A stretch of 64,000 nt of DNA, from assembly GCA_937888775.1 (NCBI GenBank), contig CALAQT010000149.1, positions 1 to 64,000 of the forward strand, in the 5' to 3' direction. The position numbers and the translations under genes are program-made. This document shows positions 1-64,000 of the stretch, in pieces. Numbering within the stretch: the stretch's first letter is position 1; each line of letters begins with the position of its first letter. The notes under the pieces are model-generated. The model was not told the origin of the DNA. It did no database searches and saw only the letters and a program-made list of their open reading frames with translations. This DNA comes from an uncultured Actinomycetes bacterium (GTDB taxonomy: Bacteria; Actinomycetota; Thermoleophilia; Solirubrobacterales; Solirubrobacteraceae).

Positions 1-126
1 TGCAGGTCGATACCGTTCACCGGCAGGACCTGCTCAGTCCAGGCGATGCTCACGGTGGAGCCTCCTTGGAATCGGTAGCAGCTGCGTGTCGACCCTGGTC
101 GGTCCGTTGCTGCGCGGGGAGCGCTG

Positions 127-591
127 GTGCTCGGTCATGGGTGGGGTGCGTCCCGGCTGTTCCCAATGGTGCGCGCTACCTGGTCGGGGGTCTTGCTTAT
201 AAAGAATGGCACGGAATCCTACGCCGTCCACCAAGAGATCGGCGTCGCCATAGGCAAGAATAAGCTAGTCATTCCGCTTGTCGAGACAGGTGTCTCGCCT
301 ACTGCTTTAGTCCTACTCCAAGGGCTCGAGTACATCGAGTTCGACCCAGCCAACCCGGCGCAAGCGTTGAACACCCTCACTACACACATCGCCTTCATGG
401 CGGCAAATGTAGAGCGCGTGCGGAGGTCATCCCCGCCCGCACCATCGCCACCTCTGCAGGCGGCTGCGAGCGCCCCCGCTGCTCCGACCGTTGACTTAGT
501 TGTGAACGTGCAAATCGACCGCGAGGTCGCGTTGGCCTTGGCCCTCCTCGCCGGGATTCTGATTGTCGCCGTCGTCGTTAGCGCCCAGTAG
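127..591 (+). CDS. TIR-domain protein remnant with C-terminal membrane anchor
   Basis: The translation from a GTG at 127 contains the second half of a TIR domain. The stretch around NGTESYAVHQEIGVAIGK and the following LVIPLVE and GLEYIEFDP resemble TIR proteins that act as NADases or signalling modules. A Pro/Ala-rich linker and one C-terminal membrane helix (about residues 132-152) follow. The first half of a TIR domain, including the FISY-type strand, is absent: the frame is open only back to a stop at 76, and no TIR sequence is seen upstream in other frames. I read it as a 5'-truncated gene. The TIR assignment is fairly firm; whether it is expressed is doubtful. Confidence 0.5.
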   Translation: MLGHGWGASRLFPMVRATWSGVLLIKNGTESYAVHQEIGVAIGKNKLVIPLVETGVSPTALVLLQGLEYIEFDPANPAQALNTLTTHIAFMAANVERVRRSSPPAPSPPLQAAASAPAAPTVDLVVNVQIDREVALALALLAGILIVAVVVSAQ

Positions 592-620
592 AGCGCCCCT
601 TACCTGCAGCCGTCCCTTGG

Positions 621-682
621 GACCAACGTGGACGCCCGTGTGGTCAGATTGGATCCCCGTGCGGTCAGCATGGAGCCCCGTG
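621..682 (+). repeat. 21-bp tandem units, probable IS terminal repeats
   Basis: Two adjacent 21-bp units (641-661 and 662-682) share the pattern GGTCAG-N2-TGGA-KCCCCGTG. A shorter related unit precedes them (621-640) and a further one lies at about 831-853. Multiple short repeats of this kind are typical of the ends of IS21-like elements. No transposase remains next to them, so the link to IS21 is an inference. Confidence 0.45.
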
Positions 683-741
683 GAAGTTGGGGGTAAGTAG
701 TCGTTTAGAGGCCATTTTCGGCCCCTCCTGAATACAGAATT

Positions 742-794
742 AGAAGCCTACCTTGCCAAGGTAAGGGTCGCGAGTTCGGGCCTCGTCTCCCGCT
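742..794 (+). other. tRNA-Gly(GCC) 3' fragment, att-like
   Basis: The sequence has an anticodon arm with loop TTGCCAA (753-759, anticodon GCC), a T arm GCGAG-TTCGGGC-CTCGT and the 3' acceptor strand CTCCCGC (787-793). The 5' half is missing: the bases where GCGGGAG and the D arm should be do not match. This is a partial tRNA-Gly gene of the kind left by integration of a mobile element. Confidence 0.6.
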
Positions 795-1452
795 CTCGAT
801 CTCGCGTGTGGATGTCGGTGGGGTTCCCGTATGACCAGCGTGGATCCCCGTGGATTTTCGGGAAGGTACCGTTCTTGGGTACGGCCTAAGAGCACTACGC
901 TCCCAAGGTATGGTTTCTCGAGCCCCGAGCCGCGCTGCCCGCGCCAGTAGTGGTGGTCGAGCAGGCTCGCACCTCGCGTGCCGGGACAGACAGGCCGCAG
1001 AGAGCGGCAAAGTAGCAGCCTAGACTTTCCTGGAACGCTACTTTCCCCAAAGTGGTGCTGACCGTCAGCGCGGCGGGGGCGCGCCCGCCCTCCGAGGACA
1101 ACGATGCTGGCCTGGACGAGGAGCCCCTCACCGGACAACCCTGGTCTTGTACTCCATCGTGGTTACCGATGCTGGGCTGCGCCGGCGCCGTGGCCGCCGT
1201 CGCCCTCATCGTCCTCATCGCCGTCATCGTCGGCCTTGCCGGCGGCAATGACCGCGGTCGGGGTAGCCGCGCTCCTCTATGCCTTGCTGCTCCTGGTCAG
1301 GGGCAGCGCAATGCGATTTGTTCCCGGGGACCTTCGCCCGATGCGGCGCTTCGCGCGTGGCGGCTGCGTCGTCGCTCGCTTGGCATACGCCATGGGCGGT
1401 TGGCGCTCTTGAGACAACGGTGAGCGGAGTGCTTGATGCCGTGGTCGGGCCG

Positions 1453-1608
1453 TCAGTAGTAGTGCCGCCGGCCCCCGACGGCGTGCCCCATCATTCCCGC
1501 CAGCGCGAGGATGGCGCCGATCACGACCAGGATGATCCCAATGGTCCAAAGGAGAGGGATCACGGCCACGAACCCGATGACCATCAGGATCACGCCCAAC
1601 AGAATCAT
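1453..1608 (-). CDS. DUF6131-like small membrane protein (51 aa)
   Basis: The gene starts at an ATG at 1608 with GAAGGGA eight to nine bases upstream, which decides the start over longer forms. The protein begins MILLGVILMVIG, contains a hydrophobic segment with LLWTIGIIL, and ends in GGRRHYY. That tail and the roughly 50-aa length are hallmarks of the small actinobacterial DUF6131-type membrane proteins. Two membrane helices (about 2-19 and 21-38) are likely. The function is unknown. It lies next to other membrane and stress genes in this block. Confidence 0.75.
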   Translation of the reverse strand: MILLGVILMVIGFVAVIPLLWTIGIILVVIGAILALAGMMGHAVGGRRHYY

Positions 1609-1762
1609 TGGTCTGTCCCTTCGGTAGGTGACTAAGGGGTAGCAATCGCCATCATACGATGGGGTTCGGGATTTAGGGCTAGCAGTAGCGCACCGTCGCT
1701 CTCGAGTCGCCGCCCGCAGCGAGGATCGGGTAACGCGGTGGCTGGCGCCGTAGACTGCCGGG

Positions 1763-3175
1763 GTGATCGCTCGCTTCGTCGACGCGGTGGACGCCCGAGC
1801 GGGCGCTGTCATCGAGGCGGCCAGCAGCAAGCATCACCGACGCCGCCTGGCTCGTGTCGGGTCCGCCCACGCGTTCGAGGGAAGGCGCGATGCATGGTCC
1901 AGTGGGCCACCGCTCCCGCGTGACGGGAACCGGATGGACGTCTACATCGATGGCAAGGCGGCTCTGCCCGCGATCGCCGATGCGGTGCGTGCCGCTGAGT
2001 CGTTCGTCCACGTCGCCGGCTGGACAATCGACCCGGACTTCGCCATCGAGCACGAGCCAGAGCTGGTGACGGTGCGCGATCTGCTCGCCACGGCCGCCCG
2101 ACGTGTCGATGTTCGGGCGCTCGCATGGGCTGGGGCGCCAGTCCCCGTGATGCATCCGACGCGCGCGGATGCCGCACGCTCGATGAGCGCGCTACTCCGC
2201 GGGACACGGATTCACGGCGCGTTGGACAAGCGCAATCGGCCGATGCACTGCCATCACGAGAAGCTGGTCATCGTCGATGGAACGGTGGCGTTCGTCGGAG
2301 GCATCGACCTCACCGACTTGGGCGGGGACCGCTACGACGCCTCACCACATCCAAGCGGCCGTGCCTTGGGTTGGCACGATGTCCTCGCCCGCCTCAGCGG
2401 CCCCACGGTGGCGGATGTCGCATCACATTTCGCCTTGCGCTGGGAGGCCACCACAGGGGAGCGTCTCCCGGCGATTGCCACCCCGCCGCCCGCTGGGACC
2501 AGTCGCGTGCAACTCGTGCGCACCGTCCCTGAAAACACGTACAGAGCTTTGCCCCGTGGCGACTTCAGTGTCCTCGAGACGTACGTGGCAGCCTTTCGCA
2601 ACGCCCACCGACTCATCTACATCGAGAATCAGTTTCTCTGGAGCACAGAGGTGGTTGCGGTGCTTGCTGAGCTTCTGCGCCGGCCTCCGGCTGATGATTT
2701 CCGCCTCTGCATCGTGCTCCCGAAGCGCCCCAACAACGGCAACGACGACACGCGCGGTCAGCTCGGTGTGCTCCGGGAGGCGGATCGCCACGAACGTCTG
2801 CTTGCAGGGACCATCGGCCCACCCAATAGCAGCCGGCCGGCGGTGTATGTCCATGCGAAGGTGTGCGTCGTCGATGACGCATGGCTCACGCTCGGATCGG
2901 CGAATCTCAACGAGCACTCGCTGTTCAACGACACCGAGGTCAACCTAGTCACGGACGACGCAACGCTGGCTCGACAGGTTCGAGAACGCCTCTGGAGCGA
3001 ACACCTCGGCGAAGAGTGCGCCGGCCGCGATCCGATCGAGGTGGTCGAGAACGTTTGGCGCCCGGCGCTGACGGCATCGGCGCCGCACACGCGGCCCCTT
3101 CGTCCGCTGCCCGCGATCTCACGGCGGTCGGCACGCCTGAAGGGACCGTTGAAAGGATTGTTGGTCGATGGCTGA
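1763..3175 (+). CDS. phospholipase D family protein
   Basis: This 470-aa protein has two PLD (HKD) motifs: HCHHEKLVIVDGTVAFVGG near residues 161-180 and VHAKVCVVDDAWLTLGSAN near 362-380. The paired motifs form one active site for cleavage or transfer of phosphatidyl groups, as in cardiolipin synthases and PLD phosphodiesterases. No N-terminal membrane helix is seen, so a soluble or peripheral phosphodiesterase is more likely than a classical cardiolipin synthase. The start is a GTG with a weak ribosome site; a later start around residue 58 is possible because the conserved part begins after a basic N-terminus. It converges with the PAP2 gene, with 15 bases between the stops. Confidence 0.8.
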   Translation: MIARFVDAVDARAGAVIEAASSKHHRRRLARVGSAHAFEGRRDAWSSGPPLPRDGNRMDVYIDGKAALPAIADAVRAAESFVHVAGWTIDPDFAIEHEPELVTVRDLLATAARRVDVRALAWAGAPVPVMHPTRADAARSMSALLRGTRIHGALDKRNRPMHCHHEKLVIVDGTVAFVGGIDLTDLGGDRYDASPHPSGRALGWHDVLARLSGPTVADVASHFALRWEATTGERLPAIATPPPAGTSRVQLVRTVPENTYRALPRGDFSVLETYVAAFRNAHRLIYIENQFLWSTEVVAVLAELLRRPPADDFRLCIVLPKRPNNGNDDTRGQLGVLREADRHERLLAGTIGPPNSSRPAVYVHAKVCVVDDAWLTLGSANLNEHSLFNDTEVNLVTDDATLARQVRERLWSEHLGEECAGRDPIEVVENVWRPALTASAPHTRPLRPLPAISRRSARLKGPLKGLLVDG

Positions 3176-3190
3176 GGGGCGCGCCCGCTG

Positions 3191-3919
3191 CTAGCGTTGC
3201 TCTGGTGCCCTGGGATGGTGTGCGGTTCGGATGCCGAAGATTGGCCTGGTCAGCCTCCCCAAGGACAGGCTGAGTGATGTCCACGCCACCCCGACCAGGA
3301 GGCCGCCGGCCACGTCGCTCGGCCAGTGCGCGCCGACGTCGATGCGACTCAGCGCGGCTCCCACGGCAACCGCGCCGACCAGTATCCAGCACCCGATATA
3401 AAGGATGCGGGGCAAGCCTCGCGCGAGAAGAACAATAGCGAGCACGCCCAACCAAACAAAGAATGCGACATGGCCACTCGGGAAGCTGTAGCCGGTGAGA
3501 TGAGACACGGTATGGGGAAGGCCGGTCGGGCGTGGCCGCGCAATCACGTTGTTGATGCCGGTATAGATGACGACGTACAGCGCGGAGAACGCGACGAACA
3601 GCGTGGCTGGTCGCCGAAACAGAAAGGTGATCAAGATGACTGCAGCGCCGACGCCGACACCGATGAATCCCTCGAACGCTGAGATAAACGCGTTGAAGGG
3701 CGGGATGGCGCCGGCGTTCACCGATTGAACATCGACTGCGATGGGACGGTCGAAGAAGAACGGAGCCGGGTGAATTGCCACCGCGACAGTGAGGATCGCA
3801 AAGAGCACGCCCGTCACCGCGAAGATGGCCATGAAGCCGGGATCAACCTCGCCGACGATGCGATGACCGAGGGAGGAGGACCGTCCAAGCATGGCTAGGA
3901 TTGTCGCCGATCCGCGCAC
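3191..3919 (-). CDS. PAP2 family phosphatase (membrane)
   Basis: A 242-aa integral membrane protein of the PAP2 lipid phosphatase superfamily with about six hydrophobic segments. Motif 2 is FPSGHVAFF and motif 3 is SRIDVGAHWPSDV (SR-X5-H-X3-D), which carry the catalytic His pair. Motif 1 is NNVIARPRP: the usual Lys seven residues before RP is replaced, so phosphate binding may be altered. It probably dephosphorylates a prenyl or glycerol lipid phosphate at the outer membrane face. It is divergent from a second PAP2 gene (3963), with 43 bases between the starts. Confidence 0.8.
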   Translation of the reverse strand: MRGSATILAMLGRSSSLGHRIVGEVDPGFMAIFAVTGVLFAILTVAVAIHPAPFFFDRPIAVDVQSVNAGAIPPFNAFISAFEGFIGVGVGAAVILITFLFRRPATLFVAFSALYVVIYTGINNVIARPRPTGLPHTVSHLTGYSFPSGHVAFFVWLGVLAIVLLARGLPRILYIGCWILVGAVAVGAALSRIDVGAHWPSDVAGGLLVGVAWTSLSLSLGRLTRPIFGIRTAHHPRAPEQR

Positions 3920-3962
3920 AGCCGCCAGGGAGACTCACTAACATCATGCCTATCATGTTGGC

Positions 3963-4685
3963 GTGAGCGAAGCCAGTCGGGCTGCGACCGAGGTCCTGGC
4001 CGGCGAGCCGGGTCCGGCTGCGCGGAAGTGGCTGGGACCCGTGATCGTGATCGCAGCCCTCCTCTTCGTGGTCAACAGCCTCTTGGTCGTGAGCGGTATC
4101 ACGCGCAGTATGTTCGACGTGCCCGTTGAGCGCGCTGTGCAGAGCGTGCACTGGGGGCCGCTGACGTATTGGATGACGCTAACCAACGTAACAGGCGGTC
4201 TTGTCCAGGATCTGTTCGGCGCCGCCGTTGTCGTCGCAGTGTTTCTGTGGAATCGCCGCGCCGGGTGGCTGCTTGCACTGGGTGCCCTGGGGAGCTTGAT
4301 CGACCAGGTTGTCAAGGTGTCGATCGGACGACACCGGCCGACTGCCGATGTGGTGGCGATACTCGAGCCGTCCAACGGATACAGCTATCCCAGCGGCCAC
4401 GCTGTGTTCTTCACGTGGCTGTGGTTCATGCTCGCTGCGAGCCTGTCCCCGCATATACGGCCGAGGTGGCGCAAGTTGCTCTGGGGTCTGGCCGCTGCGC
4501 TGATTCTGCTGGCATGCATCGGCCGGGTGTGGGCTGGCGCACACTGGCCCACCGATGTGATCGGTGGGTTCCTGCTGGGACTGGCCTGGTCGGCGTTCAT
4601 CCTATGGTTGCCCGAACGTTGGCTTCCGACACCGAGTCGACGATGGTTTCGACGGCGCCACACGGATCCGCGGGTGACGGAATGA
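3963..4685 (+). CDS. PAP2 family phosphatase (membrane)
   Basis: A 240-aa PAP2 phosphatase with all three motifs: KVSIGRHRP (KX6RP), YPSGHAVFF, and GRVWAGAHWPTDV (R-X5-H-X3-D). Several membrane helices surround them, with a basic C-terminus. It starts at a GTG and overlaps the next gene by four bases (ATGA), so the two are translationally coupled. It differs from the neighbouring PAP2 by having the canonical motif 1 lysine. The substrate cannot be told from sequence; undecaprenyl- or phosphatidate-type phosphates are usual for the family. Confidence 0.8.
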   Translation: MSEASRAATEVLAGEPGPAARKWLGPVIVIAALLFVVNSLLVVSGITRSMFDVPVERAVQSVHWGPLTYWMTLTNVTGGLVQDLFGAAVVVAVFLWNRRAGWLLALGALGSLIDQVVKVSIGRHRPTADVVAILEPSNGYSYPSGHAVFFTWLWFMLAASLSPHIRPRWRKLLWGLAAALILLACIGRVWAGAHWPTDVIGGFLLGLAWSAFILWLPERWLPTPSRRWFRRRHTDPRVTE

Positions 4686-5305
4686 ACGCCCGCTCCCGTT
4701 TGGCCGCCAGCTTTCTGCTGGGAATCGCCGCGTTCGTTCCCGCCATCGTGTTCACCCCGTGGCAGGTCGCGGTTCTCGTTGGCTGGGACACGATGGCGGC
4801 AACCTTCGTCGGCTCTGTATTTCGGGCCACCCGGGGCAAGGACTCCGCGGCAACGAAGGAGATGGCGACCTCGGAGGACAACTCCCGGGTGGCCGCCGAC
4901 ACCTTCCTGGTCGGAGCCAGCGTCGCAAGCCTGGTGGGTGTGGTCTTCGCGCTTCTCAAGGCCGGCGGCGAAACCGGTACGGCTCACATCCTGATCATCG
5001 CCGTCGCGTTTCTCAGCATCGTGCTCTCCTGGATTACCGTTCACACCGTCTTCACGTTGCGCTACGCCAGGCTGTACTACTCAGCCGGAGGCGGGATCGA
5101 CTGGCACGCTCGCGATCGGCCCGACTTTGGGGACTTCGCATACGTTGCCCTCACCCTGGGAATGACCTTCCAGGTCTCAGACACGGACATCATCTCCAAG
5201 CCGATTCGGAAAGCCGCCTTGCGCCACGCTGTGTTGTCGTATGTGTTCGGCGTCGTGATCCTGGCAACGACCATCAACGTCGTCGCCAGCCTCCTCGCCA
5301 AGTAG
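4682..5305 (+). CDS. DUF1345 family membrane protein
   Basis: The ATG at 4682 overlaps the stop of the PAP2 gene (ATGA), which fixes the start; the frame is open further upstream only inside the PAP2 gene. The 207-aa product has four to five membrane helices and the DUF1345 signatures HTVFTLRYARLYY and a YVALTLGMTFQVSDTDI segment. The family has no known biochemical role. The overlap suggests a shared transcript with the lipid phosphatase, so a role in the membrane or envelope is a reasonable inference. Confidence 0.8.
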   Translation: MNARSRLAASFLLGIAAFVPAIVFTPWQVAVLVGWDTMAATFVGSVFRATRGKDSAATKEMATSEDNSRVAADTFLVGASVASLVGVVFALLKAGGETGTAHILIIAVAFLSIVLSWITVHTVFTLRYARLYYSAGGGIDWHARDRPDFGDFAYVALTLGMTFQVSDTDIISKPIRKAALRHAVLSYVFGVVILATTINVVASLLAK

Positions 5306-5356
5306 GAGTGGCTCGCTTCCCGCCACGCGGCGACCGGCGCCTTTAATCTCAAAGCG

Positions 5357-6232
5357 TTGGCGCAGAATCCATCCGTGCCCAAGGCAGTTCGACCGCTTGA
5401 ATCAGTCGGCGCGAGCGGGGCAACCCTGGCGCGCCACGCTGGCAACAGCCGTTCGGTGGAGGCCATGGCCCGTGGAGGTCTCGCAGCTCGCGGCATCACC
5501 TACCTCATCATCGCGTCGATCGCGGCGCAGATTGCGGTCGGCAGGGCAGCCCAGAGCGCCGATCAGAACGGTGCGATCGAGGACGTCGCCGCCCAGTCTT
5601 TTGGCCGGTTTCTTCTGATCGTCTTGGCTCTGGGCTTTGCCGCCTATGCGCTGTGGCGCTGGTCCGTGGCGGCCGTGGGCAGTCCTGGTGCCGGAGCGAA
5701 GTCAACGGCCGAGAAGTCGGGCCGACGGCTGGGCGCGCTGGCGAGCGGCTTCGTCTACGCGGGTCTCTGTGTCACCACCATTGTTGTGGTCGCTGGCCGA
5801 TCGGCGTCCTCGAGCACCCAACAGCAGCAGAGCACGACCGCTAGGCTGCTCGGACTTCCCCTGGGGCATGCACTGGTGATCGCCATCGGTGTCGGCGTCG
5901 TCGTCGCCGGATGCGCGGTGATCTGGTTTGCGTGCGCCCGAAAATTTGAGAAGAACCTGGCCTCCGAGAAGATGGGACCGCGAACGCGCACCTGGGCCAC
6001 AGGGCTGGGCGTCGCCGGTAACGGCGCGCTCGGCATCGTGCTCGTCCTGGTCGGCATCTTCCTCGTGCAGGCAGCCGCTGCCAACAATGCCAGCGCCTCC
6101 AAGGGTCTTGACCAGACGCTGCGCACCGTCGCCGCCGAACCGTTCGGCACGGCGCTACTGCTCGCCGTCGCCGTCGGGCTCGTCGCGTATGGTCTGTACT
6201 CGTTCGTCGAGGCGAGGTTTCGGCGCGTCTGA
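5357..6232 (+). CDS. DUF1206 family membrane protein
   Basis: A 291-aa protein built of three internal repeats, each with a pair of membrane helices, as in DUF1206. The first repeat begins near residue 36 with ARGGLAARGITYLII, and the later ones carry LGVAGNGALGIV and the C-terminal GTALLLAVAVGLVAYGLYS. The predicted start is TTG at 5357; a GTG at 5375 is an alternative. The family is of unknown function and common in actinobacterial stress loci. Its 3' end is duplicated just downstream (6310-6444). Confidence 0.75.
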   Translation: MAQNPSVPKAVRPLESVGASGATLARHAGNSRSVEAMARGGLAARGITYLIIASIAAQIAVGRAAQSADQNGAIEDVAAQSFGRFLLIVLALGFAAYALWRWSVAAVGSPGAGAKSTAEKSGRRLGALASGFVYAGLCVTTIVVVAGRSASSSTQQQQSTTARLLGLPLGHALVIAIGVGVVVAGCAVIWFACARKFEKNLASEKMGPRTRTWATGLGVAGNGALGIVLVLVGIFLVQAAAANNASASKGLDQTLRTVAAEPFGTALLLAVAVGLVAYGLYSFVEARFRRV

Positions 6233-6309
6233 CGTTCGACCGGCGAGCCCTGGATCCGGACTGATGGCGCTCGGAAACGACCGACACTTCGCGCGGTTCG
6301 GCGTCCAAC

Positions 6310-6444
6310 CCTTCGGCACGGCGCCACTGCTCGCCGTCGGGCTCGTCGCGTTATGGTCTGCACTCGTTCGTCGAGGTGAGGTGCCGACGGGTCTGACGCT
6401 CGGCCGCCAGGCCCTGGATCCGGACTGGATGGCGCTCGGAACGA
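6310..6444 (+). repeat. decayed tandem duplicate of the DUF1206 gene 3' end
   Basis: Bases 6310-6444 repeat 6140-6276, the last part of the DUF1206 gene and the bases after its stop. Shared blocks include TTCGGCACGGCGC, CTCGTTCGTCGAGG and CCCTGGATCCGGACT. Small indels break the frame, so the copy codes for nothing. It is a local duplication followed by decay. Confidence 0.75.
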
Positions 6445-6453
6445 GAAGGCCGG

Positions 6454-6630
6454 TCAGTCCTTGATCTTCTCGCCGAGCTCCTCGGCCTTGTCCTTGACGT
6501 TCTCACCGGCGTTCTTCACGTCACCGGCCACTCCCTGCTTCTTGCCCTCGGCCTTGAGGTGGTCGTCGCCAGTGAGGTCGCCCGCGGCCTCCTTCACCTT
6601 GCCCGCAACCTTGTCGCTGTCGCCACCCAT
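6454..6630 (-). CDS. CsbD family stress protein (58 aa)
   Basis: The gene starts at ATG 6630 with GGAGG nine bases upstream. The 58-aa product begins MGGDSDKVAGKVKEAAGDL and continues with GDVKNAGENVKDKAEEL, a Lys/Glu/Asp-rich amphipathic helical pattern typical of CsbD. These small general-stress proteins are induced by sigma-B-type or osmotic stress in other bacteria; their mechanism is unknown. It converges with the DUF1206 block. Confidence 0.9.
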   Translation of the reverse strand: MGGDSDKVAGKVKEAAGDLTGDDHLKAEGKKQGVAGDVKNAGENVKDKAEELGEKIKD

Positions 6631-7022
6631 TGTGTGACCTCCGTGGTAAACGTTCTGGTTCAGCCTAGACCGGATGTACCGGCCTGTGCGGGCGAGGTGG
6701 CGGGGCGGGGTGGCGAAAACGATGGGATCGCGCGCACGCCCCCGCGGTCGACTGCGCCCGAGAACCCAGTCACCGGTGGTAGGGTCACGACGATGCCTCG
6801 CCAGCCGACGGCTTTGTTGCTCCGGGGGGCGCGGTCAGTGTGGGGTGGGCGGTTTTGCGGCGGACATGACGCACTCCCGACGTTCAGTTGGAGCTGCCAG
6901 GGTCCGCCGAGACACCAAAACTACACGCTTTTTGAGGGGTGCTTGACGGGATGTCGACGGCCCACGGACGGGCTGCGACGGCCTGATTTCGTATTCACAA
7001 CGGCCCGATGAGGGGCCGATGG
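6631..7022. other. intergenic stretch without recognised gene
   Basis: Upstream of CsbD. The open frames here do not resemble any family, and I see nothing beyond the CsbD ribosome site at its left edge. Confidence 0.4.
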
Positions 7023-7064
7023 AGCGGGAGAAGGGACTCGAACCCTCGACATCCAGCTTGGAAG
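7023..7064 (-). other. tRNA-Gly 3' half joined to an element end (att junction)
   Basis: Read on the minus strand, this is the 3' half of a tRNA-Gly: loop CTTCCAA (7058-7064, anticodon TCC), 3' anticodon stem strand GCTGG, T arm GAGGG-TTCGAGT-CCCTT and acceptor strand CTCCCGC (7024-7030). The 5' half is absent. At the anticodon loop the sequence passes into the 188-bp repeat (7058-7245). Tyrosine integrases often cross over in an anticodon loop, so this looks like an attachment junction. The sequence differs from the intact tRNA-Gly at 50045, so it came from another gene. Confidence 0.65.
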
Positions 7065-7245
7065 GAATGGTGTCAAACAACCATTGACCCATAAGGACTT
7101 TCGCGCACGGATGACCGAAGACACCAAAACCTCGGGGTGCTCGATACGAGCTGAATAACCGCCCTGGCGCGGGAGGGGCGCCCCGTCCTGCGCCCTCCCT
7201 CCTCACTGTCGAGACCAATCCCATAGGAGCGCCTTCGTAGGCTAA
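7058..7245. repeat. 188-bp direct repeat, copy 1
   Basis: These 188 bases recur at 50130-50317 in the same orientation with three mismatches and no gaps. In both copies the repeat begins with TTGGAAGGAATGG and lies on the high-coordinate side of a tRNA-Gly sequence. No gene is evident inside it. It is probably the end of an integrative element. Confidence 0.85.
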
Positions 7246-7660
7246 CGCCAAACCGCCCGGCTCCGGAAGGCGCCGGGGTCAACGCCCCCGTTGGCGGCTC
7301 TGGCCAGTTGAGGACCCTCGACAGGGATCTCCTTCACACGCGGGACCTGGAGCCAACCGGTGTGGGCAGCTTCTTTCCAGCCGCGGTGGCTGGCTCTCGT
7401 GCGGGCGTGGTGGTCCGGGTCCGGCAGGTGCCGGGACGCGCGTTGGACCGTCGCAGCGCCCTGAACCGGAACCCGCGCAGTGATTGAGATGGGCCGCGCC
7501 CGGTCAGCCCCAGCCGCTAACCCTTCGCTGTCGTGTGCACGAGGAAGACGTTCACTTCGGCGAGACGTTCCTCGTCGCCCGGCCAGCGCACCGTCGCTCG
7601 GAGCTCGGTCTCCCCCGCCACATCCTTCCAGGCGACGAACTGCGGGTGCCCTGCAAGCGT

Positions 7661-7830
7661 CGCCGCGGCCTTCTTGAGGATCGAACGTTCCTCCTCGAGC
7701 ACCCGAACCTGTCGCCGCAGCCGCGAGAGCTCGTCGCGCTCGGCCGTGGTGAGGCCGTTGCGCTTGCCACCGTCGACGTCGGCCCGCTGCACCCACTCGC
7801 GGACGGCGGTCTCGGTTCTGGATGTTCGGC
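7661..7830 (-). pseudogene. IS3-family OrfA transposase remnant
   Basis: On the minus strand the frame reads TETAVREWVQRADVDGG, then LTTAERDELSRLRRQVRVLE and ERSILKKAA. This is the helix-turn-helix and leucine-zipper end of IS3-family OrfA. The sequence after KKAA leaves the family, and no OrfB or full N-terminus is present, so it is a scar. Bases 7246-7660 hold nothing else recognisable. Confidence 0.75.
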
Positions 7831-8111
7831 CGTTCGACGGTGGCGCCCGACATCTGGTTGGTGAAGCTCCGGGGTCGTGGGCTCGGGGACCGAAAATCGA
7901 CCCGACTATCGCCTCGGCCCCCGACTGCCTCTCGGTAGATCTCGATCGCCCGGCTGATGGCCAGGTTGACGCGATCTACCTCCGGGAGTCCCCTCCGTGA
8001 GGCCATAGTGACTGACCATATGTGCGCGCTTTGTCAAGCTGGACGGACACGTGCGGGCGAGCACGTCGTCGCCGCCAATTATGCCGGCTCAGCCACTCGG
8101 GGTGCTGGACC

Positions 8112-9593
8112 ATGAGTCGGGACGAACTGACCGACGACCAGCGGGCGCTCGTCGACATCCTGTGCCGTCACTACCACGACACCGGCATGTGGCTGTCTGA
8201 CCGACGCCTCGATGGGGAGATGGCCCGGGCTGGCCGCGATCGCGACGCAGCGATTCAAGCGTTCGGCGGGTGGAGCAGCTCTCAGTATCTGGAACACGCG
8301 ACCGCTCCAGCGGGGAACGAAATGGAGTGGCGCCTCACGCTCGACGGGATGGCGCTGGCGTCAGAAGGCGACGACGAGCTGCGCCTGTTCCTCGCCGCGC
8401 TGGCATACGCGGCGGACAAGGAAAAGCGCCAGACCGACGCTGGCAACGACGGCGACTGCCCTGTCGCCGTGGAGGAGTTGGCGCAGCATTGTCCTCAGAT
8501 TCCCGACATTTCTAGTGCGGCGCGGGCTGCCGAGATGCTCACGCAGGCGTGGGATGTCAGTAGCGGCGCGACCGCTTCAGCGCCCGAGATGCCTGGCCGT
8601 TGGTCATCAGTGCACATCAGTAAGCCGGGCGTCCGTAAGTATCGCGGCGTAACCTCGTGGAACGGGTTCACGACAGTGCGGGACGCGCCAAAGGCAGCGA
8701 TGATGCAGGAGAACGATGTGATGCCGAAGACGGCCCCCTCTGCCCCGGACCCGCGCAAGGTCTTTGTAATTCATGGGCGCAATGAGCCGGCAAGGAGGGG
8801 CCTGTTCGAGTTCCTCCGCGCCATTGGTCTGGACCCCATTGAGTGGTCGCAGGCAATCGCGATGACCGGCGCAGGAAGTCCATATATCGGCCAAGTCTTG
8901 GACGCTGCGTTGGCCGCTGCGCAGGCCATTGTGGTTCTCCAGACGCCTGACGATGTTGCGTACCTGCATCCAAGCTTGGCGGCGCCTGACGACCCCGAAT
9001 GCCAGCCGATGACGCAGGCCCGCCCTAACGTGCTCTTTGAGGCTGGGATGGCAATCGGTAGGGCAGAAGACCGGACCGTCATCGTCGAGATGGGTAAGGT
9101 CAGGGCATTCAGCGACATTCACGGCCGACACGTCGTACGAATGGACGGGAGCATGGCCATGCGACAGGAGCTCGCAAACCGTTTGAAGACGATCGGATGC
9201 GATGTCAACACATCGGGCCACGACTGGCACCTGGCTGGCGACTTGACACCACCGGCCGAGGGTGGCCTCCCGCTCGGCCGTCGCCTTCCGTCGACGGAAG
9301 CGCGGGTAACTCCACAGCTAGACGCACGGCTCCTCAGCGGGAGCGGGAGCTCCGGCCACGTGCACATCACGAACCATGGGCCGGGAGAAGTCTACGAACT
9401 AAACGTCGACGCCGATCCCAGCACCGACCTACTCGTGCATGCAGCTGATCTGCCAGTGGCCAAACTGCCTGTAGGTAAGTCGATCAAATTGATCCGAGCA
9501 GCCCACAGCGGCTCCAAGTCATATTTCACCTTCAAGGTGACGGGAAAGACCGTGGACGGGGTCGACTTTGAGCAAGAGCTGTTCGTGAGTTAG
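8112..9593 (+). CDS. TIR-like (CAP12/PycTIR-type) nucleotide-binding domain protein
   Basis: A 493-aa protein. The start is put at ATG 8112, where a winged-helix-like N-terminus begins; the frame is open 30 codons further up. The core, about residues 215-345, matches the CD-NTase-associated-protein-12/Pycsar-effector TIR family: KVFVIHGRNEPARRGLFEFL, AIVVLQTPDDVAYL, then RPNVLFEAGMAIGRA and VIVEMGK. These domains bind or cleave NAD, often as antiphage effectors switched on by a nucleotide signal. A beta-rich C-terminal domain follows (about 400-493). No cyclase gene is next to it. The following zinc-ribbon gene starts two bases after its stop, so the pair is an operon. The role in defence is inferred. 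Confidence 0.8.
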   Translation: MSRDELTDDQRALVDILCRHYHDTGMWLSDRRLDGEMARAGRDRDAAIQAFGGWSSSQYLEHATAPAGNEMEWRLTLDGMALASEGDDELRLFLAALAYAADKEKRQTDAGNDGDCPVAVEELAQHCPQIPDISSAARAAEMLTQAWDVSSGATASAPEMPGRWSSVHISKPGVRKYRGVTSWNGFTTVRDAPKAAMMQENDVMPKTAPSAPDPRKVFVIHGRNEPARRGLFEFLRAIGLDPIEWSQAIAMTGAGSPYIGQVLDAALAAAQAIVVLQTPDDVAYLHPSLAAPDDPECQPMTQARPNVLFEAGMAIGRAEDRTVIVEMGKVRAFSDIHGRHVVRMDGSMAMRQELANRLKTIGCDVNTSGHDWHLAGDLTPPAEGGLPLGRRLPSTEARVTPQLDARLLSGSGSSGHVHITNHGPGEVYELNVDADPSTDLLVHAADLPVAKLPVGKSIKLIRAAHSGSKSYFTFKVTGKTVDGVDFEQELFVS

Positions 9594-9595
9594 CG

Positions 9596-10051
9596 ATGGA
9601 AGTTCCAGTTGCACTTCCGCTCGACGCCGACGGCTTCCTCAGACGGGAATGCCCGTCGTGCGAACAGCAGTTCAAGTGGCACAACGGTCCCGCTAACGAG
9701 GAAGCGGAGCGGGAGGAGCCGCCGGTACAGTACTACTGCCCCTTCTGCGGTATGCCAGCAGGCCCAGAGTCGTGGTGGACCCGCGAACAACTGGAATATT
9801 CGCAGGGCGTGGCAGGGCCGGCGCTTGCCAGCTTCGCGCTGGACGAGATCGAGAAGATGTTTCGCGGGGTGAGTGGCATCTCTGTCAGCTCCCGTCAGGA
9901 GTCGGAGGCAGAAGAGCCGCCACCGTTGACAGAACCCAACGACATGGGAATCATTAGCTCACCTTGTCATGCATACGAACCGATAAAGGTGCCTGTCGGT
10001 CAGCGAAGCGAATGGCACTGCCTTGTCTGTGGCAGCCGTTTCGCCGTGTGA
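9596..10051 (+). CDS. zinc-ribbon protein, partner of the TIR-like gene
   Basis: This 151-aa protein starts two bases after the TIR-like gene stops. It has CPSC near residue 19 and CPFC near 49, which form one zinc ribbon. A second, partial cluster lies at the C-terminus (HC, then CLVCGSRF). The middle is acidic and Pro/Glu-rich. I do not recognise a named family. The tight spacing suggests that it works with the TIR-like protein, perhaps as a nucleic-acid or ligand sensor, but this is inference. Confidence 0.65.
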   Translation: MEVPVALPLDADGFLRRECPSCEQQFKWHNGPANEEAEREEPPVQYYCPFCGMPAGPESWWTREQLEYSQGVAGPALASFALDEIEKMFRGVSGISVSSRQESEAEEPPPLTEPNDMGIISSPCHAYEPIKVPVGQRSEWHCLVCGSRFAV

Positions 10052-10217
10052 GGCGAGGCTGGACGCGCGCGACTCGCGTGGCGAGGCGATCAGAGAATCC
10101 GAGATTCTCCGTACTAGCTACCCGGCTCTGGCGAACGGCTGTCCCTTCCCGCACCAGGGACAGTAGCGGTGCGGGCGGCGCCAGCACCGCGCGCCAACGG
10201 TCGATCGTGTCGCGGCG

Positions 10218-10928
10218 GTGGTGCAGCAGGCGCACCTGCGCCGCTACATCTCGGGCGAGCACTTCAGCGTGGACGGCACCCTGCTCGAGGCCTGGGCCTC
10301 GCACAAGAGCTTCCGGCCCAAGGATGACGATGGCAAGGGCGGCCCACCGCCGCCGGGCCGCAACGCGGAAGTGAATTGCCACGGCGAGCGGCGCAGCAAC
10401 GAGACCCACCAATCCGCCACCGACCCCGAGGCGCGCCTGGCCCGCAAGGGCGATGGGGTTGCCGCGAAGCTCAGCTACGCGGGCCACCTGCTCATGGAGA
10501 ACCGCAACGCGCTGATCGCCGACATGGAGCTCAGCTCGGCGACCGGCTACGCGGAACGGGAGACGGCGCTCACCTTGCTGCGGCGGCTGCCGACACGTGC
10601 CCGGCGGCGGACGGTTGGTGGCGACAAGGGCTTCGACACAAGGGACTTCATCGCCGGCTGTCGCGAGCTCGGGGTGACCCCGCATGTCTCCCAGAACACC
10701 AGCAAGCGGCGCAGCGCCATCGATGGACGGACCACCCGGCACGCCGGACACGTCACCAGCCTGCGCATCCGCAAACGAATCGAGGAACCGTTTGGCTGGA
10801 TGAAGACGATCGCCGGCGGACGCAAGCTGCGTTACATCGGATTGCAGCGCAACCGAGCGTGGTTCCTGATGACCGGAGCGGTTTACAACCTCATCCGCAT
10901 CACCGCTCTGGACGCCCAAGCCGCCTGA
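10218..10928 (+). pseudogene. IS5/IS1182-type transposase, N-terminally truncated
   Basis: The translation HFSVDGTLLEAWASHKSF, AKLSYAGHLLMENRN, VGGDKGFDTRDF and RIRKRIEEPFGWMKTIAG is the catalytic half of an IS5-group (IS1182-like) DDE transposase. The first D is in SVDGT, the second in GGDKG and the E in EEPFGW. About 130 N-terminal residues with the helix-turn-helix are missing; sequence before about 10195 is unrelated. The element is therefore dead. Upstream (10052-10195) only a short inverted repeat GAGAATC-N3-GATTCTC is visible. Confidence 0.85.
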
Positions 10929-11064
10929 CCGGAGCCGGGAAGAGCTCCCCTGGCGAGGGCTGCCACCTAATCCCCGCCAATATGGTGGGTGCCCGTGGCC
11001 ATCCCCTGTTTCGACTACTCCGCCGCCCGTGGCGAACCGAACATCAACACCCTGCTAGTGCGAA

Positions 11065-11298
11065 CTATAAGGCGGCAATCCCATGCTTATCTCGCATGTG
11101 CAGGGTGAGACCTGCGGCCGCGCCTGCTTGCTGATCCCATACTCCATCCTGCTCTCCGCAGCCACATCGCCAGCCGAAGCCCGGGCCGCCGTCAGGTGCG
11201 GGAATTACATGGTGGAGGTTGTGGGCAGCCACATTTCGCTCCAATGGACCGCCACACACTGGACAAGCGGCGCGGTTCTTTCTACCAAATAGGCTCAT
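11065..11298 (-). CDS. small zinc-finger-like protein (77 aa)
   Basis: The start at ATG 11298 is supported by GGGGAG about seven bases upstream. The product begins MSLFGRKNRAACPVCGGPL. CPVC and a later CGCG pair could bind zinc, and the C-terminal TLHMRDKHGI adds two histidines. The size and pattern fit a small cytosolic zinc-ribbon protein of unknown function. It stands alone between an IS scar and another hypothetical gene. Confidence 0.6.
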   Translation of the reverse strand: MSLFGRKNRAACPVCGGPLERNVAAHNLHHVIPAPDGGPGFGWRCGCGEQDGVWDQQAGAAAGLTLHMRDKHGIAAL

Positions 11299-11437
11299 GC
11301 TGCGACTCCCCAATGTCTTGGTCTGAGTGGTGCTAGCGATACGAGTGGAGGCCGAGCGCCGCGTTGGCGCGAGGCACCCCACGTACGGCAGGGAAGGTCA
11401 GCAGTGATTATCTGGGCTACCTGCAGAGTCTGTACGG

Positions 11438-11866
11438 TTATTGCGTCTGTCGGATGCTCGGATCAGCCGCTTTGAGTGCTTGCAAGATCGCGCCGACCAT
11501 GTTGCGGCCGGCCTTCGGGTTGGGCGCTTCCTTCATGGCCGACAATCCGGCTATGGCGTTGCCAGCGGCACGCTGCCTATTCCAGTTATCAGCGAAAGTG
11601 TTCCGCATGGCGATGAGTTCCACGCTACGTGTAGATCCGTGGTCCTCGACGATGACCTGCGCAACTGCGTTGCCGGGGCCAAATGGCGACCTCCTGAATA
11701 CCACCCCACCGCGCTGGCTTGCAAGGATCGCTAGAGCGGCGTCCGCGTCAAGTGGACCCTGGTTAAGCGGTTCAACCGTGGCGCCAGATAGCACGGATGA
11801 CAAGATGCCCTTCACATCGGCCACGCCAAGCGTCGTCGAAGCGATGGTGGACTCCCCTTTTGGCAT
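11438..11866 (-). CDS. hypothetical protein (142 aa)
   Basis: The start at ATG 11866 has AAGAAGGGA just upstream. The protein has no membrane segment. It has a Ser/Thr-rich start, a beta-type middle (GGVVFRRSPFGPGNAVAQVI) and a helical C-terminus with GRNMVGAILQALK. I do not recognise a family. Codon use is like the neighbours, and the good ribosome site argues that it is real. Confidence 0.5.
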   Translation of the reverse strand: MPKGESTIASTTLGVADVKGILSSVLSGATVEPLNQGPLDADAALAILASQRGGVVFRRSPFGPGNAVAQVIVEDHGSTRSVELIAMRNTFADNWNRQRAAGNAIAGLSAMKEAPNPKAGRNMVGAILQALKAADPSIRQTQ

Positions 11867-11991
11867 TGGACATCCCTTCTTGAGCCGGAGGAGACGCTAA
11901 CAGAGCCAAGTATGACATCATACAAAGTTGGCCGCGAGAACCGCCTGATTCTGGGTAGTGGGTCAGTTTGAATCTGGCCCGACGGGGCATG

Positions 11992-12226
11992 CTAGACGGA
12001 AGTTCCAGGCGGCGCGAGCGTGTCCCGGTTCGGCGTAATCCGCGAACTCGCCCTCCGCGACGGACGCACCCTGCCGGTGAGCAGATGCGGAATGCCACGC
12101 AGCGCCATGAGCACCATCGTGAGCGGCAGCCGGCCCGCATCGAGCTCGCGCGCGCAGCGGTGGACGCGGTCCGGCGTCGCCCCGACGAACGTCGCGTGTC
12201 GCTCGATGACGTCGTAGTTCGTCGAT
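11992..12226 (-). pseudogene. fragment of a membrane/hypothetical gene downstream of the GbsR operon
   Basis: A minus-strand frame reads NYDVIERHATFVGATPDRVH followed by LTMVLMALRGIPHLLTG. This looks like the start of an actinobacterial protein in which a YDVVERH motif opens the chain. It has no usable start codon before a stop about 90 bases upstream and ends early at 11992. I think it is the broken third gene of the GbsR operon. Confidence is low. Confidence 0.3.
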
Positions 12227-12305
12227 GAGCATTCGCGGCCGCGCTGCGGAGTCGGAGCCGACTCGCGTGCGAACGGCCGTCGTCACGATGCGCACACCGA
12301 GCCCC

Positions 12306-12704
12306 TCATCTCGAAGCCCCGACCCCGCAGAGTCCCGCTTCGGCCACGAAAAGGACCCACATCGGCGCACGGAGGAGATCGAGCGGGCGGCGTCGCACGA
12401 GCCACAACACCATGAGCGTCGACGCCGCGAACATCGCGCCGACGCCGCGGACCGCGACCGCACCGTCGGCCCCGAGCGAGCCGCGGGCGAGGACCGAGAG
12501 GACGACCCCGACGGTGAGCAGCATGATGCCCACGACGTGCCATGTCACCCTGATGAACACCGACGTCATCGCACCGCCGCCGAAGGGTGAATGGGGAAGC
12601 GACTCGTCGGCCAGTCGCGGCAGGACCCAGCGCGCGCCGATGGTGGTGTGGCCCGCGGCCATCAGGATGCTGATTACGCCGGCGGCCACCAGGAACGCAT
12701 TCAC
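12306..12704 (-). CDS. four-helix membrane protein, second gene of the GbsR operon
   Basis: The GTG at 12704 overlaps the stop of the GbsR-type regulator (GTGA), fixing the start. The 132-aa product has four hydrophobic segments: FLVAAGVISILMAAGH, a stretch around WHVVGIMLLTVGVVLSVL, one around GAMFAASTLMVLWLV, and one around PMWVLFVAEAGL. The family is unknown to me. The coupling suggests that the regulator controls it, possibly in an envelope or osmotic response as for other GbsR/MarR targets. Confidence 0.65.
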   Translation of the reverse strand: MNAFLVAAGVISILMAAGHTTIGARWVLPRLADESLPHSPFGGGAMTSVFIRVTWHVVGIMLLTVGVVLSVLARGSLGADGAVAVRGVGAMFAASTLMVLWLVRRRPLDLLRAPMWVLFVAEAGLCGVGASR

Positions 12705-13258
12705 GACGCGCCGCCCCTGCGACGCGCCGGCGGGGATTCGGTGAGGAACACCCGCCGCAATGGCTGCGGTGTGAACGACTCGCCCCTGCTGAACCCGCTC
12801 AGGCCGATGTCGACCGCGGTGAAGAAATCGCGGAGCACCGACAGACGATGTGCGAGGAAGTCGGCTCGCTCGATGCCGGCCCTGCCGCTTGGCTTCGTCG
12901 CCGCCACGGCACGCTCGGTCTCCTCGGCGGCGGCCACCACCTGCCGCAGGTTCCATCGGAAGCGGCGCTCCATGATCTCTTGCATGACGCGCCAGAAGTC
13001 GGTCGCCGCCTCGTAGTGGTCCTTGCGCGATCCCGCAACGCGTAGCTGTCGGACGAGCTGCCAGTCGACCAGCCCGCGCACGTTGACTGACACGTTGCTC
13101 TTGCTCTGCTGGAGCTCGTCGGTGAGCTGGTCCAGCGACATCGCCCCCGGCTGCAGGTAGAGCAGCCCGAAGATGCGCCCCTGGAGCTGCGTGAGGATCC
13201 CCGAGGTCGCTGCGGCGGCCCCCATGCCTTCGACGAACAGCGCGGTGAGGCGATCCAC
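12701..13258 (-). CDS. GbsR/MarR family transcriptional regulator
   Basis: A 185-aa winged-helix regulator. The start GTG at 13258 has AAGGAGG nine bases upstream. The N-terminal half reads GRIFGLLYLQPGAMSLDQL, then QQSKSNVSVNVRGL, the recognition helix of GbsR-type MarR proteins. A long helical dimerisation part follows. A perfect inverted repeat (13282-13299) lies just upstream of its ribosome site and is a likely autoregulatory operator. It forms an operon with the membrane gene at 12306-12704. Confidence 0.85.
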   Translation of the reverse strand: MDRLTALFVEGMGAAAATSGILTQLQGRIFGLLYLQPGAMSLDQLTDELQQSKSNVSVNVRGLVDWQLVRQLRVAGSRKDHYEAATDFWRVMQEIMERRFRWNLRQVVAAAEETERAVAATKPSGRAGIERADFLAHRLSVLRDFFTAVDIGLSGFSRGESFTPQPLRRVFLTESPPARRRGGAS

Positions 13259-13281
13259 GAAGGTCCACCTCCTTGCTGAAT

Positions 13282-13299
13282 ATTCTGAGATATCAGAAT
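13282..13299. promoter_or_regulatory. inverted-repeat operator upstream of the GbsR-type gene
   Basis: ATTCTGA-GATA-TCAGAAT is a perfect 7-bp inverted repeat with a 4-bp spacer. It lies 24-41 bases before the regulator start. MarR/GbsR proteins commonly bind such sites in their own promoters. The binding itself is inferred. Confidence 0.6.
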
Positions 13300-13580
13300 C
13301 TTACGCATGCTTGGTGCCACTCGGGGCAAGCCCTGCTCGCCAGAGCTCCGCCATCCAACAAGCGGCGGACCGGCCGCTGGGACCGAGGCGTCGGAGCAGG
13401 CTCTAACAGCCGAGCGCGACCAACCAGCGGGGGTGCCCGCCTACCTCTGGACTGCCAGCCGCAATCCACAGCCGCCGATAGAGCGTGATGAGCCCGTCCC
13501 AATCGGCGTCAGGGATAGGCCGAGGCGACGGCCAGCCAAGCTGGTCCAGCGAGAGGTCAGCCTTTTGAGGCGTTGCATGG

Positions 13581-13772
13581 TCAGCAGGCAGTCACGAGGT
13601 TGACGTCACCGTCGAGGGCCATGAGTTGACAGCCGGGGAAGAGGTGGGACACCGTCGCTAGGTTCCATCCCATCGGGTCCTGGGTCATGAAGGTGGGCCA
13701 GCCGGTGTTCATCTCGTCGACAGCGTCCGCGAGGTCCGGGCGGTCGGCAAGCGTGACGATTCTCAGCGACAT
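13581..13772 (-). pseudogene. GNAT acetyltransferase N-terminal fragment
   Basis: The minus-strand frame starts with SLRIVTLADRPDLADAVDEM and continues with NTGWPTFMTQDPMGWN. This is the N-terminus of a GNAT-type acetyltransferase family seen in actinobacteria. It stops after about 63 residues, before the acetyl-CoA-binding motif. The rest is not found nearby, so it is a truncated remnant. Confidence 0.6.
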
Positions 13773-13953
13773 GACAGACTGCGAGAATGCCACACCTCGG
13801 TGGGCACATCGGAGGCTCTCCCCCGGGGACGTGGTACCAGAGCCTCCCAGGGTGGCAAGAGGTTCGGTGGCCGGATGCTGGCGGACAGGGTCGCACGCCG
13901 GCGTCGCAGCGGCACTCGCCGTACGGACGCAAACGCATCGGCACCGTGAAGCC

Positions 13954-13982
13954 GCCGACTGTCAAGTTGTCACGTGGATCAG
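13954..13982 (+). repeat. dispersed 30-bp motif, copy A
   Basis: The sequence GACTGTCAAGTTGTCACG followed by TGGATCAG matches the dispersed family with consensus CCGCTCAGTGTCGGGTTG then CCACGTGGATCA. It is in the same orientation as the other copies. Confidence 0.5.
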
Positions 13983-14101
13983 CTGGAGCCGGCCTCCCTC
14001 GGCCGCCTTCCCGGAGGGCCGACGAACCTTGCAGCGCATCCGGTCCGGTAGCACAGCGTCGCCCGTTGCAGCTGGCGCGCATCAGTTGGCAGCATCCACT
14101 C

Positions 14102-14665
14102 ATGACCGATCAGCCCAGCCATGGCCCGACCCCTTCCACAGGTGCGAAGAGCCTGCGCATGGTGGTCCTGTCGAGTGAAACGCTAAGCGCACTGCTCGAC
14201 GGGGACCTCTCCAGGGCAAGCGCCGAAGCCGGGGTCGAGTTCACCGACTACTTCGTCACTGACAAGGCGCGGCGGCTGTGGCAGCGCCGCCTCGCACAGC
14301 TCGCCACAGACCCCGAAAGCCAGAAGTGGATCGCCCGGGCGGTCGTCGACGAGACGCAAGAAGTCGTCGTCGGGCATGCCGGTTACCACGGTCCCCCTGA
14401 CAAGGACGGCATGGTCGAGATCGGCTATTCAGTCGACGTCGCTTATCGCCGCAGGGGTTACGCCCGGGCGATGCTCCGCGAGCTGCTACGCCGTGCCAAC
14501 ACCGATCCCCGTGTCAAGACCGTACGTGCCACGATCAGCCCCGACAACGTCGCTTTTCTGGCGACGATCCAGGGTTTCGGGTTCACACAGACCGGGGAAC
14601 AATGGGACGAGGAGGATGGCCTCGAACTGGTCTTTGAGATAGCGCTCGAAGCGCCCTGCAGTTGA
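14102..14665 (+). CDS. GNAT family N-acetyltransferase
   Basis: The ATG at 14102 is chosen because the conserved part begins soon after it; the frame is open much further upstream through non-conserved sequence. The 187-aa product has the acetyl-CoA pyrophosphate loop RRRGYARAMLRELL, preceded by MVEIGYSVDV, and the terminal strand NVAFLATIQGFGFTQTG. It resembles RimJ/RimL-like GNATs that acetylate proteins or small molecules, with no clear substrate. It lies in a cluster with a second GNAT and a GNAT fragment. Confidence 0.75.
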   Translation: MTDQPSHGPTPSTGAKSLRMVVLSSETLSALLDGDLSRASAEAGVEFTDYFVTDKARRLWQRRLAQLATDPESQKWIARAVVDETQEVVVGHAGYHGPPDKDGMVEIGYSVDVAYRRRGYARAMLRELLRRANTDPRVKTVRATISPDNVAFLATIQGFGFTQTGEQWDEEDGLELVFEIALEAPCS

Positions 14666-14768
14666 CTGACGGGCTGACGCTGATCGAACGTTCCTCGCGG
14701 ACTCGGCCGGATACGCGGCGTCTGCATCGGCCAGCAGCAGGCGGACATTAGGGGTACGACGAGACCGG

Positions 14769-14812
14769 GGTCGGGACAACCGGAGACGACTTCAGCCCGC
14801 TGACTGTCAAGG
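14769..14812 (+). repeat. dispersed repeat shared with 40886-40936
   Basis: GTCGGGACAAC and GGAGACGACTTCAGCCC occur here and again at 40887-40918, with one base differing in the middle. Both copies run into a degenerate version of the dispersed 30-bp motif. This suggests that they mark the same mobile-element end. Confidence 0.5.
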
Positions 14813-14882
14813 TATGACGGTGTCAGCCTGGCGGCCTGGCTCTCGGACGCCTACCCTTCTCCACACGACCTCGACTACTTGC

Positions 14883-15422
14883 ATGATGGACCGCATGATC
14901 CGCGCGCGCCCTGCACAGTTGGCGGACGCTCCCGCTCTGGGCCGGGTCCATGTGCGGGCCTGGCGTGCCGCCTACCGCGGGCTCATGCCAGCCGGTTACC
15001 TCGAGGGCCTCAGCGCCGAAGACCGAGAAGCCATGTGGCACCGAATTGTTAGCCGTCCGCGGGACCGCTCGCGAGTGATTGTGGCGGAGCGGGACGGGGC
15101 CACCGTTGGCTTAGCGGCCATCGGTCCCGTCGACGGCCCCGCCGATGCTGAGGACGTGGGCGAGCTGTTCTCCATCAACGTGGATCCCGACCACTGGGGG
15201 GCGGGCGCCGGGAGGACGCTGATCGATTCCGTGCATCGCGAGCTGGCGGAACTTGGCTTCACCGAGACCGTCCTCTGGGTGCATCCAGAGAACCAGCGCG
15301 CGCGTCACTTCTACGAACGGGCCGGATGGACCTGCGACGAAGCGACGCGAGAGGCCGAGGTCCTCGGGGTCGTCGTTCCTGAAGTGCGATACCGCCGGCC
15401 CCTGCTCAGCGGCCAGACATGA
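14883..15422 (+). CDS. GNAT family N-acetyltransferase
   Basis: A 179-aa GNAT; starts at 14883 or 14895 are both possible. It opens IRARPAQLADAPALGRVHV, followed by a WRAAYRGLMPAGYL segment, the typical N-terminus of a large GNAT subfamily. The acetyl-CoA loop is DHWGAGAGRTLID and the C-terminal part is NQRARHFYERAGW. The substrate is unknown. It is 217 bases downstream of another GNAT gene on the same strand. Confidence 0.85.
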   Translation: MMDRMIRARPAQLADAPALGRVHVRAWRAAYRGLMPAGYLEGLSAEDREAMWHRIVSRPRDRSRVIVAERDGATVGLAAIGPVDGPADAEDVGELFSINVDPDHWGAGAGRTLIDSVHRELAELGFTETVLWVHPENQRARHFYERAGWTCDEATREAEVLGVVVPEVRYRRPLLSGQT

Positions 15423-15524
15423 CGTCTTGGCTACCACCGCCGTAATAGCGCCGCTGCCCAGCCAGGCGGGTGCGACCCTCATTTGCCCAACCGAGGCGTT
15501 GAACCGACCATCACCGATCTGGGT

Positions 15525-15555
15525 CCGCTCAGTGTCGGGTTGCCACATGGATCAG
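15525..15555 (+). repeat. dispersed 30-bp motif, copy B
   Basis: CCGCTCAGTGTCGGGTTG then CCACATGGATCAG. It is among the closest copies to the consensus and lies about 100 bases after a GNAT gene. Bases 15423-16001 hold no gene. Confidence 0.55.
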
Positions 15556-15707
15556 TGGACCGCGGCGTCGGATGTACGCGCTCCTCACAGACAAAGGGAA
15601 AGCGACTAACCTCGCGTCCATCCGTGCGGGAGAACCGCACAAATGTTCGATCGCCAACACCAAGTTGGCCGTCTGGCCTCCCTGGGTCCATGATTCCATG
15701 AAACCTC

Positions 15708-15739
15708 TGAGCTGACTTGAGCTGAGCTGAGCTGAGCTT
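15708..15739 (+). repeat. GAGCT short tandem repeat
   Basis: The pentamer GAGCT (or its rotation TGAGC) is repeated about five times between 15708 and 15739, with one imperfect unit. It lies in non-coding DNA. It is a simple repeat with no evident function. Confidence 0.6.
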
Positions 15740-16001
15740 GACCGAGTACCTCAGCGGGGGTAGCATGTGGCCACCAGAGAAAGGCGGAGTGCAGCCGCGA
15801 GGGTAGCGACACCGCCCGAGGTCCATTGCGGATGCTTACAGGCGTGACGTGCCATTGCGCGAATGCGCGCGGTGCCGGTGATGTTGCCGAGCAGGGTGCG
15901 ACTCTGGGGCAATGGTGCGGTCCGGCGCGGAGCCGCAGTCCTCCATCAGCGTGCGTTGTTGGCATCTATCACGCGCTATTCGATTCTACAGGAGGATTTC
16001 G

Positions 16002-16403
16002 GTGAGGGCTTTGAAACGTGCCGCTCTTGCAGTTGCGATCACGCTCGCAATATTGTCTAGCGTGGCCGTCGTTCCATCAACCACTGCCTCTGCAGCCACG
16101 TCGACGGTCGTCCCGGCCGCCCACCCTGGTACAAGCACGGGACGTCCTGCGCCGCCCGTCCCAGACGACCCGGGCTTTTGCGGCGTTCGCCATGACGGAC
16201 CCACTTTTGTCGGAGGCGGACGTTACCAGTACACCGTCTACAACAAGTGCGGATCGTCGCACACGTTTGCCGTCTACCTTCCCCGAGCAGGGCGTTACGC
16301 GGTTGACATACATTTCAACTGGTGCGTAAGTGTTTCCGCATATTGGTACGGCTACTACTACGACACGGCTGCTGATACGAGCTGGTACATCGTGAACTGC
16401 TAA
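16002..16403 (+). CDS. secreted protein with signal peptide (133 aa)
   Basis: The GTG at 16002 follows AGGAGG by about seven bases, a strong site that overrides a longer open frame. The product starts MRALKRAALAVAITLAIL and has a signal peptide likely cut after ASA near residue 32. The mature part has a Pro-rich stretch, then an aromatic region with three or four cysteines (NKCGSSHTF, NWCVSVSAYWYGYYY, NC at the end). It looks like a small disulphide-stabilised extracellular protein of unknown function, found in actinobacteria. Confidence 0.7.
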   Translation: MRALKRAALAVAITLAILSSVAVVPSTTASAATSTVVPAAHPGTSTGRPAPPVPDDPGFCGVRHDGPTFVGGGRYQYTVYNKCGSSHTFAVYLPRAGRYAVDIHFNWCVSVSAYWYGYYYDTAADTSWYIVNC

Positions 16404-16688
16404 TCAGCGACCGATCGGAGCCATGCGCGCCCCGTGGTCTGCGTGCCCCGTGGCACCACGGGCGACGAGTCGTCTCCCCAGCATCGGCGGCAATGCCGTG
16501 GCGGCACGCGAGGGAGCGTCGAGTTGACGCCCCCTCGCGTTGGGCTTTACGCCGCGACCGCGAGGCCTGCACACGGTTCTCGAGGAGAGCGCGCTAACCT
16601 CATGCACGGATCGATGAGGGGCGGCTGGGGAGTTTGAGATAACCAATCGCCTACTCTGCAAAGAGGTGACAGAGCAGGCTGCGCGCCG

Positions 16689-17216
16689 TCAGCAGGTGAA
16701 CGTCGCGTCCATGTGGATGCCACCGTCGAAGCTAGCCTTGATCGATCCACTCTTCTGGTCGCTCGCGACCGTGGCCACTCCCGAAGTGGCCAATTTGACG
16801 CCCGAATCCAGCTGGAGGATCCCGTAATTGGGCCCAGCGGTGGCAAGAGCGTAGTCGCCGGCGCCACCGAACGACTTGACGGTGACCCCAAAGGACAGCA
16901 CCCCGCCGCCAGCTGCGGAATTTCTTGAGGGATGGAAGAGGACAGCAAACCCTCCGCTTCCATCGGTGGCGGCCCCACACTGTCCTCCCTGGGCCGTCAC
17001 CGTCGTCTTCAGCCCGGACAAGGTCGCCGACCCCGTGGCGCCGCTGCCGGGTGTCGTGGGTACGCTCGTCTGCGCTGGCGGGGCAGGCGTGAACGTTGTG
17101 GATGCAGCGGTGGATGTGGACGAAATGGATGGAGCCGACGGTGACGCGGAACCGCCACAGCCGACCACCAGGGCTGTAACGCACAGACATAGCAGACGCC
17201 CAGTCGTGGCATCCAT
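16689..17216 (-). CDS. putative lipoprotein (175 aa)
   Basis: The start at ATG 17216 gives a signal sequence MDATTGRLLCLCVTALVVGC with lipobox VVGC, so the mature protein should be lipid-anchored outside the membrane. A Ser/Thr/Pro-rich linker follows. The globular part carries LKTTVTAQGGQC and ends in ASFDGGIHMDATFTC, resembling small actinobacterial lipoproteins of the LpqH/19-kDa-antigen shape. That resemblance is only at the level of layout. Function unknown. Confidence 0.7.
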   Translation of the reverse strand: MDATTGRLLCLCVTALVVGCGGSASPSAPSISSTSTAASTTFTPAPPAQTSVPTTPGSGATGSATLSGLKTTVTAQGGQCGAATDGSGGFAVLFHPSRNSAAGGGVLSFGVTVKSFGGAGDYALATAGPNYGILQLDSGVKLATSGVATVASDQKSGSIKASFDGGIHMDATFTC

Positions 17217-17565
17217 CGGCCAACCCTCGTGCGTGAAGAGCGGTGAGGGCCATATCGTACGCGACAGGCTTCGCAGGGGTTCGTCCAGGCTGGCAAGGCG
17301 GGCGGTCGCGCTGTCGATGGCCATGCAGTAAGAAGCCACGGCTAACTCACGGGTTCACTGAGGGTCACTGTGACATGTCCACCCCGGTGCCCCGCCGGGA
17401 TGGATGGTATCGCTCTCACCTCCTTCGGCCAGTAGGTTCGGCGGGGTCCGAGGGCGCAGTCACCAAGGTCCAGGAGACTCGGGCGACGCGTGCTTGGTCC
17501 CCTTACAGAACGCGCTCGGCGCACTCGCTTGGTCTGAGCTGCGTACCGGCTGGTGTCGCTTAGGG
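17217..17565. other. intergenic stretch without recognised gene
   Basis: No frame resembles a protein family. The right edge abuts the IstB remnant, so part of it is probably decayed IS sequence. Confidence 0.35.
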
Positions 17566-17823
17566 TTAGGGCGGTGGGCGGCCGTCACCATCCGGTCGAC
17601 GCGGCGGCCTGTGCGTCGGCCCTCGGAAGATGCCGTGGTGGACACGGTTGACCAGTTGGTCGAGGGCGCTCTCGGCGAGCACGGCGGTGGGGAAGAGGGC
17701 ATACCAGTCCGCCAGGGCGCGGTTGGAGGTGGTCATGATCGAGCTGATCGGTCGCCCTCGCAGATGGCTCGTACAGGTCTTCGGCCTGAGACGGCGTGAC
17801 CGCGCGCATGCCGAAGTCGGCAC
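17566..17823 (-). pseudogene. IS21-family IstB (ATPase) C-terminal remnant
   Basis: The minus-strand frames read SQAEDLYEPSARATDQ and then, after a frame change, IMTTSNRALADWYALFP, then VLAESALDQLVN and RVHHGIFRG. This is the sensor/arginine-finger end of IstB, the AAA+ helper of IS21 transposition. The frame is broken and the Walker motifs are missing, so it is dead. Confidence 0.75.
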
Positions 17824-17879
17824 CGCACGGACCGAGGTTGGAGAGTCCGCGCGTCGCCGATCGGAGTCATGATTGGCCG

Positions 17880-18176
17880 ATGGCGACGATCACGATCTCC
17901 CTCGATGATCGACTCATGCAGGAACTCGTCCAGATGGCCCGTGATGAGGGTACGACGGAGGCCGAGCTAGCGGGCAAATGGATCGAGCGGCTCCTGCGCT
18001 CTCGGCTGGCGGGGCTGGAAACCCCGCCGCTCGCCCGTAGGCTCGGGCCGCTGGCGTTCCCGGCGGATGATCGGGCCCACAATGAGCTTGCCAACGAAGC
18101 CTGGGGGAAGGACGCCGGGGGCCGTCCGCGCGATGGCGCACAGGATGAGCACGGCGACAAGCAAGGGCACCCGTAG
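17880..18176 (+). CDS. ribbon-helix-helix DNA-binding protein
   Basis: The ATG at 17880 opens MATITISLDDRLMQELVQMA followed by RDEGTTEAELAGKWIERLL, a standard ribbon-helix-helix domain like those of small antitoxins and plasmid regulators. The C-terminal half (after residue 45) is less conserved and could be altered by nearby indels. No toxin gene follows; the next gene is an opposite-strand ISAzo13 remnant. It may be an orphan antitoxin left after an insertion. Confidence 0.5.
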   Translation: MATITISLDDRLMQELVQMARDEGTTEAELAGKWIERLLRSRLAGLETPPLARRLGPLAFPADDRAHNELANEAWGKDAGGRPRDGAQDEHGDKQGHP

Positions 18177-18241
18177 TAGCATTGCGACGAGGCGAAGGAC
18201 ACCGCGGCCCACCCTGGAGGACTCGTGCTGGAACACGGTCG

Positions 18242-18960
18242 TCACACTGAGGCGCGGGGGATGATGGTGTAGTTCGACTCACCGTGGAACTCATCCGGTT
18301 GCAGGATGACGGTCGCGAGCTCTGCGCCGGAGACCTTGCGCCCCTTCTCGTATCGGTTCTCGTCGAGCACACTCTGAACCCTGAGGCCCTTCGTGGTCGT
18401 GGTGGCGGCGATCAGATCGATGATGGCCTGGTAGCTGACCAGCGGTTTGCCGCGCCAGTTCTGGGTGATGAACGAGAAGAGGCGGTGTTCGATCTTGTTC
18501 CATTTGCTAGTGCCCGGCGGGAAGTGGCAAAGGCTGATGGCCAGCCCGGTCTCGTCAGCCGGCCGCTGCAGTTCCAGCTTCCACAGCCGAAGGCGATAGC
18601 CGTTGCTGCCACCGCCGGCGGCGGCGATCATCAGCGTGGTCGCAGTCGGATACGCCGGCTGGCCCATTGTCTGCCACCAGCGCCGGATGCTCTCGACGGC
18701 GAACTCAGCGGTGTCGTGGTCGACGCCGACGTTGACCCACCCGGAGTTCTGCCCGAGGTCGTAGACCCCGTAGGGGTTGGCGCGGCCGAGTTCCTCGATC
18801 TTGAAGTCATGAACGCACACTCGCTCGGGGTCGCCCTGGGGACGAAGTTCCTTGCCCCCGTTCTTGAACGGGCCCACCAGTCCCTTCTTCTTCGTGTCCA
18901 CCGAGATGACCGGTTCTCGGCAGCCAGCCGCGCTTCAGGGCCGATCTCCCACATGGCCGT
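18242..18960 (-). pseudogene. ISAzo13-family transposase remnant
   Basis: The main frame (from 18901) contains DTKKKGLVGPFKNGGKE, GVYDLGQNSGWVNVGVDHDT, GGGSNGYRLRLWKLELQ and CHFPPGTSKWNKIEHRLFS. These are the second half of an ISAzo13 (Rhodopirellula-type) DDE transposase with its final D and E. The first catalytic aspartate region is gone. Upstream, ENR-SSRWT instead of ENRPVIS shows a one-base deletion near 18917. The remnant stops at a copy of the dispersed 30-bp motif (18969). Confidence 0.85.
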
Positions 18961-18968
18961 CCTCAGCC

Positions 18969-18996
18969 CGCTCAGTGTCGAATTGCAACGTGGATG
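18969..18996 (+). repeat. dispersed 30-bp motif, copy C
   Basis: CCGCTCAGTGTCGAATTG then CAACGTGGATG. It marks the right edge of the ISAzo13 remnant. Confidence 0.5.
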
Positions 18997-19496
18997 CCCG
19001 GGGGCGCGCACTCGGCCGACGGGTGGCAGCTAGGACCCCCGGCATGCATCCAGCTTCGACCGTCCTGGCTGTATCAGCGCCAGGTACCCATAACTTGGCG
19101 GCCAGGCTTGCGTCAGCCGGATTGGGCCTGGAAGGCCGTCATGTTGCCAGCTACGACGCCGCGGCGGCTACGGAGCCAAACCCACGGCGGCTGGGCTCAT
19201 CGCATTCTGGGTGTCTGGCGGCCTCCGGGGTTTGGACTAACCGGGTTCGGTCCGCCAGGCTTGCCTGGGCTGGGCGGTCAGCAACCCGTCCCACCGCCGG
19301 GAGCGGAGCCCAAACCCCGTTCACAACGCCTTATACTGGAGAGTTCTACGACGGCGGACGCGCTGCAGGACTTCTTTGGCAACCCTGACAAGCAGAGGAT
19401 CTTGCTCTCAAAGCAATGGTCCGTCTCGCTGCCACGGATCCAAAGCGAGCTGAAAGGGCCGACGCCGACGCCGCTAGCTTATGAGGGCGAACCACT

Positions 19497-19979
19497 GTGG
19501 CAGGGGCGGACGCCGATAACACCCGAGGACTCCCGGCATCAACGGTGACGGATCTTGTCGGTATCCTAAAGGGAGATCCGATAAGCAAGGTCGCAGAAAT
19601 TGTCGGGAGGGGAAGTGGGGTGGCGTTACAGACGCTGGGATTTCTATTAGTTCTTGCAGTTGTTACGAGCTCGTTTCACATCGATCTGCATGGGAGTGAG
19701 TTCGCCGTAGCATTCGCATTCTCAGTCTTGCTCGTTTTGGCCGGTGCAGCGGTTAGCCTCTACGAATATAAGCGTCGGCAAGACGTTTTTGAGACCAAGG
19801 CGAATGCTGCCGTGCGAATGATCGAGGCGTCACTCAACGCGACGCAAGCGCGTCTAACTGCGGGTCAGACCTTAGACGTTACTGCGTTGGATAAGCTGCT
19901 CGAGACGATTGGAGAGTGGGGGAAGACGCCGGCGCCTGCCGGCGCAGGTGTGTCGAGCGGGGGTCAACCATCTAGTTGA
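19497..19979 (+). CDS. small membrane protein (160 aa)
   Basis: The predicted start is a GTG at 19497. The N-terminal 45 residues are soluble (LPASTVTDLVGILKGDPI), followed by two membrane helices (LQTLGFLLVLAVVTSSF and EFAVAFAFSVLLVLAGAAVS). The C-terminal cytoplasmic tail is helical (KANAAVRMIEASLNATQARL). No family is recognised. Another open frame, Gly/Pro-rich, overlaps its start from upstream; a start further up is not supported. Base composition here is lower in GC than the surroundings, hinting at transfer. Confidence 0.55.
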   Translation: MAGADADNTRGLPASTVTDLVGILKGDPISKVAEIVGRGSGVALQTLGFLLVLAVVTSSFHIDLHGSEFAVAFAFSVLLVLAGAAVSLYEYKRRQDVFETKANAAVRMIEASLNATQARLTAGQTLDVTALDKLLETIGEWGKTPAPAGAGVSSGGQPSS

Positions 19980-20176
19980 CGACCGCCTCGTCGTCATGCG
20001 ATCCGTAGGAACCATCGTTGGAGTGGTGAGCCTTGGCCGGCTCGGCCTATATAGTCGCCGATTCCCCGCGACCGCTCGTGTCCTTGAGGCGGCAAGTCTC
20101 TTGGCGAAAAGGGGACATCACGCGGTCACGCACAAGGGTCGCATTTGGGATCCAACAGTGAGCGAGAGGTGACACG

Positions 20177-20956
20177 GTGGAAGCGAATAAGCCAAGGCGG
20201 GTCAACGAAGCCGCGGCCGTGGCAGCTGGGGCCATCGTTGCGCTCGCAGCGGTGCTGCAATTCAGTCCGACGGACTGGGCGGAGCACCTGAAGCCTTGGG
20301 TCGTGCCCCTGGCGCTGGTTGCCTGCGCATTGGTCGGGCTGTCTGTGGGCATCTACTGGACTCGTCGCTCCGCGCGCGGTACCGTGCCGGAGGCCACCAG
20401 CACCACCTGTGCGATTAGCTACGACGAGATGAAAGTGGTATTCCAGCAGCTCGTCGAGTTGGGAGCTTACGATCAGCTACGGATCTTTGGCTACACCCAG
20501 GAGATGGTTCCGGAGTTTCTTTCGTGGGCACTTCGCAAGCGGCTCGACGTGTTCGTCCTGAACAGGAGTTGGAAAGACGAAGAGATCGAGGAGAAGGCTC
20601 ACAACGCCGCCCTCGCTCAGACCCGACCGGAACTACGACCGTGGAGGAAGGCCGACAACCTCAGGGCGCTGGCGGCTAGTAGTCGGGCGTTTGCGGTCCG
20701 CTTCTACGCAGGGCGTCCGGTCATCAAGGCGATGTTGCTCAGTGGGGAGGGACGCCGAGCCGGCTTCATCAGCTTCTACCATTGGAAGGAGTTCGAGGGA
20801 GGATCACCGTACAAGGGTGGATCACCCTGGATGGTTTCAATGCTCTACCTGCGCGGCGAGACCCAGGATGAACGCAATGTCCTGGACTACCTGGCCAGCC
20901 AATTCGAAGTCGCCTGGCGAAACAGCAAGCGCGGGGAGGATTTGGCGCCGCCATGA
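20177..20956 (+). CDS. membrane-anchored protein with a possible PLD-like cytoplasmic domain
   Basis: The GTG start has GAGAGGTGA just upstream. The 259-aa product has two N-terminal membrane helices (about 11-32 and 40-60). The cytoplasmic domain carries YDEMKVVFQQLVELGAYDQL and RIFGYTQEMVPEFL, then VRFYAGRPVIKAMLLSGEG and GFISFYHWKEFEGGSPYKGG. This order of strands resembles degenerate phospholipase-D-fold domains that lack the HKD residues. That reading is tentative. It precedes a HAD phosphatase gene by 88 bases on the same strand. Confidence 0.55.
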   Translation: MEANKPRRVNEAAAVAAGAIVALAAVLQFSPTDWAEHLKPWVVPLALVACALVGLSVGIYWTRRSARGTVPEATSTTCAISYDEMKVVFQQLVELGAYDQLRIFGYTQEMVPEFLSWALRKRLDVFVLNRSWKDEEIEEKAHNAALAQTRPELRPWRKADNLRALAASSRAFAVRFYAGRPVIKAMLLSGEGRRAGFISFYHWKEFEGGSPYKGGSPWMVSMLYLRGETQDERNVLDYLASQFEVAWRNSKRGEDLAPP

Positions 20957-21044
20957 GGAAGACGCGGGCATCCTCGGTGGCGAGGTGACAAAGCGCCGGC
21001 CGTATAGGGGTTGGGAGTTCCAACGTGCTATCCTTTACGAACAA

Positions 21045-21773
21045 ATGTTCCCCTACCCCGGCAATTGTCCGCTCCGCGGCATCGTTTTCGACCTCGACGA
21101 CACGCTTGTGGACCTTGAAACATTGAAGCTGCGGGCGATGGACGCCCTGGCAGCTCGCGGCGTGCCGATGGCACCCTTTCGTGTGGTCGACGGTCAGTGG
21201 TGGTCGGCGTATGCGGCCGGCAAGCGCTCCTTGGAAGAAGTCCGTCGGGGCCGATGGCGAGACTTAGGGGTGGCCGACGACGACGTGGACGGAGTTGAAG
21301 TACTGTACCGGTGGTATACGGAGCCAACCGAGGCTAAAGTCGGCGCGCCGGAGGTGTTGCGCTGCTTGCGAGCTGCCGGAATGAGGCTCGCGCTGCTCAG
21401 CAATGGGTTCGGGCAAAGCCAACGCGCGAAGATACGTACGGCAGGACTCGGTTCGCTGGTCGATGCGGTACTGATCAGCGACGAGACCGGAGTGGCGAAG
21501 CCTGATGCGGTCGCGTTCAGGCAAGCGGCGGAGCGCCTCGGGCTTTCTGTGCACGAGTGCGCGATGGTCGGCGACAACCTGCAATTCGACTGTGAGGCGG
21601 CGCTGAGCGCCGAGTACCGCGCGGCCTTTTGGGTGCCCCGCGACCAGCAGGTCACTGGTCAGGCGGCCACTGGCCGCGTCGTCACGGTGCAAACCATTTC
21701 TGATCTGCCGCGACAGATGCGCACCGTGGCACAAGCGCTGCCGCCGATCGGCACCCTGTTAGTCGCGCTCTAG
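21045..21773 (+). CDS. HAD superfamily hydrolase
   Basis: The ATG at 21045 precedes motif I (GIVFDLDDTLVD) by about 11 residues. Motif II is LALLSNGFGQ, the lysine motif is TGVAKPDAVAF, and motif IV is AMVGDNLQFDCEAA. All catalytic residues of a HAD phosphatase with a helical C1 cap are present. These enzymes remove phosphate from sugars, nucleotides or similar metabolites; the substrate is not predictable. The gene follows the membrane protein at 20177, and may be co-transcribed with it. Confidence 0.85.
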   Translation: MFPYPGNCPLRGIVFDLDDTLVDLETLKLRAMDALAARGVPMAPFRVVDGQWWSAYAAGKRSLEEVRRGRWRDLGVADDDVDGVEVLYRWYTEPTEAKVGAPEVLRCLRAAGMRLALLSNGFGQSQRAKIRTAGLGSLVDAVLISDETGVAKPDAVAFRQAAERLGLSVHECAMVGDNLQFDCEAALSAEYRAAFWVPRDQQVTGQAATGRVVTVQTISDLPRQMRTVAQALPPIGTLLVAL

Positions 21774-21793
21774 ATCAGGCGGCGGCATCTCGG

Positions 21794-22756
21794 CTACGAT
21801 GCGGTGCTCACCGTTACGGCATCCATACAGCTCACAACGCGAGAGAGGTCGATGTCGACCGAGGATGTTGAGCCCAAGGCGGCGACACCGGCCGCGCACC
21901 CCGAGGTGAGGACCTCCATCCACGACCACTTGCTCAGAAGCCCATGGACGATTCCGGCAAGACAGGCATCGCCCGCTCCGACGTCGTTGACCGCCGATTG
22001 GGGCGTCACAGTGGCACGCAACCCGCGGCCGTCGCACCAGGCGACGGCGCCGCTGCTTCCCATCGTGATGATTACGTTACGCGCGCCATGCTCACATAGT
22101 TCGCGCGCAGCCGTCAGCGCATCGCCGGGTGTGACCTGACGCTGGAGTACCGACCCGGCCTCGTCAAGGTTGATTTTCACCAGGTAGGGGTGAGCCGCCA
22201 ACGTCGCCGCCAACGGCGGTCCACCGCAGTCAACAACGGTTCGGACGTGGGATGAGACAGCGAGAGCGCATAGCTGGGTGTAGAAATCCTGTGGCAGTCC
22301 TAGCGGAAGGCTGCCGGATAAGACGAGCAACTGGGCGTCAGAAATATGACTACGAGAGCGCGCTATCAGCGCTACGTCGAGGTCGTCATCAGCGGCTTCT
22401 CCTGCACCGCGGACGATGGTGGCGTGCCCGGTTCGGAGGTCGACGAGGACGGTCGAGCACCTTGTCTCGCGGCTGGAGGGAATAACGTCACAGTCAATGG
22501 ATGAAGGCACGCGGGAGCGAAGCCACTGACCGACAGGCCCGCCGAGCGGCAGGACGAGCGTTACCCGGTGACCGAATCTCGCCAGAGCACGAGCCACGTT
22601 CACCGCTTTGCCGTCAGCTTCATAGATGACTTGCGAGGCGGTCAGCACACTCGCCGACAAATCGATCCGGTCGACGAAGTAGGTCAACTCGAGCGCCGGA
22701 TTGGGACATACCACCAAGACGGCTCCTGGTCGAGAGCCGGGATCAGGGCGCGTCAC
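21794..22756 (-). CDS. PfkB-family carbohydrate kinase (1-phosphofructokinase-like)
   Basis: A 320-aa PfkB kinase. It opens with VVCPNPALELTYFVDRIDL, the typical FruK/LacC N-terminus, and carries the adenine-loop and catalytic signature NDVGAGDACLAG with the catalytic Asp. GGPVGQWL and KAVNVARALARFGH fit the sugar-phosphate site. It should phosphorylate a sugar phosphate such as fructose-1-phosphate, tagatose-6-phosphate or a relative. The GTG start overlaps the DeoC stop by four bases (GTGA), so the pair is one operon. Confidence 0.85.
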   Translation of the reverse strand: MTRPDPGSRPGAVLVVCPNPALELTYFVDRIDLSASVLTASQVIYEADGKAVNVARALARFGHRVTLVLPLGGPVGQWLRSRVPSSIDCDVIPSSRETRCSTVLVDLRTGHATIVRGAGEAADDDLDVALIARSRSHISDAQLLVLSGSLPLGLPQDFYTQLCALAVSSHVRTVVDCGGPPLAATLAAHPYLVKINLDEAGSVLQRQVTPGDALTAARELCEHGARNVIITMGSSGAVAWCDGRGLRATVTPQSAVNDVGAGDACLAGIVHGLLSKWSWMEVLTSGCAAGVAALGSTSSVDIDLSRVVSCMDAVTVSTAS

Positions 22757-23436
22757 TGCGAGGGCGATGCCACCTCGACATCCAACTCGCTCAGGATGGA
22801 GATGCCCGCACTGGCTCCGAGTCGGTCCGCTCCCGCGGCGATGAGTGCCAAGGCGTCAGCGAGGGTCCTGATCCCTCCGGCCGCTTTGATGTGGGCGTGG
22901 TCTCCGATGACGGACCGTATCCTGCGCACCTGCTCGACGGTGGCACCGCCCGCCTGGTTGAACCCTGTCGAAGTCTTGACAAAATCAGCGCCGGCGTCCA
23001 CACAGATGCGGGACGCGGCTTCAATTTCTGTGTCGGTCAGGATGGCGGCTTCGATAATCACTTTGAGTACCAGCCCTTCGGCACGTCGCCGCACCTCCGC
23101 GACATCCTTCGCGGCGGCATCTTTGGATCCGTCCTTGAGGAGGCCAATGTTGAGCACCATGTCGATCTCGACTGCTCCGTCGAGGATAGCTAGCTCAGTC
23201 TCCCTGGCTTTGGTGGCACTGATGTTGGCGCCCAGAGGAAAACCGACGACGGAGCATACCGAGACAGTGGACCCCTCTAATTCTTGGCGCGCGAGGGACA
23301 CGCGGGTCGGATTCACGCACACGGTAGCGAATCCGTACTCCCTTGCCTCCTGGCAGAGGCGGACGATGTCGGTCGCCGTGACCTCTGGTTTGAGCAGGGT
23401 GTGGTCGATACGCGCTGCGAGTTGCTGAGCGTTCAC
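22753..23436 (-). CDS. deoC: deoxyribose-phosphate aldolase
   Basis: The GTG at 23436 has AGGAGA about eight bases upstream. The 227-aa protein opens with LAARIDHTLLKPEVTATDI, has EIDMVLNIG and the Schiff-base lysine motif ADFVKTSTGF, and ends with KAAGGIRTLADALALI. It is the class I aldolase that splits 2-deoxyribose-5-phosphate to glyceraldehyde-3-phosphate and acetaldehyde in the cytoplasm. It is coupled to a PfkB sugar kinase, which suggests a small deoxynucleoside or deoxysugar catabolic operon. Confidence 0.9.
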   Translation of the reverse strand: MNAQQLAARIDHTLLKPEVTATDIVRLCQEAREYGFATVCVNPTRVSLARQELEGSTVSVCSVVGFPLGANISATKARETELAILDGAVEIDMVLNIGLLKDGSKDAAAKDVAEVRRRAEGLVLKVIIEAAILTDTEIEAASRICVDAGADFVKTSTGFNQAGGATVEQVRRIRSVIGDHAHIKAAGGIRTLADALALIAAGADRLGASAGISILSELDVEVASPSQ

Positions 23437-24429
23437 GAGCGTTCTCCTAAGGCCCGATGCGTCGTGATGGTACCGCTCCTCATGGTCGCCGTCCACGGGC
23501 AGCCAAACTGCATTGTCAGTCAGCCAATACGTTACCTCGGCGACACCCTTCCGATCGGCATTGTCGTTCCGATGCTGGGATGTTGGAGAAGAGCAGATGC
23601 AGGCGGTGTTCGACCATGGTAGTTCACAGTCTTCACCGCAGCCGGTACGACCGCGAGCAACGTCTATCGTCGTGTCCATCTTGTCACGTGAAGATGCCGA
23701 GCGAGTAGCTACGCTGGGCAATGAGGAAGGTTGTCGATGATGTGCGCGTCCTCGTCGGTCAGACATCCGGACGCGCCGCTGCCGAGTGCGCTACAGGAAG
23801 AACTCTCGTTGACCATATCGATGGCGAGGCGCGTCGGGTGTGGGTGCCGATTATCCGGTGCGAGACGATGCGCGCCACCCCACCAACCACCACGCTCTGC
23901 ACGCGGGCGGTGCCGGTCCAGCTGCCGCCCGCGAGGAACCACAAGCCGGTGGCTCTCCCTAAACTCCGCAATCGTTTCGCATGCGCCATCCACATCACCG
24001 TGTTGGCCATCACCCCGCTCAGTGTGGGGTTATAACGTGGATCACCAGGCGGCTCCAGCTAAGCCCCGAGGCCGGACGCGTAACGGTGACGCCCAGCGGG
24101 GACGGTGGTACCCGTATCGGTGCCCCGAACGTCTGTTCCCGACCACCACTGAGGAGCCCCGCGACATGCCGTCCGCCCCCGATCCCAACCTCACCGCTGA
24201 CGCCGCCTTCGGTGTCGCCCATGCCAGGGCCTACAGCTCGTCGATACTCCCTCGGCCCACGAGTTCCCCGCCCACCTGATTGGGGCGACGATGCCGCGTC
24301 AATGTTGTCGCTGAACCTCCCCGGGTTTTGTAGAGACAACTTTACCGGGGCGGTTCAGGTGCGCTCGCCCGGACTCCTCGTGTCGAGGCGCCTTCGTACG
24401 GCCTGAAGCTCTCCAGCGAACACTAAAGG
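23437..24429. other. long intergenic stretch, no confident gene
   Basis: About one kilobase without a supported gene. An open frame on the plus strand (23721-24035) has no ribosome site or family match. Copy D of the dispersed 30-bp motif is at 24014. The remainder looks like decayed sequence between two operons. Confidence 0.4.
24014..24044 (+). repeat. dispersed 30-bp motif, copy D
   Basis: CCGCTCAGTGTGGGGTTA then TAACGTGGATCAC. It is a slightly diverged copy in the same orientation as the others. Confidence 0.5.
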
Positions 24430-24942
24430 TCAGTCTGGTAGAACGCCGTCTGCTATAGCAGCCAGTTGCTGGAGTACCGGCGTCTGCGTGGTGCCGGTGA
24501 GCCCGCGTCCACCAGCCTGTACGCCTTCCGCGGCTGCACCTCGTGCTGCTGCTTTGACGGCTGCCGCCAGGCTCTCACCCTTTGCGGCGCGAACTGCGTG
24601 TTCCTGCGCCTGACCCTGTGTCGCGTCAGCTCGGACCTTCTCTTGGTTCGCCTGCTGCTGGGCCTGCTGCGTTTGTTGCCGTTGCACTTGGGTTCCAAAG
24701 ATCGCCCCTGCAGCGGCGAAGGCGATCGCCTCAACCGACCCGAAGACGAAGACTATGCGGTCCCAGTTTGTGTCGGCACGATTGCCAATAGTCCAGATCA
24801 CTAGCCCAATGAACAGGCCTAGGACCCCAATTCCGACCCACAGCGCTGGACTCTTCCACGACGCGATCGCCGTAGCACCGCTTCCTCCTTGTCCCGAAGT
24901 CGGGTTGGCAGGCTGCGACCCACCTTGGTCTTGAGATGTCAT
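24430..24942 (-). CDS. membrane protein with Gln-rich coiled coil (170 aa)
   Basis: The ATG at 24942 follows GAGGAGG by about six bases. After a Gly/Gln/Ser-rich N-terminus there are two membrane helices (WVGIGVLGLFIGLVIWTIG and FVFGSVEAIAFAAAGAIFG). A Gln-rich coiled coil (QVQRQQTQQAQQQANQEK) and an Ala-rich helical tail follow. Function unknown. It lies 54 bases after the two-helix gene at 24997-25284 on the same strand, divergent from the patatin-like gene. Confidence 0.65.
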   Translation of the reverse strand: MTSQDQGGSQPANPTSGQGGSGATAIASWKSPALWVGIGVLGLFIGLVIWTIGNRADTNWDRIVFVFGSVEAIAFAAAGAIFGTQVQRQQTQQAQQQANQEKVRADATQGQAQEHAVRAAKGESLAAAVKAAARGAAAEGVQAGGRGLTGTTQTPVLQQLAAIADGVLPD

Positions 24943-24996
24943 TTAGCTCCTCCTCAACTCGGTTGTTGCGCAGTCTCTGCGCGTATTGCCACTGAG

Positions 24997-25284
24997 TCAA
25001 TGGCTGACGCTAATCTCCGCAGGTGGCGCAAGTGCCGCGCTCAAGAGGCCGCCGACGAGCCCGTAGATGCCAAGCGTCACCCAGGTTGCTTGGTGCGAAC
25101 CGCCCGGCAAGGCGACAACACCGCTCCATGCGAAGAAGCTCACAAGCAGCCCGAACAGGGCTCCGACTGCAGCCTGAACGCCTAACACGAGTCCGGCCAG
25201 CCGTGGCTCTAGGGCGAGATCTACTGAGACGCCGGATAGCCGAACTCGTGGCGACTCGTTCCGCCAGCCGCGTCGCTCGGACAT
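24997..25284 (-). CDS. two-helix membrane protein (95 aa)
   Basis: Starts at ATG 25284 (a second ATG is two codons upstream). The N-terminus is soluble and basic. Two hydrophobic segments follow: LGVQAAVGALFGLLVSFFAW and a segment with LGIYGLVGGLLSAALA. The ribosome site is weak. It is head-to-head with the patatin-like gene, with 87 bases between starts, and probably co-transcribed with the 24430 gene. A membrane role linked to the phospholipase is conceivable but unproven. Confidence 0.55.
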   Translation of the reverse strand: MSERRGWRNESPRVRLSGVSVDLALEPRLAGLVLGVQAAVGALFGLLVSFFAWSGVVALPGGSHQATWVTLGIYGLVGGLLSAALAPPAEISVSH

Positions 25285-25371
25285 TGCCATCGGGAGCCGG
25301 CCTCTTAGAGCACGACGGCGGCGTGTAGAGCCCCGGCCCCCCTCAGGGGGCCAGGGCGAAGGAAGGGATGT

Positions 25372-28300
25372 GTGCCGAACGTGATCGAACTTGCGATCCA
25401 GAGCACTAAACTCGCACCTTGGGTGTCGGGCCTCCGCAGCGACGCTCCAGGTACCGAGGTGGCGCCGATGGCTGACGACGAGGTAGCGACCGAGCGAGAG
25501 GCTGCGCCGGTCGAGGTGTCGTACTGCGAGTACGAACGCGAGGTGCGCTTCGCTGTGGTGCTCTACGGCGGCGTGTCGCTGGCCATCTACATCAACGGCA
25601 TCGTCCAGGAGTTGCTCCACCTGGTCCGGGCGACGGCGCCTAGCGTACCCACCAGCGCCATGGAAGCCGCGACGACGGCACTGGTCGACAGACCCCAGGG
25701 AACGGAAAGGGTCTACCGCCGCCTCGGCCAGTTCCTGACGCTGCGCGGGGTCGACCGTTCGGCGCCAATGGACCGCGATCACTCGGGCCCGATCAGGACG
25801 CGCTTCGTCGTCGACATCCTCTCGGGCAGCTCAGCGGGCGGCATCAACGGCGTGGCGCTCGCCAAAGCCTTGGCGACTGGGGCCTCCGACATGGACCGCA
25901 TCAAGCGGCTCTGGATCTGCAAGGGCGACATCGGCTTACTTGTCAACGATGCCGCCTCGGCGGCGAGCATCAGGGGGCTGCCTCCGCAGGATCCACCGTT
26001 GTCGCTGCTCAACGGCGAACTGATGGCGTTCGAGCTACTCGAAGCGTTCCACGCTATGGACGCGCTGGAGACGGCGGAGGCTGCAGGCACTGAATCGTGC
26101 CTCGTCGACGAGCTCGACTGCTGGGTAACGGCTACCGACCTGTACGGGCTCATGTTGCCTATCAGGCTCGACGGCGAGGTCGTCCAGGAGCCGCGCTTCA
26201 AGAACGTGTTCCGGCTCCTTTACCGCTCCAGCCACGCCAGCGGCGACGGCACCATGTCAACCGACTTCTCGCGCAGGGACAACCCCTTCATGGCATTCGC
26301 GGCGCGCTGCAGCTCATCTTTTCCCTTCGCCTTCGAGCCCATGCAGCTCGACGCCATCAAACCCATCATGCTCATGAGCCAGTTCGGGGGTGCGTACAAC
26401 GGGGACCCCGCGGACATCGGCGTCCGATTCGAGCGGTTCTATCGGGACTACAAAGGGATCGGTGACGTCCCATTCGCCGAGCGCTCGTTCGGGGACGGCG
26501 GTATCCTCGATAACCGTCCCTTCACCTGGGCAACCTCGACGCTCACCCGCCGCAGGGCGGACGTTCCCGTCGACCGGCACCTCATCTACCTCGAGCCGGC
26601 GCCCGACGCGGCGCGAGCCGTGTCGCCGGTGCCGCCCCACGCGCTGAAGGTAGTCGCCGAGTCGGTAGCACTGCCGCGCGAGGACAGCATCCGCGACGAC
26701 ATCGCCCGCCTACGTGCGCGCAACGAGGCCCTGGAGTGGATGAGCAAGGGCCTCGAGGTGATCGACCTGGTCGCTCCTAACAGGCTCCCCGTTCTCCCAA
26801 ACTGGGCGACGGCAACACTGAAAGAGCTCGTGGACGCCAGGGGCTTGCAATGGGCGGCATACCACGAGCTTCATATCGCGGACGTCCTCGAGGACCTCTC
26901 CGAGCTTATTGCGCGCCTCTTCAACGTCGACGCGGCAGCCGAGGCGCAGGCGGCGGTCCGCGTGCTCATCGAAACCTGGTTCGGCCTCGTCTACGAGACA
27001 TTCACCGCCACCGACGGCCGCCCTACGCAATCTTCCTTCTTGCTCCATTACGACCTCGGCTACCGCCTCCGCCGCGTCGCCTTCCTCGACGACCGCATCG
27101 ACCACCTCCTCTCCGCGCCTGACGATGCTCTGGCTGCGGCTCTCGGAACGCAAGCACCCCTCGGTGCGGTCGATGCCTGGGATTTCGACTTCCGCGCCGC
27201 ACTCCGCACGCTCAAGCCCGAACTCAACAACGTGCTCATCGACCTGCGTCGGGCCGGGAGGGTGTTGCGGTCCACCCCCGGGACCGACACCGTCTCGCAG
27301 TCGGCCATCCCCGTCGAGACTGTCGACGCGGTGAGGACAACCCTCGGCATTACCAGTGCGGTCGCGCTTGCGGAGGCTGTGTTCGCAGGCACCCGCACGT
27401 CCACCGAGGCGGAGGCGAAGGCCGCGGCGCTCCTAAAGAATGATGCGGCATTGGCGTCGCTCAGCAACCTCGCCCGCGCCGTGGACACCGCCCTGTCCGC
27501 TCCGCTGCAAGCGGCCGCGGCTCGGCTCGCCGAGGCGCTCACGCCAAGTGCAGGAGCGTCGCCTGGAGAAGTCTTGGCGAAAAGCGCGATGCGGGTTTAT
27601 CGCGACGCTTACGAGGACTACGACGCAGTGATCCTTCCGTTCGTCCACTCCGGCGTGGGAGAGGCGGGACGGGTCCAGATCATGCGCGTCAGCCCCGCGT
27701 CGGCGCGCATCCTCGTTGACGAAAAAGACCGAGGGGACAAGCTGGCGGGCGTCCAATTCGGGCACTTCGGCGGCTTCTTTGCCGAAAGGTGGCGCCGCAA
27801 CGACATGATGTGGGGACGGCTGGACGGCGCGGAGCGCCTCATCGAGGGGCTCGTGCCCACCGCGACTGGCGACAACGACCGGGAGGCGCTCGTGGCGGCG
27901 ATCGTCAAGGAGGCACAGATCGCCATCCTCGAGGACGAAAAGGCCGGCGAGTTCCTCGGCTGGCCCGAGCGTGGTGCCGATCTTTGGGATCGCATCCACA
28001 GGAGCTGGACTGTGGACCTCACTCTCGACCAGGGAGCCGTACGGGGTGACGCCAGGCGCGGCCTCGCGGTCACACGCCACCTTCTTCAAGGAATCGCCGC
28101 GGGCGCACCGAGCGGCACCCCGCCATCTGTGCCCGCCAAGGTCGCCCTGGGGTTGGCCGCGCGAGCGACGGCGCTGGTCGGAGCAAGCACGCCCCGCACG
28201 ATCTCGGTGGCGCTCACGGTGGCGCTGACCGTGGCACTAATGGTCGCCGTAGCGGCCGGCATCGTGGTGTGGAGTGGCGTTTGGGTGGCCGTGCTCGCAA

Positions 28301-28398
28301 TGGCACTTATGACCTTCGTCGTGCTGATCATCCTGCTGCTCTTCATACGCGGCAAGGTGTACGAGGCGCTCGAACCCAGGCGCCGCACCAGGCTCTGA
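25372..28398 (+). CDS. patatin-like phospholipase with DUF3376-type extension and C-terminal membrane helices
   Basis: A 1008-aa protein of the large actinobacterial patatin-like family. The oxyanion loop is VVLYGGVSLAIYINGIVQEL (about 61-80), the nucleophile elbow is GSSAGG (about 152-157) and the Asp of the Ser-Asp dyad is in FGDGGILDN (about 372-380). The rest is mostly helical (DUF3376-like) and ends in two membrane helices at about 943-995. The enzyme should hydrolyse acyl esters of lipids at the membrane. The GTG start follows GAAGGAAGGG; an ATG at 25468 is an alternative. Bases 28399-28617 hold no gene. Confidence 0.85.
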   Translation: MPNVIELAIQSTKLAPWVSGLRSDAPGTEVAPMADDEVATEREAAPVEVSYCEYEREVRFAVVLYGGVSLAIYINGIVQELLHLVRATAPSVPTSAMEAATTALVDRPQGTERVYRRLGQFLTLRGVDRSAPMDRDHSGPIRTRFVVDILSGSSAGGINGVALAKALATGASDMDRIKRLWICKGDIGLLVNDAASAASIRGLPPQDPPLSLLNGELMAFELLEAFHAMDALETAEAAGTESCLVDELDCWVTATDLYGLMLPIRLDGEVVQEPRFKNVFRLLYRSSHASGDGTMSTDFSRRDNPFMAFAARCSSSFPFAFEPMQLDAIKPIMLMSQFGGAYNGDPADIGVRFERFYRDYKGIGDVPFAERSFGDGGILDNRPFTWATSTLTRRRADVPVDRHLIYLEPAPDAARAVSPVPPHALKVVAESVALPREDSIRDDIARLRARNEALEWMSKGLEVIDLVAPNRLPVLPNWATATLKELVDARGLQWAAYHELHIADVLEDLSELIARLFNVDAAAEAQAAVRVLIETWFGLVYETFTATDGRPTQSSFLLHYDLGYRLRRVAFLDDRIDHLLSAPDDALAAALGTQAPLGAVDAWDFDFRAALRTLKPELNNVLIDLRRAGRVLRSTPGTDTVSQSAIPVETVDAVRTTLGITSAVALAEAVFAGTRTSTEAEAKAAALLKNDAALASLSNLARAVDTALSAPLQAAAARLAEALTPSAGASPGEVLAKSAMRVYRDAYEDYDAVILPFVHSGVGEAGRVQIMRVSPASARILVDEKDRGDKLAGVQFGHFGGFFAERWRRNDMMWGRLDGAERLIEGLVPTATGDNDREALVAAIVKEAQIAILEDEKAGEFLGWPERGADLWDRIHRSWTVDLTLDQGAVRGDARRGLAVTRHLLQGIAAGAPSGTPPSVPAKVALGLAARATALVGASTPRTISVALTVALTVALMVAVAAGIVVWSGVWVAVLAMALMTFVVLIILLLFIRGKVYEALEPRRRTRL

Positions 28399-28617
28399 CG
28401 GTGGATCCTCCCGCAGTTCCCACGCCGGCTGCGAAGTCCTTTGGATGCACGACTGCGGCTCGCCCAAGCCGAGACGGTCCGTAGCGATCGAGCAAACGCC
28501 CTTGGCCAATGATTCCTCGGTCAGCCACAGCGCCAGTCCGTCGCGGTTGCCCCGTCGAACGCTGTGCATCGGCGTCAGGTGGCCCGTTCACGGTCACTGC
28601 GCTTGGCCACTTGCTAA

Positions 28618-29619
28618 GAGCTTGCGCCAATAGGTGATTGAGTCGGATGACTCAGTTGAGTCGTCTGGATGCCTGTCTCGGCCCTGAAAGTACATGCAGG
28701 ACATGGACTTTCCGATGATTGGGAGATCTCAACCAACCCCGTCAAGGGAAGCGTCCATGCCTGCGATCCAATCATGCTTCATCGAGCCCCTCTGGGACCA
28801 GTTCTTCGCCCTCCTGCCGAGCCGGCCGGGGAGCCACACGCTGGGCTGCCACCGCCCCCGGGTCTCCGACCGCCTCGTCTTCGACAAGCTCCTCCAGGTG
28901 GCCGTATTCGGCTGCGCCTACTGGCGCATCGCTGACGCCACCTGTTCGGCCACCACCCTGCGCCGTCGTCGCGACGAGTGGATCGGCCTCGGGGTGATGG
29001 AGCAGCTGGCCCAGATCGCCGAGGCGGGCTACGACCGGCTCATCGGTTTGCAGCTCGAGGACATCGTCGTGGACGGCTGCATCACCAAGGCGCCCTGCGG
29101 TGGAGAGATGGCCGGGCGGAGCCCGGTCGATCGTGGCAAGCAGGGAACCAAGCGCTCGATTCTCGTGGACGGAGCAGGGATTCCCCTCGGTGTCGTCCAG
29201 GCACCGGCCAATCGGAATGACTCACCGTTGCTCGCGTCCACGCTGGACACGCTTGCCGATCGTGCCCTGCCACCCGGAGAGACCACCGTGCACCTCGACC
29301 GTGGCTACGACTCGGGCAAGACCCGCACCGAGCTCGATCGCCGCGGCATGGTGTCGTGCATTGCCAAGCTGGGCAAGCCGGCGCCGCTGCGAGCAACCTC
29401 GCGCTGGGTCGTGGAGCGGACCAACGCCTGGCACAACGCGTTCAAGAAGCTGGCCTGGTGCACCGAACGCCGCGGCGCGGTGATCCGTTTCTACGTCGCC
29501 CTGGCCAACGCCATCATCATCGTCCGCCGCTTGGTCCGCGAGGCGTGGAAACGCTACCGCTGGGACACTCGTCCGAGGCGCTGCCCATGAACGCGCCAAT
29601 CACCTATTGGCGCAGGCTC
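28618..29619 (+). mobile_element. IS5-family insertion sequence, complete, 1002 bp
   Basis: The terminal inverted repeats are GAGCTTGCGCCAATAGG at 28618 and its near-perfect complement ending at 29619 (one mismatch in about 23 bp, continuing through TGATTG). A 3-bp target duplication TAA flanks the element (28615-28617 and 29620-29622). It carries one intact transposase. Near-identical ends and an open frame suggest a recent, possibly active, insertion. Confidence 0.85.
28757..29590 (+). CDS. IS5-family transposase
   Basis: The ATG at 28757 is preceded by AGGGAAG. The 277-aa protein has the insertion-sequence N-terminus LWDQFFALLPSRPG, the first catalytic D in DIVVDGCITKAP, the second in TVHLDRGYDSG, and the final E in WVVERTNAWHNAFKKL. 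This is the DDE layout of IS5 (IS427/ISL2-like group) transposases. The frame is intact and lies within matching terminal repeats. Confidence 0.9.
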   Translation: MPAIQSCFIEPLWDQFFALLPSRPGSHTLGCHRPRVSDRLVFDKLLQVAVFGCAYWRIADATCSATTLRRRRDEWIGLGVMEQLAQIAEAGYDRLIGLQLEDIVVDGCITKAPCGGEMAGRSPVDRGKQGTKRSILVDGAGIPLGVVQAPANRNDSPLLASTLDTLADRALPPGETTVHLDRGYDSGKTRTELDRRGMVSCIAKLGKPAPLRATSRWVVERTNAWHNAFKKLAWCTERRGAVIRFYVALANAIIIVRRLVREAWKRYRWDTRPRRCP

Positions 29620-29623
29620 TAAG

Positions 29624-29697
29624 TCGGGGGCGGCGGGACTCGAACCCCACTACTTCCCGGTCCCAACCAGGCGCGCTACTGTCTGCGCCACGCCCCG
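29624..29697 (-). tRNA. degenerate tRNA-Pro(GGG)-like gene
   Basis: Read on the minus strand it begins CGGGGCGTGGCGCAG, has an anticodon arm CCTGG-TTGGGA-CCGGG and a T arm with GGTTCGAGTCCC, and ends CGCCCCCGA. That is the tRNA-Pro pattern, but the anticodon loop has six bases rather than seven. One extra base also sits in both the T stem and the 3' acceptor strand, and no CCA is encoded. It is probably a decayed tRNA-Pro or an att copy. The IS5-family element inserted two bases from its 3' end. Confidence 0.5.
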
Positions 29698-29713
29698 ATG
29701 GCGTCGCGTCGCG

Positions 29714-30305
29714 GTGCCCAGGCGGAGTTGCGTGTATGTGCGGACCGACGCCATCGCCATCGAGATCGTCACCACGCTGCTGATCGGTGACGGCCCTCTC
29801 GACCTAGAGAAGGCAAGGCGCGAGTTCAACCATGCGTGGCAATGGATCCGACCACTCAAGCAGTTGGCGGGTCACCTCGAGATCGACGAGCCTACGTCGC
29901 AGGCAGTTGCAGCCGGCGTCAAAAGCGATTGAGGCGTTTGACGCCGATGTCGCGCTCGCTGCTACGGCACAGCTCCTTCAAGTTGCGTACGCGCTGGCAA
30001 AGCGCCTTCACAAGACAGTGAACGGCGTGGTTGTCTTCATCTGCTTGGATGGCATCGCCGAGGACATCCCCGTCCGCGAGGGGCTGGGCCCGGCAGGCCA
30101 GTTCGGTCGCTGGCCGCTGTTTGCCATCGACGTGCATCTGCTCATCAACCAGTCCTGCGCAGGGCTGGTGTGGGATGTGCCGAACATGCAGATGCTCGGA
30201 GGCGGCGGCGACACTCCGCTTCGCCGCGAGGTCATCGAGGAGGCGCTGGTCTACGAGCTCCAATACGCCCGCTCGGCACGCCGACCAGCCTCTAAGCTGC
30301 TCTGA
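29714..30305 (+). pseudogene. frameshifted hypothetical gene
   Basis: One frame reads ATTIVTTLL-like sequence (IVTTLLIGDGPLDLEKAR, WIRPLKQLAGHLEI) to a stop at 29930. The frame that continues the protein, AIEAFDADVALAATAQLLQV and on to EVIEEALVYELQYARS, runs to 30305. The switch falls at an AAAA run near 29923. Together they would make a mostly helical protein of about 195 aa that I do not recognise. A one-base indel probably inactivated it. Confidence 0.45.
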
Positions 30306-30506
30306 CCTTTCGAAAAATCGCTCCACCGCGCGGCGTCGAGCATGTTGCATTTAGCGATAGATGCCGAAGTGATCGGGGTTCAACGCGAGTGAAGCCTGAG
30401 CGTCAAGACCGATCCTCTGGTTGGCGTGCGCGGTTTCGGCCCCAGGCAGCCGTCGCTGATGCTTGCCGGCGCGTGGCGTGTAACGGCGCCCATCGCAGCG
30501 CTGACA

Positions 30507-30539
30507 CCCGTCAATGCGCAATTGCCACATGGGATCGTT
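30507..30539 (+). repeat. dispersed 30-bp motif, diverged copy E
   Basis: CCCGTCAATGCGCAATTG then CCACATGGGATCG. It is the most diverged copy, and is assigned by its GCACATGG-type core and orientation. Confidence 0.35.
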
Positions 30540-30548
30540 ACAACCGGG

Positions 30549-30731
30549 TCAGTGGCCCAGGATCGTGAGGACCGCGACCGCGAGCACCACCACGACCGTC
30601 AATGCGAACACCCACCTCGCCGGACCGCGAACGAGCAGCCGTACACCCAGGAAGCGCAGGCGCACCTCCATGTCACCGCGAGTGGAGGCGCGTTCAGGCG
30701 TTTGACCGGGATCCGGGTTCGGGATGGGCAT
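30549..30731 (-). CDS. small single-span membrane protein (60 aa)
   Basis: Starts at ATG 30731 with GAGGTG about seven bases upstream. The product has a polar N-terminus and a basic patch (RLRFLGVRLLVRGPARW), then one membrane helix (VFALTVVVVLAVAVLTILGH) at the very C-terminus. This is a tail-anchor layout. No family is recognised. Convincing mainly because of the ribosome site and the clean helix. Confidence 0.5.
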   Translation of the reverse strand: MPIPNPDPGQTPERASTRGDMEVRLRFLGVRLLVRGPARWVFALTVVVVLAVAVLTILGH

Positions 30732-30947
30732 GGAGGCACCTCACGAGGTGCGCCGCCCCTGTCGGCCTCCAGCGGCTCGGATGAGCGTTCCCGCCCCGTG
30801 GCCCTGCAGAGGGCTCGATCCCGGCGTCGGGCGCTGGTTGTCGTTCTGTCCATCGTACCGGATCCGTCGACCACCCCGAGCACCCCCTCTGCCGCGCTGT
30901 GAGCGCGGTCCAACCTGGTCCCCGCTTCAGTTGGCCAGGGTCCTACG

Positions 30948-31757
30948 ATGGCCGCCATGGTCACCGAAGGACAGGGTTCTGACGAGGCCGCCCGTGAGGA
31001 CTCGGCTGAAATGACTCTTGGGGCGGTGCACTTCGATGGACTGAGCCCTACCGACTTTGAAGAATTCTGTTTCGACCTCCTGGCTGATACCGGCTTCGTT
31101 GACCTTGACTGGCGGAAGGGCACGCCCATGGCCTCGTCGCCAGCCGATCGTGGCCGTGACATCGTGGCCCATCTCGAACGCGAGGATGTGGACGGCTACA
31201 CGTACAGAGAAACCTGGTTTGTCGACTGCAAGCACTACAAGAGAGGAGTTCCACCAGAGGCACTTCACGGCACCATCACGTGGGCACAGGCAGAGCGGCC
31301 TTCCGTCGTCCTGTTTATCGCTTCTGGGTATCTGACGAATGGAGCCAAGGACTGGATTGCAACCTTGAAACAGTCATCAAACCCACCCTTCCGGATCCGC
31401 GTGTGGGAGATGCCACAAATTCGGCGTCTCCTTGTGGACCACATGGACATCGCGTTCAAACACGATGTCGAGACGTCTTCCCTGAGGCGAGTGTCAGAAC
31501 TCCTGGCGGCCGAATCCGAGTTGACCGACAAGCTGTGGTATGGCCGTAAGCCCGCCGACGATCAACCCGTCCCAGCCGATTGGAAGCCTGAGATCGTGAG
31601 CGGCATGCGCGCCGCTCAGCGTCGAATGGAAGAGCAGTACGGCAAAGACGAACTCCTGTTGCACGTGAAGGACCAGTTCGCCTGGGGAATGCTTTCGGGC
31701 AAGGTCTCAGCGATCCGATGGGTGCTCGGTGAGGACTGGGACATGCTGGACAGCTGA
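30948..31757 (+). CDS. Mrr-like restriction endonuclease domain protein
   Basis: A 269-aa protein; an ATG three codons in (30957) is an alternative start. The N-terminal domain is of the Mrr/REase type: LSPTDFEEFCFDLLADTGF, then DRGRDIVAHLE and ETWFVDCKHYKRGVPPEAL. This gives the PD-(D/E)XK residues D and D...CKH. The second half is helical and unrecognised. Such proteins cut modified or foreign DNA, and here it stands alone, without a methylase. A defence role is likely from the family. Confidence 0.75.
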   Translation: MAAMVTEGQGSDEAAREDSAEMTLGAVHFDGLSPTDFEEFCFDLLADTGFVDLDWRKGTPMASSPADRGRDIVAHLEREDVDGYTYRETWFVDCKHYKRGVPPEALHGTITWAQAERPSVVLFIASGYLTNGAKDWIATLKQSSNPPFRIRVWEMPQIRRLLVDHMDIAFKHDVETSSLRRVSELLAAESELTDKLWYGRKPADDQPVPADWKPEIVSGMRAAQRRMEEQYGKDELLLHVKDQFAWGMLSGKVSAIRWVLGEDWDMLDS

Positions 31758-31945
31758 CGTGCCGGCACTCACTCCCGAGAGACTCCCGCAAAACCCGGAA
31801 GTTGACGGGTGACCACCAGACCGCGGCAGAAACACCCCCTCAGCGCGTCAGAGATCGCGGCTGACACCGGTCAGCCGGGTGGCTCTGGACAGGCAGGCCG
31901 ATCGACGATCTGAGGAGCGATCACCACCGCGGGAGGTGAGACGGG

Positions 31946-32155
31946 TCAGCGCGAGCCGGGGCGCTCCGCGATGTCGAGCCATTTCTCAAGGTCCTTCCGG
32001 TGCTCGGCGTGCTCTGCCTTCTTGGCCTCGGAGCCGGGGTTCTCGTCGCACGTGCACAGCTCGCGGCGGCTGCTGAACCCTACCGGCCAGTTCTCGCGAG
32101 CCTCGGACGGCAACTCGGAGTAGCGCACCTGCAGGCAGCGCGGATCGTGACCCAT
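31946..32155 (-). CDS. small hypothetical protein (69 aa)
   Basis: The frame starts at ATG 32155 and encodes a short soluble protein with CLQVRYSELPSEARENWPVG and CTCDENPGSEAKKAEHAEHR. Two or three cysteines and a Lys/Glu-rich helix are visible. No family is recognised, and the ribosome site is weak. It may be real because codon use is normal. Confidence 0.35.
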   Translation of the reverse strand: MGHDPRCLQVRYSELPSEARENWPVGFSSRRELCTCDENPGSEAKKAEHAEHRKDLEKWLDIAERPGSR

Positions 32156-32272
32156 GGTCGGACATGGTAGCTGCGGGCGCTTGGCGGCTCGGCGCTCGGC
32201 CGAAAGCCGCGGACTACTACCGGGGTGTCGAGGCTCTGGACGCGCCGCAGCCAGAGCGCGCATCATCGCTCC

Positions 32273-32482
32273 ATGACGGGCATAGAACTATTCGCAGCCG
32301 GGTCGCAGATACTTCAAATGCTCCAAGGGCGCGAGCAGCAAGAACTTCAATTAGCCCTCGCGACGCTTCAAGATCCAGGGGCATCGAAGGCCAACCGCGC
32401 GTGGGCGCAACAGTTGATTCGTCAGCGGGTGGACGAGGTTCGACGTAACCCCCAACCCCGACGCGGAGGCTTCACCGGATAA
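32273..32482 (+). CDS. small hypothetical protein (69 aa)
   Basis: From ATG 32273 the product reads MTGIELFAAGSQILQMLQGR and then QELQLALATLQDPGASKANR, with a basic tail. It is predicted to be mostly helical. No Shine-Dalgarno site is clear and no family is recognised. It is head-to-head with the 31946 gene. Confidence 0.35.
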   Translation: MTGIELFAAGSQILQMLQGREQQELQLALATLQDPGASKANRAWAQQLIRQRVDEVRRNPQPRRGGFTG

Positions 32483-32530
32483 GAGCGCGCTACGAGGACG
32501 AGCCGCGTGCAGTGTGCGGCGCGGCCCGCC

Positions 32531-32908
32531 CTACGCGCCGGAGGACGTATAGGCGAAGGCGCTCGGCCGAGCCAGGTAGGCTTGGGCCTGGGTGTCTGTC
32601 GATCGCCTACCCCATAACTCCGCGTCGATTGGTTCAGGCAGATCTGGCGTAACGTCGGCGGCCGTGACCGGAGCGCCAACGCCAGTGTCGACCCACTCCG
32701 AGCCTTGTAAGAGTTCGGGCAGACTCAGCTGGACAGTTGCCTCGAGGGCTAGTGCTCTCATGAGGTGGTCCTGCTCTCGGCGCTCGCCGTCTGGGCGCCG
32801 CAGCCCTCTCTGGGACTCAGGTGCCGGCTCACCCTCCATGGCTGTGGGCGCCCTCCAAGGTACGGTAGAAGTGGCAGCATTATGCAACAGGGGCTGCTCC
32901 GAATCCAT
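32531..32908 (-). CDS. hypothetical protein (up to 125 aa)
   Basis: A minus-strand frame with several possible starts; the most plausible is ATG 32839. The likely core is DHLMRALALEATVQLSLPEL and SEWVDTGVG. No membrane segment or known domain is visible. The support is only the open frame and balanced composition. Confidence 0.25.
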   Translation of the reverse strand: MDSEQPLLHNAATSTVPWRAPTAMEGEPAPESQRGLRRPDGERREQDHLMRALALEATVQLSLPELLQGSEWVDTGVGAPVTAADVTPDLPEPIDAELWGRRSTDTQAQAYLARPSAFAYTSSGA

Positions 32909-33154
32909 AGCCGGGTTTCCCTGTTTGACCTATCGGGACGGGAACGGGACAGGCCGACGAATCGCGATGATGGGTGAATTGGCTACCGCTGACAGGGATG
33001 ACTGCGAGGGTTACTCGCGAAGGGCCCCAGGCCAACGGCGTGTGCAGGAGCTTGGCGATCTCCATGCAGGTGCCATTGGAGGCTCCTTGCTCACACTACG
33101 TTGCGCGAACCCGGGCACGGTACCGAAGAGCAAACGAAACATGCACGGGATGTC

Positions 33155-33270
33155 GGGCTTAGTCGGAGCGCATGGCGATGCCGCGCCACTGCTTGAGCTT
33201 GCTGAAGCAGCGTTCGACGACGTTGCGGCCACGGTAGCGTTCCTGCTGTCGCGGTGCCCTGGTGGGGCGG
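33155..33270 (-). pseudogene. IS5-family transposase C-terminal scar
   Basis: On the minus strand the frame reads RQQERYRGRNVVERCFSKLK then QWRGIAMRSD and stops. This is the C-terminal, E-containing segment of IS5-family transposases. The rest of the element is absent. Bases 32909-33154 and 33271-33431 hold nothing else I recognise. Confidence 0.7.
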
Positions 33271-33431
33271 CCGCTCCCTACGTTTCGAGTTCGCTTGATC
33301 GGCCCGACTTCATCTGAATTGGGGTCGATTTCGCTGTACGAGAATCCGAGCGTAAGATGGGATTTCTATCGCCGGATCGCGCGTGACAGCCAGTGACACT
33401 CGGAGATCCGGCGATCGCTTGGAGGAACTCC

Positions 33432-34313
33432 ATGACCTCGCAGGAGCCGCCGCCCCAAGGCCCTCCCTCAGGGCCGCCGTCCCAACCACCGGGACCGCCG
33501 AACCTACCGCTCGGATATCCGGCTCCCCCATCAGATCGCGCCGCGCCGCAGACCCACCGGTCGGCATGGGAGGAGGCGGGATTCGCGGCCACCGCAGCCG
33601 GCGGCGTCATCGCCTCGGTCGGGGCGTTTAGTCAAGGTACGGGGCTGGGTCTCATAGCCCTCACCGTAGATGCTGCATTCCTAGCCCTCTTCCTCTGGCG
33701 ACGGGGTACAGCTTGGCAGTGGATCGCAACTGCTGCATTCACGTCAGCCACCTTGCTGGTCTTGGGAGCGCTCGCCTTTCGCTTCGGTTGGAGCAGTCGA
33801 ACCTCCACGGCCCCGACGGCGACCATCCCTGCTCTGCCCAGCGGGACGCCGAGCCTTTACGTGGACCCTACGCGGAGTCTCTCGCTGGTGACGAAAGCTG
33901 AGCTTACGGGTTCGAATGGGACTTGGAGTTCGAGAACCTTGGTTCAACCTGGCGCCCTTGTTTCTGTTCTCGTATCGCTCAATAACGTCGGCAACCACCA
34001 AGTCGGCGGAGCGATAGTCCACCCCGGCGTGTTGCCCGCTGGGCTAAATCTCGTGCCGGGCAGCGTAACGCTGATAAATGGCAACTACCCGACCGGTTTC
34101 CCGTATTCATCTGACAGCGCGTTTCGGGACGGCTTCGGAATCGGAAACTACAACCCGGGCATAGATGCCTTCTTTCTGTTCAGGGTTCGAATCGACACCA
34201 GCGGGTTTCCGTGCGGTTTAACCACGCTTGTGGAGAACGCGACCGTCTCGGCGAACGGTGTTCCAACATTTAGCGGAGAGGCCGCGACCCTGGTCGTAAC
34301 CACACCCTGTTAA
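33432..34313 (+). CDS. Pro-rich membrane protein with extracellular beta domain
   Basis: The ATG at 33432 follows GGAGGAA by seven bases. The 293-aa product begins with a Pro/Gly-rich region (MTSQEPPPQGPPSGPPSQPP), then three membrane helices (about 46-125). An extracellular domain follows from about residue 140, with LVQPGALVSVLVSLNNVGNH and LPAGLNLVPGSVTLING, the pattern of DUF11/CARDB-like repeats of surface proteins. Function unknown. The layout suggests a cell-envelope protein. Confidence 0.65.
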   Translation: MTSQEPPPQGPPSGPPSQPPGPPNLPLGYPAPPSDRAAPQTHRSAWEEAGFAATAAGGVIASVGAFSQGTGLGLIALTVDAAFLALFLWRRGTAWQWIATAAFTSATLLVLGALAFRFGWSSRTSTAPTATIPALPSGTPSLYVDPTRSLSLVTKAELTGSNGTWSSRTLVQPGALVSVLVSLNNVGNHQVGGAIVHPGVLPAGLNLVPGSVTLINGNYPTGFPYSSDSAFRDGFGIGNYNPGIDAFFLFRVRIDTSGFPCGLTTLVENATVSANGVPTFSGEAATLVVTTPC

Positions 34314-34335
34314 CCCAACGCCGCCCTTGGTCCAC

Positions 34336-35121
34336 TCATTGGCCATTTGAGTGAGGCGGCTCCACCGCGTAGAAGGCGGTGACACTGGCGTCGACGCCCG
34401 TCTGGTGCCGGTGGTATCTCCCAGTGGACGTCATCTGAATGACGATGATGCTGGACTCAGCAACGTGCTGCTCCTGGACGCTCCAAGTGAGGGTCGCCTC
34501 GCCACCAGCTTGGCGATCTAGCTCAGGCCCTTGGGCAGCTTGCGCGTTCAGAGTCCACGTCAGCTCCCGATCTTGAGGGTCCCACCCAATGCAGCGAAAT
34601 GTCAAAAGGTCGCCTACCTGAAGTCGCGCTGGGACGACGACGACAACTCCATTGAGAGCGAGGGAGTTACCTAGCGAGTCAGTGACCGACTCGATGCGCG
34701 GATACCAACTCATGTCAGGTGCCCTTTCACTTCGCCAGAGCGTAAGCACGTTTCGGAACTCTCCCGCGATGCCTGAAAGCAGATCCCTTTCGAACGGAAG
34801 TAGGGTGCGACTGTGCATCGGGGCGTTTCGAAAGTCCTCCAGCCGGCCCATGTAGACCTTGAACCTTGACTGGTCCTTGAAGATTGGTTTGAACTGATCC
34901 CACCGTCGAAGCACGATCTCTTGCAAGTCCCAAAGATGCGTGTAAGCCAGTAGATCCTCGTCCACCACTGCACCGTTACGACGCTTGCCCTCTTCTACTC
35001 TGCGCTCCTCCAAGGTCGGCAAGTCGACGCCGGGTACGTCGCACCATTCGTCCCCGAGGACTCCGCGAATTGCCTCACGGAGAACGGACTCGACCACGTT
35101 GACTGCCTGGCTGGGCTCCAT
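34336..35121 (-). CDS. Swt1-like HEPN domain protein
   Basis: The likely start is ATG 35121; the frame is open further up, into the dispersed repeat at 35185. The 261-aa product begins MEPSQAVNVVESVLREAIRG, and carries AYTHLWDLQEIVLRRWDQF and LEDFRNAPMHSRTLLPFE. The RN-X3-H motif (near residue 97) and the surrounding helices match Swt1-like HEPN domains, which are often RNase toxins in defence systems. A C-terminal beta domain (about 160-261, LQVGDLLTFRCIGWDPQ) follows. It lies downstream of the SLOG/HEPN and PRTase genes on the same strand. Confidence 0.65.
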   Translation of the reverse strand: MEPSQAVNVVESVLREAIRGVLGDEWCDVPGVDLPTLEERRVEEGKRRNGAVVDEDLLAYTHLWDLQEIVLRRWDQFKPIFKDQSRFKVYMGRLEDFRNAPMHSRTLLPFERDLLSGIAGEFRNVLTLWRSERAPDMSWYPRIESVTDSLGNSLALNGVVVVVPARLQVGDLLTFRCIGWDPQDRELTWTLNAQAAQGPELDRQAGGEATLTWSVQEQHVAESSIIVIQMTSTGRYHRHQTGVDASVTAFYAVEPPHSNGQ

Positions 35122-35184
35122 TTCTGCGTAAGCGTACCCGCGACGACGTACACGGCCATCCCGGCCCACGGAGCCACCATCGGG

Positions 35185-35212
35185 CCGCTCAGTGTCGGGT
35201 TGCCACGTGGTT
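35185..35212 (+). repeat. dispersed 30-bp motif, copy F
   Basis: CCGCTCAGTGTCGGGTTG then CCACGTGGTT. It lies between the HEPN gene and the broken HNH-like gene, so the two may have been brought together by an insertion. Confidence 0.55.
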
Positions 35213-35339
35213 GGCCAGATGCTCCCGGCGACCCGACGCGGGCCCTGGTTCACTACCGGCCCCCACCTCAACATCGTCGTGGCGAGCGCGGAGGTCGCCC
35301 TCATGGATCAGCTCAAGGCGCCCATCGACAGCTGGAGCC

Positions 35340-35700
35340 TCATTGCCCGGGTCGGCTCGATTGGCGCAGCCACACGGTGAGTTGATCGGGCAGGACAGGG
35401 GGCCTCAGATCACGCGCTTCGTACACCGCGGTGATGTGCTCCCGGGGTATGGGGAGTCCAAGTTCCCGGTTCGCGTTCTGCAGCATGATCGCTGTCTTGA
35501 CCGCCCAGAAGGCCAGGGTCCGCTGCTGACCACGGAGATCGGCACCCCGAGGCGGTGCAGGGACAGCATCGGCCGCATCATCAGCTTCGTCTCGTCCTCG
35601 AGACGGCTCATCCAGCTGGTGTTGCACTCCTGACACACCGTCGGCAACCGCAAACGCAAGCTCTGCTTGGTATCGACGCGCACCCGCTTCGGGTCGTCAA
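35340..35700 (-). pseudogene. HNH-like (treble-clef) protein fragment, frameshifted
   Basis: One frame gives LRLRLPTVCQECNTSWMSRL and EDETKLMMRPML. A second frame continues TLAFWAVKTAIMLQNANREL and IPREHITAVYEARDL. The CQECNTSWMSRLE element matches CASCNSGWMSRLE in the intact protein at 52555, so both belong to one family. The N-terminal CxxC and EHIFP part is missing, and a frameshift lies near 35590. It begins right at the stop of the 35697 gene, so it was probably the next gene of that operon. Confidence 0.6.
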
Positions 35701-38700
35701 GGAGCTTCAGCCAGCCGCTTGTCGATCTCTTCGATTGTTCGCGCCACACGACTCATGACCGCTGCGCACTCCTGCCGTTCCCGAGCCACCCCCTTGTTGT
35801 TGCGCCGTGAGAAGGCGTTGCGGAGCGCGTGCAGATGGTGCGAGCCATCCTGGAGCAGGTTTCGCACCCCGCTAACGAGTGGTGATCGCACGGCCGCGAG
35901 ATCGGCCCGGCACAAACGCGCCGTCACACGGTCCAGCGACCTCTCCGCAGCAATGATTTCCTCGATATCGGACCTGGAACCCGAGAGATGTTTCGTTACG
36001 CGCAGCATCGACGACGAGAGTGCGTCGATGTGCGGTCTGCAAACCCAGGTCAGGTCAGCCCGGATAGCCTCCGGACCCGCAATGCTGCCAATCCAGCGGC
36101 GAGCCACCAGCCCCACGGACGCCAGCCGCTCGTCTTCTGGAAGCGCCTCGTCTGTGACGATCTCCTCGCGTGCAAAGGTCACAGGTTCGCGCTCCGCCAG
36201 ACTGAGCGTCACCCGCTCCACATCGGCCTCCACGTGGAAAATCCCCGGGAGCAGACTCGGAATCGAAAGAGCCCGAAGGTCTACTTCGACGTTCGCTGGC
36301 TGGGCAGAGACGGTCATGGCGTGCGCGCTGCGCTCAATGTGCACTCCGACGAGTCCAAAGATCCCCGCAAGCAGCCGAATGGTCATCCCGAGCTCGGCTT
36401 GAGTCGGGACAACCGCACGACGCGCAGCAGCGAGCGCAGGATCAGGATGGGTAAAGATCCATGGCAGGATCGCGAGTTGCAAGGCGAGCACGGTCTCAAA
36501 GAGGCCGGCGAAGCGTTCGGCGAACTCTGCGTCCGTCAGTGTGATGGTCGACTCGCTGACCTGCACGTGGTCCCGGGTGGTGCGCTCAGTCAGCTGTATG
36601 CCATGGTCTAGCACCACGATGCCGGCATGAGCATTCGCGTTTCGGATGAGCATCTCGGCAGGCTCATGCCACGGGCTGCCGAGGCGAAGGAGCTCTTGCA
36701 CAACCTCGCCCGCTTGGACGCCGAGGGCGACGTTGTGCGCGTACGATGCGTGATCTCTACCGCGAGTGGCTCGTGCAGCAATGACCAGCACGCCACCAAG
36801 ATCGCGCAGTGGCCCCTCCATCAATGTCTTGTACACGCCGGTCAGCACCTCCGCCTGGAGGCGGCGGCCCTCGGTGCCCTCAGGCAAGGACAGAAGGACG
36901 TCCACCTGATCGTTAAGTGTCCGGAGCGCGGAGCTGACCCTCTCGATGAGCTCGGCCTTGTCATCGAGCCAATCTGGCGCCGAGGCATCAGCCTGGTCCA
37001 GTACGCCCCGGGCGAGCAGGGCACGCGCTTCTACGAGCACGCTGTCCACGATAGGGACCGGCAACACCGTAGCCGGCAACAGCACGATGGCATCGGCGTC
37101 GGTTAGATCTGCGACGCCGGGAATACCGGAGAGAGCGGTACGCACCAGGCCGGCTGCATCCCAGATGGTCGCCGGCTGGTTTCTGACGCCCTCCCAGGCC
37201 ACGGCAGCCATGTCGATGGCGTGGCCCAACCTCCACCCATCTGAGGCGACCATGGATTTCGACCGATGGAGAACCTCGACCAAGAGACCGGCGGTGCGAT
37301 TGGCGCGGTTCAGTACGTGCTGGCCGTCCTTTTCGCGCTCGCGCGCCTCGTCAACGTCCGCCGCGATGAGCGAACGCAACATCGCCGCGTGGCCAGCCAC
37401 CATTGAGCCGAGGGTGCGGACAAGGATGTGATGCGCGCCCCGGTAGTCAAGGGGGGGGAGCACGCCCATGAGCACCGCTACAGCGGTGGTGGCGGTGTCA
37501 ATGCTGGTGATTATCCGCGTGAGTGCTTCGACACACTCTCTCTCGTCGGCATCCCAGCTTGTGTGTGGCGCATCGTCCTTGATCGGAGCAAGGATGGCTG
37601 GGATATCAATGCGTGCGCGGTCCAAGATTGTGTGGCCGTAATCCGCTGGCGACATTCCGACTCCGCTCTTGGTGAAGCGCGGCTCATCGAGGTGCGCTGC
37701 GCGCACCCGGTCTTGCAGACGACTGATGGCACCTTTGAATGCCGATCTCCGACTCTCGGTCGTTGGGTCCACTGCATCAGGAGCAAGCGAGGCACCGCAG
37801 CGGGTGCAGTTCCTGCTCCGACGAACGAGAGTGGCCTGCCCACATGACTCGCACTCGATCAGTGCGAAGGGCACCGCATACCGGATGACGCCGGTGTCAT
37901 CGGTTGGCGCATCCGGCTCATCCTCTAGTGCTCCACCGCAATCGATGCACTCACGGATTTGGCCTTCTGGGTAGCGCGCTGTCAGACCGCAGGTTTGGCA
38001 GCGCTTGTAATGCTCGGGAACCAACGCCGTCGTCTGGCCAGCGTCGCTCTTCAGCAGAGCGAGTTGTTCTCCGTGGAACGTGGGCGACTTGACCTGCTCC
38101 GTGAGACGGGTACGCAGCTCGCTGCGCGTCCGCACAGCAATGCCACCTTGGTCAAGAAGCCGACGATTGCCAGCCGGAGCATCGGTGCCGAAGTCGAGAA
38201 CCAGAAGCGGGCGTCCAACTCGCAGCGCCTGTATACCGGCGTCGAGTGTGCCACCGCGGTCGCGGGCTTCGATCACGACGAGCGCTTGGGATGCCGCCAC
38301 GATCACCTTGTTGCGCGTCATAGCGGCCCACGAGGTCCACGCCTGCGTCGGCGAGAACTGCGACACCGCGAGCACATGCTCCTCGTCGAAAGGAAGGCCT
38401 TTGAAGACGCGCTTCGGTTTGAAGTGGAGGACTCCTTCGGCCAGGACGATCACGGTCACGCCTCCCGCGCGGAGTGCGGCGAGATGTGTCTCGGTGTCCA
38501 CTCCGCGGGCGTAGCCGGACACTACGGCGAACCCGGCACTGGCCACCTCTTCGCCGCAGGCAGCCGCGGCCTCGAGCCCTCTCGGTGAGGCGTCACGAGA
38601 GCCGCACATTCCCACTGCCGGACGTGCCAGCAGACCGCGGCCTCCCCAGGTGAAAAGAACCGGTGGTGCGCCATGCTGCGGGCGTAGCCCCTCGGGGTAC

Positions 38701-38837
38701 CCCTCACTGTCCGGCAGCAACGCGTCGTAGCCGCCCCTGATCAGCTGGTCGAGAACTTCGGGGTCGCACCCAGCATGCTCCTGGTTCCTTGCCGGTTTTA
38801 GACCGAGCGCAGCACGCAGACGGCTCTCACGCGTCAT
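35697..38837 (-). CDS. SLOG (DprA/Smf-like) protein with two zinc ribbons and HEPN-like C-terminal part
   Basis: A 1046-aa protein of unusual layout. Residues about 75-215 form a DprA/Smf-type Rossmann (SLOG) domain: GMCGSRDASPRGL, VVSGYARGVDTETHLAAL, IEARDRGGTLDAGIQAL. Two zinc ribbons follow (C280/C283/C297/C300 and C329/C332/C344/C347). About 600 helical residues come next, with LIRNANAHAGIVVLD, where R732-N733 and H737 fit the HEPN RNxxxH motif. There is no winged-helix end and it is three times the size of DprA, so natural transformation is unlikely. SLOG domains bind nucleotides, and HEPN domains are mostly RNases. It overlaps the PRTase gene by 11 bases. The sensor/effector role is inferred. 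Confidence 0.7.
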   Translation of the reverse strand: MTRESRLRAALGLKPARNQEHAGCDPEVLDQLIRGGYDALLPDSEGYPEGLRPQHGAPPVLFTWGGRGLLARPAVGMCGSRDASPRGLEAAAACGEEVASAGFAVVSGYARGVDTETHLAALRAGGVTVIVLAEGVLHFKPKRVFKGLPFDEEHVLAVSQFSPTQAWTSWAAMTRNKVIVAASQALVVIEARDRGGTLDAGIQALRVGRPLLVLDFGTDAPAGNRRLLDQGGIAVRTRSELRTRLTEQVKSPTFHGEQLALLKSDAGQTTALVPEHYKRCQTCGLTARYPEGQIRECIDCGGALEDEPDAPTDDTGVIRYAVPFALIECESCGQATLVRRSRNCTRCGASLAPDAVDPTTESRRSAFKGAISRLQDRVRAAHLDEPRFTKSGVGMSPADYGHTILDRARIDIPAILAPIKDDAPHTSWDADERECVEALTRIITSIDTATTAVAVLMGVLPPLDYRGAHHILVRTLGSMVAGHAAMLRSLIAADVDEAREREKDGQHVLNRANRTAGLLVEVLHRSKSMVASDGWRLGHAIDMAAVAWEGVRNQPATIWDAAGLVRTALSGIPGVADLTDADAIVLLPATVLPVPIVDSVLVEARALLARGVLDQADASAPDWLDDKAELIERVSSALRTLNDQVDVLLSLPEGTEGRRLQAEVLTGVYKTLMEGPLRDLGGVLVIAARATRGRDHASYAHNVALGVQAGEVVQELLRLGSPWHEPAEMLIRNANAHAGIVVLDHGIQLTERTTRDHVQVSESTITLTDAEFAERFAGLFETVLALQLAILPWIFTHPDPALAAARRAVVPTQAELGMTIRLLAGIFGLVGVHIERSAHAMTVSAQPANVEVDLRALSIPSLLPGIFHVEADVERVTLSLAEREPVTFAREEIVTDEALPEDERLASVGLVARRWIGSIAGPEAIRADLTWVCRPHIDALSSSMLRVTKHLSGSRSDIEEIIAAERSLDRVTARLCRADLAAVRSPLVSGVRNLLQDGSHHLHALRNAFSRRNNKGVARERQECAAVMSRVARTIEEIDKRLAEAP

Positions 38838-39651
38838 TGCGAGCCTGCTTCTTCAACGTCTTCGCTCCGACCAGGCCGCAGACAGCCACGGCGCCGGCAC
38901 GGCGCGCTGCGTTCGCAACCGCCGCCATTGTCCGTCCGCTCATCAGCACATCGTCCACGATGAGAACCGGCCGGCCGCGGACAACCGAGTTGACGGTGAA
39001 TTCGTTGGAGAGGTCGTCCGACTCTCCAATCGCTTTGGCCTCCGGACGCGTCACTCGGCGCGCTCCAGTGCGCTCAAACGGGATCCCCAGGTCGGCTGCA
39101 ACAGCTCTGGCAAGTTGCTCGCTGAAGCTCTCGTTCAGAGCGTCATGACCCGGGATGGAGAGGACAGCGTCACAACCGCTGAGCAAAGGATGACGTCGAA
39201 CTACGCTCACTAACTCTCGAGTCAGGTCATCGAGCGCGCCAGGGGCCTTCTTGTATTTGGCGCGCGACACGAGCTCCCCCGCCTTGGTGTTCTTCCACTG
39301 CATCGGATCCGGGTCAGAGTCGGGATCCTTGTAGTAGTCGAGGGCAATGGCGATGTTGACCCCCGAGGGCGGCCGGATGGTGACGACCTTTTCCAGCAGC
39401 TCTAGGCAGTCCCGCTCTCGCGTAGATGGCAGCGCGTTGAGGGAGTATCGGTAAGTCCACCTCGCGTTTTGGAGTCCCTTGATGGGCAGGCGGTGGATCC
39501 CTCGCGAACTCAGCACGGTCTCCACCTGCGTGGACACGTAGTCGGGGCAGTCGAGGTAGAGCCGAAGCTCGCCTGTCTTCTGATGCTGACGGAGCTGGTG
39601 CCATTGGAGGCGCTCAGCGTGAGCCCGGAATGGATGGAGGGTGATCCGCAT
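38827..39651 (-). CDS. phosphoribosyltransferase-domain protein
   Basis: A 274-aa protein starting at ATG 39651. Its C-terminal half is a type I phosphoribosyltransferase: the PRPP loop is VLIVDDVLMSGRT (229-241), with the flexible loop region LIGIPFERTGARRV-like sequence before it (about 186-202). The N-terminal half (1-130) is unique, with RLYLDCPDYVSTQVETV. ComF-like proteins and nucleotide-salvage enzymes share this fold. Its stop lies inside the start of the SLOG gene, so the two proteins are made together. A nucleotide-handling partner for the SLOG protein is the natural inference. Confidence 0.75.
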   Translation of the reverse strand: MRITLHPFRAHAERLQWHQLRQHQKTGELRLYLDCPDYVSTQVETVLSSRGIHRLPIKGLQNARWTYRYSLNALPSTRERDCLELLEKVVTIRPPSGVNIAIALDYYKDPDSDPDPMQWKNTKAGELVSRAKYKKAPGALDDLTRELVSVVRRHPLLSGCDAVLSIPGHDALNESFSEQLARAVAADLGIPFERTGARRVTRPEAKAIGESDDLSNEFTVNSVVRGRPVLIVDDVLMSGRTMAAVANAARRAGAVAVCGLVGAKTLKKQARNDA

Positions 39652-39923
39652 AGCGAACCCATGTTCGGTGACGATACAGCACTGCCAGGCCCGGCGTGGC
39701 CGGCTGCCTCAATCCTACGAGGCGGGTGGGATTGGTGTTACCGACGCCTATCTCGGAGCAACCGCAGCCGCGGTCGCTCCTCGCGGAAAAACCCCCCAGA
39801 GACGAGCGGTCGCCTGCGACGAGGTGTCGGCTTCGTGACGGGCTACCTCAGCCGATGCGCACCCCGCCTCCGACGCACTACAAGCCGCCACCGAGCGCCG
39901 CGGCGCCGGTGTCTGAACAACGC

Positions 39924-39951
39924 TTGACATTCGCATAACATTTGTTATGAT
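39924..39951 (+). promoter_or_regulatory. sigma70-type promoter with internal operator palindrome
   Basis: TTGACA (39924-39929) and TATGAT (39946-39951) are separated by 16 bases. Between them, ATAACA-TT-TGTTAT (39935-39948) is a perfect 6-bp inverted repeat that overlaps the -10. The next gene encodes a ribbon-helix-helix protein, so this is a likely autoregulatory operator. Transcription would begin only a few bases before the ATG at 39962. Confidence 0.7.
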
Positions 39952-39961
39952 CTCCGCCAGG

Positions 39962-40429
39962 ATGACTAACGCTGCCGTCTACTTCCGTGCTCACGACGAT
40001 CTCCGGGAGGCGCTGGAGGCGTTCCGCCTGGAGAGGGGCGTGACGCTAAGCGCCGCAGTGGTCGAGCTCTTAGCGCTTGGGCTCGAGGCTCATTCGGACG
40101 GGCCCTCCGTGAGTGACCTACAGCGCCAGGTTCTCCAACTCCAAGCGGAGCTCGCCAAGCGAGACGCCGACGTTGCGACCGCGCGCGGCGAGCTTCAGCA
40201 CCTTCGGCTCGGTTACCACGCCCTCGAGGAGCACCTCAAACGAGCTGACGTCGGAACCTGTCCGACCTGCCGCGCGCCAACTAGCGGTTACGAGTTCGTT
40301 GTCACAAGGCGATGCTCAGCGTGCAATGGGGCGCTCTCCGGTGCACCACCGGCGCGTGACTCCGCCGCCCTGTGGCTCATCGCCGGAATCGCAGTTGCCC
40401 TGCTCGCTTACGCGGCCGTTCAGCAATAA
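39962..40429 (+). CDS. RHH / coiled-coil / zinc-ribbon / membrane-anchor protein
   Basis: The start is put at ATG 39962 because an upstream ATG lies inside the -10 box. The 155-aa protein has four parts. A ribbon-helix-helix-like domain (about 1-42: AAVYFRAHDDLREALEAFRL) is followed by a coiled coil (about 50-90: VSDLQRQVLQLQAELAKRD). A zinc ribbon (CPTC and CSAC, about 99-125) and a C-terminal membrane helix (ALWLIAGIAVALLAYAAV) complete it. A DNA-binding domain on a tail-anchored protein is unusual. It would tie operator DNA to the membrane or respond there. It is divergent from the PRTase/SLOG operon. Confidence 0.6.
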   Translation: MTNAAVYFRAHDDLREALEAFRLERGVTLSAAVVELLALGLEAHSDGPSVSDLQRQVLQLQAELAKRDADVATARGELQHLRLGYHALEEHLKRADVGTCPTCRAPTSGYEFVVTRRCSACNGALSGAPPARDSAALWLIAGIAVALLAYAAVQQ

Positions 40430-40445
40430 CACCCAAGGAGAAAGC

Positions 40446-40622
40446 ATGATGTTCTGCCCGCAATGCGGCGAAATCATCGTCGAGACCGTACTCGGGCGCG
40501 AAGCTGACAAGGTCATCCACCGCTACACGAGGCACGATCCCGTCGCTGGCCTCGTTTTCAGCGTGATCGCGTCGGTGATCATTGCGAGCGCGGTCACCGC
40601 TGCCTGGAAGGCGCTGAGATGA
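40446..40622 (+). CDS. small zinc-ribbon membrane protein (58 aa)
   Basis: The ATG at 40446 follows AAGGAGA by five bases and the previous stop by 16 bases, so it is in the same operon. The protein starts MMFCPQCGEIIVETVLGREA, a one-knuckle zinc motif, then a His-rich linker (VIHRYTRHDPVAG). It ends with one membrane helix (LVFSVIASVIIASAVTAAW). Like the upstream protein it joins a CxxC motif to a tail anchor. The function is unknown. Confidence 0.65.
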   Translation: MMFCPQCGEIIVETVLGREADKVIHRYTRHDPVAGLVFSVIASVIIASAVTAAWKALR

Positions 40623-40756
40623 ACGGTCGTCACTTGGCGAAGTCCTCACGAGTCAGGATGCCGGCGCTCCGCCCCGCCTTAGTCGCTCAATTCGGGTCGG
40701 GGTTCGGCGAGACGCTGAAGCCACGCTGGGAGCAGCTGCTCCCAGTTCGAGTCTAG
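40619..40756 (+). CDS. possible coupled small ORF (45 aa) ending in a palindrome
   Basis: The ATG at 40619 overlaps the stop of the previous gene (ATGA), which suggests translational coupling. The product starts MNGRHLAKSSRVRMPALRPA and is basic and soluble. Near its end the DNA holds an 18-bp perfect palindrome, TGGGAGCAG-CTGCTCCCA (40727-40744), of unknown role. The ORF is short and without homologues that I know. Confidence 0.35.
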   Translation: MNGRHLAKSSRVRMPALRPALVAQFGSGFGETLKPRWEQLLPVRV

Positions 40757-41261
40757 GCGCCCCGACTTCCGGCAGATCCCCCTGCTTTCAACCGATTCGG
40801 GTTCCCTCGCTTGTGCCCAGCGCCAGTAATCGACGAGTTTGGCGAGGGCCTGACCGTGCCGACGACGCGGACGCCGTCACTGCCTGGGGTCGGGACAACG
40901 GGAGACGACTTCAGCCCACTCAAGGTTGCGATGTGGTTGGCTGCCCCGCCCCCGGGCCGATCAGCTACTACATCACGGCGTATTCGCCACTGCAAGTAAT
41001 CCGGTCCGCAGGCCGTGCCCCGGACGCTCGCTTCAGCCCCCGCCCCGCGTAGTTACAGCCAGCATTGGCCGATACGGGCGCCATTTTGGCGCCAGCGTCG
41101 GCGACCTGTGGCGTCACGCCGTGGCCCGCCCCATCAGGACGGAGCCGAAATCCGTATTCAAAACGACCCGCCACGGCCCAGCCTGGCAAGGTACGTCACG
41201 ACGACTATCGCTCTCGAAAAGCGGTGTGGTGAAAGCCACCGGCCCGGCGCGACGCCCGAAA
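40757..41261. other. intergenic stretch with a mobile-element-end repeat
   Basis: No gene is supported. Bases 40886-40936 repeat the 14769-14812 sequence (GTCGGGACAAC and GGAGACGACTTCAGCCC). The rest looks like decayed sequence between the RHH operon and an integrase scar. Confidence 0.4.
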
Positions 41262-41490
41262 TCAGTTAGTGTCGGTTTTGTCGCTATCGAGCGACCGCCA
41301 CGGTCCACCGCGGGCACCTCCCAGGACGGTCGCGAGGCGCTCGGCGGCGGCCGCCTGGAGACCCGGGAGCACGTGGCTGTAGGTGTCGAGGGTGATGCCG
41401 ACGGTGGCATGTCCAAGGCGCTCGCTGACGACCTTTGGATGCTCCTCTGGGCCAGCATGAGGGTCGCCATCGTGTGGCGCAGGTCGTGGC
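41262..41490 (-). pseudogene. tyrosine recombinase (integrase) C-terminal remnant
   Basis: The minus-strand frames give HDLRHTMATLML, holding the catalytic arginine box. After a frameshift comes HPKVVSERLGHATVGITLDT followed by YSHVLPGLQ, with the second histidine and the nucleophilic tyrosine. This is the end of a phage-type tyrosine integrase. The N-terminal and core-binding parts are gone, so it is inactive. It may be the integrase of an element once inserted at one of the tRNA-Gly genes. Confidence 0.75.
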
Positions 41491-41917
41491 GTTGATGGTC
41501 GCCAGGTGGAGCCGCAAGTAGCTCGCGGCCCCATTGCAGGGCAGCGCCGGCAGCGGCAGCACCATGGCGACGGTGGGCAAGGGCGCCGTACCCCCAGAGG
41601 TACTGACCTACGAGCATGCGGATCAGTGCGCTCGGCGAACTCATCCGCTCGGCGAGGAGATCCTGGACTTCGGTAGAGGTGAAGCTCGACGCAAGCTGAT
41701 CCCACGGGACCGCGCTGAACAGCGCGGTTTCCAGACCGAGCGCCCGGACCCTCAAGTCGTCGGATCCCGCGGCGGCCACGGCCTCGTCGTACAGCGCGTT
41801 GCCGAGGTCGAGGATCTCCGTGCCGTAGCGCAGCGGGTCAGATGCCGTTGCATCGCGCACCGCCGGATCCAGGACCAGAGGCACTGGGGCTGGGCTCCCA
41901 GCCGAGCGCACGTCCAT
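41491..41917 (-). pseudogene. hypothetical gene fused by deletion to the integrase tail
   Basis: From ATG 41917 the frame encodes a helical protein (VRALGLETALFSAVPWDQLA, LIRMLVGQYLWGYGALAHRR). At about 41491 it passes without a stop into integrase sequence and runs on to 41114. The first 140 residues do not resemble integrases, so a deletion seems to have joined the two. I do not recognise the N-terminal family. Confidence 0.4.
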
Positions 41918-42158
41918 CGCGCATACATCGTACGTCTGTTCGCTCAGCCGGAAGGTCGGGGAGCGCTCAGATGGGACGGGCCGAGCGGTCCGTGAGGTCG
42001 ATGCCCCGCATAAACTCCGCGGGCGTGGCACTGTCCTCGCCTCGCTCGACCGCCAGAAGTAGCCAGCGGTGGGACCCGGGTGGACGCTGGCACTGGGGCG
42101 GACGAATGAATCCCTCGCCGTCTCACTATGCTAGTCGGCACGTGACAGGCACTCGCGT

Positions 42159-42641
42159 GTGACCGCTGTGGCTATCTCGACAGCGGCGAATCCGATCCTT
42201 GCCGACGTCAAGGCCGCAGACGTCGAACTCGCAATCGGCATCGCCTTATTCGGCGCGCTTGTCGTGATCTTGAGCGTATTGCTCGCGCGTCGATTGCAGA
42301 ACAAGGACGCTGGGCGTGAACGGCGCCGGCGGACCAAGGCGCTACTCAAGCCCGTACTCTTGGACCTGCAGTCGGCTATCGCCTCGCTCACCCAGGTCGC
42401 GAACGGGCACCTGGCAGCAGCCTCGCTCCTGACGGACGACGGGTACCAGGCACGCGCCGACGCAGCGTGCGATGTGCTCGAGCCGGATCAGGTCAAAGCC
42501 CTGCGCGCCGGCCTGAGCCAGCTCAGTAAGGTGATCCGCGATCGCAACGACGCCAACGGGTCGATGACAGCCGGCGCGGCTCGGCTGCTGCGGAAGCGGC
42601 TGGAGAGCGTTGTCCAGGCGCTCGAGGCATCGACGAAGTAA
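42159..42641 (+). CDS. single-span membrane protein with helical domain (160 aa)
   Basis: The start is a GTG at 42159. One membrane helix (VELAIGIALFGALVVILSVLLA, near residues 21-42) is followed by a basic patch (GRERRRRTKALLK) and an all-helical cytoplasmic part (LQSAIASLTQVANGHLAAAS and LSQLSKVIRDRNDANG). Family unknown. The next gene starts one base inside its stop (TAATG), so they are coupled. Confidence 0.55.
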   Translation: MTAVAISTAANPILADVKAADVELAIGIALFGALVVILSVLLARRLQNKDAGRERRRRTKALLKPVLLDLQSAIASLTQVANGHLAAASLLTDDGYQARADAACDVLEPDQVKALRAGLSQLSKVIRDRNDANGSMTAGAARLLRKRLESVVQALEASTK

Positions 42642-42973
42642 TGACCAAACTGGTGATCTGGACGGCCCCTGACGGACGACAACCCCAGTACGACAATGTC
42701 GAGGACCGGAACGACCCCCACTTGGCGAGATCTCTCTACGAGGCTGTCGCCGATATCTTGGAAGGCCAGCCCTTTGCACTCCTCGTCACCCAGAGCGGGG
42801 TCTGGGCCTGGCCATCCCACGGAGGCATGCTCTGGCTGTTCTTCGGCTTCAACCGGATCGCATCGGAGGACGTCATCTACCTGCTTCACTCCGCAATTCT
42901 CGACGTGGAGTCCGATGATCCACTTGAGGGCGACATCGCAGTCGCGGAACAGCGATGGCTGGCCCTTAAATAG
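42641..42973 (+). CDS. hypothetical protein (110 aa)
   Basis: The ATG at 42641 shares a base with the preceding stop (TAATG). The product is soluble, with LVIWTAPDGRQPQYDN, FALLVTQSGVWAWPSHGGML and YLLHSAILDVESDDPLEG. The aromatic, beta-rich middle suggests a small globular domain, but I know no family. It ends 24 bases before the XRE regulator. Confidence 0.5.
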   Translation: MTKLVIWTAPDGRQPQYDNVEDRNDPHLARSLYEAVADILEGQPFALLVTQSGVWAWPSHGGMLWLFFGFNRIASEDVIYLLHSAILDVESDDPLEGDIAVAEQRWLALK

Positions 42974-42988
42974 CGGTTCCGCTATACT
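42970..42988 (+). promoter_or_regulatory. palindromic operator overlapping the XRE gene -10
   Basis: ATAGCGG-TT-CCGCTAT (42970-42985) is a perfect 7-bp inverted repeat and overlaps a -10-like TATACT (42983-42988). The XRE-regulator ATG follows at 42998. This is a likely autorepression site with a very short leader. It also overlaps the stop of the upstream gene. Confidence 0.6.
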
Positions 42989-42997
42989 GGACGGGCC

Positions 42998-43624
42998 ATG
43001 CGAAGCAGATACCAGCGGGCCGTCCCGAGCGAGACGCGGGAGGGGCCGCTCCCGGAGAACGCCGTCGACGCCGCCACGGCTATCGATCAGCTACGAGCGC
43101 GCCTGGTAGCCAGGTACCCCGGCTTCGAGGACCGAGTCCCCTGGGTACGGCGAATGAGCCGTCTCGCCGCCCACCGGCGGTCGCTCGGCTTGACCCAGAC
43201 CGACGTGGCGCGCCTCATGGACGTGCCACAGTCTGTCGTGGGCAGGCTCGAGAGTGGGGCGACCGACCCCCAGGTCTCCACCTGGGAGCGCTACCTCGAT
43301 GCCCTCGGCCTCAAGGCACCGGTGGTTCAACCCGCCATCTCGGTGGTCAGTGAATCCGATGCCGGACCTGTCCGCACCCGCGTGAGCGCCCGGAGAACCT
43401 CAGATCTGTCTGCCGCCGTCCAAACTCCCGGTGAGGTTTTCGTCAGGGAGGCGCTCCAGCATTCTCTTGAGCGAGGGCTGGCCGCTGTCACCCGAGAAGC
43501 CGACGTGACACTCCGCGCCGACACCCAAGAGCAGTTGATCGCGAGGGCCCTCGAGAAGGGGGCGGAGATCGCCCTCTCCACCCTGGAGGAGGACCTAGAG
43601 TTGGATGTCGAGCTCGGCCTTTAG
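42998..43624 (+). CDS. XRE-family transcriptional regulator
   Basis: A 208-aa protein. The helix-turn-helix lies at about residues 54-110: MSRLAAHRRSLGLTQTDVAR then LMDVPQSVVGRLESGATDPQ, the standard Cro/C1 pattern. The N-terminal 45 residues and C-terminal half (about 110-208, helical with EQLIARALEKGAEIALSTL) are unique. The palindrome just upstream suggests that it controls its own gene. No toxin-like neighbour is clear; the upstream 110-aa protein could be a partner. Confidence 0.75.
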   Translation: MRSRYQRAVPSETREGPLPENAVDAATAIDQLRARLVARYPGFEDRVPWVRRMSRLAAHRRSLGLTQTDVARLMDVPQSVVGRLESGATDPQVSTWERYLDALGLKAPVVQPAISVVSESDAGPVRTRVSARRTSDLSAAVQTPGEVFVREALQHSLERGLAAVTREADVTLRADTQEQLIARALEKGAEIALSTLEEDLELDVELGL

Positions 43625-43761
43625 AGCGCACGTCTGTGTCGGGGTAGCAGCACGAAGTGCTGCACCGCGGACCGGGAATTGGCGCGCAAGAGGCGCCTGG
43701 CGGGTTGGGCTGGTCTGCGGTATATTTTTGGGAACTGTCAGCCGAGCACTCAGGGGATGCC

Positions 43762-43938
43762 ATGTCTGGTCACCCGCCACCCACAGATTACGCGCATCAC
43801 CAGCAAATACAGGATGAGAACCGGCTCAAGGAGTTGGCGAACTGGCAGCAAGAGCAGCAGCGGCGTGCTGAGGCGGAGGCGCAACGCCATCGTGACGCGG
43901 AGATTCGTCGCCGGGCTGATCAAACGAATCAGCGATAA
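43762..43938 (+). CDS. small coiled-coil protein (58 aa)
   Basis: From ATG 43762 (AGGGGATG just upstream) the product reads MSGHPPPTDYAHHQQIQDEN and then a highly charged Gln/Arg/Glu helix (NWQQEQQRRAEAEAQRHRD). It should form a single long alpha-helix or coiled coil. Function unknown. The longer upstream frame is not supported. Confidence 0.45.
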   Translation: MSGHPPPTDYAHHQQIQDENRLKELANWQQEQQRRAEAEAQRHRDAEIRRRADQTNQR

Positions 43939-44226
43939 GCAACCGCTCCCATTGTGCGGAGCAGAGCATGCTTTCGCACCAAACGTTCCGCCCAACCGCC
44001 GACCCCGGAAAACGCGCGTGCGTGTGGGCCGTCCGTGAGTCCCGGCGCCTTGGACGACCTCTCCCTGGTTCTCAGGTTCGTGCAGCGTCCGGTACGGCGA
44101 CCGTGGATGCGGGAGGAAGTTGGGGTGTACGTTGTCGCCGCCTGAACCCCTGATCTAGTGAGGGTGATGACGTACCTGCGGCAGCGGGGGTGAGAAGCCG
44201 ACTGACGCGGCCGCGCTCGCCAGCCA

Positions 44227-44646
44227 TCACGGCGTCACGGTTTCGATATGAGGGAAGAGGCAGGCCGGATCCCCAAGTCCACTGAGTTTGAGTCGCACCT
44301 CACTCTTGGGTCCACCCTCCGCCCACGCCACTACGGTGATCTCGATCTCGTGGTCGGGGGTGTCCTTTACGGGAGTGGTGAGCCAACTCCGGCCGAGCAC
44401 CTGCATCGGTCCCTCGAGCGGTCGGCGGGTTATTTGGCGAGCCTCACTCACACTCACCTGGGCGTGGCCATCGGGGGCCATTGTGATCGTCTTGCGCTTG
44501 TTGCTCAACCAGGTTAGATCCAGCGGCAACTGGACCCACGATTGCATTGGTCGCACCGTAGTGATCTGCGCGCGACACGTAGCATCCCGCCTACTAGAGA
44601 GGTTGCGTACCGTCACTGCCTTGATGAAGATCAAGTCGTCTGGCAT
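44227..44646 (-). CDS. hypothetical beta-rich protein (139 aa)
   Basis: The start at ATG 44646 is tentative; the frame is open upstream. The product has DLIFIKAVTVRNLSSRRDA, TWLSNKRKTITMAPDGHAQV and a stretch with IEITVVAWAEGGPKSEV. Alternating strands suggest an immunoglobulin-like or beta-sandwich fold. No family is recognised. Bases 43939-44226 before it hold no gene. Confidence 0.45.
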   Translation of the reverse strand: MPDDLIFIKAVTVRNLSSRRDATCRAQITTVRPMQSWVQLPLDLTWLSNKRKTITMAPDGHAQVSVSEARQITRRPLEGPMQVLGRSWLTTPVKDTPDHEIEITVVAWAEGGPKSEVRLKLSGLGDPACLFPHIETVTP

Positions 44647-45021
44647 CCCCCCAAGGAGCCCCGTGAGGGCCGACTTTCCTGTCGCTCCCACTCCGGCCCG
44701 TTGCCGCCGGTGGGCGGTTGCGTGGTTGGGCGGCGGTGCACCGAAACAGCGTAGCTGCCATCGCCAGGGAAGGGATTCCGGTCCCACGTCGACCAGCGGG
44801 CGGCGAGCTCCAAGCCAGCCTCGACCGCGGTGAGCTGTAAGGCTGGCGCCGGGCGGCTGCGGTCCACGGTTCTACTGGATCATCACTCTTGATGACCACC
44901 GTGCAACCAATGCTAGGCATGCTGCACCGCGCCGCAAGAAATCTACGCGGCCAACGTTTCATACATCGAGACCACTGGCGCTGGCGGGGAGTGGTTCTCC
45001 GAAGGCACTGGTCCCGTCAGA
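44647..45021. other. intergenic stretch without recognised gene
   Basis: Minus-strand frames continue the 44227 gene in other registers and may be its broken upstream part. Nothing else is visible. Confidence 0.3.
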
Positions 45022-46098
45022 GTGAGGACCTCCATGCCGTTCGTCCACCGCCGTCCCCGTCATTCCTCCGAACGTTTCCGGACCGCCCTCCTGGCTGCGC
45101 TCGGCCTCGCCGCGCTGCTCAGTCAGTCCGTGGCGACGGTCCGAGCGGCGGACCAAGCGTCGCCGCCGCCGCCGCAGGTCAACCCGCCAGGCGGGTGCTA
45201 CTCCCAGGTCTCTCGGGATCCGACGGGGGCCGCCGCTTCCTGCGTTAGTGCCGCGTGCGCCTCGGCAGCAACGCTTCCCGTCCCGCCCGCACTGCTTAGC
45301 CTAGCCTGCTCACCGAGCATCGCCAGCTCTTCGGTTGGACAGGAGGTTGCCGCGTACGGCGCGCCGCCTGGCTACGATGTCAGTGATAACTACGCCAAGG
45401 CGTTCGTGGTCGCACAGCACGCGGCTCCGGAATTGATTCAACACATGACAACCAGGATCACCTCGTACATCCAACCACCCTCCGTGCGGTTTGCCGAGAG
45501 CTCGTCGTCAAACTGGGGCGGGTATGTTCAGAACGGTCCGAGTGCGGGGATCGAGCAGGTTCAGGGGCGATTCTCTGTAACCAGTGAGCCTAGCGGTGCG
45601 GACCAGATGGCTTCCTGGCTCGGCATCGGCGGGTGGAACGGTCAGAACCTGATCCAGACCGGCGTGGACGATAACAACCATATGACCTGGGTGGAGATGC
45701 TTCCACAGAGCCCCGTTTACCTCTTCGGCGTGAATGACGGAGATTACCTGTACGGCTTGATTTCGTACGACCACGGCACCGGTAAATGGTATGTCGAGAT
45801 TGACGATGAAACCACCGGTAACTACTGGGTCAATGAGTACAGCTACAGCCCCGATCAAACCTCCGCAGAGTGGATCGTCGAGGATGCCGGTGGTACACAG
45901 GCCGTCCCGAACCAATGCTGTTATTACTTTTGGGCCTCGGAGTTCACGGACGGCTCGGACAACACCAATTCGCCGCAGGCGATGAACAGTCCATCGGGCA
46001 CCCTGACGCGCGTGGTTCTCAACTACCCGTATGGCGGACACCTGTATCCAAGCGGTGTCGGAAGCGATGGAGAGACGTTCGATGTCACTCAGGGGTAA
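45022..46098 (+). CDS. secreted G1 family (glutamic) endopeptidase
   Basis: The start may be GTG 45022 or ATG 45034. A signal peptide (FRTALLAALGLAALLSQSVA, then TVRAADQ) is followed by a pro-like region to about residue 155. The G1 (eqolisin) domain reads SSNWGGYVQNG, IEQVQGRFSVTSEP, QMASWLGIGGWNGQNLIQTG, YDHGTGKWYVEIDDET and SAEWIVEDA. The catalytic Gln is in VQGRF and the Glu in SAEWIVE, as in scytalidoglutamic peptidase. These proteases work at acidic pH outside the cell, suggesting an acidic soil habitat. It overlaps the lipoprotein gene by 17 bases. Confidence 0.85.
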   Translation: MRTSMPFVHRRPRHSSERFRTALLAALGLAALLSQSVATVRAADQASPPPPQVNPPGGCYSQVSRDPTGAAASCVSAACASAATLPVPPALLSLACSPSIASSSVGQEVAAYGAPPGYDVSDNYAKAFVVAQHAAPELIQHMTTRITSYIQPPSVRFAESSSSNWGGYVQNGPSAGIEQVQGRFSVTSEPSGADQMASWLGIGGWNGQNLIQTGVDDNNHMTWVEMLPQSPVYLFGVNDGDYLYGLISYDHGTGKWYVEIDDETTGNYWVNEYSYSPDQTSAEWIVEDAGGTQAVPNQCCYYFWASEFTDGSDNTNSPQAMNSPSGTLTRVVLNYPYGGHLYPSGVGSDGETFDVTQG

Positions 46099-46654
46099 CG
46101 CTGGTCGAATGGCCGCGGCGGCCGTCTTCACCCTCGCCGCCAGCGGCTGCTCTACTCAGTCACCGTCGCTCCCCGCTGTGACCCCGACGACGGCTCACGA
46201 TGCCGGCGCGATTTCGAATGCAGCACTGATCAAGGTAGACGGGTATGCCCTCGATACGGGCGTCCCCGTCCCGAGCGGCGCGGCCAGTCAGCTCGCTGGC
46301 TACCCGGTGCTCACGGTGCGTGGCAAAGGCTCGTCCCAGATCATGTTGCTCAAGGCGCATGCTATCGGCGTTCCGGCCACCATGTTGCTGACGTACCGGA
46401 CTGGCGGCTTGACCATCGCGCTCAGTGAGCGGCCAAGCACCGGTCACCCTTCGCTCGCCGGGTATGCATCGGCGTACCATCTGGCGGTGAGCGTTCTCCC
46501 CTCTGGTGTGGAAGTCCTTTATGTGCACACCTCCGCCGGTGCCATCGCCCAGGTGTTATGGGTCTCGAGCGGTATCCTCTTGAGTGCCGTGTTCTCGTCC
46601 GGGACGACGGACCAAACCGCAGGCGCCTTTGTCGGCTCCGTCGCCGTCGGATAG
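46082..46654 (+). CDS. putative lipoprotein (190 aa)
   Basis: The ATG at 46082 lies inside the end of the peptidase gene. The product has a signal sequence (NAGRMAAAAVFTLAASGC) with lipobox AASGC. The mature part is Ser/Thr/Ala-rich with LTVRGKGSSQIMLLKAHA, YRTGGLTIALSERPSTGH and VLWVSSGILLSAVFSSG. It is probably anchored outside the membrane. The overlap suggests that it works with, or is regulated like, the secreted peptidase. Confidence 0.65.
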   Translation: MSLRGNAGRMAAAAVFTLAASGCSTQSPSLPAVTPTTAHDAGAISNAALIKVDGYALDTGVPVPSGAASQLAGYPVLTVRGKGSSQIMLLKAHAIGVPATMLLTYRTGGLTIALSERPSTGHPSLAGYASAYHLAVSVLPSGVEVLYVHTSAGAIAQVLWVSSGILLSAVFSSGTTDQTAGAFVGSVAVG

Positions 46655-46788
46655 CCTTTGTCCTGCATTGACGAGCGGGTCCAGATCGGGTTGGCGCTCT
46701 CCCGCGATGGACTACTAAGAGTGGTCGCCATATCATGAGCACCATGACGCGGACTTCCACGGCGGTGACCGGACTGAGATATTGTCAA

Positions 46789-48148
46789 TAGTCGTGGATC
46801 GCTGCGACGTGATCACGCGGCGTTCCTCTGGTCTTCGCGCTCAACTTTGATCCCGTCCACGAAGGTGGCGCCAGCGCGAACGAGCGCCACCAGGTGGGGT
46901 GCGTTGACGCAGCGCCAGCGAGCCTGGGCGGCGTCGAGTAGCTTGTAGGCCATCGCGAGTCCCGCAGCCCGGCTGCCGGCTCCCTTGGTCTTGCGCGTGC
47001 GCAGCCGCACCGTCGCGATCGTCGACTCGATGGCGTTGGTGGTGCGGAGATGGATCCAGTGCTCCGCGGGAAAGTCGTAGTGGGTCAGCAACACCTCCCT
47101 GTCTTTCAGCAGCTTCCCGGTGGCCTTCGGGTACTTGGCACCGTAGTTTTCGACGAACCGGTCCACGGCGAGGTCGGCCGCCTCCTTGTGCTCGGCGTTC
47201 ATCACGTCGTGGAGCGCCGCCTTCACCTTGGGCTGGATGCTCTTGGGGACGGCGTCGAGGATGTTGGCGATTTTGTGCACCCAGCAGCGCTGCTCTCGGG
47301 TCTCCGGGTAGACCTCGCGCAGCGCCGCCCAGAAGCCCAATGCTCCGTCGCCAATCCCCACCCGCGGTGCGCGCATCCCGCGCCGCTTGAGATCACGGAG
47401 AACCTCGGCCCACGAGGCTTCGAACTCGCGAAACCCATCGCCGACCGCGACGAGTTCCTTGCGCCCATCAGCACGAACGCCGATTAGCACGAGGCAGCAG
47501 AGGCGATCCTCCTCGAGCCGGATGTTGAAGTGCACCCCGTCCGCCCACATGTACACGTAGTCCACGCCGCTGAGATCACGACGGTTGAACTGCTCCCGAT
47601 CCTCGCTCCATTCACGTGTCAGGCGTTGCACTGCGGACGCACTCAGGCCGGCCTCCGTGCCGAAGAACTCCGCGAGCGCGGGAACGAAGTCCTTGGTGGA
47701 GACGCCGCGCAGATACAGCAGGGGCAGCACCTCGGACACTTTGGGTGAGCGTCGCGCCCACGGCGGCAGGATTGCACTGGTGAACCGGCGTCCCTCACGT
47801 CGATCATCGACTCGCGGCGCCTCGATCTGCAGCCCACCAGCTGCGGTGACCACGGTCCGCTTCTGCCCAACGCCGTTGCGAACCACGAGCGCCTTGCCCT
47901 CGCCGTCCCGTTCGCCAGCGTGGGCATCCAGGTACTCCGCCACCTCGGCGTTCAGTGCGGTGAGCAGCATTCGCCGCGCGCCCTCGCGCACGATCGCATC
48001 CAGATCGGTCGTGACCGCTTCCCGGTCGGCCTGATCAGACAGTATCCTCAACATTGGCGTGCCCTCTGTTGGACGGCTCGCGCCGCCCTCGGTCTTCAAC
48101 AAACCGGAGGGTACGCCACGCTCTTCATCTCGCTCCTCATCCACAACT
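46789..48148 (-). mobile_element. IS256-family insertion sequence
   Basis: An intact IS256-family transposase is bounded by imperfect inverted ends: AGTCGTGGATCGCTGCGAC at the left (from 46790) and a complementary AGTTGTGGATGAGGAGCGA read from 48148. Only the first ten or so bases match well. I could not identify the 8-9 bp target duplication, so the exact ends are approximate. Confidence 0.6.
46813..48054 (-). CDS. IS256-family transposase
   Basis: From ATG 48054 the 413-aa protein has the usual IS256 length. The catalytic residues are D in YMWADGVHFNIR, D in VGIGDGALGFWAALRE and E in TTNAIESTIATVRLRT. The N-terminus has LDAIVREGARRMLLTALNAE and EYLDAH. The frame is intact. An in-frame start at 48144 would add 30 unconserved residues over the terminal repeat and is rejected. 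Confidence 0.9.
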   Translation of the reverse strand: MLRILSDQADREAVTTDLDAIVREGARRMLLTALNAEVAEYLDAHAGERDGEGKALVVRNGVGQKRTVVTAAGGLQIEAPRVDDRREGRRFTSAILPPWARRSPKVSEVLPLLYLRGVSTKDFVPALAEFFGTEAGLSASAVQRLTREWSEDREQFNRRDLSGVDYVYMWADGVHFNIRLEEDRLCCLVLIGVRADGRKELVAVGDGFREFEASWAEVLRDLKRRGMRAPRVGIGDGALGFWAALREVYPETREQRCWVHKIANILDAVPKSIQPKVKAALHDVMNAEHKEAADLAVDRFVENYGAKYPKATGKLLKDREVLLTHYDFPAEHWIHLRTTNAIESTIATVRLRTRKTKGAGSRAAGLAMAYKLLDAAQARWRCVNAPHLVALVRAGATFVDGIKVEREDQRNAA

Positions 48149-48150
48149 TC

Positions 48151-48180
48151 CGGTTATATCTCCATCGCGAGATATAACCG
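48151..48180. promoter_or_regulatory. 12-bp perfect inverted repeat beside the IS256 end
   Basis: CGGTTATATCTC (48151-48162) and GAGATATAACCG (48169-48180) are perfect complements separated by CATCGC. It lies just outside the IS256 right end, 75 bases past the stop of the AlbA_2 gene (minus strand). It could be an operator, since AT-rich GAGATAT sites resemble PadR- or GntR-type boxes, or a bidirectional hairpin. It has no U-run. Confidence 0.55.
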
Positions 48181-48254
48181 AGTGGGTTGTGGGTAGGCCT
48201 GTGCCTAAAGCCGCCGTGGTTGCCGGCGCTCATGAGGCACCGATATCCCTGTGG

Positions 48255-49577
48255 TCAGGCAGATCCGAAACGCAGCGCCTCGCGCTGAATATCCGCAAGC
48301 ACGTTGTCCGAGAGCGTCAATCCAAATCGCTTGAAGACCTCGCCGGCCGCCATCCGGCCGAGTTCGCGGTAGTCGGTGAGCAACTCAGCCGTAGTGTAGG
48401 TTCGGTCTTCGAGCGGAAACTCAAAGCTGTGCGCCTCGGTCACCGCGTCTCGAGTGGTACGCCGGGCTGGGTTTTCGAACCAAAGGCGCCGACCGCGGAG
48501 GCCTCGCAGCGCGATCGTGATGACGGTTCCCTCCCAAGATTCCACCGTGGACGCCAGGCGACCGGCGAACTCAAAGACCTCGGTCGCCCTGCCAATCGTG
48601 TCGGTCACGCCGAGCAGTGGACCGAGCGCCGCGATCCCCTCGGGTGGGCGCCAGTGGAAAACACGCTGCGTGGCGTCCGTCCAATCCTCATGAATCCCCG
48701 CCAGGTAATGGAACTGGCCACTCTCAAACAACCGCCACGACTCCAGGTAGTACTCAACCTCGGTCTCACCCCGAAGACAGTCCATAGCAGGCACCAGCCC
48801 GGATGGCTCCAAGTGGGGAAAATCCCACCCGCGTATCGACACATGCGCCTGCCTGATCGCCGGCTCGAGTTGTTCGAAGGGAATGCGCCGACGCAGGAAT
48901 GCATTCGGCCGAAGGGTGATTTCCCAGTGTCCACGTGAGCGAATCTTGTCCGCGAGTGGCGTGGAGGATTCATTCACCAGTTGGCGATCAAACTGCACGC
49001 CGGCGGAGGGTCCTTGCGGCAGTTCGGTCGGCAAGCCAACGCGCCGAGAGCGACGCAGGAAACGCTCCACCCCGCGGTCGGTGGCGAGATCCAGCAACTC
49101 TCGGAGTTCTACCTGCGACGGTAGCTCTGAGGTTTCCGGCTTGCCGCGCGAGCGCACATAGATGCGGCCCTTGATCAGGTCTTCCTTGTAATCGTAGTCG
49201 CAGAGCACGGGAACTTCTTCAAACTCGGCGATATACAAGACGACGTACGTCGCACCTCTGACGACGATTCGCTCGAGCTCGATGGTGACAAACGGTGCAA
49301 CGTACTTCTTGATTTTGGCCGTGACATCGTCATGGACCCAGGTCGCCAACTCGTCGTCGGATAACCCCACGGGGAAGATCTGCTTGCGCTCTTCGTTGAC
49401 GCCGATGACGATGTGTCCACCACCGCGACGGTTGGCCATACCGATCGCCGCACGAATGATGCGAGCAAAGATCCAATCGATGGTTCGTGGAACGCGGCAC
49501 GGAGGTTTGAACTCGATCCCTGAAGCCTCGTGGCCCAGGTCAAAGATCCGGTCGAGATCATCGGGCGTTAGCGACAT
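48255..49577 (-). CDS. AlbA_2 / Schlafen-type domain protein
   Basis: A 440-aa protein. The N-terminal domain (about 18-150) is of the AlbA_2 (AAA_4, Schlafen-like) type: SGIEFKPPCRVPRTIDW, then AIGMANRRGGGHIVIGVNEE and GRIYVRSRGKPETSELPS. These domains bind nucleic acid and occur in regulators and nucleases linked to immunity. The C-terminal 250 residues, with RRRIPFEQLEPAIRQAHV and YYLESWRLFESGQFHYLAG, are not recognised. It stands alone beside an IS256 element. Confidence 0.7.
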   Translation of the reverse strand: MSLTPDDLDRIFDLGHEASGIEFKPPCRVPRTIDWIFARIIRAAIGMANRRGGGHIVIGVNEERKQIFPVGLSDDELATWVHDDVTAKIKKYVAPFVTIELERIVVRGATYVVLYIAEFEEVPVLCDYDYKEDLIKGRIYVRSRGKPETSELPSQVELRELLDLATDRGVERFLRRSRRVGLPTELPQGPSAGVQFDRQLVNESSTPLADKIRSRGHWEITLRPNAFLRRRIPFEQLEPAIRQAHVSIRGWDFPHLEPSGLVPAMDCLRGETEVEYYLESWRLFESGQFHYLAGIHEDWTDATQRVFHWRPPEGIAALGPLLGVTDTIGRATEVFEFAGRLASTVESWEGTVITIALRGLRGRRLWFENPARRTTRDAVTEAHSFEFPLEDRTYTTAELLTDYRELGRMAAGEVFKRFGLTLSDNVLADIQREALRFGSA

Positions 49578-49659
49578 TGATAGCTAGACTAGTACCTCAG
49601 GCGTCACGCTGGCCCGCGGCGACGAGCGAGTCAAGCCGTCCCTCAATTGAGGGTGCGGG

Positions 49660-50106
49660 ATGGACAGGAGATCGCGGCGAATCGCCAGCCCCCACATGGA
49701 CATTCTCGGGCACTGCGCCGGCCGCATCGTGGTCGGCCGCGGGCGGCCGGAGTCAGAGTTCGATCCGGAGCTCGTCTTCGCCGCCTGCGAGGCCTTTGGC
49801 GTTGCCGTCGAGATCAACTCGCGCCCGGAGCGGCTCGACCCCCCGAAGCGGTTGCTGCGTGTCGCTCACGAGATGGGGTGCCGATTCAGCATCGACACCG
49901 ACGCCCACGCGCCGGGTCAGCTCGAGTGGCCGATCAACGGCTGCGAGCGCTCCGCACTCTGCGGCAACCAACCCGGGTCGATCGTCAATACACTCGACGC
50001 GGAGTCGCTACTGGACTGGACGCAAGACCACGCACGCCGTGGAGAGCGGGAGACGAGACTCGAACTCGCGACATCGACCTTGGAAGGGTCGCGCTCTAGC
50101 AACTGA
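49660..50106 (+). pseudogene. PHP-domain phosphoesterase C-terminal remnant
   Basis: The frame reads ASPHMDILGHCAGRIVVGRG, then SEFDPELVFAACEAFGVAVE, INSRPERLDPPKRLLRVA and FSIDTDAHAPGQLEWP. This is the C-terminal half of a PHP domain of the histidinol-phosphatase/PolX type, with its metal-binding His and Asp residues. The first half is absent, and sequence changes register near 49670. The reading frame runs on into the tRNA-Gly gene, which is not coding. It looks like a backbone gene cut by an island boundary. Confidence 0.7.
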
Positions 50107-50117
50107 GCTACTCCCGC
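50045..50117 (-). tRNA. tRNA-Gly(TCC)
   Basis: On the minus strand a full 73-base cloverleaf is visible. The acceptor pairs GCGGGAG with CTCCCGC. The D arm is GCTC-AGTTGCTA-GAGC. The anticodon arm is CGACC-CTTCCAA-GGTCG with anticodon TCC. The T arm is GCGAG-TTCGAGT-CTCGT. No CCA is encoded. The 188-bp repeat begins 12 bases upstream of its 5' end. Confidence 0.95.
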
Positions 50118-50129
50118 TTGACACACGAT

Positions 50130-50317
50130 TTGGAAGGAATGGTGTCAAACAACCATTGACCCATAAGGACTTTCGCGCACGGATGACCGAAGACACCAAA
50201 ACCTCGGGGTGCTCGATACGAGCTGAATAACCGCCCTGGCGCGGGAGGGGCACCCCGTCCTGCGCCCTCCCTCCCCGCTGTCGAGACCAATCCCATAGGA
50301 GCGCCTTCGTAGGCTAA
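50130..50317. repeat. 188-bp direct repeat, copy 2
   Basis: It differs from 7058-7245 at three positions only. It begins 12 bases beyond the 5' end of the intact tRNA-Gly(TCC), whereas copy 1 joins a tRNA-Gly 3' half at the anticodon loop. It is likely an integrative-element end. Confidence 0.85.
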
Positions 50318-50399
50318 AGCTACACCTCCTCGCCTGGGGCGGCTCAGCAGAAGCGTCCCTGATGGCTGGCACTGCGAAATTCCGTACTCGCGAAGGATT

Positions 50400-51094
50400 T
50401 TGGCGGATCTGTCTGTCCAGGTCCGGGCTGAATTCCCGGGTGATTGGGCAGCAAAAGTGGTCTGCGATGCCGCGAGCGCCTTGGCTAGCGCGCCCAGTGC
50501 ACCTGACACATTTGTTGCGTCCTTGTGTGACGATGGAGACAACCTGGGCCAGTGGCGAGGTTACGCCGATCAAGGCAAGGGCTTCGCGATCGGCTTTGAT
50601 CGCGAAGCCCTTGCCTGCTCGCGCAACCCCAGGGCTTCCATTTGGTCCGACTGATGTACACGCGGGATGAACAGATCGGTCAACTTGAGACGGCACTGCG
50701 GGATAGCATTCCCATCGTCGCCAAATGGGGCGCTGATCCTCGAACAGCGCCGCCCGCGATCGATCAGCTGCTCTCGCTTGGAATCGGCTTCACGGTCGCA
50801 ACCTGGTCCATCAAGAATCCGGCATTCAGGGATGAACGGGAATGGCGCCTGGTTCGCGTGGCCATATCAGGTCTCTGGGAGCCACAAGACAGGACGCGAA
50901 CGATCAGGGGCATCGAGGTGCCCTACGAAGCAATGGCGCTGACCGATGCGTCTACCAGCTCGACTCCCATGACCGAGGTTGTCCTCGGACCGACCCAAGA
51001 CACGTCCGACGAAGCCGCAATCCGCCAGTTGCTTGACCGCAACGGTTTCGAGGCTGTGCCGATTCGCCGGTCTGACATCCCGCTGCGCGGCTAG
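50400..51094 (+). pseudogene. DUF2971 family gene, truncated and frameshifted
   Basis: The first frame contains DTFVASLCDDGDNLGQWRGY and ADQGKGFAIGFDREAL, the core of DUF2971. After residue 84 a shift to the frame that starts at 50642 continues VRLMYTRDEQIGQLETALRD and NPAFRDEREWRLVRVAISG. The two together make the usual DUF2971 order. The N-terminal 50 or so residues are missing where the 188-bp repeat begins. The family is of unknown function and is frequent in defence islands. The shift lies near 50640. Confidence 0.65.
50573..50616. repeat. 19-bp perfect inverted repeat inside the DUF2971 gene
   Basis: AGGCAAGGGCTTCGCGATC (50573-50591) and its exact complement (50598-50616) flank GGCTTT. 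It lies in codons for the conserved GKGFAIGFDREALA region. Confidence 0.85.
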
Positions 51095-51242
51095 ATCGGA
51101 CCGGCGTACGCGCAGCCTCGAATGCCCGTCTCTGCGAGCCCTGCCTTGGTTGCCGGCCACTGGACCGACGGCGAGTATCAGTCGGACCTCGCCCAGGTCC
51201 TAACGTTGAACCTCGCAGCTGCCGAAGCCTAGTGCGTACGGG

Positions 51243-51269
51243 TGGGAGGGAGCATATCGCTCCCTCCCA
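51243..51269. terminator. strong GC hairpin, possible bidirectional terminator
   Basis: TGGGAGGGAGC (51243-51253) and GCTCCCTCCCA (51259-51269) are perfect complements around ATATC. It lies between the DUF2971 remnant (plus) and the 35-aa peptide gene (minus) and follows the 3' ends of both. There is no T-run, so termination is inferred from position and stability. Confidence 0.5.
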
Positions 51270-51307
51270 ATGCGTGGGATCGCTGGTTATGCCCCAGCCC
51301 GTTTGGA

Positions 51308-51415
51308 CTAACCCCACAGGCCGAGGTTGGCGCCGCGCTGCAGAAACTGTTTCGCAGCCGCAATAACGCCGAATGCGCTCATCACGAGCATTAGCCACTC
51401 AACGAACATTTGCAT
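51308..51415 (-). CDS. small hydrophobic peptide (35 aa) with strong ribosome site
   Basis: The ATG at 51415 is preceded by AGGAGGTGATGAAGAG, one of the best Shine-Dalgarno sites in the window. The peptide begins MQMFVEWLMLVMSAFGVIAA and ends AKQFLQRGANLGLWG, with a hydrophobic helix followed by a basic, amphipathic part. This layout recalls type I toxins or small membrane regulators, but no homologue is known to me. It is upstream of, and divergent from, the 51561 gene. Confidence 0.6.
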   Translation of the reverse strand: MQMFVEWLMLVMSAFGVIAAAKQFLQRGANLGLWG

Positions 51416-51560
51416 CTCTTCATCACCTCCTCTTTCGTATGGACCCCGGTACATCACCAAGATGATCCAACGCCGCTCCGCGGCCAGCCGCCCAAGACGG
51501 GTACCCCGTGCCTACCCGTTTGGCGCCGCGAACGTGAACATGGGGCGATACGATCGTTGC

Positions 51561-52544
51561 ATGCACCGGGAATCCCAACTCGCAAAAGCCCTGGCCACAG
51601 CCCTCTCGAGGCGCGGCCTAACGGTCGGTCCGCGCCGATTGGAGCGATGGACGGCGGACGGACTCGGTCCACTCCCCGATGCCACCTTCGGTGACCAGGT
51701 TGACCACTATTCAGTTCTAGCCGACCTCGCGCGGTCTGGACGGTATGCCGATCCGGTGGCGCTACGCTTGGCATCCCGCGGCCGGGCCTGCCCACGGCTG
51801 AGGAAAGCCCTACTGAGACGTATGGGCTTCGAGCCCACGAGCCAGCCCCCGGCCATCCCTGCGGTGGATGTGAGCGGCGACCTGTCGAGTGAGGCTGCGG
51901 CCGATCCCTTATTCGAATACGTCGAGGATCTTGCGCGGCTCGCCCGAACTCCGGCGGCCGATAGTCCGCCGCTCATGACAAAAACGATTGCCCTGTTCGA
52001 ACAGAACGCGGCCCGCCACGCGTCACGGCTGAATGAGACCCCTGATCAAATCCTGCATTCGTGTTTCGTGAATATCGCATGGCAGATGGCTGGGGGCGAT
52101 GTTTACAACGTCGAAGCGATGGCAGCGGTGGCCAACCTAGATCCCGCCGAACTCGGCGAGCCCCTGGGTGGTTTCATGGAGTCCGTACGCATTGACCCGG
52201 CGGCACGCGAGGAGATGTACCGGACAATGCCACTCCAGCGCATTGCGGACATCGCGTCGTGGATGCTGCGGTATGCACCTATTGTCCTCCACACCGCCGG
52301 GGTGGCGCAGTTCTCTGACGATGACATCGCAGAGTTGTGCACCATGTTCGCGCCATGGGCGGCGTACTTCTTCGGCATGATCGCCCCGCGCCTGACCGAG
52401 CTTGGACTCGATCCCGGCGCAGTGCCGGACGTTGTCTGGGACCTCGCAGGAGTGCCGCGAGACGTCGCCGGGCCCGCGGTCAACCTGACGGGTCGGAAGC
52501 TGGCGCCTGCCGGCAGCGATGATAAGCCAATTCATCAAGCCTGA
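51561..52544 (+). CDS. hypothetical protein with HTH-like N-terminus (327 aa)
   Basis: The start is put at ATG 51561; ATG 51540 is an alternative. The N-terminus, LAKALATALSRRGLTVGPRR then LERWTADGLGPLPDATFGDQ, resembles a MerR-like helix-turn-helix. The rest is all-helical (IADIASWMLRYAPIVLHTAG, FSDDDIAELCTMFAPWAAYF). No family is known to me. The HNH-like gene begins 10 bases after its stop, so they likely form a two-gene unit. Confidence 0.6.
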   Translation: MHRESQLAKALATALSRRGLTVGPRRLERWTADGLGPLPDATFGDQVDHYSVLADLARSGRYADPVALRLASRGRACPRLRKALLRRMGFEPTSQPPAIPAVDVSGDLSSEAAADPLFEYVEDLARLARTPAADSPPLMTKTIALFEQNAARHASRLNETPDQILHSCFVNIAWQMAGGDVYNVEAMAAVANLDPAELGEPLGGFMESVRIDPAAREEMYRTMPLQRIADIASWMLRYAPIVLHTAGVAQFSDDDIAELCTMFAPWAAYFFGMIAPRLTELGLDPGAVPDVVWDLAGVPRDVAGPAVNLTGRKLAPAGSDDKPIHQA

Positions 52545-52554
52545 TCGCCAGCCA

Positions 52555-53325
52555 ATGGCAACCACGATCTCTCAAGACTGCATATTCTGTACCGGCACCG
52601 GCCTTACCAAAGAGCACATCTTCCCGCGCTGGCTCGTCGACGTGCTGACACCCGCCGTCGTAGGAACGGAAATCAGTGTAGAGCGGACACGACAATGGGC
52701 CGATCGGGCGGAGCAGCAGCGATGGACAGCCCCAGACGTCGCGTCCGCCACTGCTCGCGTGGTTTGCGCGTCCTGCAACAGTGGGTGGATGAGTAGGCTC
52801 GAAAGCCGCGCGAAGCCCTTATTGAGGCCGATGATTCTTGGCAACCCCACAACCCTTGACCCTGCTGAACAAATAGCCCTGGCAGGGTGGACGGCCATGA
52901 AGGCGTACGTCCTCGAGTACGCAATGGGCGACGTTATCGTGGCGACGCCTGATGAGAGGCGAGCGCTTATGGATCACGGGTATCCGCGCGGTGCCGCACC
53001 GGTGCGGCTCGGAGCGGTTGAGCGCGACGGACTGCCCAACTCAGTGCGACGCGTCGTCTACAACGTCGGATCCAACGGCCTCCAACAAGGTCTGGCGGTT
53101 TGTACGACCTTCACCCTCGGCTGTGCGGTCCTCCAAGTGTGCCACGGCCTCGGAATAGCCATTGACTGGACAACAGCGAGCCGTCCAAATCCGGATCACT
53201 TGCCGCTGTATCCGCCGTGCGCCAGCGCCGCGTGGCCGCCGGCGCAAGTCTTAACGGCGGCCACGCTGCTTGACTGGGAGAGACCACTTCCGGCACCTGC
53301 TCCGGAGTGGCTCGCGCAGGGATAG
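52555..53325 (+). CDS. HNH-like (treble-clef) protein
   Basis: From ATG 52555 the 256-aa product starts with CIFCTGTGLTKEHIFPRWLV, a CxxC followed by the EHIFP that matches the HNH treble-clef pattern. A second knuckle is CASCNSGWMSRLE (about residues 73-85). The C-terminal 150 residues have LAGWTAMKAYVLEYAMGD and do not match a known domain. Proteins with this motif are often nucleases in defence loci, though catalysis is not proven. A broken relative lies at 35340-35700 beside the SLOG gene. It follows the 51561 gene closely. Confidence 0.7.
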   Translation: MATTISQDCIFCTGTGLTKEHIFPRWLVDVLTPAVVGTEISVERTRQWADRAEQQRWTAPDVASATARVVCASCNSGWMSRLESRAKPLLRPMILGNPTTLDPAEQIALAGWTAMKAYVLEYAMGDVIVATPDERRALMDHGYPRGAAPVRLGAVERDGLPNSVRRVVYNVGSNGLQQGLAVCTTFTLGCAVLQVCHGLGIAIDWTTASRPNPDHLPLYPPCASAAWPPAQVLTAATLLDWERPLPAPAPEWLAQG

Positions 53326-53336
53326 CGCCTGGGAGA

Positions 53337-53513
53337 CTAACTGCTTGTTCCCTGGGTCAACCAGTCGGGGTTGAACCGCCCGGCGGCCAGCAGCTTGCTC
53401 TGCAGGTCTTGCGCACGGTCTCTCACGCCGTTGCGGCCGCTTGCGTGAGCAACCTGCAACGCCTCCGCGATCGCCTCACGAGCGGCATAGACAGCCCAAT
53501 TCTGTCTATCCAT
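53337..53513 (-). CDS. possible small protein (58 aa)
   Basis: From ATG 53513 the product reads MDRQNWAVYAAREAIAEALQ then VAHASGRNGVRDRAQDLQSK, an amphipathic helical peptide. There is no clear ribosome site and no known family, so this is a weak call. Bases 53514-53687 hold nothing else. Confidence 0.25.
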   Translation of the reverse strand: MDRQNWAVYAAREAIAEALQVAHASGRNGVRDRAQDLQSKLLAAGRFNPDWLTQGTSS

Positions 53514-53687
53514 CCGCACGATCTCGGCTGGAGCTGCTCGACCTTCTCTGAGATCCAGAACCGCCGACGGGCGGCCGGGCGGGCAACCCTCGGAAGGGCG
53601 TACCTTTGTTCGATCCCAACCGCAGAGCCGCTGGAAATTGCCCGTGGGGTAACGGCGGCGGCCTGCATATGAAGGGGTGGCAGCCGA

Positions 53688-54551
53688 ATGGCGAACGCTG
53701 TTCGGGTGATCTCCCCCTCATGGAGCGATCGTTTGACCGAGCAGCGCGGCCCAATCCCAAGCCTGACGGGTGAGGCGGGGCTGGCGCGCGCTCCTGAAAT
53801 CGTACAACCAGTCCACGACAAGGAAGCTGCCGTCCCCGACGAGTGGCTCCGCGGCTTCGACGCCCAGAAGGTCGACGAGTACCAGGAGCGGCTCCGCGCC
53901 GATGCCGAGCTGCTCGTGGTCCTGCAGTTCGGCGGCTTCACCGGGCCTGCCTGGGACGAGCTGGCCACCACGTTCGCCGAGTACGGCTACCAGGTGGTGC
54001 GCGGCTGGCTGATCAGCGGGCACATCTACGTGCTTTGCGCTCAGCGCCGCATCGCCCTCGGCATCATGCTCGACGACCGGCGCCCAATCCCTCGCGACCA
54101 CCAGATCGCCGACCTGACGCAGGACACCGTCAGCCTCGCCATCGAGAAGTTCCGCGAGAAGGTCCTCATCCCGCGAAAGTGGTCGCCCGCCGGTGGGGCC
54201 AGCCTCAAGACGTACTTCATCGGCCAGGCGCTCTTCCAGTTCGGCAACACCTTCCGGTACTGGGCGCTCGCCGAGCGCCGCCAGGATCGCGTCGCCGCCG
54301 GCGTCGGCTTCGACCTCACTACCCACCGCGCGTCCTCGGTCGTCGTTCCCGGTGAGCGTCTCGTCCAGCGCGAGCTCATCGGCCGGTTCGCTCACTACAT
54401 GGACGAGCAGACGAAGGCCATCGTCCTCCTCACCGCCGAGGGCTACGAGCAGCCGGCGATCGCCGAGATGCTGGGCATGTCCACCCGCGCGGTCGAGGGC
54501 AAGTTGTACCGGTACCGGAAACGTTTGGAGGGTCGCGATGCCGTTGCATGA
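53688..54551 (+). CDS. sigma factor-like regulator
   Basis: A 287-aa protein starting at ATG 53688 with AAGGGG upstream. The middle part (about 60-200: LAIEKFREKVLIPRKWSPAG and LKTYFIGQALFQFGNTFRYW) resembles sigma-70 region 2. The C-terminus (IVLLTAEGYEQPAIAEMLGM then STRAVEGKLYRYRKRLEG) is a region-4 helix-turn-helix. This divergent actinobacterial sigma-like group may direct RNA polymerase to specific promoters or act as an activator. No anti-sigma gene is adjacent. The next gene is a small peptide. Confidence 0.7.
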   Translation: MANAVRVISPSWSDRLTEQRGPIPSLTGEAGLARAPEIVQPVHDKEAAVPDEWLRGFDAQKVDEYQERLRADAELLVVLQFGGFTGPAWDELATTFAEYGYQVVRGWLISGHIYVLCAQRRIALGIMLDDRRPIPRDHQIADLTQDTVSLAIEKFREKVLIPRKWSPAGGASLKTYFIGQALFQFGNTFRYWALAERRQDRVAAGVGFDLTTHRASSVVVPGERLVQRELIGRFAHYMDEQTKAIVLLTAEGYEQPAIAEMLGMSTRAVEGKLYRYRKRLEGRDAVA

Positions 54552-54804
54552 CAACGTAAACAGCCTCATCGAGAGGTCGTCGATGGGTAGCCCGGTCGTG
54601 CGGCGTCTCCGCGCGAAGACCCCCCGCGATGTCGTGGCGGGCATCCTCGCCGCGGTGGCGAGGATCTCGTCGTGGGATGAACGACGCGACGTGCATAACA
54701 GTGGGTATGAACGTCATCACGCCGCACCACCAGCCGGTGGTGTGACAACCCGGGTGAGCGACGCGCACGCCCGAACTACTTCAAGAAAAGGAGGTGAATC
54801 ACAC

Positions 54805-54969
54805 ATGCCGAAGCAGCAACCGCTCCGCCCTGGCAAGCCTGCGCCCATGTCGGGCATCTATCAGCGCCCCGACGGTGAGCAGGTCGTCTCAACTCAGGGA
54901 CACCCGATGCCGCCCGGTCCCAAGGGGACCACGTACAAGCCGGTGAAGCCCGCCATCCACAAGGGCTAG
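54805..54969 (+). CDS. YjzC-like small protein (54 aa)
   Basis: The start ATG 54805 follows AAAAGGAGGTGAATCACAC, a perfect Shine-Dalgarno site, so the open frame that reads in from upstream is not used. The peptide has PLRPGKPAPMSGIYQRPDGE and GPKGTTYKPVKPAIHKG. The RPG-x-APxSGxY pattern is that of YjzC-like proteins, small beta-rich proteins of unknown role. It is 254 bases downstream of the sigma-like gene. A GC hairpin (CACCACC-AGCC-GGTGGTG) lies between them, near 54727. Confidence 0.7.
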   Translation: MPKQQPLRPGKPAPMSGIYQRPDGEQVVSTQGHPMPPGPKGTTYKPVKPAIHKG

Positions 54970-55029
54970 CACCTCGGGCCCTCGCCCAACAGTGACGTGT
55001 CAGCGTCCAGGGCGGGGGCCCACTTTACA

Positions 55030-55224
55030 TCAGCCGCCCATCAACCAGGCCTTGGTTCCGCTCCCGAGCTTCACCAGCGCCGCCCACGAACGCTTAGCCG
55101 ACTTCACGTCCGACTCAGCCACCAGCAGGTACCGGCACTCAGCGTGCGTGCCGCCGTCGGCGGTGACGTAGTTAGCCCAGCGCTTGGCAGCTTCGCGCTT
55201 GCCAAGAACCTCCTCCGAGGTCAT
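55030..55224 (-). pseudogene. C-terminal remnant resembling type III restriction/helicase proteins
   Basis: The frame reads MTSEEVLGKREAAKRWANYV and ECRYLLVAESDVKSAKRSWA. This GKREAA.RWxxYV....RYLLV.ExDV pattern is the C-terminal end of type III restriction (Res) subunits and related helicases. Only about 64 residues are present, with no upstream helicase in frame. It may be a scar, or a small separate protein now placed at the end of the nuclease operon. Confidence 0.5.
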
Positions 55225-55243
55225 CTCGCCGAGCGCTTCGGAG

Positions 55244-56521
55244 CTACCTAAAGGTGCTCTCCAGGTCGCGGTCAGAGCGCAAATGAAAGGATTCACTAAG
55301 AGGCGTTAGCGATGCGATCCCTAGGCCACCGCCCTCTGCTTCCAACAAGGCCCTAATGATGCGAACCCTAGTGCCCTCGGATACCTGACCATCCTCAGAG
55401 CTGCGCAACACGATCGTGGAGCCTGACGCTAGGACGGACGAGTGGATCACCACTCCGTCCCAACTACGGGGTCCGCGCCGTGACCCGATGTCGACCTCGA
55501 TGTCGCCGTAAGCCGACACTACCGGCTCCGACGTGTCAGTCCCCTCGCGCGCAGCAACATCTGTCGCGCTGTCGAGAAACACCCAATACTCGGGACACAA
55601 CTGTCGAACTGGGCAGAAGGAGCATCGCTCGACACCTGGTCGTGCCTCCGGAGGCCGTGCGCGAATAGCGTCACGAGCGGCGCCCGTTCTATCGGTGAGG
55701 GACACGGCGAAGCCATCGAGCTGAGCGCTAGTCAGCGGCGGGACATCCAGGTCCGCTCCGGGATACCGCAGTTGCAAACGCGTCGCGCTCGTCCGGCCCG
55801 GGTTGGATTCCGCGTCCTCGCGCCATAGGAGGCTGTAGACCAAGATTTGCTCCACATGCGCCTCCGATTCGGCGCCTGTCTTGTAATCAACAATTTCACA
55901 GCCGCTGGCGGTCACGGTAAGCAGGTCGACGCGGCCGGTCCATCCAAGGCCGATGGACCGTAACGCTACCTCCGCGTGCGAACCCACGGACAGGTCGGTG
56001 CGCTCCGCTCGGTCCTGCGATCTCGGTACCGTCCCCGATCCGGCCGCCGGGAAAATCTCCGTCCGCGATAGCAGATCCTGAACCTGTCCGCGCATCAGGG
56101 GAATCCGGTTGACAAGGCTGGTCCGCACCGCCGGCAGTTGCGCGACGGCCCTTGGGTTGTCCGTCAGTACCTTGAGCCTTGCTTCCATCATCTCTCCGAT
56201 GACAGCAGAGTAGCCGCCCAACGCTTTTAGTACGCCGAAAGCGTCCTCGGTCCGCAGCGAGCTACATCCGTTGGACACGAGCGCACCGACCAACTGTTCG
56301 AGCGTATCGTGAACGATGTCCCCACAAAGCGCGGCAAGATGGACGCTGGGTGGATAGCCGGAGCGCCTCCACAGAGCTGGGTACCGTGCACGCCGCAATG
56401 CCCAGCGCCGAGGGCACTCCTCGATTTCCTTGAGACTCGCGTAACTCATGAGCGCCGGTTCCTCGGGCCAGTATCCGTCGCTATCAGCGACACCAGTTTC
56501 GAGCAGATCTCCGCCGTCCAT
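55244..56521 (-). CDS. PD-(D/E)XK (Cas4/RecB-like) nuclease with cysteine cluster
   Basis: A 425-aa protein starting at ATG 56521, which overlaps the helicase stop (TGATG). The nuclease core is GWTGRVDLLTVTASGCEIVD and DYKTGAESEAHVEQILVY, with GxxD, D and K of the PD-(D/E)XK fold. A cysteine in EECPRRWAL near the N-terminus and CSFCPVRQLC near residue 300 make the four-cysteine cluster of Cas4/AddB-type Fe-S nucleases. It probably digests DNA in concert with the adjacent helicase. The C-terminal 110 residues look beta-rich and unique. Confidence 0.8.
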   Translation of the reverse strand: MDGGDLLETGVADSDGYWPEEPALMSYASLKEIEECPRRWALRRARYPALWRRSGYPPSVHLAALCGDIVHDTLEQLVGALVSNGCSSLRTEDAFGVLKALGGYSAVIGEMMEARLKVLTDNPRAVAQLPAVRTSLVNRIPLMRGQVQDLLSRTEIFPAAGSGTVPRSQDRAERTDLSVGSHAEVALRSIGLGWTGRVDLLTVTASGCEIVDYKTGAESEAHVEQILVYSLLWREDAESNPGRTSATRLQLRYPGADLDVPPLTSAQLDGFAVSLTDRTGAARDAIRARPPEARPGVERCSFCPVRQLCPEYWVFLDSATDVAAREGTDTSEPVVSAYGDIEVDIGSRRGPRSWDGVVIHSSVLASGSTIVLRSSEDGQVSEGTRVRIIRALLEAEGGGLGIASLTPLSESFHLRSDRDLESTFR

Positions 56522-59500
56522 CAATTCAGCGCGTTGCGAACCATGAGAGTTGCCTGAGGCAGGTTCCTTGAAACCAACAACTCATCAATAGGCACCACAC
56601 GCGTCGAACCGTATTCGGCGGCATCGCGCAGTTCGCTCGTACCCAAGTAGCCCGGGGTAAGGGGCCCGTGAATGGCAACAATCAGCTCACGAGAGCCTGT
56701 CCTAACGAGAATTGGCGCTTCGATTCGCCCGATCCCGGGCACGTCGAATGGCACTCTGCGGTCTACCCGCACGCCTTCCATACCTAGCCTTAACACGTCA
56801 TGAAATAGCCGATCCTCGGCCTGAGACACGCGTTCCGGTGTCAGGCCCGGATCATCGCCGAATAGCAGGTACCGAAGAAGCGTCGCACCCACATGTCGGT
56901 CGAGAAGTTCATGTTCAAATCGGTTCCCGAATCGCCTGAGGCAGCGGTAGCAGGAGCGGTCGCAGTTCGCCGGACAGTCCTCCAAAATCCGAAGTGCTCC
57001 GTCGTACAGCGAGCGGCCCATTTCCCCTATTCGCCGAGTGAAACCAGCACCGCCGGGAAGAGTGTCGTAGAGGTAGATTTCCGCCTCTCCGCCCGCTCCG
57101 CCGCCTTCCGTCAGTGCTGGCCGATGCTCGGCCTGAATCTCGTCCGTCGCGATACCTAAGGCGCGCGTCGACGCAATGGTTAGCGCCTCGCAAAGAGTGC
57201 GCAAGGCTACGTCATTCGAGAGATATCCAGGTCGCAGCACCAGTGGTCGCTGCACCGTCATTGAGACCAACAAGATGTCGCTGAAAAAGTCTGTGCCCAA
57301 TACGAGGCCACGCGTAGAGCCCCCACCAGGGCACTCGGGGTTCCGCCGGTCAGGATATGGCTTCGTGTGCGGCGCAGACACGTGCCCCACCGGATTTGCA
57401 GTTGGCTCGATCAGACCGCACCTCGTGCAATACGAATACCCTTCCTGTCGCGGACCTGTGTTGCTGACCAGGAGTCGATCGTGTCGGTAGTGGTGCCGGA
57501 GACCGTCTGCGACTTGGGTCCATTCGCCTCCCTCCGACGGACCCGAAGCGACCAACTTGGCCCTCGTAGCGTAACTCGTTGCGGGGGCATCATCCGGAGA
57601 AGTCCCCTCCGGGAGCGAATAAGGATGCGCGAAGCCTGGAGGGCGAACCCAGTTCTTGGCTTCTCCGAACGTTGCGATTCCCTTGCATGCAGGACAGTTT
57701 TGCGTGTCGCCAGCGTGCGCGCTCTCGTGCGGCACAGTCCGAGCGAAATGGCACACAGAGCACTCGAAATACCAGCGCCGATTCATCCATGCCTCTCGAC
57801 GGTCGGAGGAAATTGGTGAGTAAAGTGCTCCTGACGTCCAAAGCTTGCCGTCGATCCATACCTCTTTACCCGGGGCATACTGCGTAAGCGCTGTTGCTAG
57901 TCCCTGCGAGGGTGCATATTGATAGGCGTGGCGATAGCCGGTAGACCGCTCGATGTCGAACACATGAAACGCAACCACGTCCGTCGGAAACGCGTACCTC
58001 GGCAGCGCTCCCTTGTACAAGAGTCGGTCGAGAAGGAACGTGTTCGCACGGGACGGATCTTGCCGTTCCTCGCCTGTCTCAGGCACCTGCTCGTCGCGCT
58101 CAGCGGGATCTTCAACTGGCGGATCGCCTGGAGAAGGAGCTTCGTTCGCCTCGCCCTCGTTACCCAATGCTTCATCCACGGCTGCCAAAGTTCCGGAGAC
58201 GAAGCTCTCTAATAGACGCTTACGCTCTGGGGCGGCCAGTTGTCCAGGGATCCAATCGTCAAGCTCCGCCCTCAGTTGAGGTTCCTCCGACCGCATCCAC
58301 GCCTCGAATCCACGTCGACTAAGCGGCGATTCAGCATCTAAGAAGTCCTTCACCTTGCCTAACACCTCAAACAGGTAGGCGGACTGTGCGTCGGGCCTGA
58401 TGTCGGGCAATTGAGTCTGGTGGTATCGCTGCAGAAGAAAGGCCGTGACATGACGCTTGACTATCTCCTCGTTATCAAGCGTCAAGAAAGGGTCGTCCAC
58501 CGCGCCGCTAATCATTCCGTCCGGCTCGCGGAAGTAGTGCTCATCGTGCGTGTCTGAACTACCGAAAGCGACGACCGTGGCTACCGAGTTTCCACGGCGT
58601 CCAGCACGGCCTGACCTCTGTTGATAGTTAGCTCTACCGGGCGGCATGTTTCTAAGCGCCACTCCGGAGAGGGCGCCGATATCAATGCCCACCTCCATCG
58701 TGGTGGTGCACGACAGAACGTCAATCGCGAACCGATCCTCTCCGGCTGACCCTGGCCCAAGGTCGATGTCCTGGAACAACAACTCGTGTTCCTCGGCCTT
58801 GGAAAACACCTCTGCCGGGTTTGCCGCGCTCAGCTGTGCCGTGTGCTCAGCGGCGATGACGGACATTGGCGGCCTCGGCGGGATCTCCAGGGCTCTCCGT
58901 GTACTTCCCCGGTAGTAGCCCTTGCGCGCGGAAAAAACTGGATCCGCATCAGGGTCGATAGCCTCGACGGTGTCTCGGCCACAGCTAACGCAACGCGATG
59001 GGCCAGGAAACGGGCGCTGCGTGGCCCGGCATACTAAGCACGTCGCCCATCCATCCGCCACGTCCAGAGTCAGGTTTCGGGCCAGCATGCGGTGCTTTCG
59101 GTCAGGCGTTACCTCGCAAAAGGAGCGTAAGAGGGGCGGCAGCCACGTGCGCTCGAAGTCCCGCTTGATGCCACAAGCATCGAGCCACCTGCCGAGGTGG
59201 GTGAACTTCCCTGAGTGCGGGCCCACGCCCCGGGGAACGAGCCACCAGTTGGGTGGACTCATCCATGTAAACCACACGCCTGGATCCGACCATTCGTTGA
59301 GCCAGTAGCGCACAAGCGCCAACTTCTGCGCCGAGGTCTGCGCTTGCGACCCCAACTGCGGTAGCTCAGTGACTAGACGGTCGCGGATACTCGTGCGCTC
59401 CGCCAGCGACCCCAACGCCAGCGCCTGGAGCCCGTAGTACCTCTCTAACAGTGCGTCATTCAGCGCTCGTCTGAGGGACTCGGGGGGTGGCTGGTTGGCC

Positions 59501-62055
59501 ACCGTCATCATTAGTCGAAGCATCACAGCCGGCAGCGCGGGGTCGCCGTCCCTGAGTATTTCCTCTACATCGCGCTGCGCTTGAAGAGACTCACCTGCCC
59601 TTAGCTCCGGCCGCAGCCTTACCCTGAGCCGCACGGCCCCGACCAATAACGCCAGATATACATGTTCGAGGCTCAACTCCGCCACCATGTTTTGGTCCTC
59701 GACGCTCTGCAGATCCCGCATCCCCACGACGATTAGCGGACGCAGCACGTCTCGCATGGAGTACTTCTGTAGGTTTGGCGCAAGTCGAGCAGCGATTTGG
59801 CGGGAGTCCGAAAAGGTTAGGACCTTGCGCCCACGCAATGGCGCAAAGTCTGTCCTTGGTTGACTAGGCGATTGAACCTGCAACTGACGCGTAATTAGCG
59901 CCTGGAATGGCTCATCGCCCTTAGTTTGATGATCCTGTACGGAAGTACGGTTGAAGCCAGCGGCCAAGCCGCAGACACCACAAGGCCGAAACTCTCCGGG
60001 ATGGTCGTCGTTACGAGGTGGCACCGCCGGGGCCCGGCCAAGTCGCAGAAACACCTGGCGGTTCCGCTCCCCCAGCGCTCTCGGATTCAACCGCCCCGTA
60101 ATCAGATCCAGCTCGGCCGGCTCGACGTGATCGCGAAGGGGATCCTCCAGACAGAGGTCGAGGGGCTCTAACTCGTCCGCAGACCTGCCTGAGGAAGCAA
60201 AGGCGCGCCCGCGTTCAGCCCACAGGTACTGGGGGGTGGCGAGATCGTCTGTGTAGGCTCTGGCGTAAGCGGAACCGCACTGGCGGCACGTGTAGAGCTC
60301 AAACACGCGCGCGCCACACGTGCACACGTCCCGCGGCTGCGCGAAGAGCATGCCAACAGGTCCCCCCCGCTCCTCCTCCTGAAGGCCCGTACACGCTCGG
60401 TCTAGACACGCCCAAAGACCGGCTAGACCACGAAACATGCTATGGACACGACAAGGCAGTAGGCCCGGTTCCGAATCGGATCTGCGCGCCACACTGCCCA
60501 ACGCGACTAATACGGTCAATGCGACGTCAACACTCTCGGACCGGGGCGTTTCAAACACGTCTCCGGCGAGTGCGGCAAGCGGAAGTGCCTGCCGCATCGT
60601 GAGATTTACCAATCGAGACATCGGGGGGAACTCAGCCAGTGCGTCATGAAGGGCGCGTTCGACGGGACCTTCCTCGCTCACGCCGCGATAACGCAGGAGG
60701 GGAGCAACGGTCTCAAGCCTTTCGCTATTAGTGGTTGCGTCATAGAAAGAGCTCAACGAAATGGCTGCGAGTACTGTGGCGTCTGCCGCGGAGCCCTTTC
60801 CAGAATCGGGTCGCAAAGCCAGTTCCCCACCGATGGTCTCGAAATCCGCTGGCTGTTTACCTGAAAGCTCCGCAGCAAACACCTTGGCACGTGCGTCATC
60901 TGTGAAGCTCGCGCTGGTACATATCACCTGCACCCGATCGGGGGTCAACCCGAGTCGTGCCCGCAGGCGGCGGAGCAGTAGCCCAACCTCAGCGCCGGCC
61001 GCCCCTCGATACAGATGTGCCTCGTCTACTACCAGCACAAACGTGTCATCCGGATGTCTTGCGAGCCAATCTCGCGTCGCATCGAAGATGGGACGCTCTA
61101 AAGGTCGCATCAACATGTACTCCAGCATGGAGTAGTTGGTAATCAGCACATCCGGAGGCGATTCCAACACTTCATGTCTGGTGAGCAATTCGGAGTCCTC
61201 CGGAAGCGTGACCGCGCGGACAAAGCGTCCTTGCGGACCCTGCCACCGACTCCCCTTCGTTCCGTACCACGCACGCAGGTCAGCCTTCGCGGGCCACTTG
61301 CCCTTCGCTCTCAAGTGGCTAATCAGCCTTTGAGCTCGGTCGAATTCAGTCGACTCGCTGTCAGCCGCTGTCTCCAGAAGGTCAAGGTAGAACCGCTCAA
61401 TCGGCAGCAGCCGCTCCTGGTCGCGCTTTGCCGTGCGGACCCCTGGGTAAAGCGTTCGGCTTGTATAGCGTGCAAAGCGTGCAGGTCTACCGCCCCACGC
61501 AGTGAACTTGGCCACCATCCGTGGATCGCCCATCATGAGGCGCAGACGGCCGAGTTGATCGTTGACCAAGGCGTTCATTGGGTACAGCAGGATCGCGCGT
61601 ACACCTGGCATTCCGAACGACTCGGGGCGGTCTCTGGCTTCAACCGCCAGCTTGCCCAGTATCGGGAGGAGAAACGCCTCCGTCTTGCCGGATCCCGTAC
61701 CAGTGGTCACGACCAAACTGCGCTTCCCGCGGAGTGACGACCTCAGAGCTGCGGCTTGATGGCTGTACGGGGGGTCGAATATGAGCGGGCCATTTTCCGC
61801 ATCGCTAGCCGACATCGCCTCAAATAAATCCGTTGCAGCTGAGGGAAGCTCAAGATCACGGAAAGCCTTGCCTGGTACGTACCGCGGCGTGCTCTCTAAG
61901 TACGGAACCTGGTACGTGACACCTTCCTCATCAAGCAGGCGTTTCCGTTGCTGTACAAGAGTAGGGGCGCCAATATGGTAAGCGGCCTCAATGTATTCTC
62001 GTAGCGCCTCACGGATCTCCCCAATGGTCTCGGTGATCGTTGTCTGACTAGCCAT
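56521..62055 (-). CDS. large DEAD/DEAH helicase with DUF1998-type zinc domain
   Basis: The ATG at 62055 overlaps the previous stop by eight bases; an earlier ATG (62115) would overlap by 68. The 1844-aa product is a superfamily 2 helicase: Walker A TTGTGSGKTEAF (about 117-128), DEAH box VVDEAHLYRG, and motif VI region GRANYQQRSGRAGRRGN. A zinc ribbon (CTCGARVFELYTCRQCGSAY) lies in the middle. The end carries the DUF1998 cysteine set CPANCDRSCYRCLRRFG then FEHELLDRH. Size and layout resemble the helicases of DISARM and Druantia systems. It most likely translocates on DNA in antiphage defence with the coupled nuclease. Confidence 0.85.
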   Translation of the reverse strand: MASQTTITETIGEIREALREYIEAAYHIGAPTLVQQRKRLLDEEGVTYQVPYLESTPRYVPGKAFRDLELPSAATDLFEAMSASDAENGPLIFDPPYSHQAAALRSSLRGKRSLVVTTGTGSGKTEAFLLPILGKLAVEARDRPESFGMPGVRAILLYPMNALVNDQLGRLRLMMGDPRMVAKFTAWGGRPARFARYTSRTLYPGVRTAKRDQERLLPIERFYLDLLETAADSESTEFDRAQRLISHLRAKGKWPAKADLRAWYGTKGSRWQGPQGRFVRAVTLPEDSELLTRHEVLESPPDVLITNYSMLEYMLMRPLERPIFDATRDWLARHPDDTFVLVVDEAHLYRGAAGAEVGLLLRRLRARLGLTPDRVQVICTSASFTDDARAKVFAAELSGKQPADFETIGGELALRPDSGKGSAADATVLAAISLSSFYDATTNSERLETVAPLLRYRGVSEEGPVERALHDALAEFPPMSRLVNLTMRQALPLAALAGDVFETPRSESVDVALTVLVALGSVARRSDSEPGLLPCRVHSMFRGLAGLWACLDRACTGLQEEERGGPVGMLFAQPRDVCTCGARVFELYTCRQCGSAYARAYTDDLATPQYLWAERGRAFASSGRSADELEPLDLCLEDPLRDHVEPAELDLITGRLNPRALGERNRQVFLRLGRAPAVPPRNDDHPGEFRPCGVCGLAAGFNRTSVQDHQTKGDEPFQALITRQLQVQSPSQPRTDFAPLRGRKVLTFSDSRQIAARLAPNLQKYSMRDVLRPLIVVGMRDLQSVEDQNMVAELSLEHVYLALLVGAVRLRVRLRPELRAGESLQAQRDVEEILRDGDPALPAVMLRLMMTVANQPPPESLRRALNDALLERYYGLQALALGSLAERTSIRDRLVTELPQLGSQAQTSAQKLALVRYWLNEWSDPGVWFTWMSPPNWWLVPRGVGPHSGKFTHLGRWLDACGIKRDFERTWLPPLLRSFCEVTPDRKHRMLARNLTLDVADGWATCLVCRATQRPFPGPSRCVSCGRDTVEAIDPDADPVFSARKGYYRGSTRRALEIPPRPPMSVIAAEHTAQLSAANPAEVFSKAEEHELLFQDIDLGPGSAGEDRFAIDVLSCTTTMEVGIDIGALSGVALRNMPPGRANYQQRSGRAGRRGNSVATVVAFGSSDTHDEHYFREPDGMISGAVDDPFLTLDNEEIVKRHVTAFLLQRYHQTQLPDIRPDAQSAYLFEVLGKVKDFLDAESPLSRRGFEAWMRSEEPQLRAELDDWIPGQLAAPERKRLLESFVSGTLAAVDEALGNEGEANEAPSPGDPPVEDPAERDEQVPETGEERQDPSRANTFLLDRLLYKGALPRYAFPTDVVAFHVFDIERSTGYRHAYQYAPSQGLATALTQYAPGKEVWIDGKLWTSGALYSPISSDRREAWMNRRWYFECSVCHFARTVPHESAHAGDTQNCPACKGIATFGEAKNWVRPPGFAHPYSLPEGTSPDDAPATSYATRAKLVASGPSEGGEWTQVADGLRHHYRHDRLLVSNTGPRQEGYSYCTRCGLIEPTANPVGHVSAPHTKPYPDRRNPECPGGGSTRGLVLGTDFFSDILLVSMTVQRPLVLRPGYLSNDVALRTLCEALTIASTRALGIATDEIQAEHRPALTEGGGAGGEAEIYLYDTLPGGAGFTRRIGEMGRSLYDGALRILEDCPANCDRSCYRCLRRFGNRFEHELLDRHVGATLLRYLLFGDDPGLTPERVSQAEDRLFHDVLRLGMEGVRVDRRVPFDVPGIGRIEAPILVRTGSRELIVAIHGPLTPGYLGTSELRDAAEYGSTRVVPIDELLVSRNLPQATLMVRNALN

Positions 62056-63163
62056 CACCGCGCACCCCACCGCTCGGAACCTCATCCACCTGGAGCCAAA
62101 GCGACTGCGCAGCAAACTTCATTTCCTGCTCCACCTCGTTGGCGTCCATCTCGTACGCAAGCAGCGACGAGCTTCTTCCGCGCTCAAGTACTGCACCAAA
62201 TAGATCCCAGCGGCGCTGGAGCCATCTGGGTAGGGGCGTCTGAACCTCGAGGACGACACGGTGGTCGTCACCGCCGGCAGGGCGCACCGTCAACCGCTGC
62301 GGATGACCCGCCAAGCTGTCCTTCGCCGCCGCTAAGCGCCACGCCTCATCACAGCCACGTCCCATATCCGGATCCAAAGGCAGGTCAACGAGTCCTCCCA
62401 CGCGTCCGCCAGAAATCGCCGCATAGCACCATAGGTCTGAGCCAAACTCCTGCGGTCGTCGGGCGACAAATCTACCATTGTCGCGAGGCTCGGGAACGCG
62501 CCATCGACCAACGTAGTAGTCGATGGGCCTACTGACGTCGAGTATCCGCACACCGGGGACATCGTCACAGCCGCCGGCCGCCACCAACTTAGCGTCGTAC
62601 ATCGCCTGGCACGCAGCGGCCGCACCGGGCCGCGGTGCGCGAAGCCACCAATCTTCTGGTATCTCGACCAACCCATAATCAGCCAAGAGGGCGGCCAAGT
62701 CTTCGCCGGGCCTTGGGCCAATGCGCCTTGTATGGCCTCTGTACTCCACATAACGCCAAAGTCCTTCGCCGACCAGCGGCACCGAGTCCGGACGGACTCC
62801 AATCAGCACGCATCCACCGCCGCCGCGCTTAACAAATCCAGGCGGCCCGAGATACAACTCCCTAGCAATTGTCCGCTCGGGTCGACCGTTGTATTCAAGC
62901 AAGTCACCATAGCCGACGAGTGCATCTAAGGTCTCTTGGACCCGTTGCTTCAAACCCTCGCGCTCTTCAACTAGATCCCCCAGCAGACCCTCAACTTCAT
63001 TGAGGAGTGCCAGCGGGCGGACAGGGCATCGTAACGAGGCCGCCCGCCGTATCGCGGCCGCGTAAACTTCGCCGGACGAGATTGGGAAGGCATCGGACGA
63101 TAGCCCGAGCCCTTCCACACATAGCCGCGCTGCGGCTGAGCGCTCCACGACCTCTAGAACCAC
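62048..63163 (-). CDS. defence-operon protein of unknown function (371 aa)
   Basis: Starts at GTG 63163, inside the end of the upstream gene (10-base overlap), and ends eight bases inside the helicase gene. No membrane segment is seen. Notable stretches are KRGGGGCVLIGVRPDSVPLV, VEYRGHTRRIGPRPGEDLAA and PLPRWLQRRWDLFGAVLERG. No known domain is recognised. Its place between an unknown protein and the helicase makes it a core part of the same system. Confidence 0.7.
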   Translation of the reverse strand: MVLEVVERSAAARLCVEGLGLSSDAFPISSGEVYAAAIRRAASLRCPVRPLALLNEVEGLLGDLVEEREGLKQRVQETLDALVGYGDLLEYNGRPERTIARELYLGPPGFVKRGGGGCVLIGVRPDSVPLVGEGLWRYVEYRGHTRRIGPRPGEDLAALLADYGLVEIPEDWWLRAPRPGAAAACQAMYDAKLVAAGGCDDVPGVRILDVSRPIDYYVGRWRVPEPRDNGRFVARRPQEFGSDLWCYAAISGGRVGGLVDLPLDPDMGRGCDEAWRLAAAKDSLAGHPQRLTVRPAGGDDHRVVLEVQTPLPRWLQRRWDLFGAVLERGRSSSLLAYEMDANEVEQEMKFAAQSLWLQVDEVPSGGVRGDG

Positions 63164-64000
63164 GGAAAGCCCCTATACGGGAAGCTCGTTGCGGTGTCGA
63201 GGGATGTTCGGTGGCAGGCGAGAACGAGGAAGCGAGCTGTGCGAACCAATACCGGAAATTCCAACGCTAACGTGAGGGCACGTGTCACGCCGTCGCCCGC
63301 CCAACCAAGGGCAGTGTCAGGCCGACTCGCAAGACGCAGAACGAAACTCGCCAACCAATCGGCGTTCGACATCACCTCGCGGCGGGCGTGGATGTCTTTA
63401 AGCACCCGGGCGAGAGCATCAATTCGTGGCCCTACGCCTCCTTCGGCCAACGCAGTCGCGCGCCGCCTGAGCCCGTCGTCGACCAGGGACGAGACCCCGG
63501 CGAGCGAGACAAGCCTATTCAATTCGGATACCGTCTCCGGTTGCTCGTCTTCAACTCTACGTTCAAACGTACCCCAGTTTGGGCCGCCGATACTCGATGC
63601 AACCGTGATCGCCAGCCACCTAAGCGTGGCGTCTCGCTGGTGGTAGGCTAGTACATTCCCCGGCAACTGGGCGCTGGCCCACAAACGAGACACACTCATC
63701 CAGTCAACCAAGGCTTGCGCAGATCGTGGCTTGGTCGCCAAGGCGGGGGGCTGTCTCAGTGCACCCAACTCTGTCAGGCGTCGGACCGTGGGTGCCAGAA
63801 CGATGCTCGTCTGGCATTGGGCCTCCTGAGCGATGAGAAGGCCCCCGGTCCCGGACCTGTACGTGTTCTGCTTATCCAGTTGCACCGCGACCCCCACATC
63901 AGGGCGCCGAAATGAGTACGACGTGACCACCGGGTCCGCAGCCTCGAGATTATCCACCAACCGGGCGAAGTCACCATTGTGGTCCGATCCGACTGCCCAT
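63154..64000 (-). CDS. defence-operon protein of unknown function, cut by window edge
   Basis: The frame is open to the right edge (64000), so the start lies outside the window; the seen part begins AVGSDHNGDFARLVDNLEAA. It is a soluble, helical protein with VTSYSFRRPDVGVAVQLDKQ, LVDWMSVSRLWASAQLPG and a C-terminus RTARFLVLACHRTSLDTA. No family is recognised. It overlaps the next gene by 10 bases and so belongs to the helicase/nuclease operon. Confidence 0.65.
   Translation of the reverse strand, partial: WAVGSDHNGDFARLVDNLEAADPVVTSYSFRRPDVGVAVQLDKQNTYRSGTGGLLIAQEAQCQTSIVLAPTVRRLTELGALRQPPALATKPRSAQALVDWMSVSRLWASAQLPGNVLAYHQRDATLRWLAITVASSIGGPNWGTFERRVEDEQPETVSELNRLVSLAGVSSLVDDGLRRRATALAEGGVGPRIDALARVLKDIHARREVMSNADWLASFVLRLASRPDTALGWAGDGVTRALTLALEFPVLVRTARFLVLACHRTSLDTATSFPYRGFPWF

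Follow-up and report, generated by a model that had tools for sequence, protein, structure and literature searches.

A DprA and phosphoribosyltransferase (PRTase) pair of P2-like phages protects Escherichia coli against T7 and lambda; in shosTA, syrTA (so spelled there) and rqlHI the antitoxin is a DprA homologue (PMC9122126). In RqlHI, toxicity maps to the PRTase domain of RqlH and is largely lost with D663A, and the DprA-like RqlI counters this toxicity (PMC4670107). ShosT, described as a PRTase and pyrophosphatase, reportedly upsets purine metabolism, and T7 Gp0.7 is given as its trigger (reviewed in PMC12593503, on Pu et al. 2025).

The window, which is the whole stretch of 64,000 nucleotides analysed here, contains a pair of this type on its minus strand. 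Its GC content of 64% and the relatives found point to Actinomycetota. A PRTase gene (38827..39651, 274 aa) and a gene for a SLOG-zinc ribbon-HEPN fusion protein (35697..38837, 1046 aa, database cluster P0001) have open reading frames that share 11 bases, which bears out the placement and overlap given for them in the initial annotation. The same annotation had called the locus undescribed and knew no named system for it. By PADLOC, this does not hold for the core pair, which is already known as the PRTase and DprA-like arrangement of ShosTA and PsyrTA/RqlHI. The apparently new part, for which no named counterpart was found, is a zinc-ribbon/HEPN module joined to the predicted antitoxin. A literature search for a DprA/SLOG-HEPN fusion or a ShosTA system with HEPN, whose reach included few subscription papers, found none.

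The PRTase and the DprA-type SLOG part

The 274-aa protein matches a single Pfam family, PF00156 (residues 178 to 254, E = 2e-7), with no helicase match. In PADLOC it matches PsyrT at 2.1e-15 over model positions 534 to 687 of 689, which correspond to the PRTase end, and ShosT at 5e-7. It is a predicted toxin of the ShosT / PsyrT C-terminal type. Residues 230 to 241 form the loop LIVDDVLMSGRT, which we take to be the PRPP loop. Its D233 and D234 are invariant in 22 aligned rows, that of the window included (alignment A3, which took 22 of 38 matches). The PRTases P0015, P0017 and P0018 are 62 to 75% identical.

The first 262 residues of the fusion protein (38052..38837, minus strand) form the DprA-type SLOG part, a predicted antitoxin and nucleic-acid sensor. 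The DprA-type SLOG domain proposed at the outset is well founded, given the matches to PF02481 (residues 37 to 231, 1.6e-39) and to the SLOG cluster4 profile (4.5e-7). Among PADLOC models, this part matches PsyrA (1e-44) and ShosA (7.2e-35), and it also matches the solved ShosA chain 9vzo (331 aa) at 5.6e-11. A housekeeping DprA was rejected, since the score against the dprA equivalog TIGR00732 is 117.9 bits, below the cut-off of 191.15.

The likeness to ShosTA lies in the neighbouring PRTase and DprA-like genes, here overlapping, and in the matches of both proteins to ShosTA models. These models nonetheless match more weakly than those of PsyrTA, and the PRTase scores better against the PRTase end of PsyrT. 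In addition, the ShosA models and the solved chain span 303 to 331 aa, too short to accommodate a zinc-ribbon/HEPN module. The antitoxin of the window is not compact in this way, having 1046 aa with the module versus 283 to 291 aa in stand-alone relatives. PsyrTA/RqlHI gives the best PADLOC scores for both partners, the PsyrT match covering the C-terminal PRTase part. In contrast to the 274-aa protein, however, PsyrT/RqlH joins a RecQ-like helicase to its PRTase end, and the regions described for RqlI in PMC4670107 are DprA, MoCo-binding and HTH regions, with no HEPN among them.

The fusion gene is coding-like: its frame is intact over 1046 codons, and GC at the three codon positions stays fairly even along all of it. 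Its cluster lists two member sequences on four contigs. An assembly artefact was rejected on these grounds, and a slip is unlikely because of the several contigs. At the joint, the SLOG part closes in a short QL-type end (EQLALL, residues 257 to 262) that it shares with stand-alone SLOG proteins, and the first zinc cysteine lies 18 residues past it, near the start of the fuller module proteins. Because the SLOG part ends like the stand-alone forms and the module begins near the start of its fuller relatives, both partners look whole, and the fusion protein would consist of two whole proteins joined. A promoter/terminator scan gave no excess over shuffles (1 vs 0.8; 3 vs 3.4).

The zinc-ribbon/HEPN module

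The module occupies approximately 770 aa behind the complete SLOG domain. It opens with four CxxC pairs, at residues 280/283, 297/300, 329/332 and 344/347 (residues 280 to 347, 37797..38000, minus strand), whose eight cysteines form two zinc ribbons. Every aligned row that has a residue at these positions has a cysteine there. A Pfam search of 13 members at E values up to 1 retrieved DZR in 11 (best 1.6e-4) and DZR_2 in 6 (best 3.3e-6), and the two zinc ribbons read from the sequence initially are thus borne out. The approximately 700 residues after the CxxC pairs match no Pfam family above cut-off. In the AlphaFold2 model they comprise a helical bundle (residues 358 to 529, 37251..37766), a HEPN-like domain (residues 627 to 795, 36453..36959) and a C-terminal alpha/beta part with a four-helix bundle (residues 805 to 1046, 35697..36425), all on the minus strand, so that large parts of the module are non-HEPN.

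HEPN domains are recognized by a conserved Rx4-6H motif with a polar residue after the arginine and by an upstream acidic Ex3[KR] motif in helix 2 (PMC3710099). The RNANAH string pointed out in the initial annotation sits exactly at residues 732 to 737 (36627..36644, minus strand), and all 13 rows retain R732, N733 and H737, making this the densest six-residue invariant window of the module. Strings of the form Rx4-6H are frequent by chance, with seven in the 1046 aa; of the seven detected in the C-terminal module, RNANAH alone has both R and H in all 13 rows. Upstream, EGPLR (residues 674 to 678, 36804..36818, minus strand) provides a HEPN-type Ex3R motif, with E674 present in all 13 rows and R678 in 12. 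These counts do not amount to 13 independent cases, because they include near-duplicates and partial rows: P0008 and P0012 are near-duplicates (P0012, which almost copies P0008 but has a gap, was omitted from alignment A4), P0011 is partial, as is P0013, which starts inside the module, and P0005, P0006 and P0010 start after the first CxxC.

In the model of the domain, E674 and R678 fall inside helix 67-101, and helix 130-142 finishes at the R-N of the motif, with the histidine in a loop. The three best structural entries for this model are the HEPN proteins 1jog, 7ae8 and 7ae9. Foldseek nonetheless gave nothing significant, and widespread helical bundles (talin, PsbQ and cytochrome b562), which are uninformative on function, took up the results of a search with the whole module. 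The talin-like bundles matched by residues 358 to 529 may likewise reflect merely a common arrangement. Overall, the HEPN motifs of the module are conserved and its predicted fold is HEPN-like, in support of the original call, and the HEPN part may act as an RNase.

The resemblance to the HEPN superfamily (MNT-HEPN toxins, HI0074) extends to the asparagine after the arginine of Rx4H, the upstream Ex3R, the position of the motif at a helix end and the best structural matches. The module differs, however, in that beta strands follow its motif and an MNT partner is missing; nor did it give a HEPN profile match, either in PADLOC or in Pfam among the matches listed (25 of 27 families). With Pfam considered over those matches, the family would be a HEPN branch for which neither database has yielded a family. 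DS-11, a CBS-HEPN system from DefensePredictor, likewise joins a HEPN RNase to a ligand-binding domain in one chain, but as described in PMC13092281 this domain is CBS and not SLOG, and the system is a single protein with no PRTase partner.

At least 12 other relatives of residues 275 to 1046 were found (P0002 to P0013; 479 to 794 aa), and neither the listings nor the alignments gave a SLOG domain for any of them; several are partial, and this is therefore no statement about their upstream sequence. The module is separable from SLOG, and P0001 is the only cluster known to hold the fusion. One relative (P0003) was found in one search and missing from a second listing, so that true relatives can be lost to the limit on candidates. 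Module relatives and PRTase relatives may usually live apart, since among the longest listed contigs none is apparently common to both sets, that of the window excepted.

Proposed roles and alternative readings

The locus has an even chance of being a two-gene toxin-antitoxin or abortive-infection module of the ShosTA-PsyrTA type whose antitoxin has acquired an additional effector. Since its relatives have those roles, the PRTase would be the toxin and the SLOG part the antitoxin and probable DNA sensor; toxicity, antitoxicity and phage resistance are carried over here from the published relatives. In this reading the PRTase would perturb PRPP/nucleotide metabolism and harm DNA replication, and the SLOG domain, itself a monitor of DNA, would bind the PRTase and hold it in check. 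The attached module would be a metal-independent RNase that this complex keeps silent until a trigger shared with the PRTase frees or activates it. A more specific proposal, which we put forward tentatively, is that one DprA-type SLOG sensor-antitoxin restrains two killers: the partner PRTase, acting on the nucleotide pool and DNA, and the fused HEPN RNase. A phage factor that disarms the antitoxin would then free both killers, or the RNase might fire as a back-up. Joint control of the two effectors and phage defence by the locus are what we infer from this arrangement. The nucleotide-sensing, RNA-cleaving abortive-infection system envisaged initially thus keeps its HEPN component and its defence setting, but its roles are recast, with the PRTase as toxin and the DprA-like protein as antitoxin. 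No antitoxin with a built-in second effector was found described in the literature searched. With an active HEPN part, the antitoxin could kill in its own right, and this would alter how such modules might answer phages that degrade or block antitoxins.

The module could also serve the antitoxin as a sensing or regulatory arm, for example by binding RNA or cutting the toxin transcript, leaving the PRTase as the sole killer. Nucleic-acid binding is frequent among zinc ribbons and HEPN folds, the fusion is to the antitoxin and not to the toxin, and the helical bundle and the alpha/beta and four-helix C terminus are large additions beyond HEPN, all of which count for such a role. The invariance of catalytic-type R, N, H and E in the 13 rows nevertheless exceeds the needs of pure binding, and the listing of module relatives without SLOG also speaks against an arm of the antitoxin; a single effector is considered unlikely. 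A chance fusion, in which two adjacent defence genes became one frame and each works alone with no shared control, appears slightly less likely still. In its favour, neither part looks truncated at the joint, each also occurs in separate form, and the fused form is confined to one cluster. The intact and fairly evenly coding frame, the retention of key residues and the two member sequences on four contigs argue against it, though not decisively.

Lastly, competence involves ComF-type PRTases as well as DprA, and the NCBIfam matches to comF (2.2e-4) and dprA, both below their cut-offs, count for a DNA-uptake or recombination module. The shortfall of the dprA equivalog score, the strong matches to PADLOC antitoxin models, the relatives on an IMG/VR contig and on plasmids, and a HEPN RNase motif with no obvious place in uptake make a role outside defence very improbable.

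PRTase-SLOG pairs elsewhere and the surrounding genes

The PRTase alignment, run against GTDB genome contigs, retrieved eight loci (L001 to L008), presumably all from Actinomycetota. A stand-alone SLOG gene, 45 to 57% identical to the SLOG part of the window, adjoins the PRTase in six of them, co-directional in L001, L002 and L004 and divergent in L005 to L007; L003 and L008 have no SLOG gene beside the PRTase. All ten proteins of five pairs (L006 left out) match PsyrTA/ShosTA models in PADLOC. An IMG/VR contig found through the SLOG alignment, viral by the label of that collection, carries a 281-aa PRTase and a SLOG-bearing frame (L042, 4994-6705). DprA matches occur in 126 plasmid records, and two of the seven examined, out of 20 listed, have an annotated PRTase neighbour: pBCI1-2, where the DprA gene overlaps the PRTase gene, and pMYCCH.01, where a SIR2-family gene, DprA and an amidophosphoribosyltransferase lie in a row (L043, 787-3864). 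An E. coli plasmid record has a RecQ-family helicase followed by DprA, and the remaining four have no annotated PRTase or helicase beside dprA in the PLSDB gene tables, which are incomplete, one record ending there. The pairing is thus recurrent, in support of the co-occurrence of SLOG and PRTase on which the initial reading relied. The SIR2 gene directly before the pair on pMYCCH.01 is another possible added effector; added effectors beside such pairs are plausible from this single case, which is an anecdote. The GC3 of the PRTase genes of L001 and L004 and of the SLOG gene of L004 (0.58 to 0.61, around 7700-9600) is below that of most surrounding genes, which would fit recent transfer.

Profile searches of whole genomes gave one strong match each. 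The PRTase profile had 12 matches at E ≤ 1e-10 among 394 genomes of the class (1.3e-77, the next at 6.1e-14), and the SLOG profile 20 at E ≤ 1e-40 among 396 genomes of the phylum (2.9e-131, the others at 7.1e-45 or weaker); the strong genome is in both cases that of L001 (G001), the centre of the search, and the two are not independent. The weaker SLOG genomes, with open frames of 313 to 522 aa, probably hold ordinary DprA. PRTase scans of IMG/VR and plasmids gave no match, nor did the L001 SLOG antitoxin against plasmids at 1e-30. For the module, no relative was retrieved from GTDB genome contigs and IMG/VR, from plasmids and phages (query P0004), or among the matches listed for seven whole genomes (that of L003 left out) and 394 whole genomes (best two candidates per genome, 20 rows). 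These scans relied on short patterns, one or two in each, or on an initial look without calibration, and indicate rarity at that sensitivity, not absence.

Directly after the fusion gene lies a two-frame remnant (35340..35696, minus strand). The HNH-like character, a reading by eye, found no convincing profile match (Pfam NADH5_C at 0.044, below cut-off; none in PADLOC or NCBIfam), and the stretch has no match in plasmids. The next gene (34336..35304, minus strand), put down as Swt1-like, encodes a 322-aa protein with RNAPMH at residues 159 to 164 that best matches SAV2148-like HEPN (7.3e-7; Swt1-like 0.052). It also matches the PADLOC candidate PDC-M34B at 3.5e-12, and its C-terminal part is very weakly Ig-like (0.15).

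Farther out, Druantia I, TIR and Mrr genes support the defence setting assumed for the locus. The Druantia type I core (55244-63163, minus strand) consists of DruE1 (1895 bits), DruD1 (1.6e-96) and a PD-(D/E)XK protein that matches DruK weakly (2.5e-10). A 523-aa protein (8022-9593, plus strand) has a CAP12/Pycsar-type TIR domain (7.7e-26; PDC-S35 2.2e-20), and 30948-31757 (plus strand) encodes a protein with an Mrr-type restriction endonuclease domain (8e-12; PDC-M58A 3.1e-13). Against plasmids, the sole match of window positions 28000-44000 is an IS5 fragment. A 1008-aa patatin-like protein (25372-28398, plus strand; TIGR03607, 6.9e-136) is encoded directly before an IS5 transposase, and at 46813-49577 (minus strand) a Mutator-family transposase adjoins a protein with a Schlafen AlbA_2 domain.
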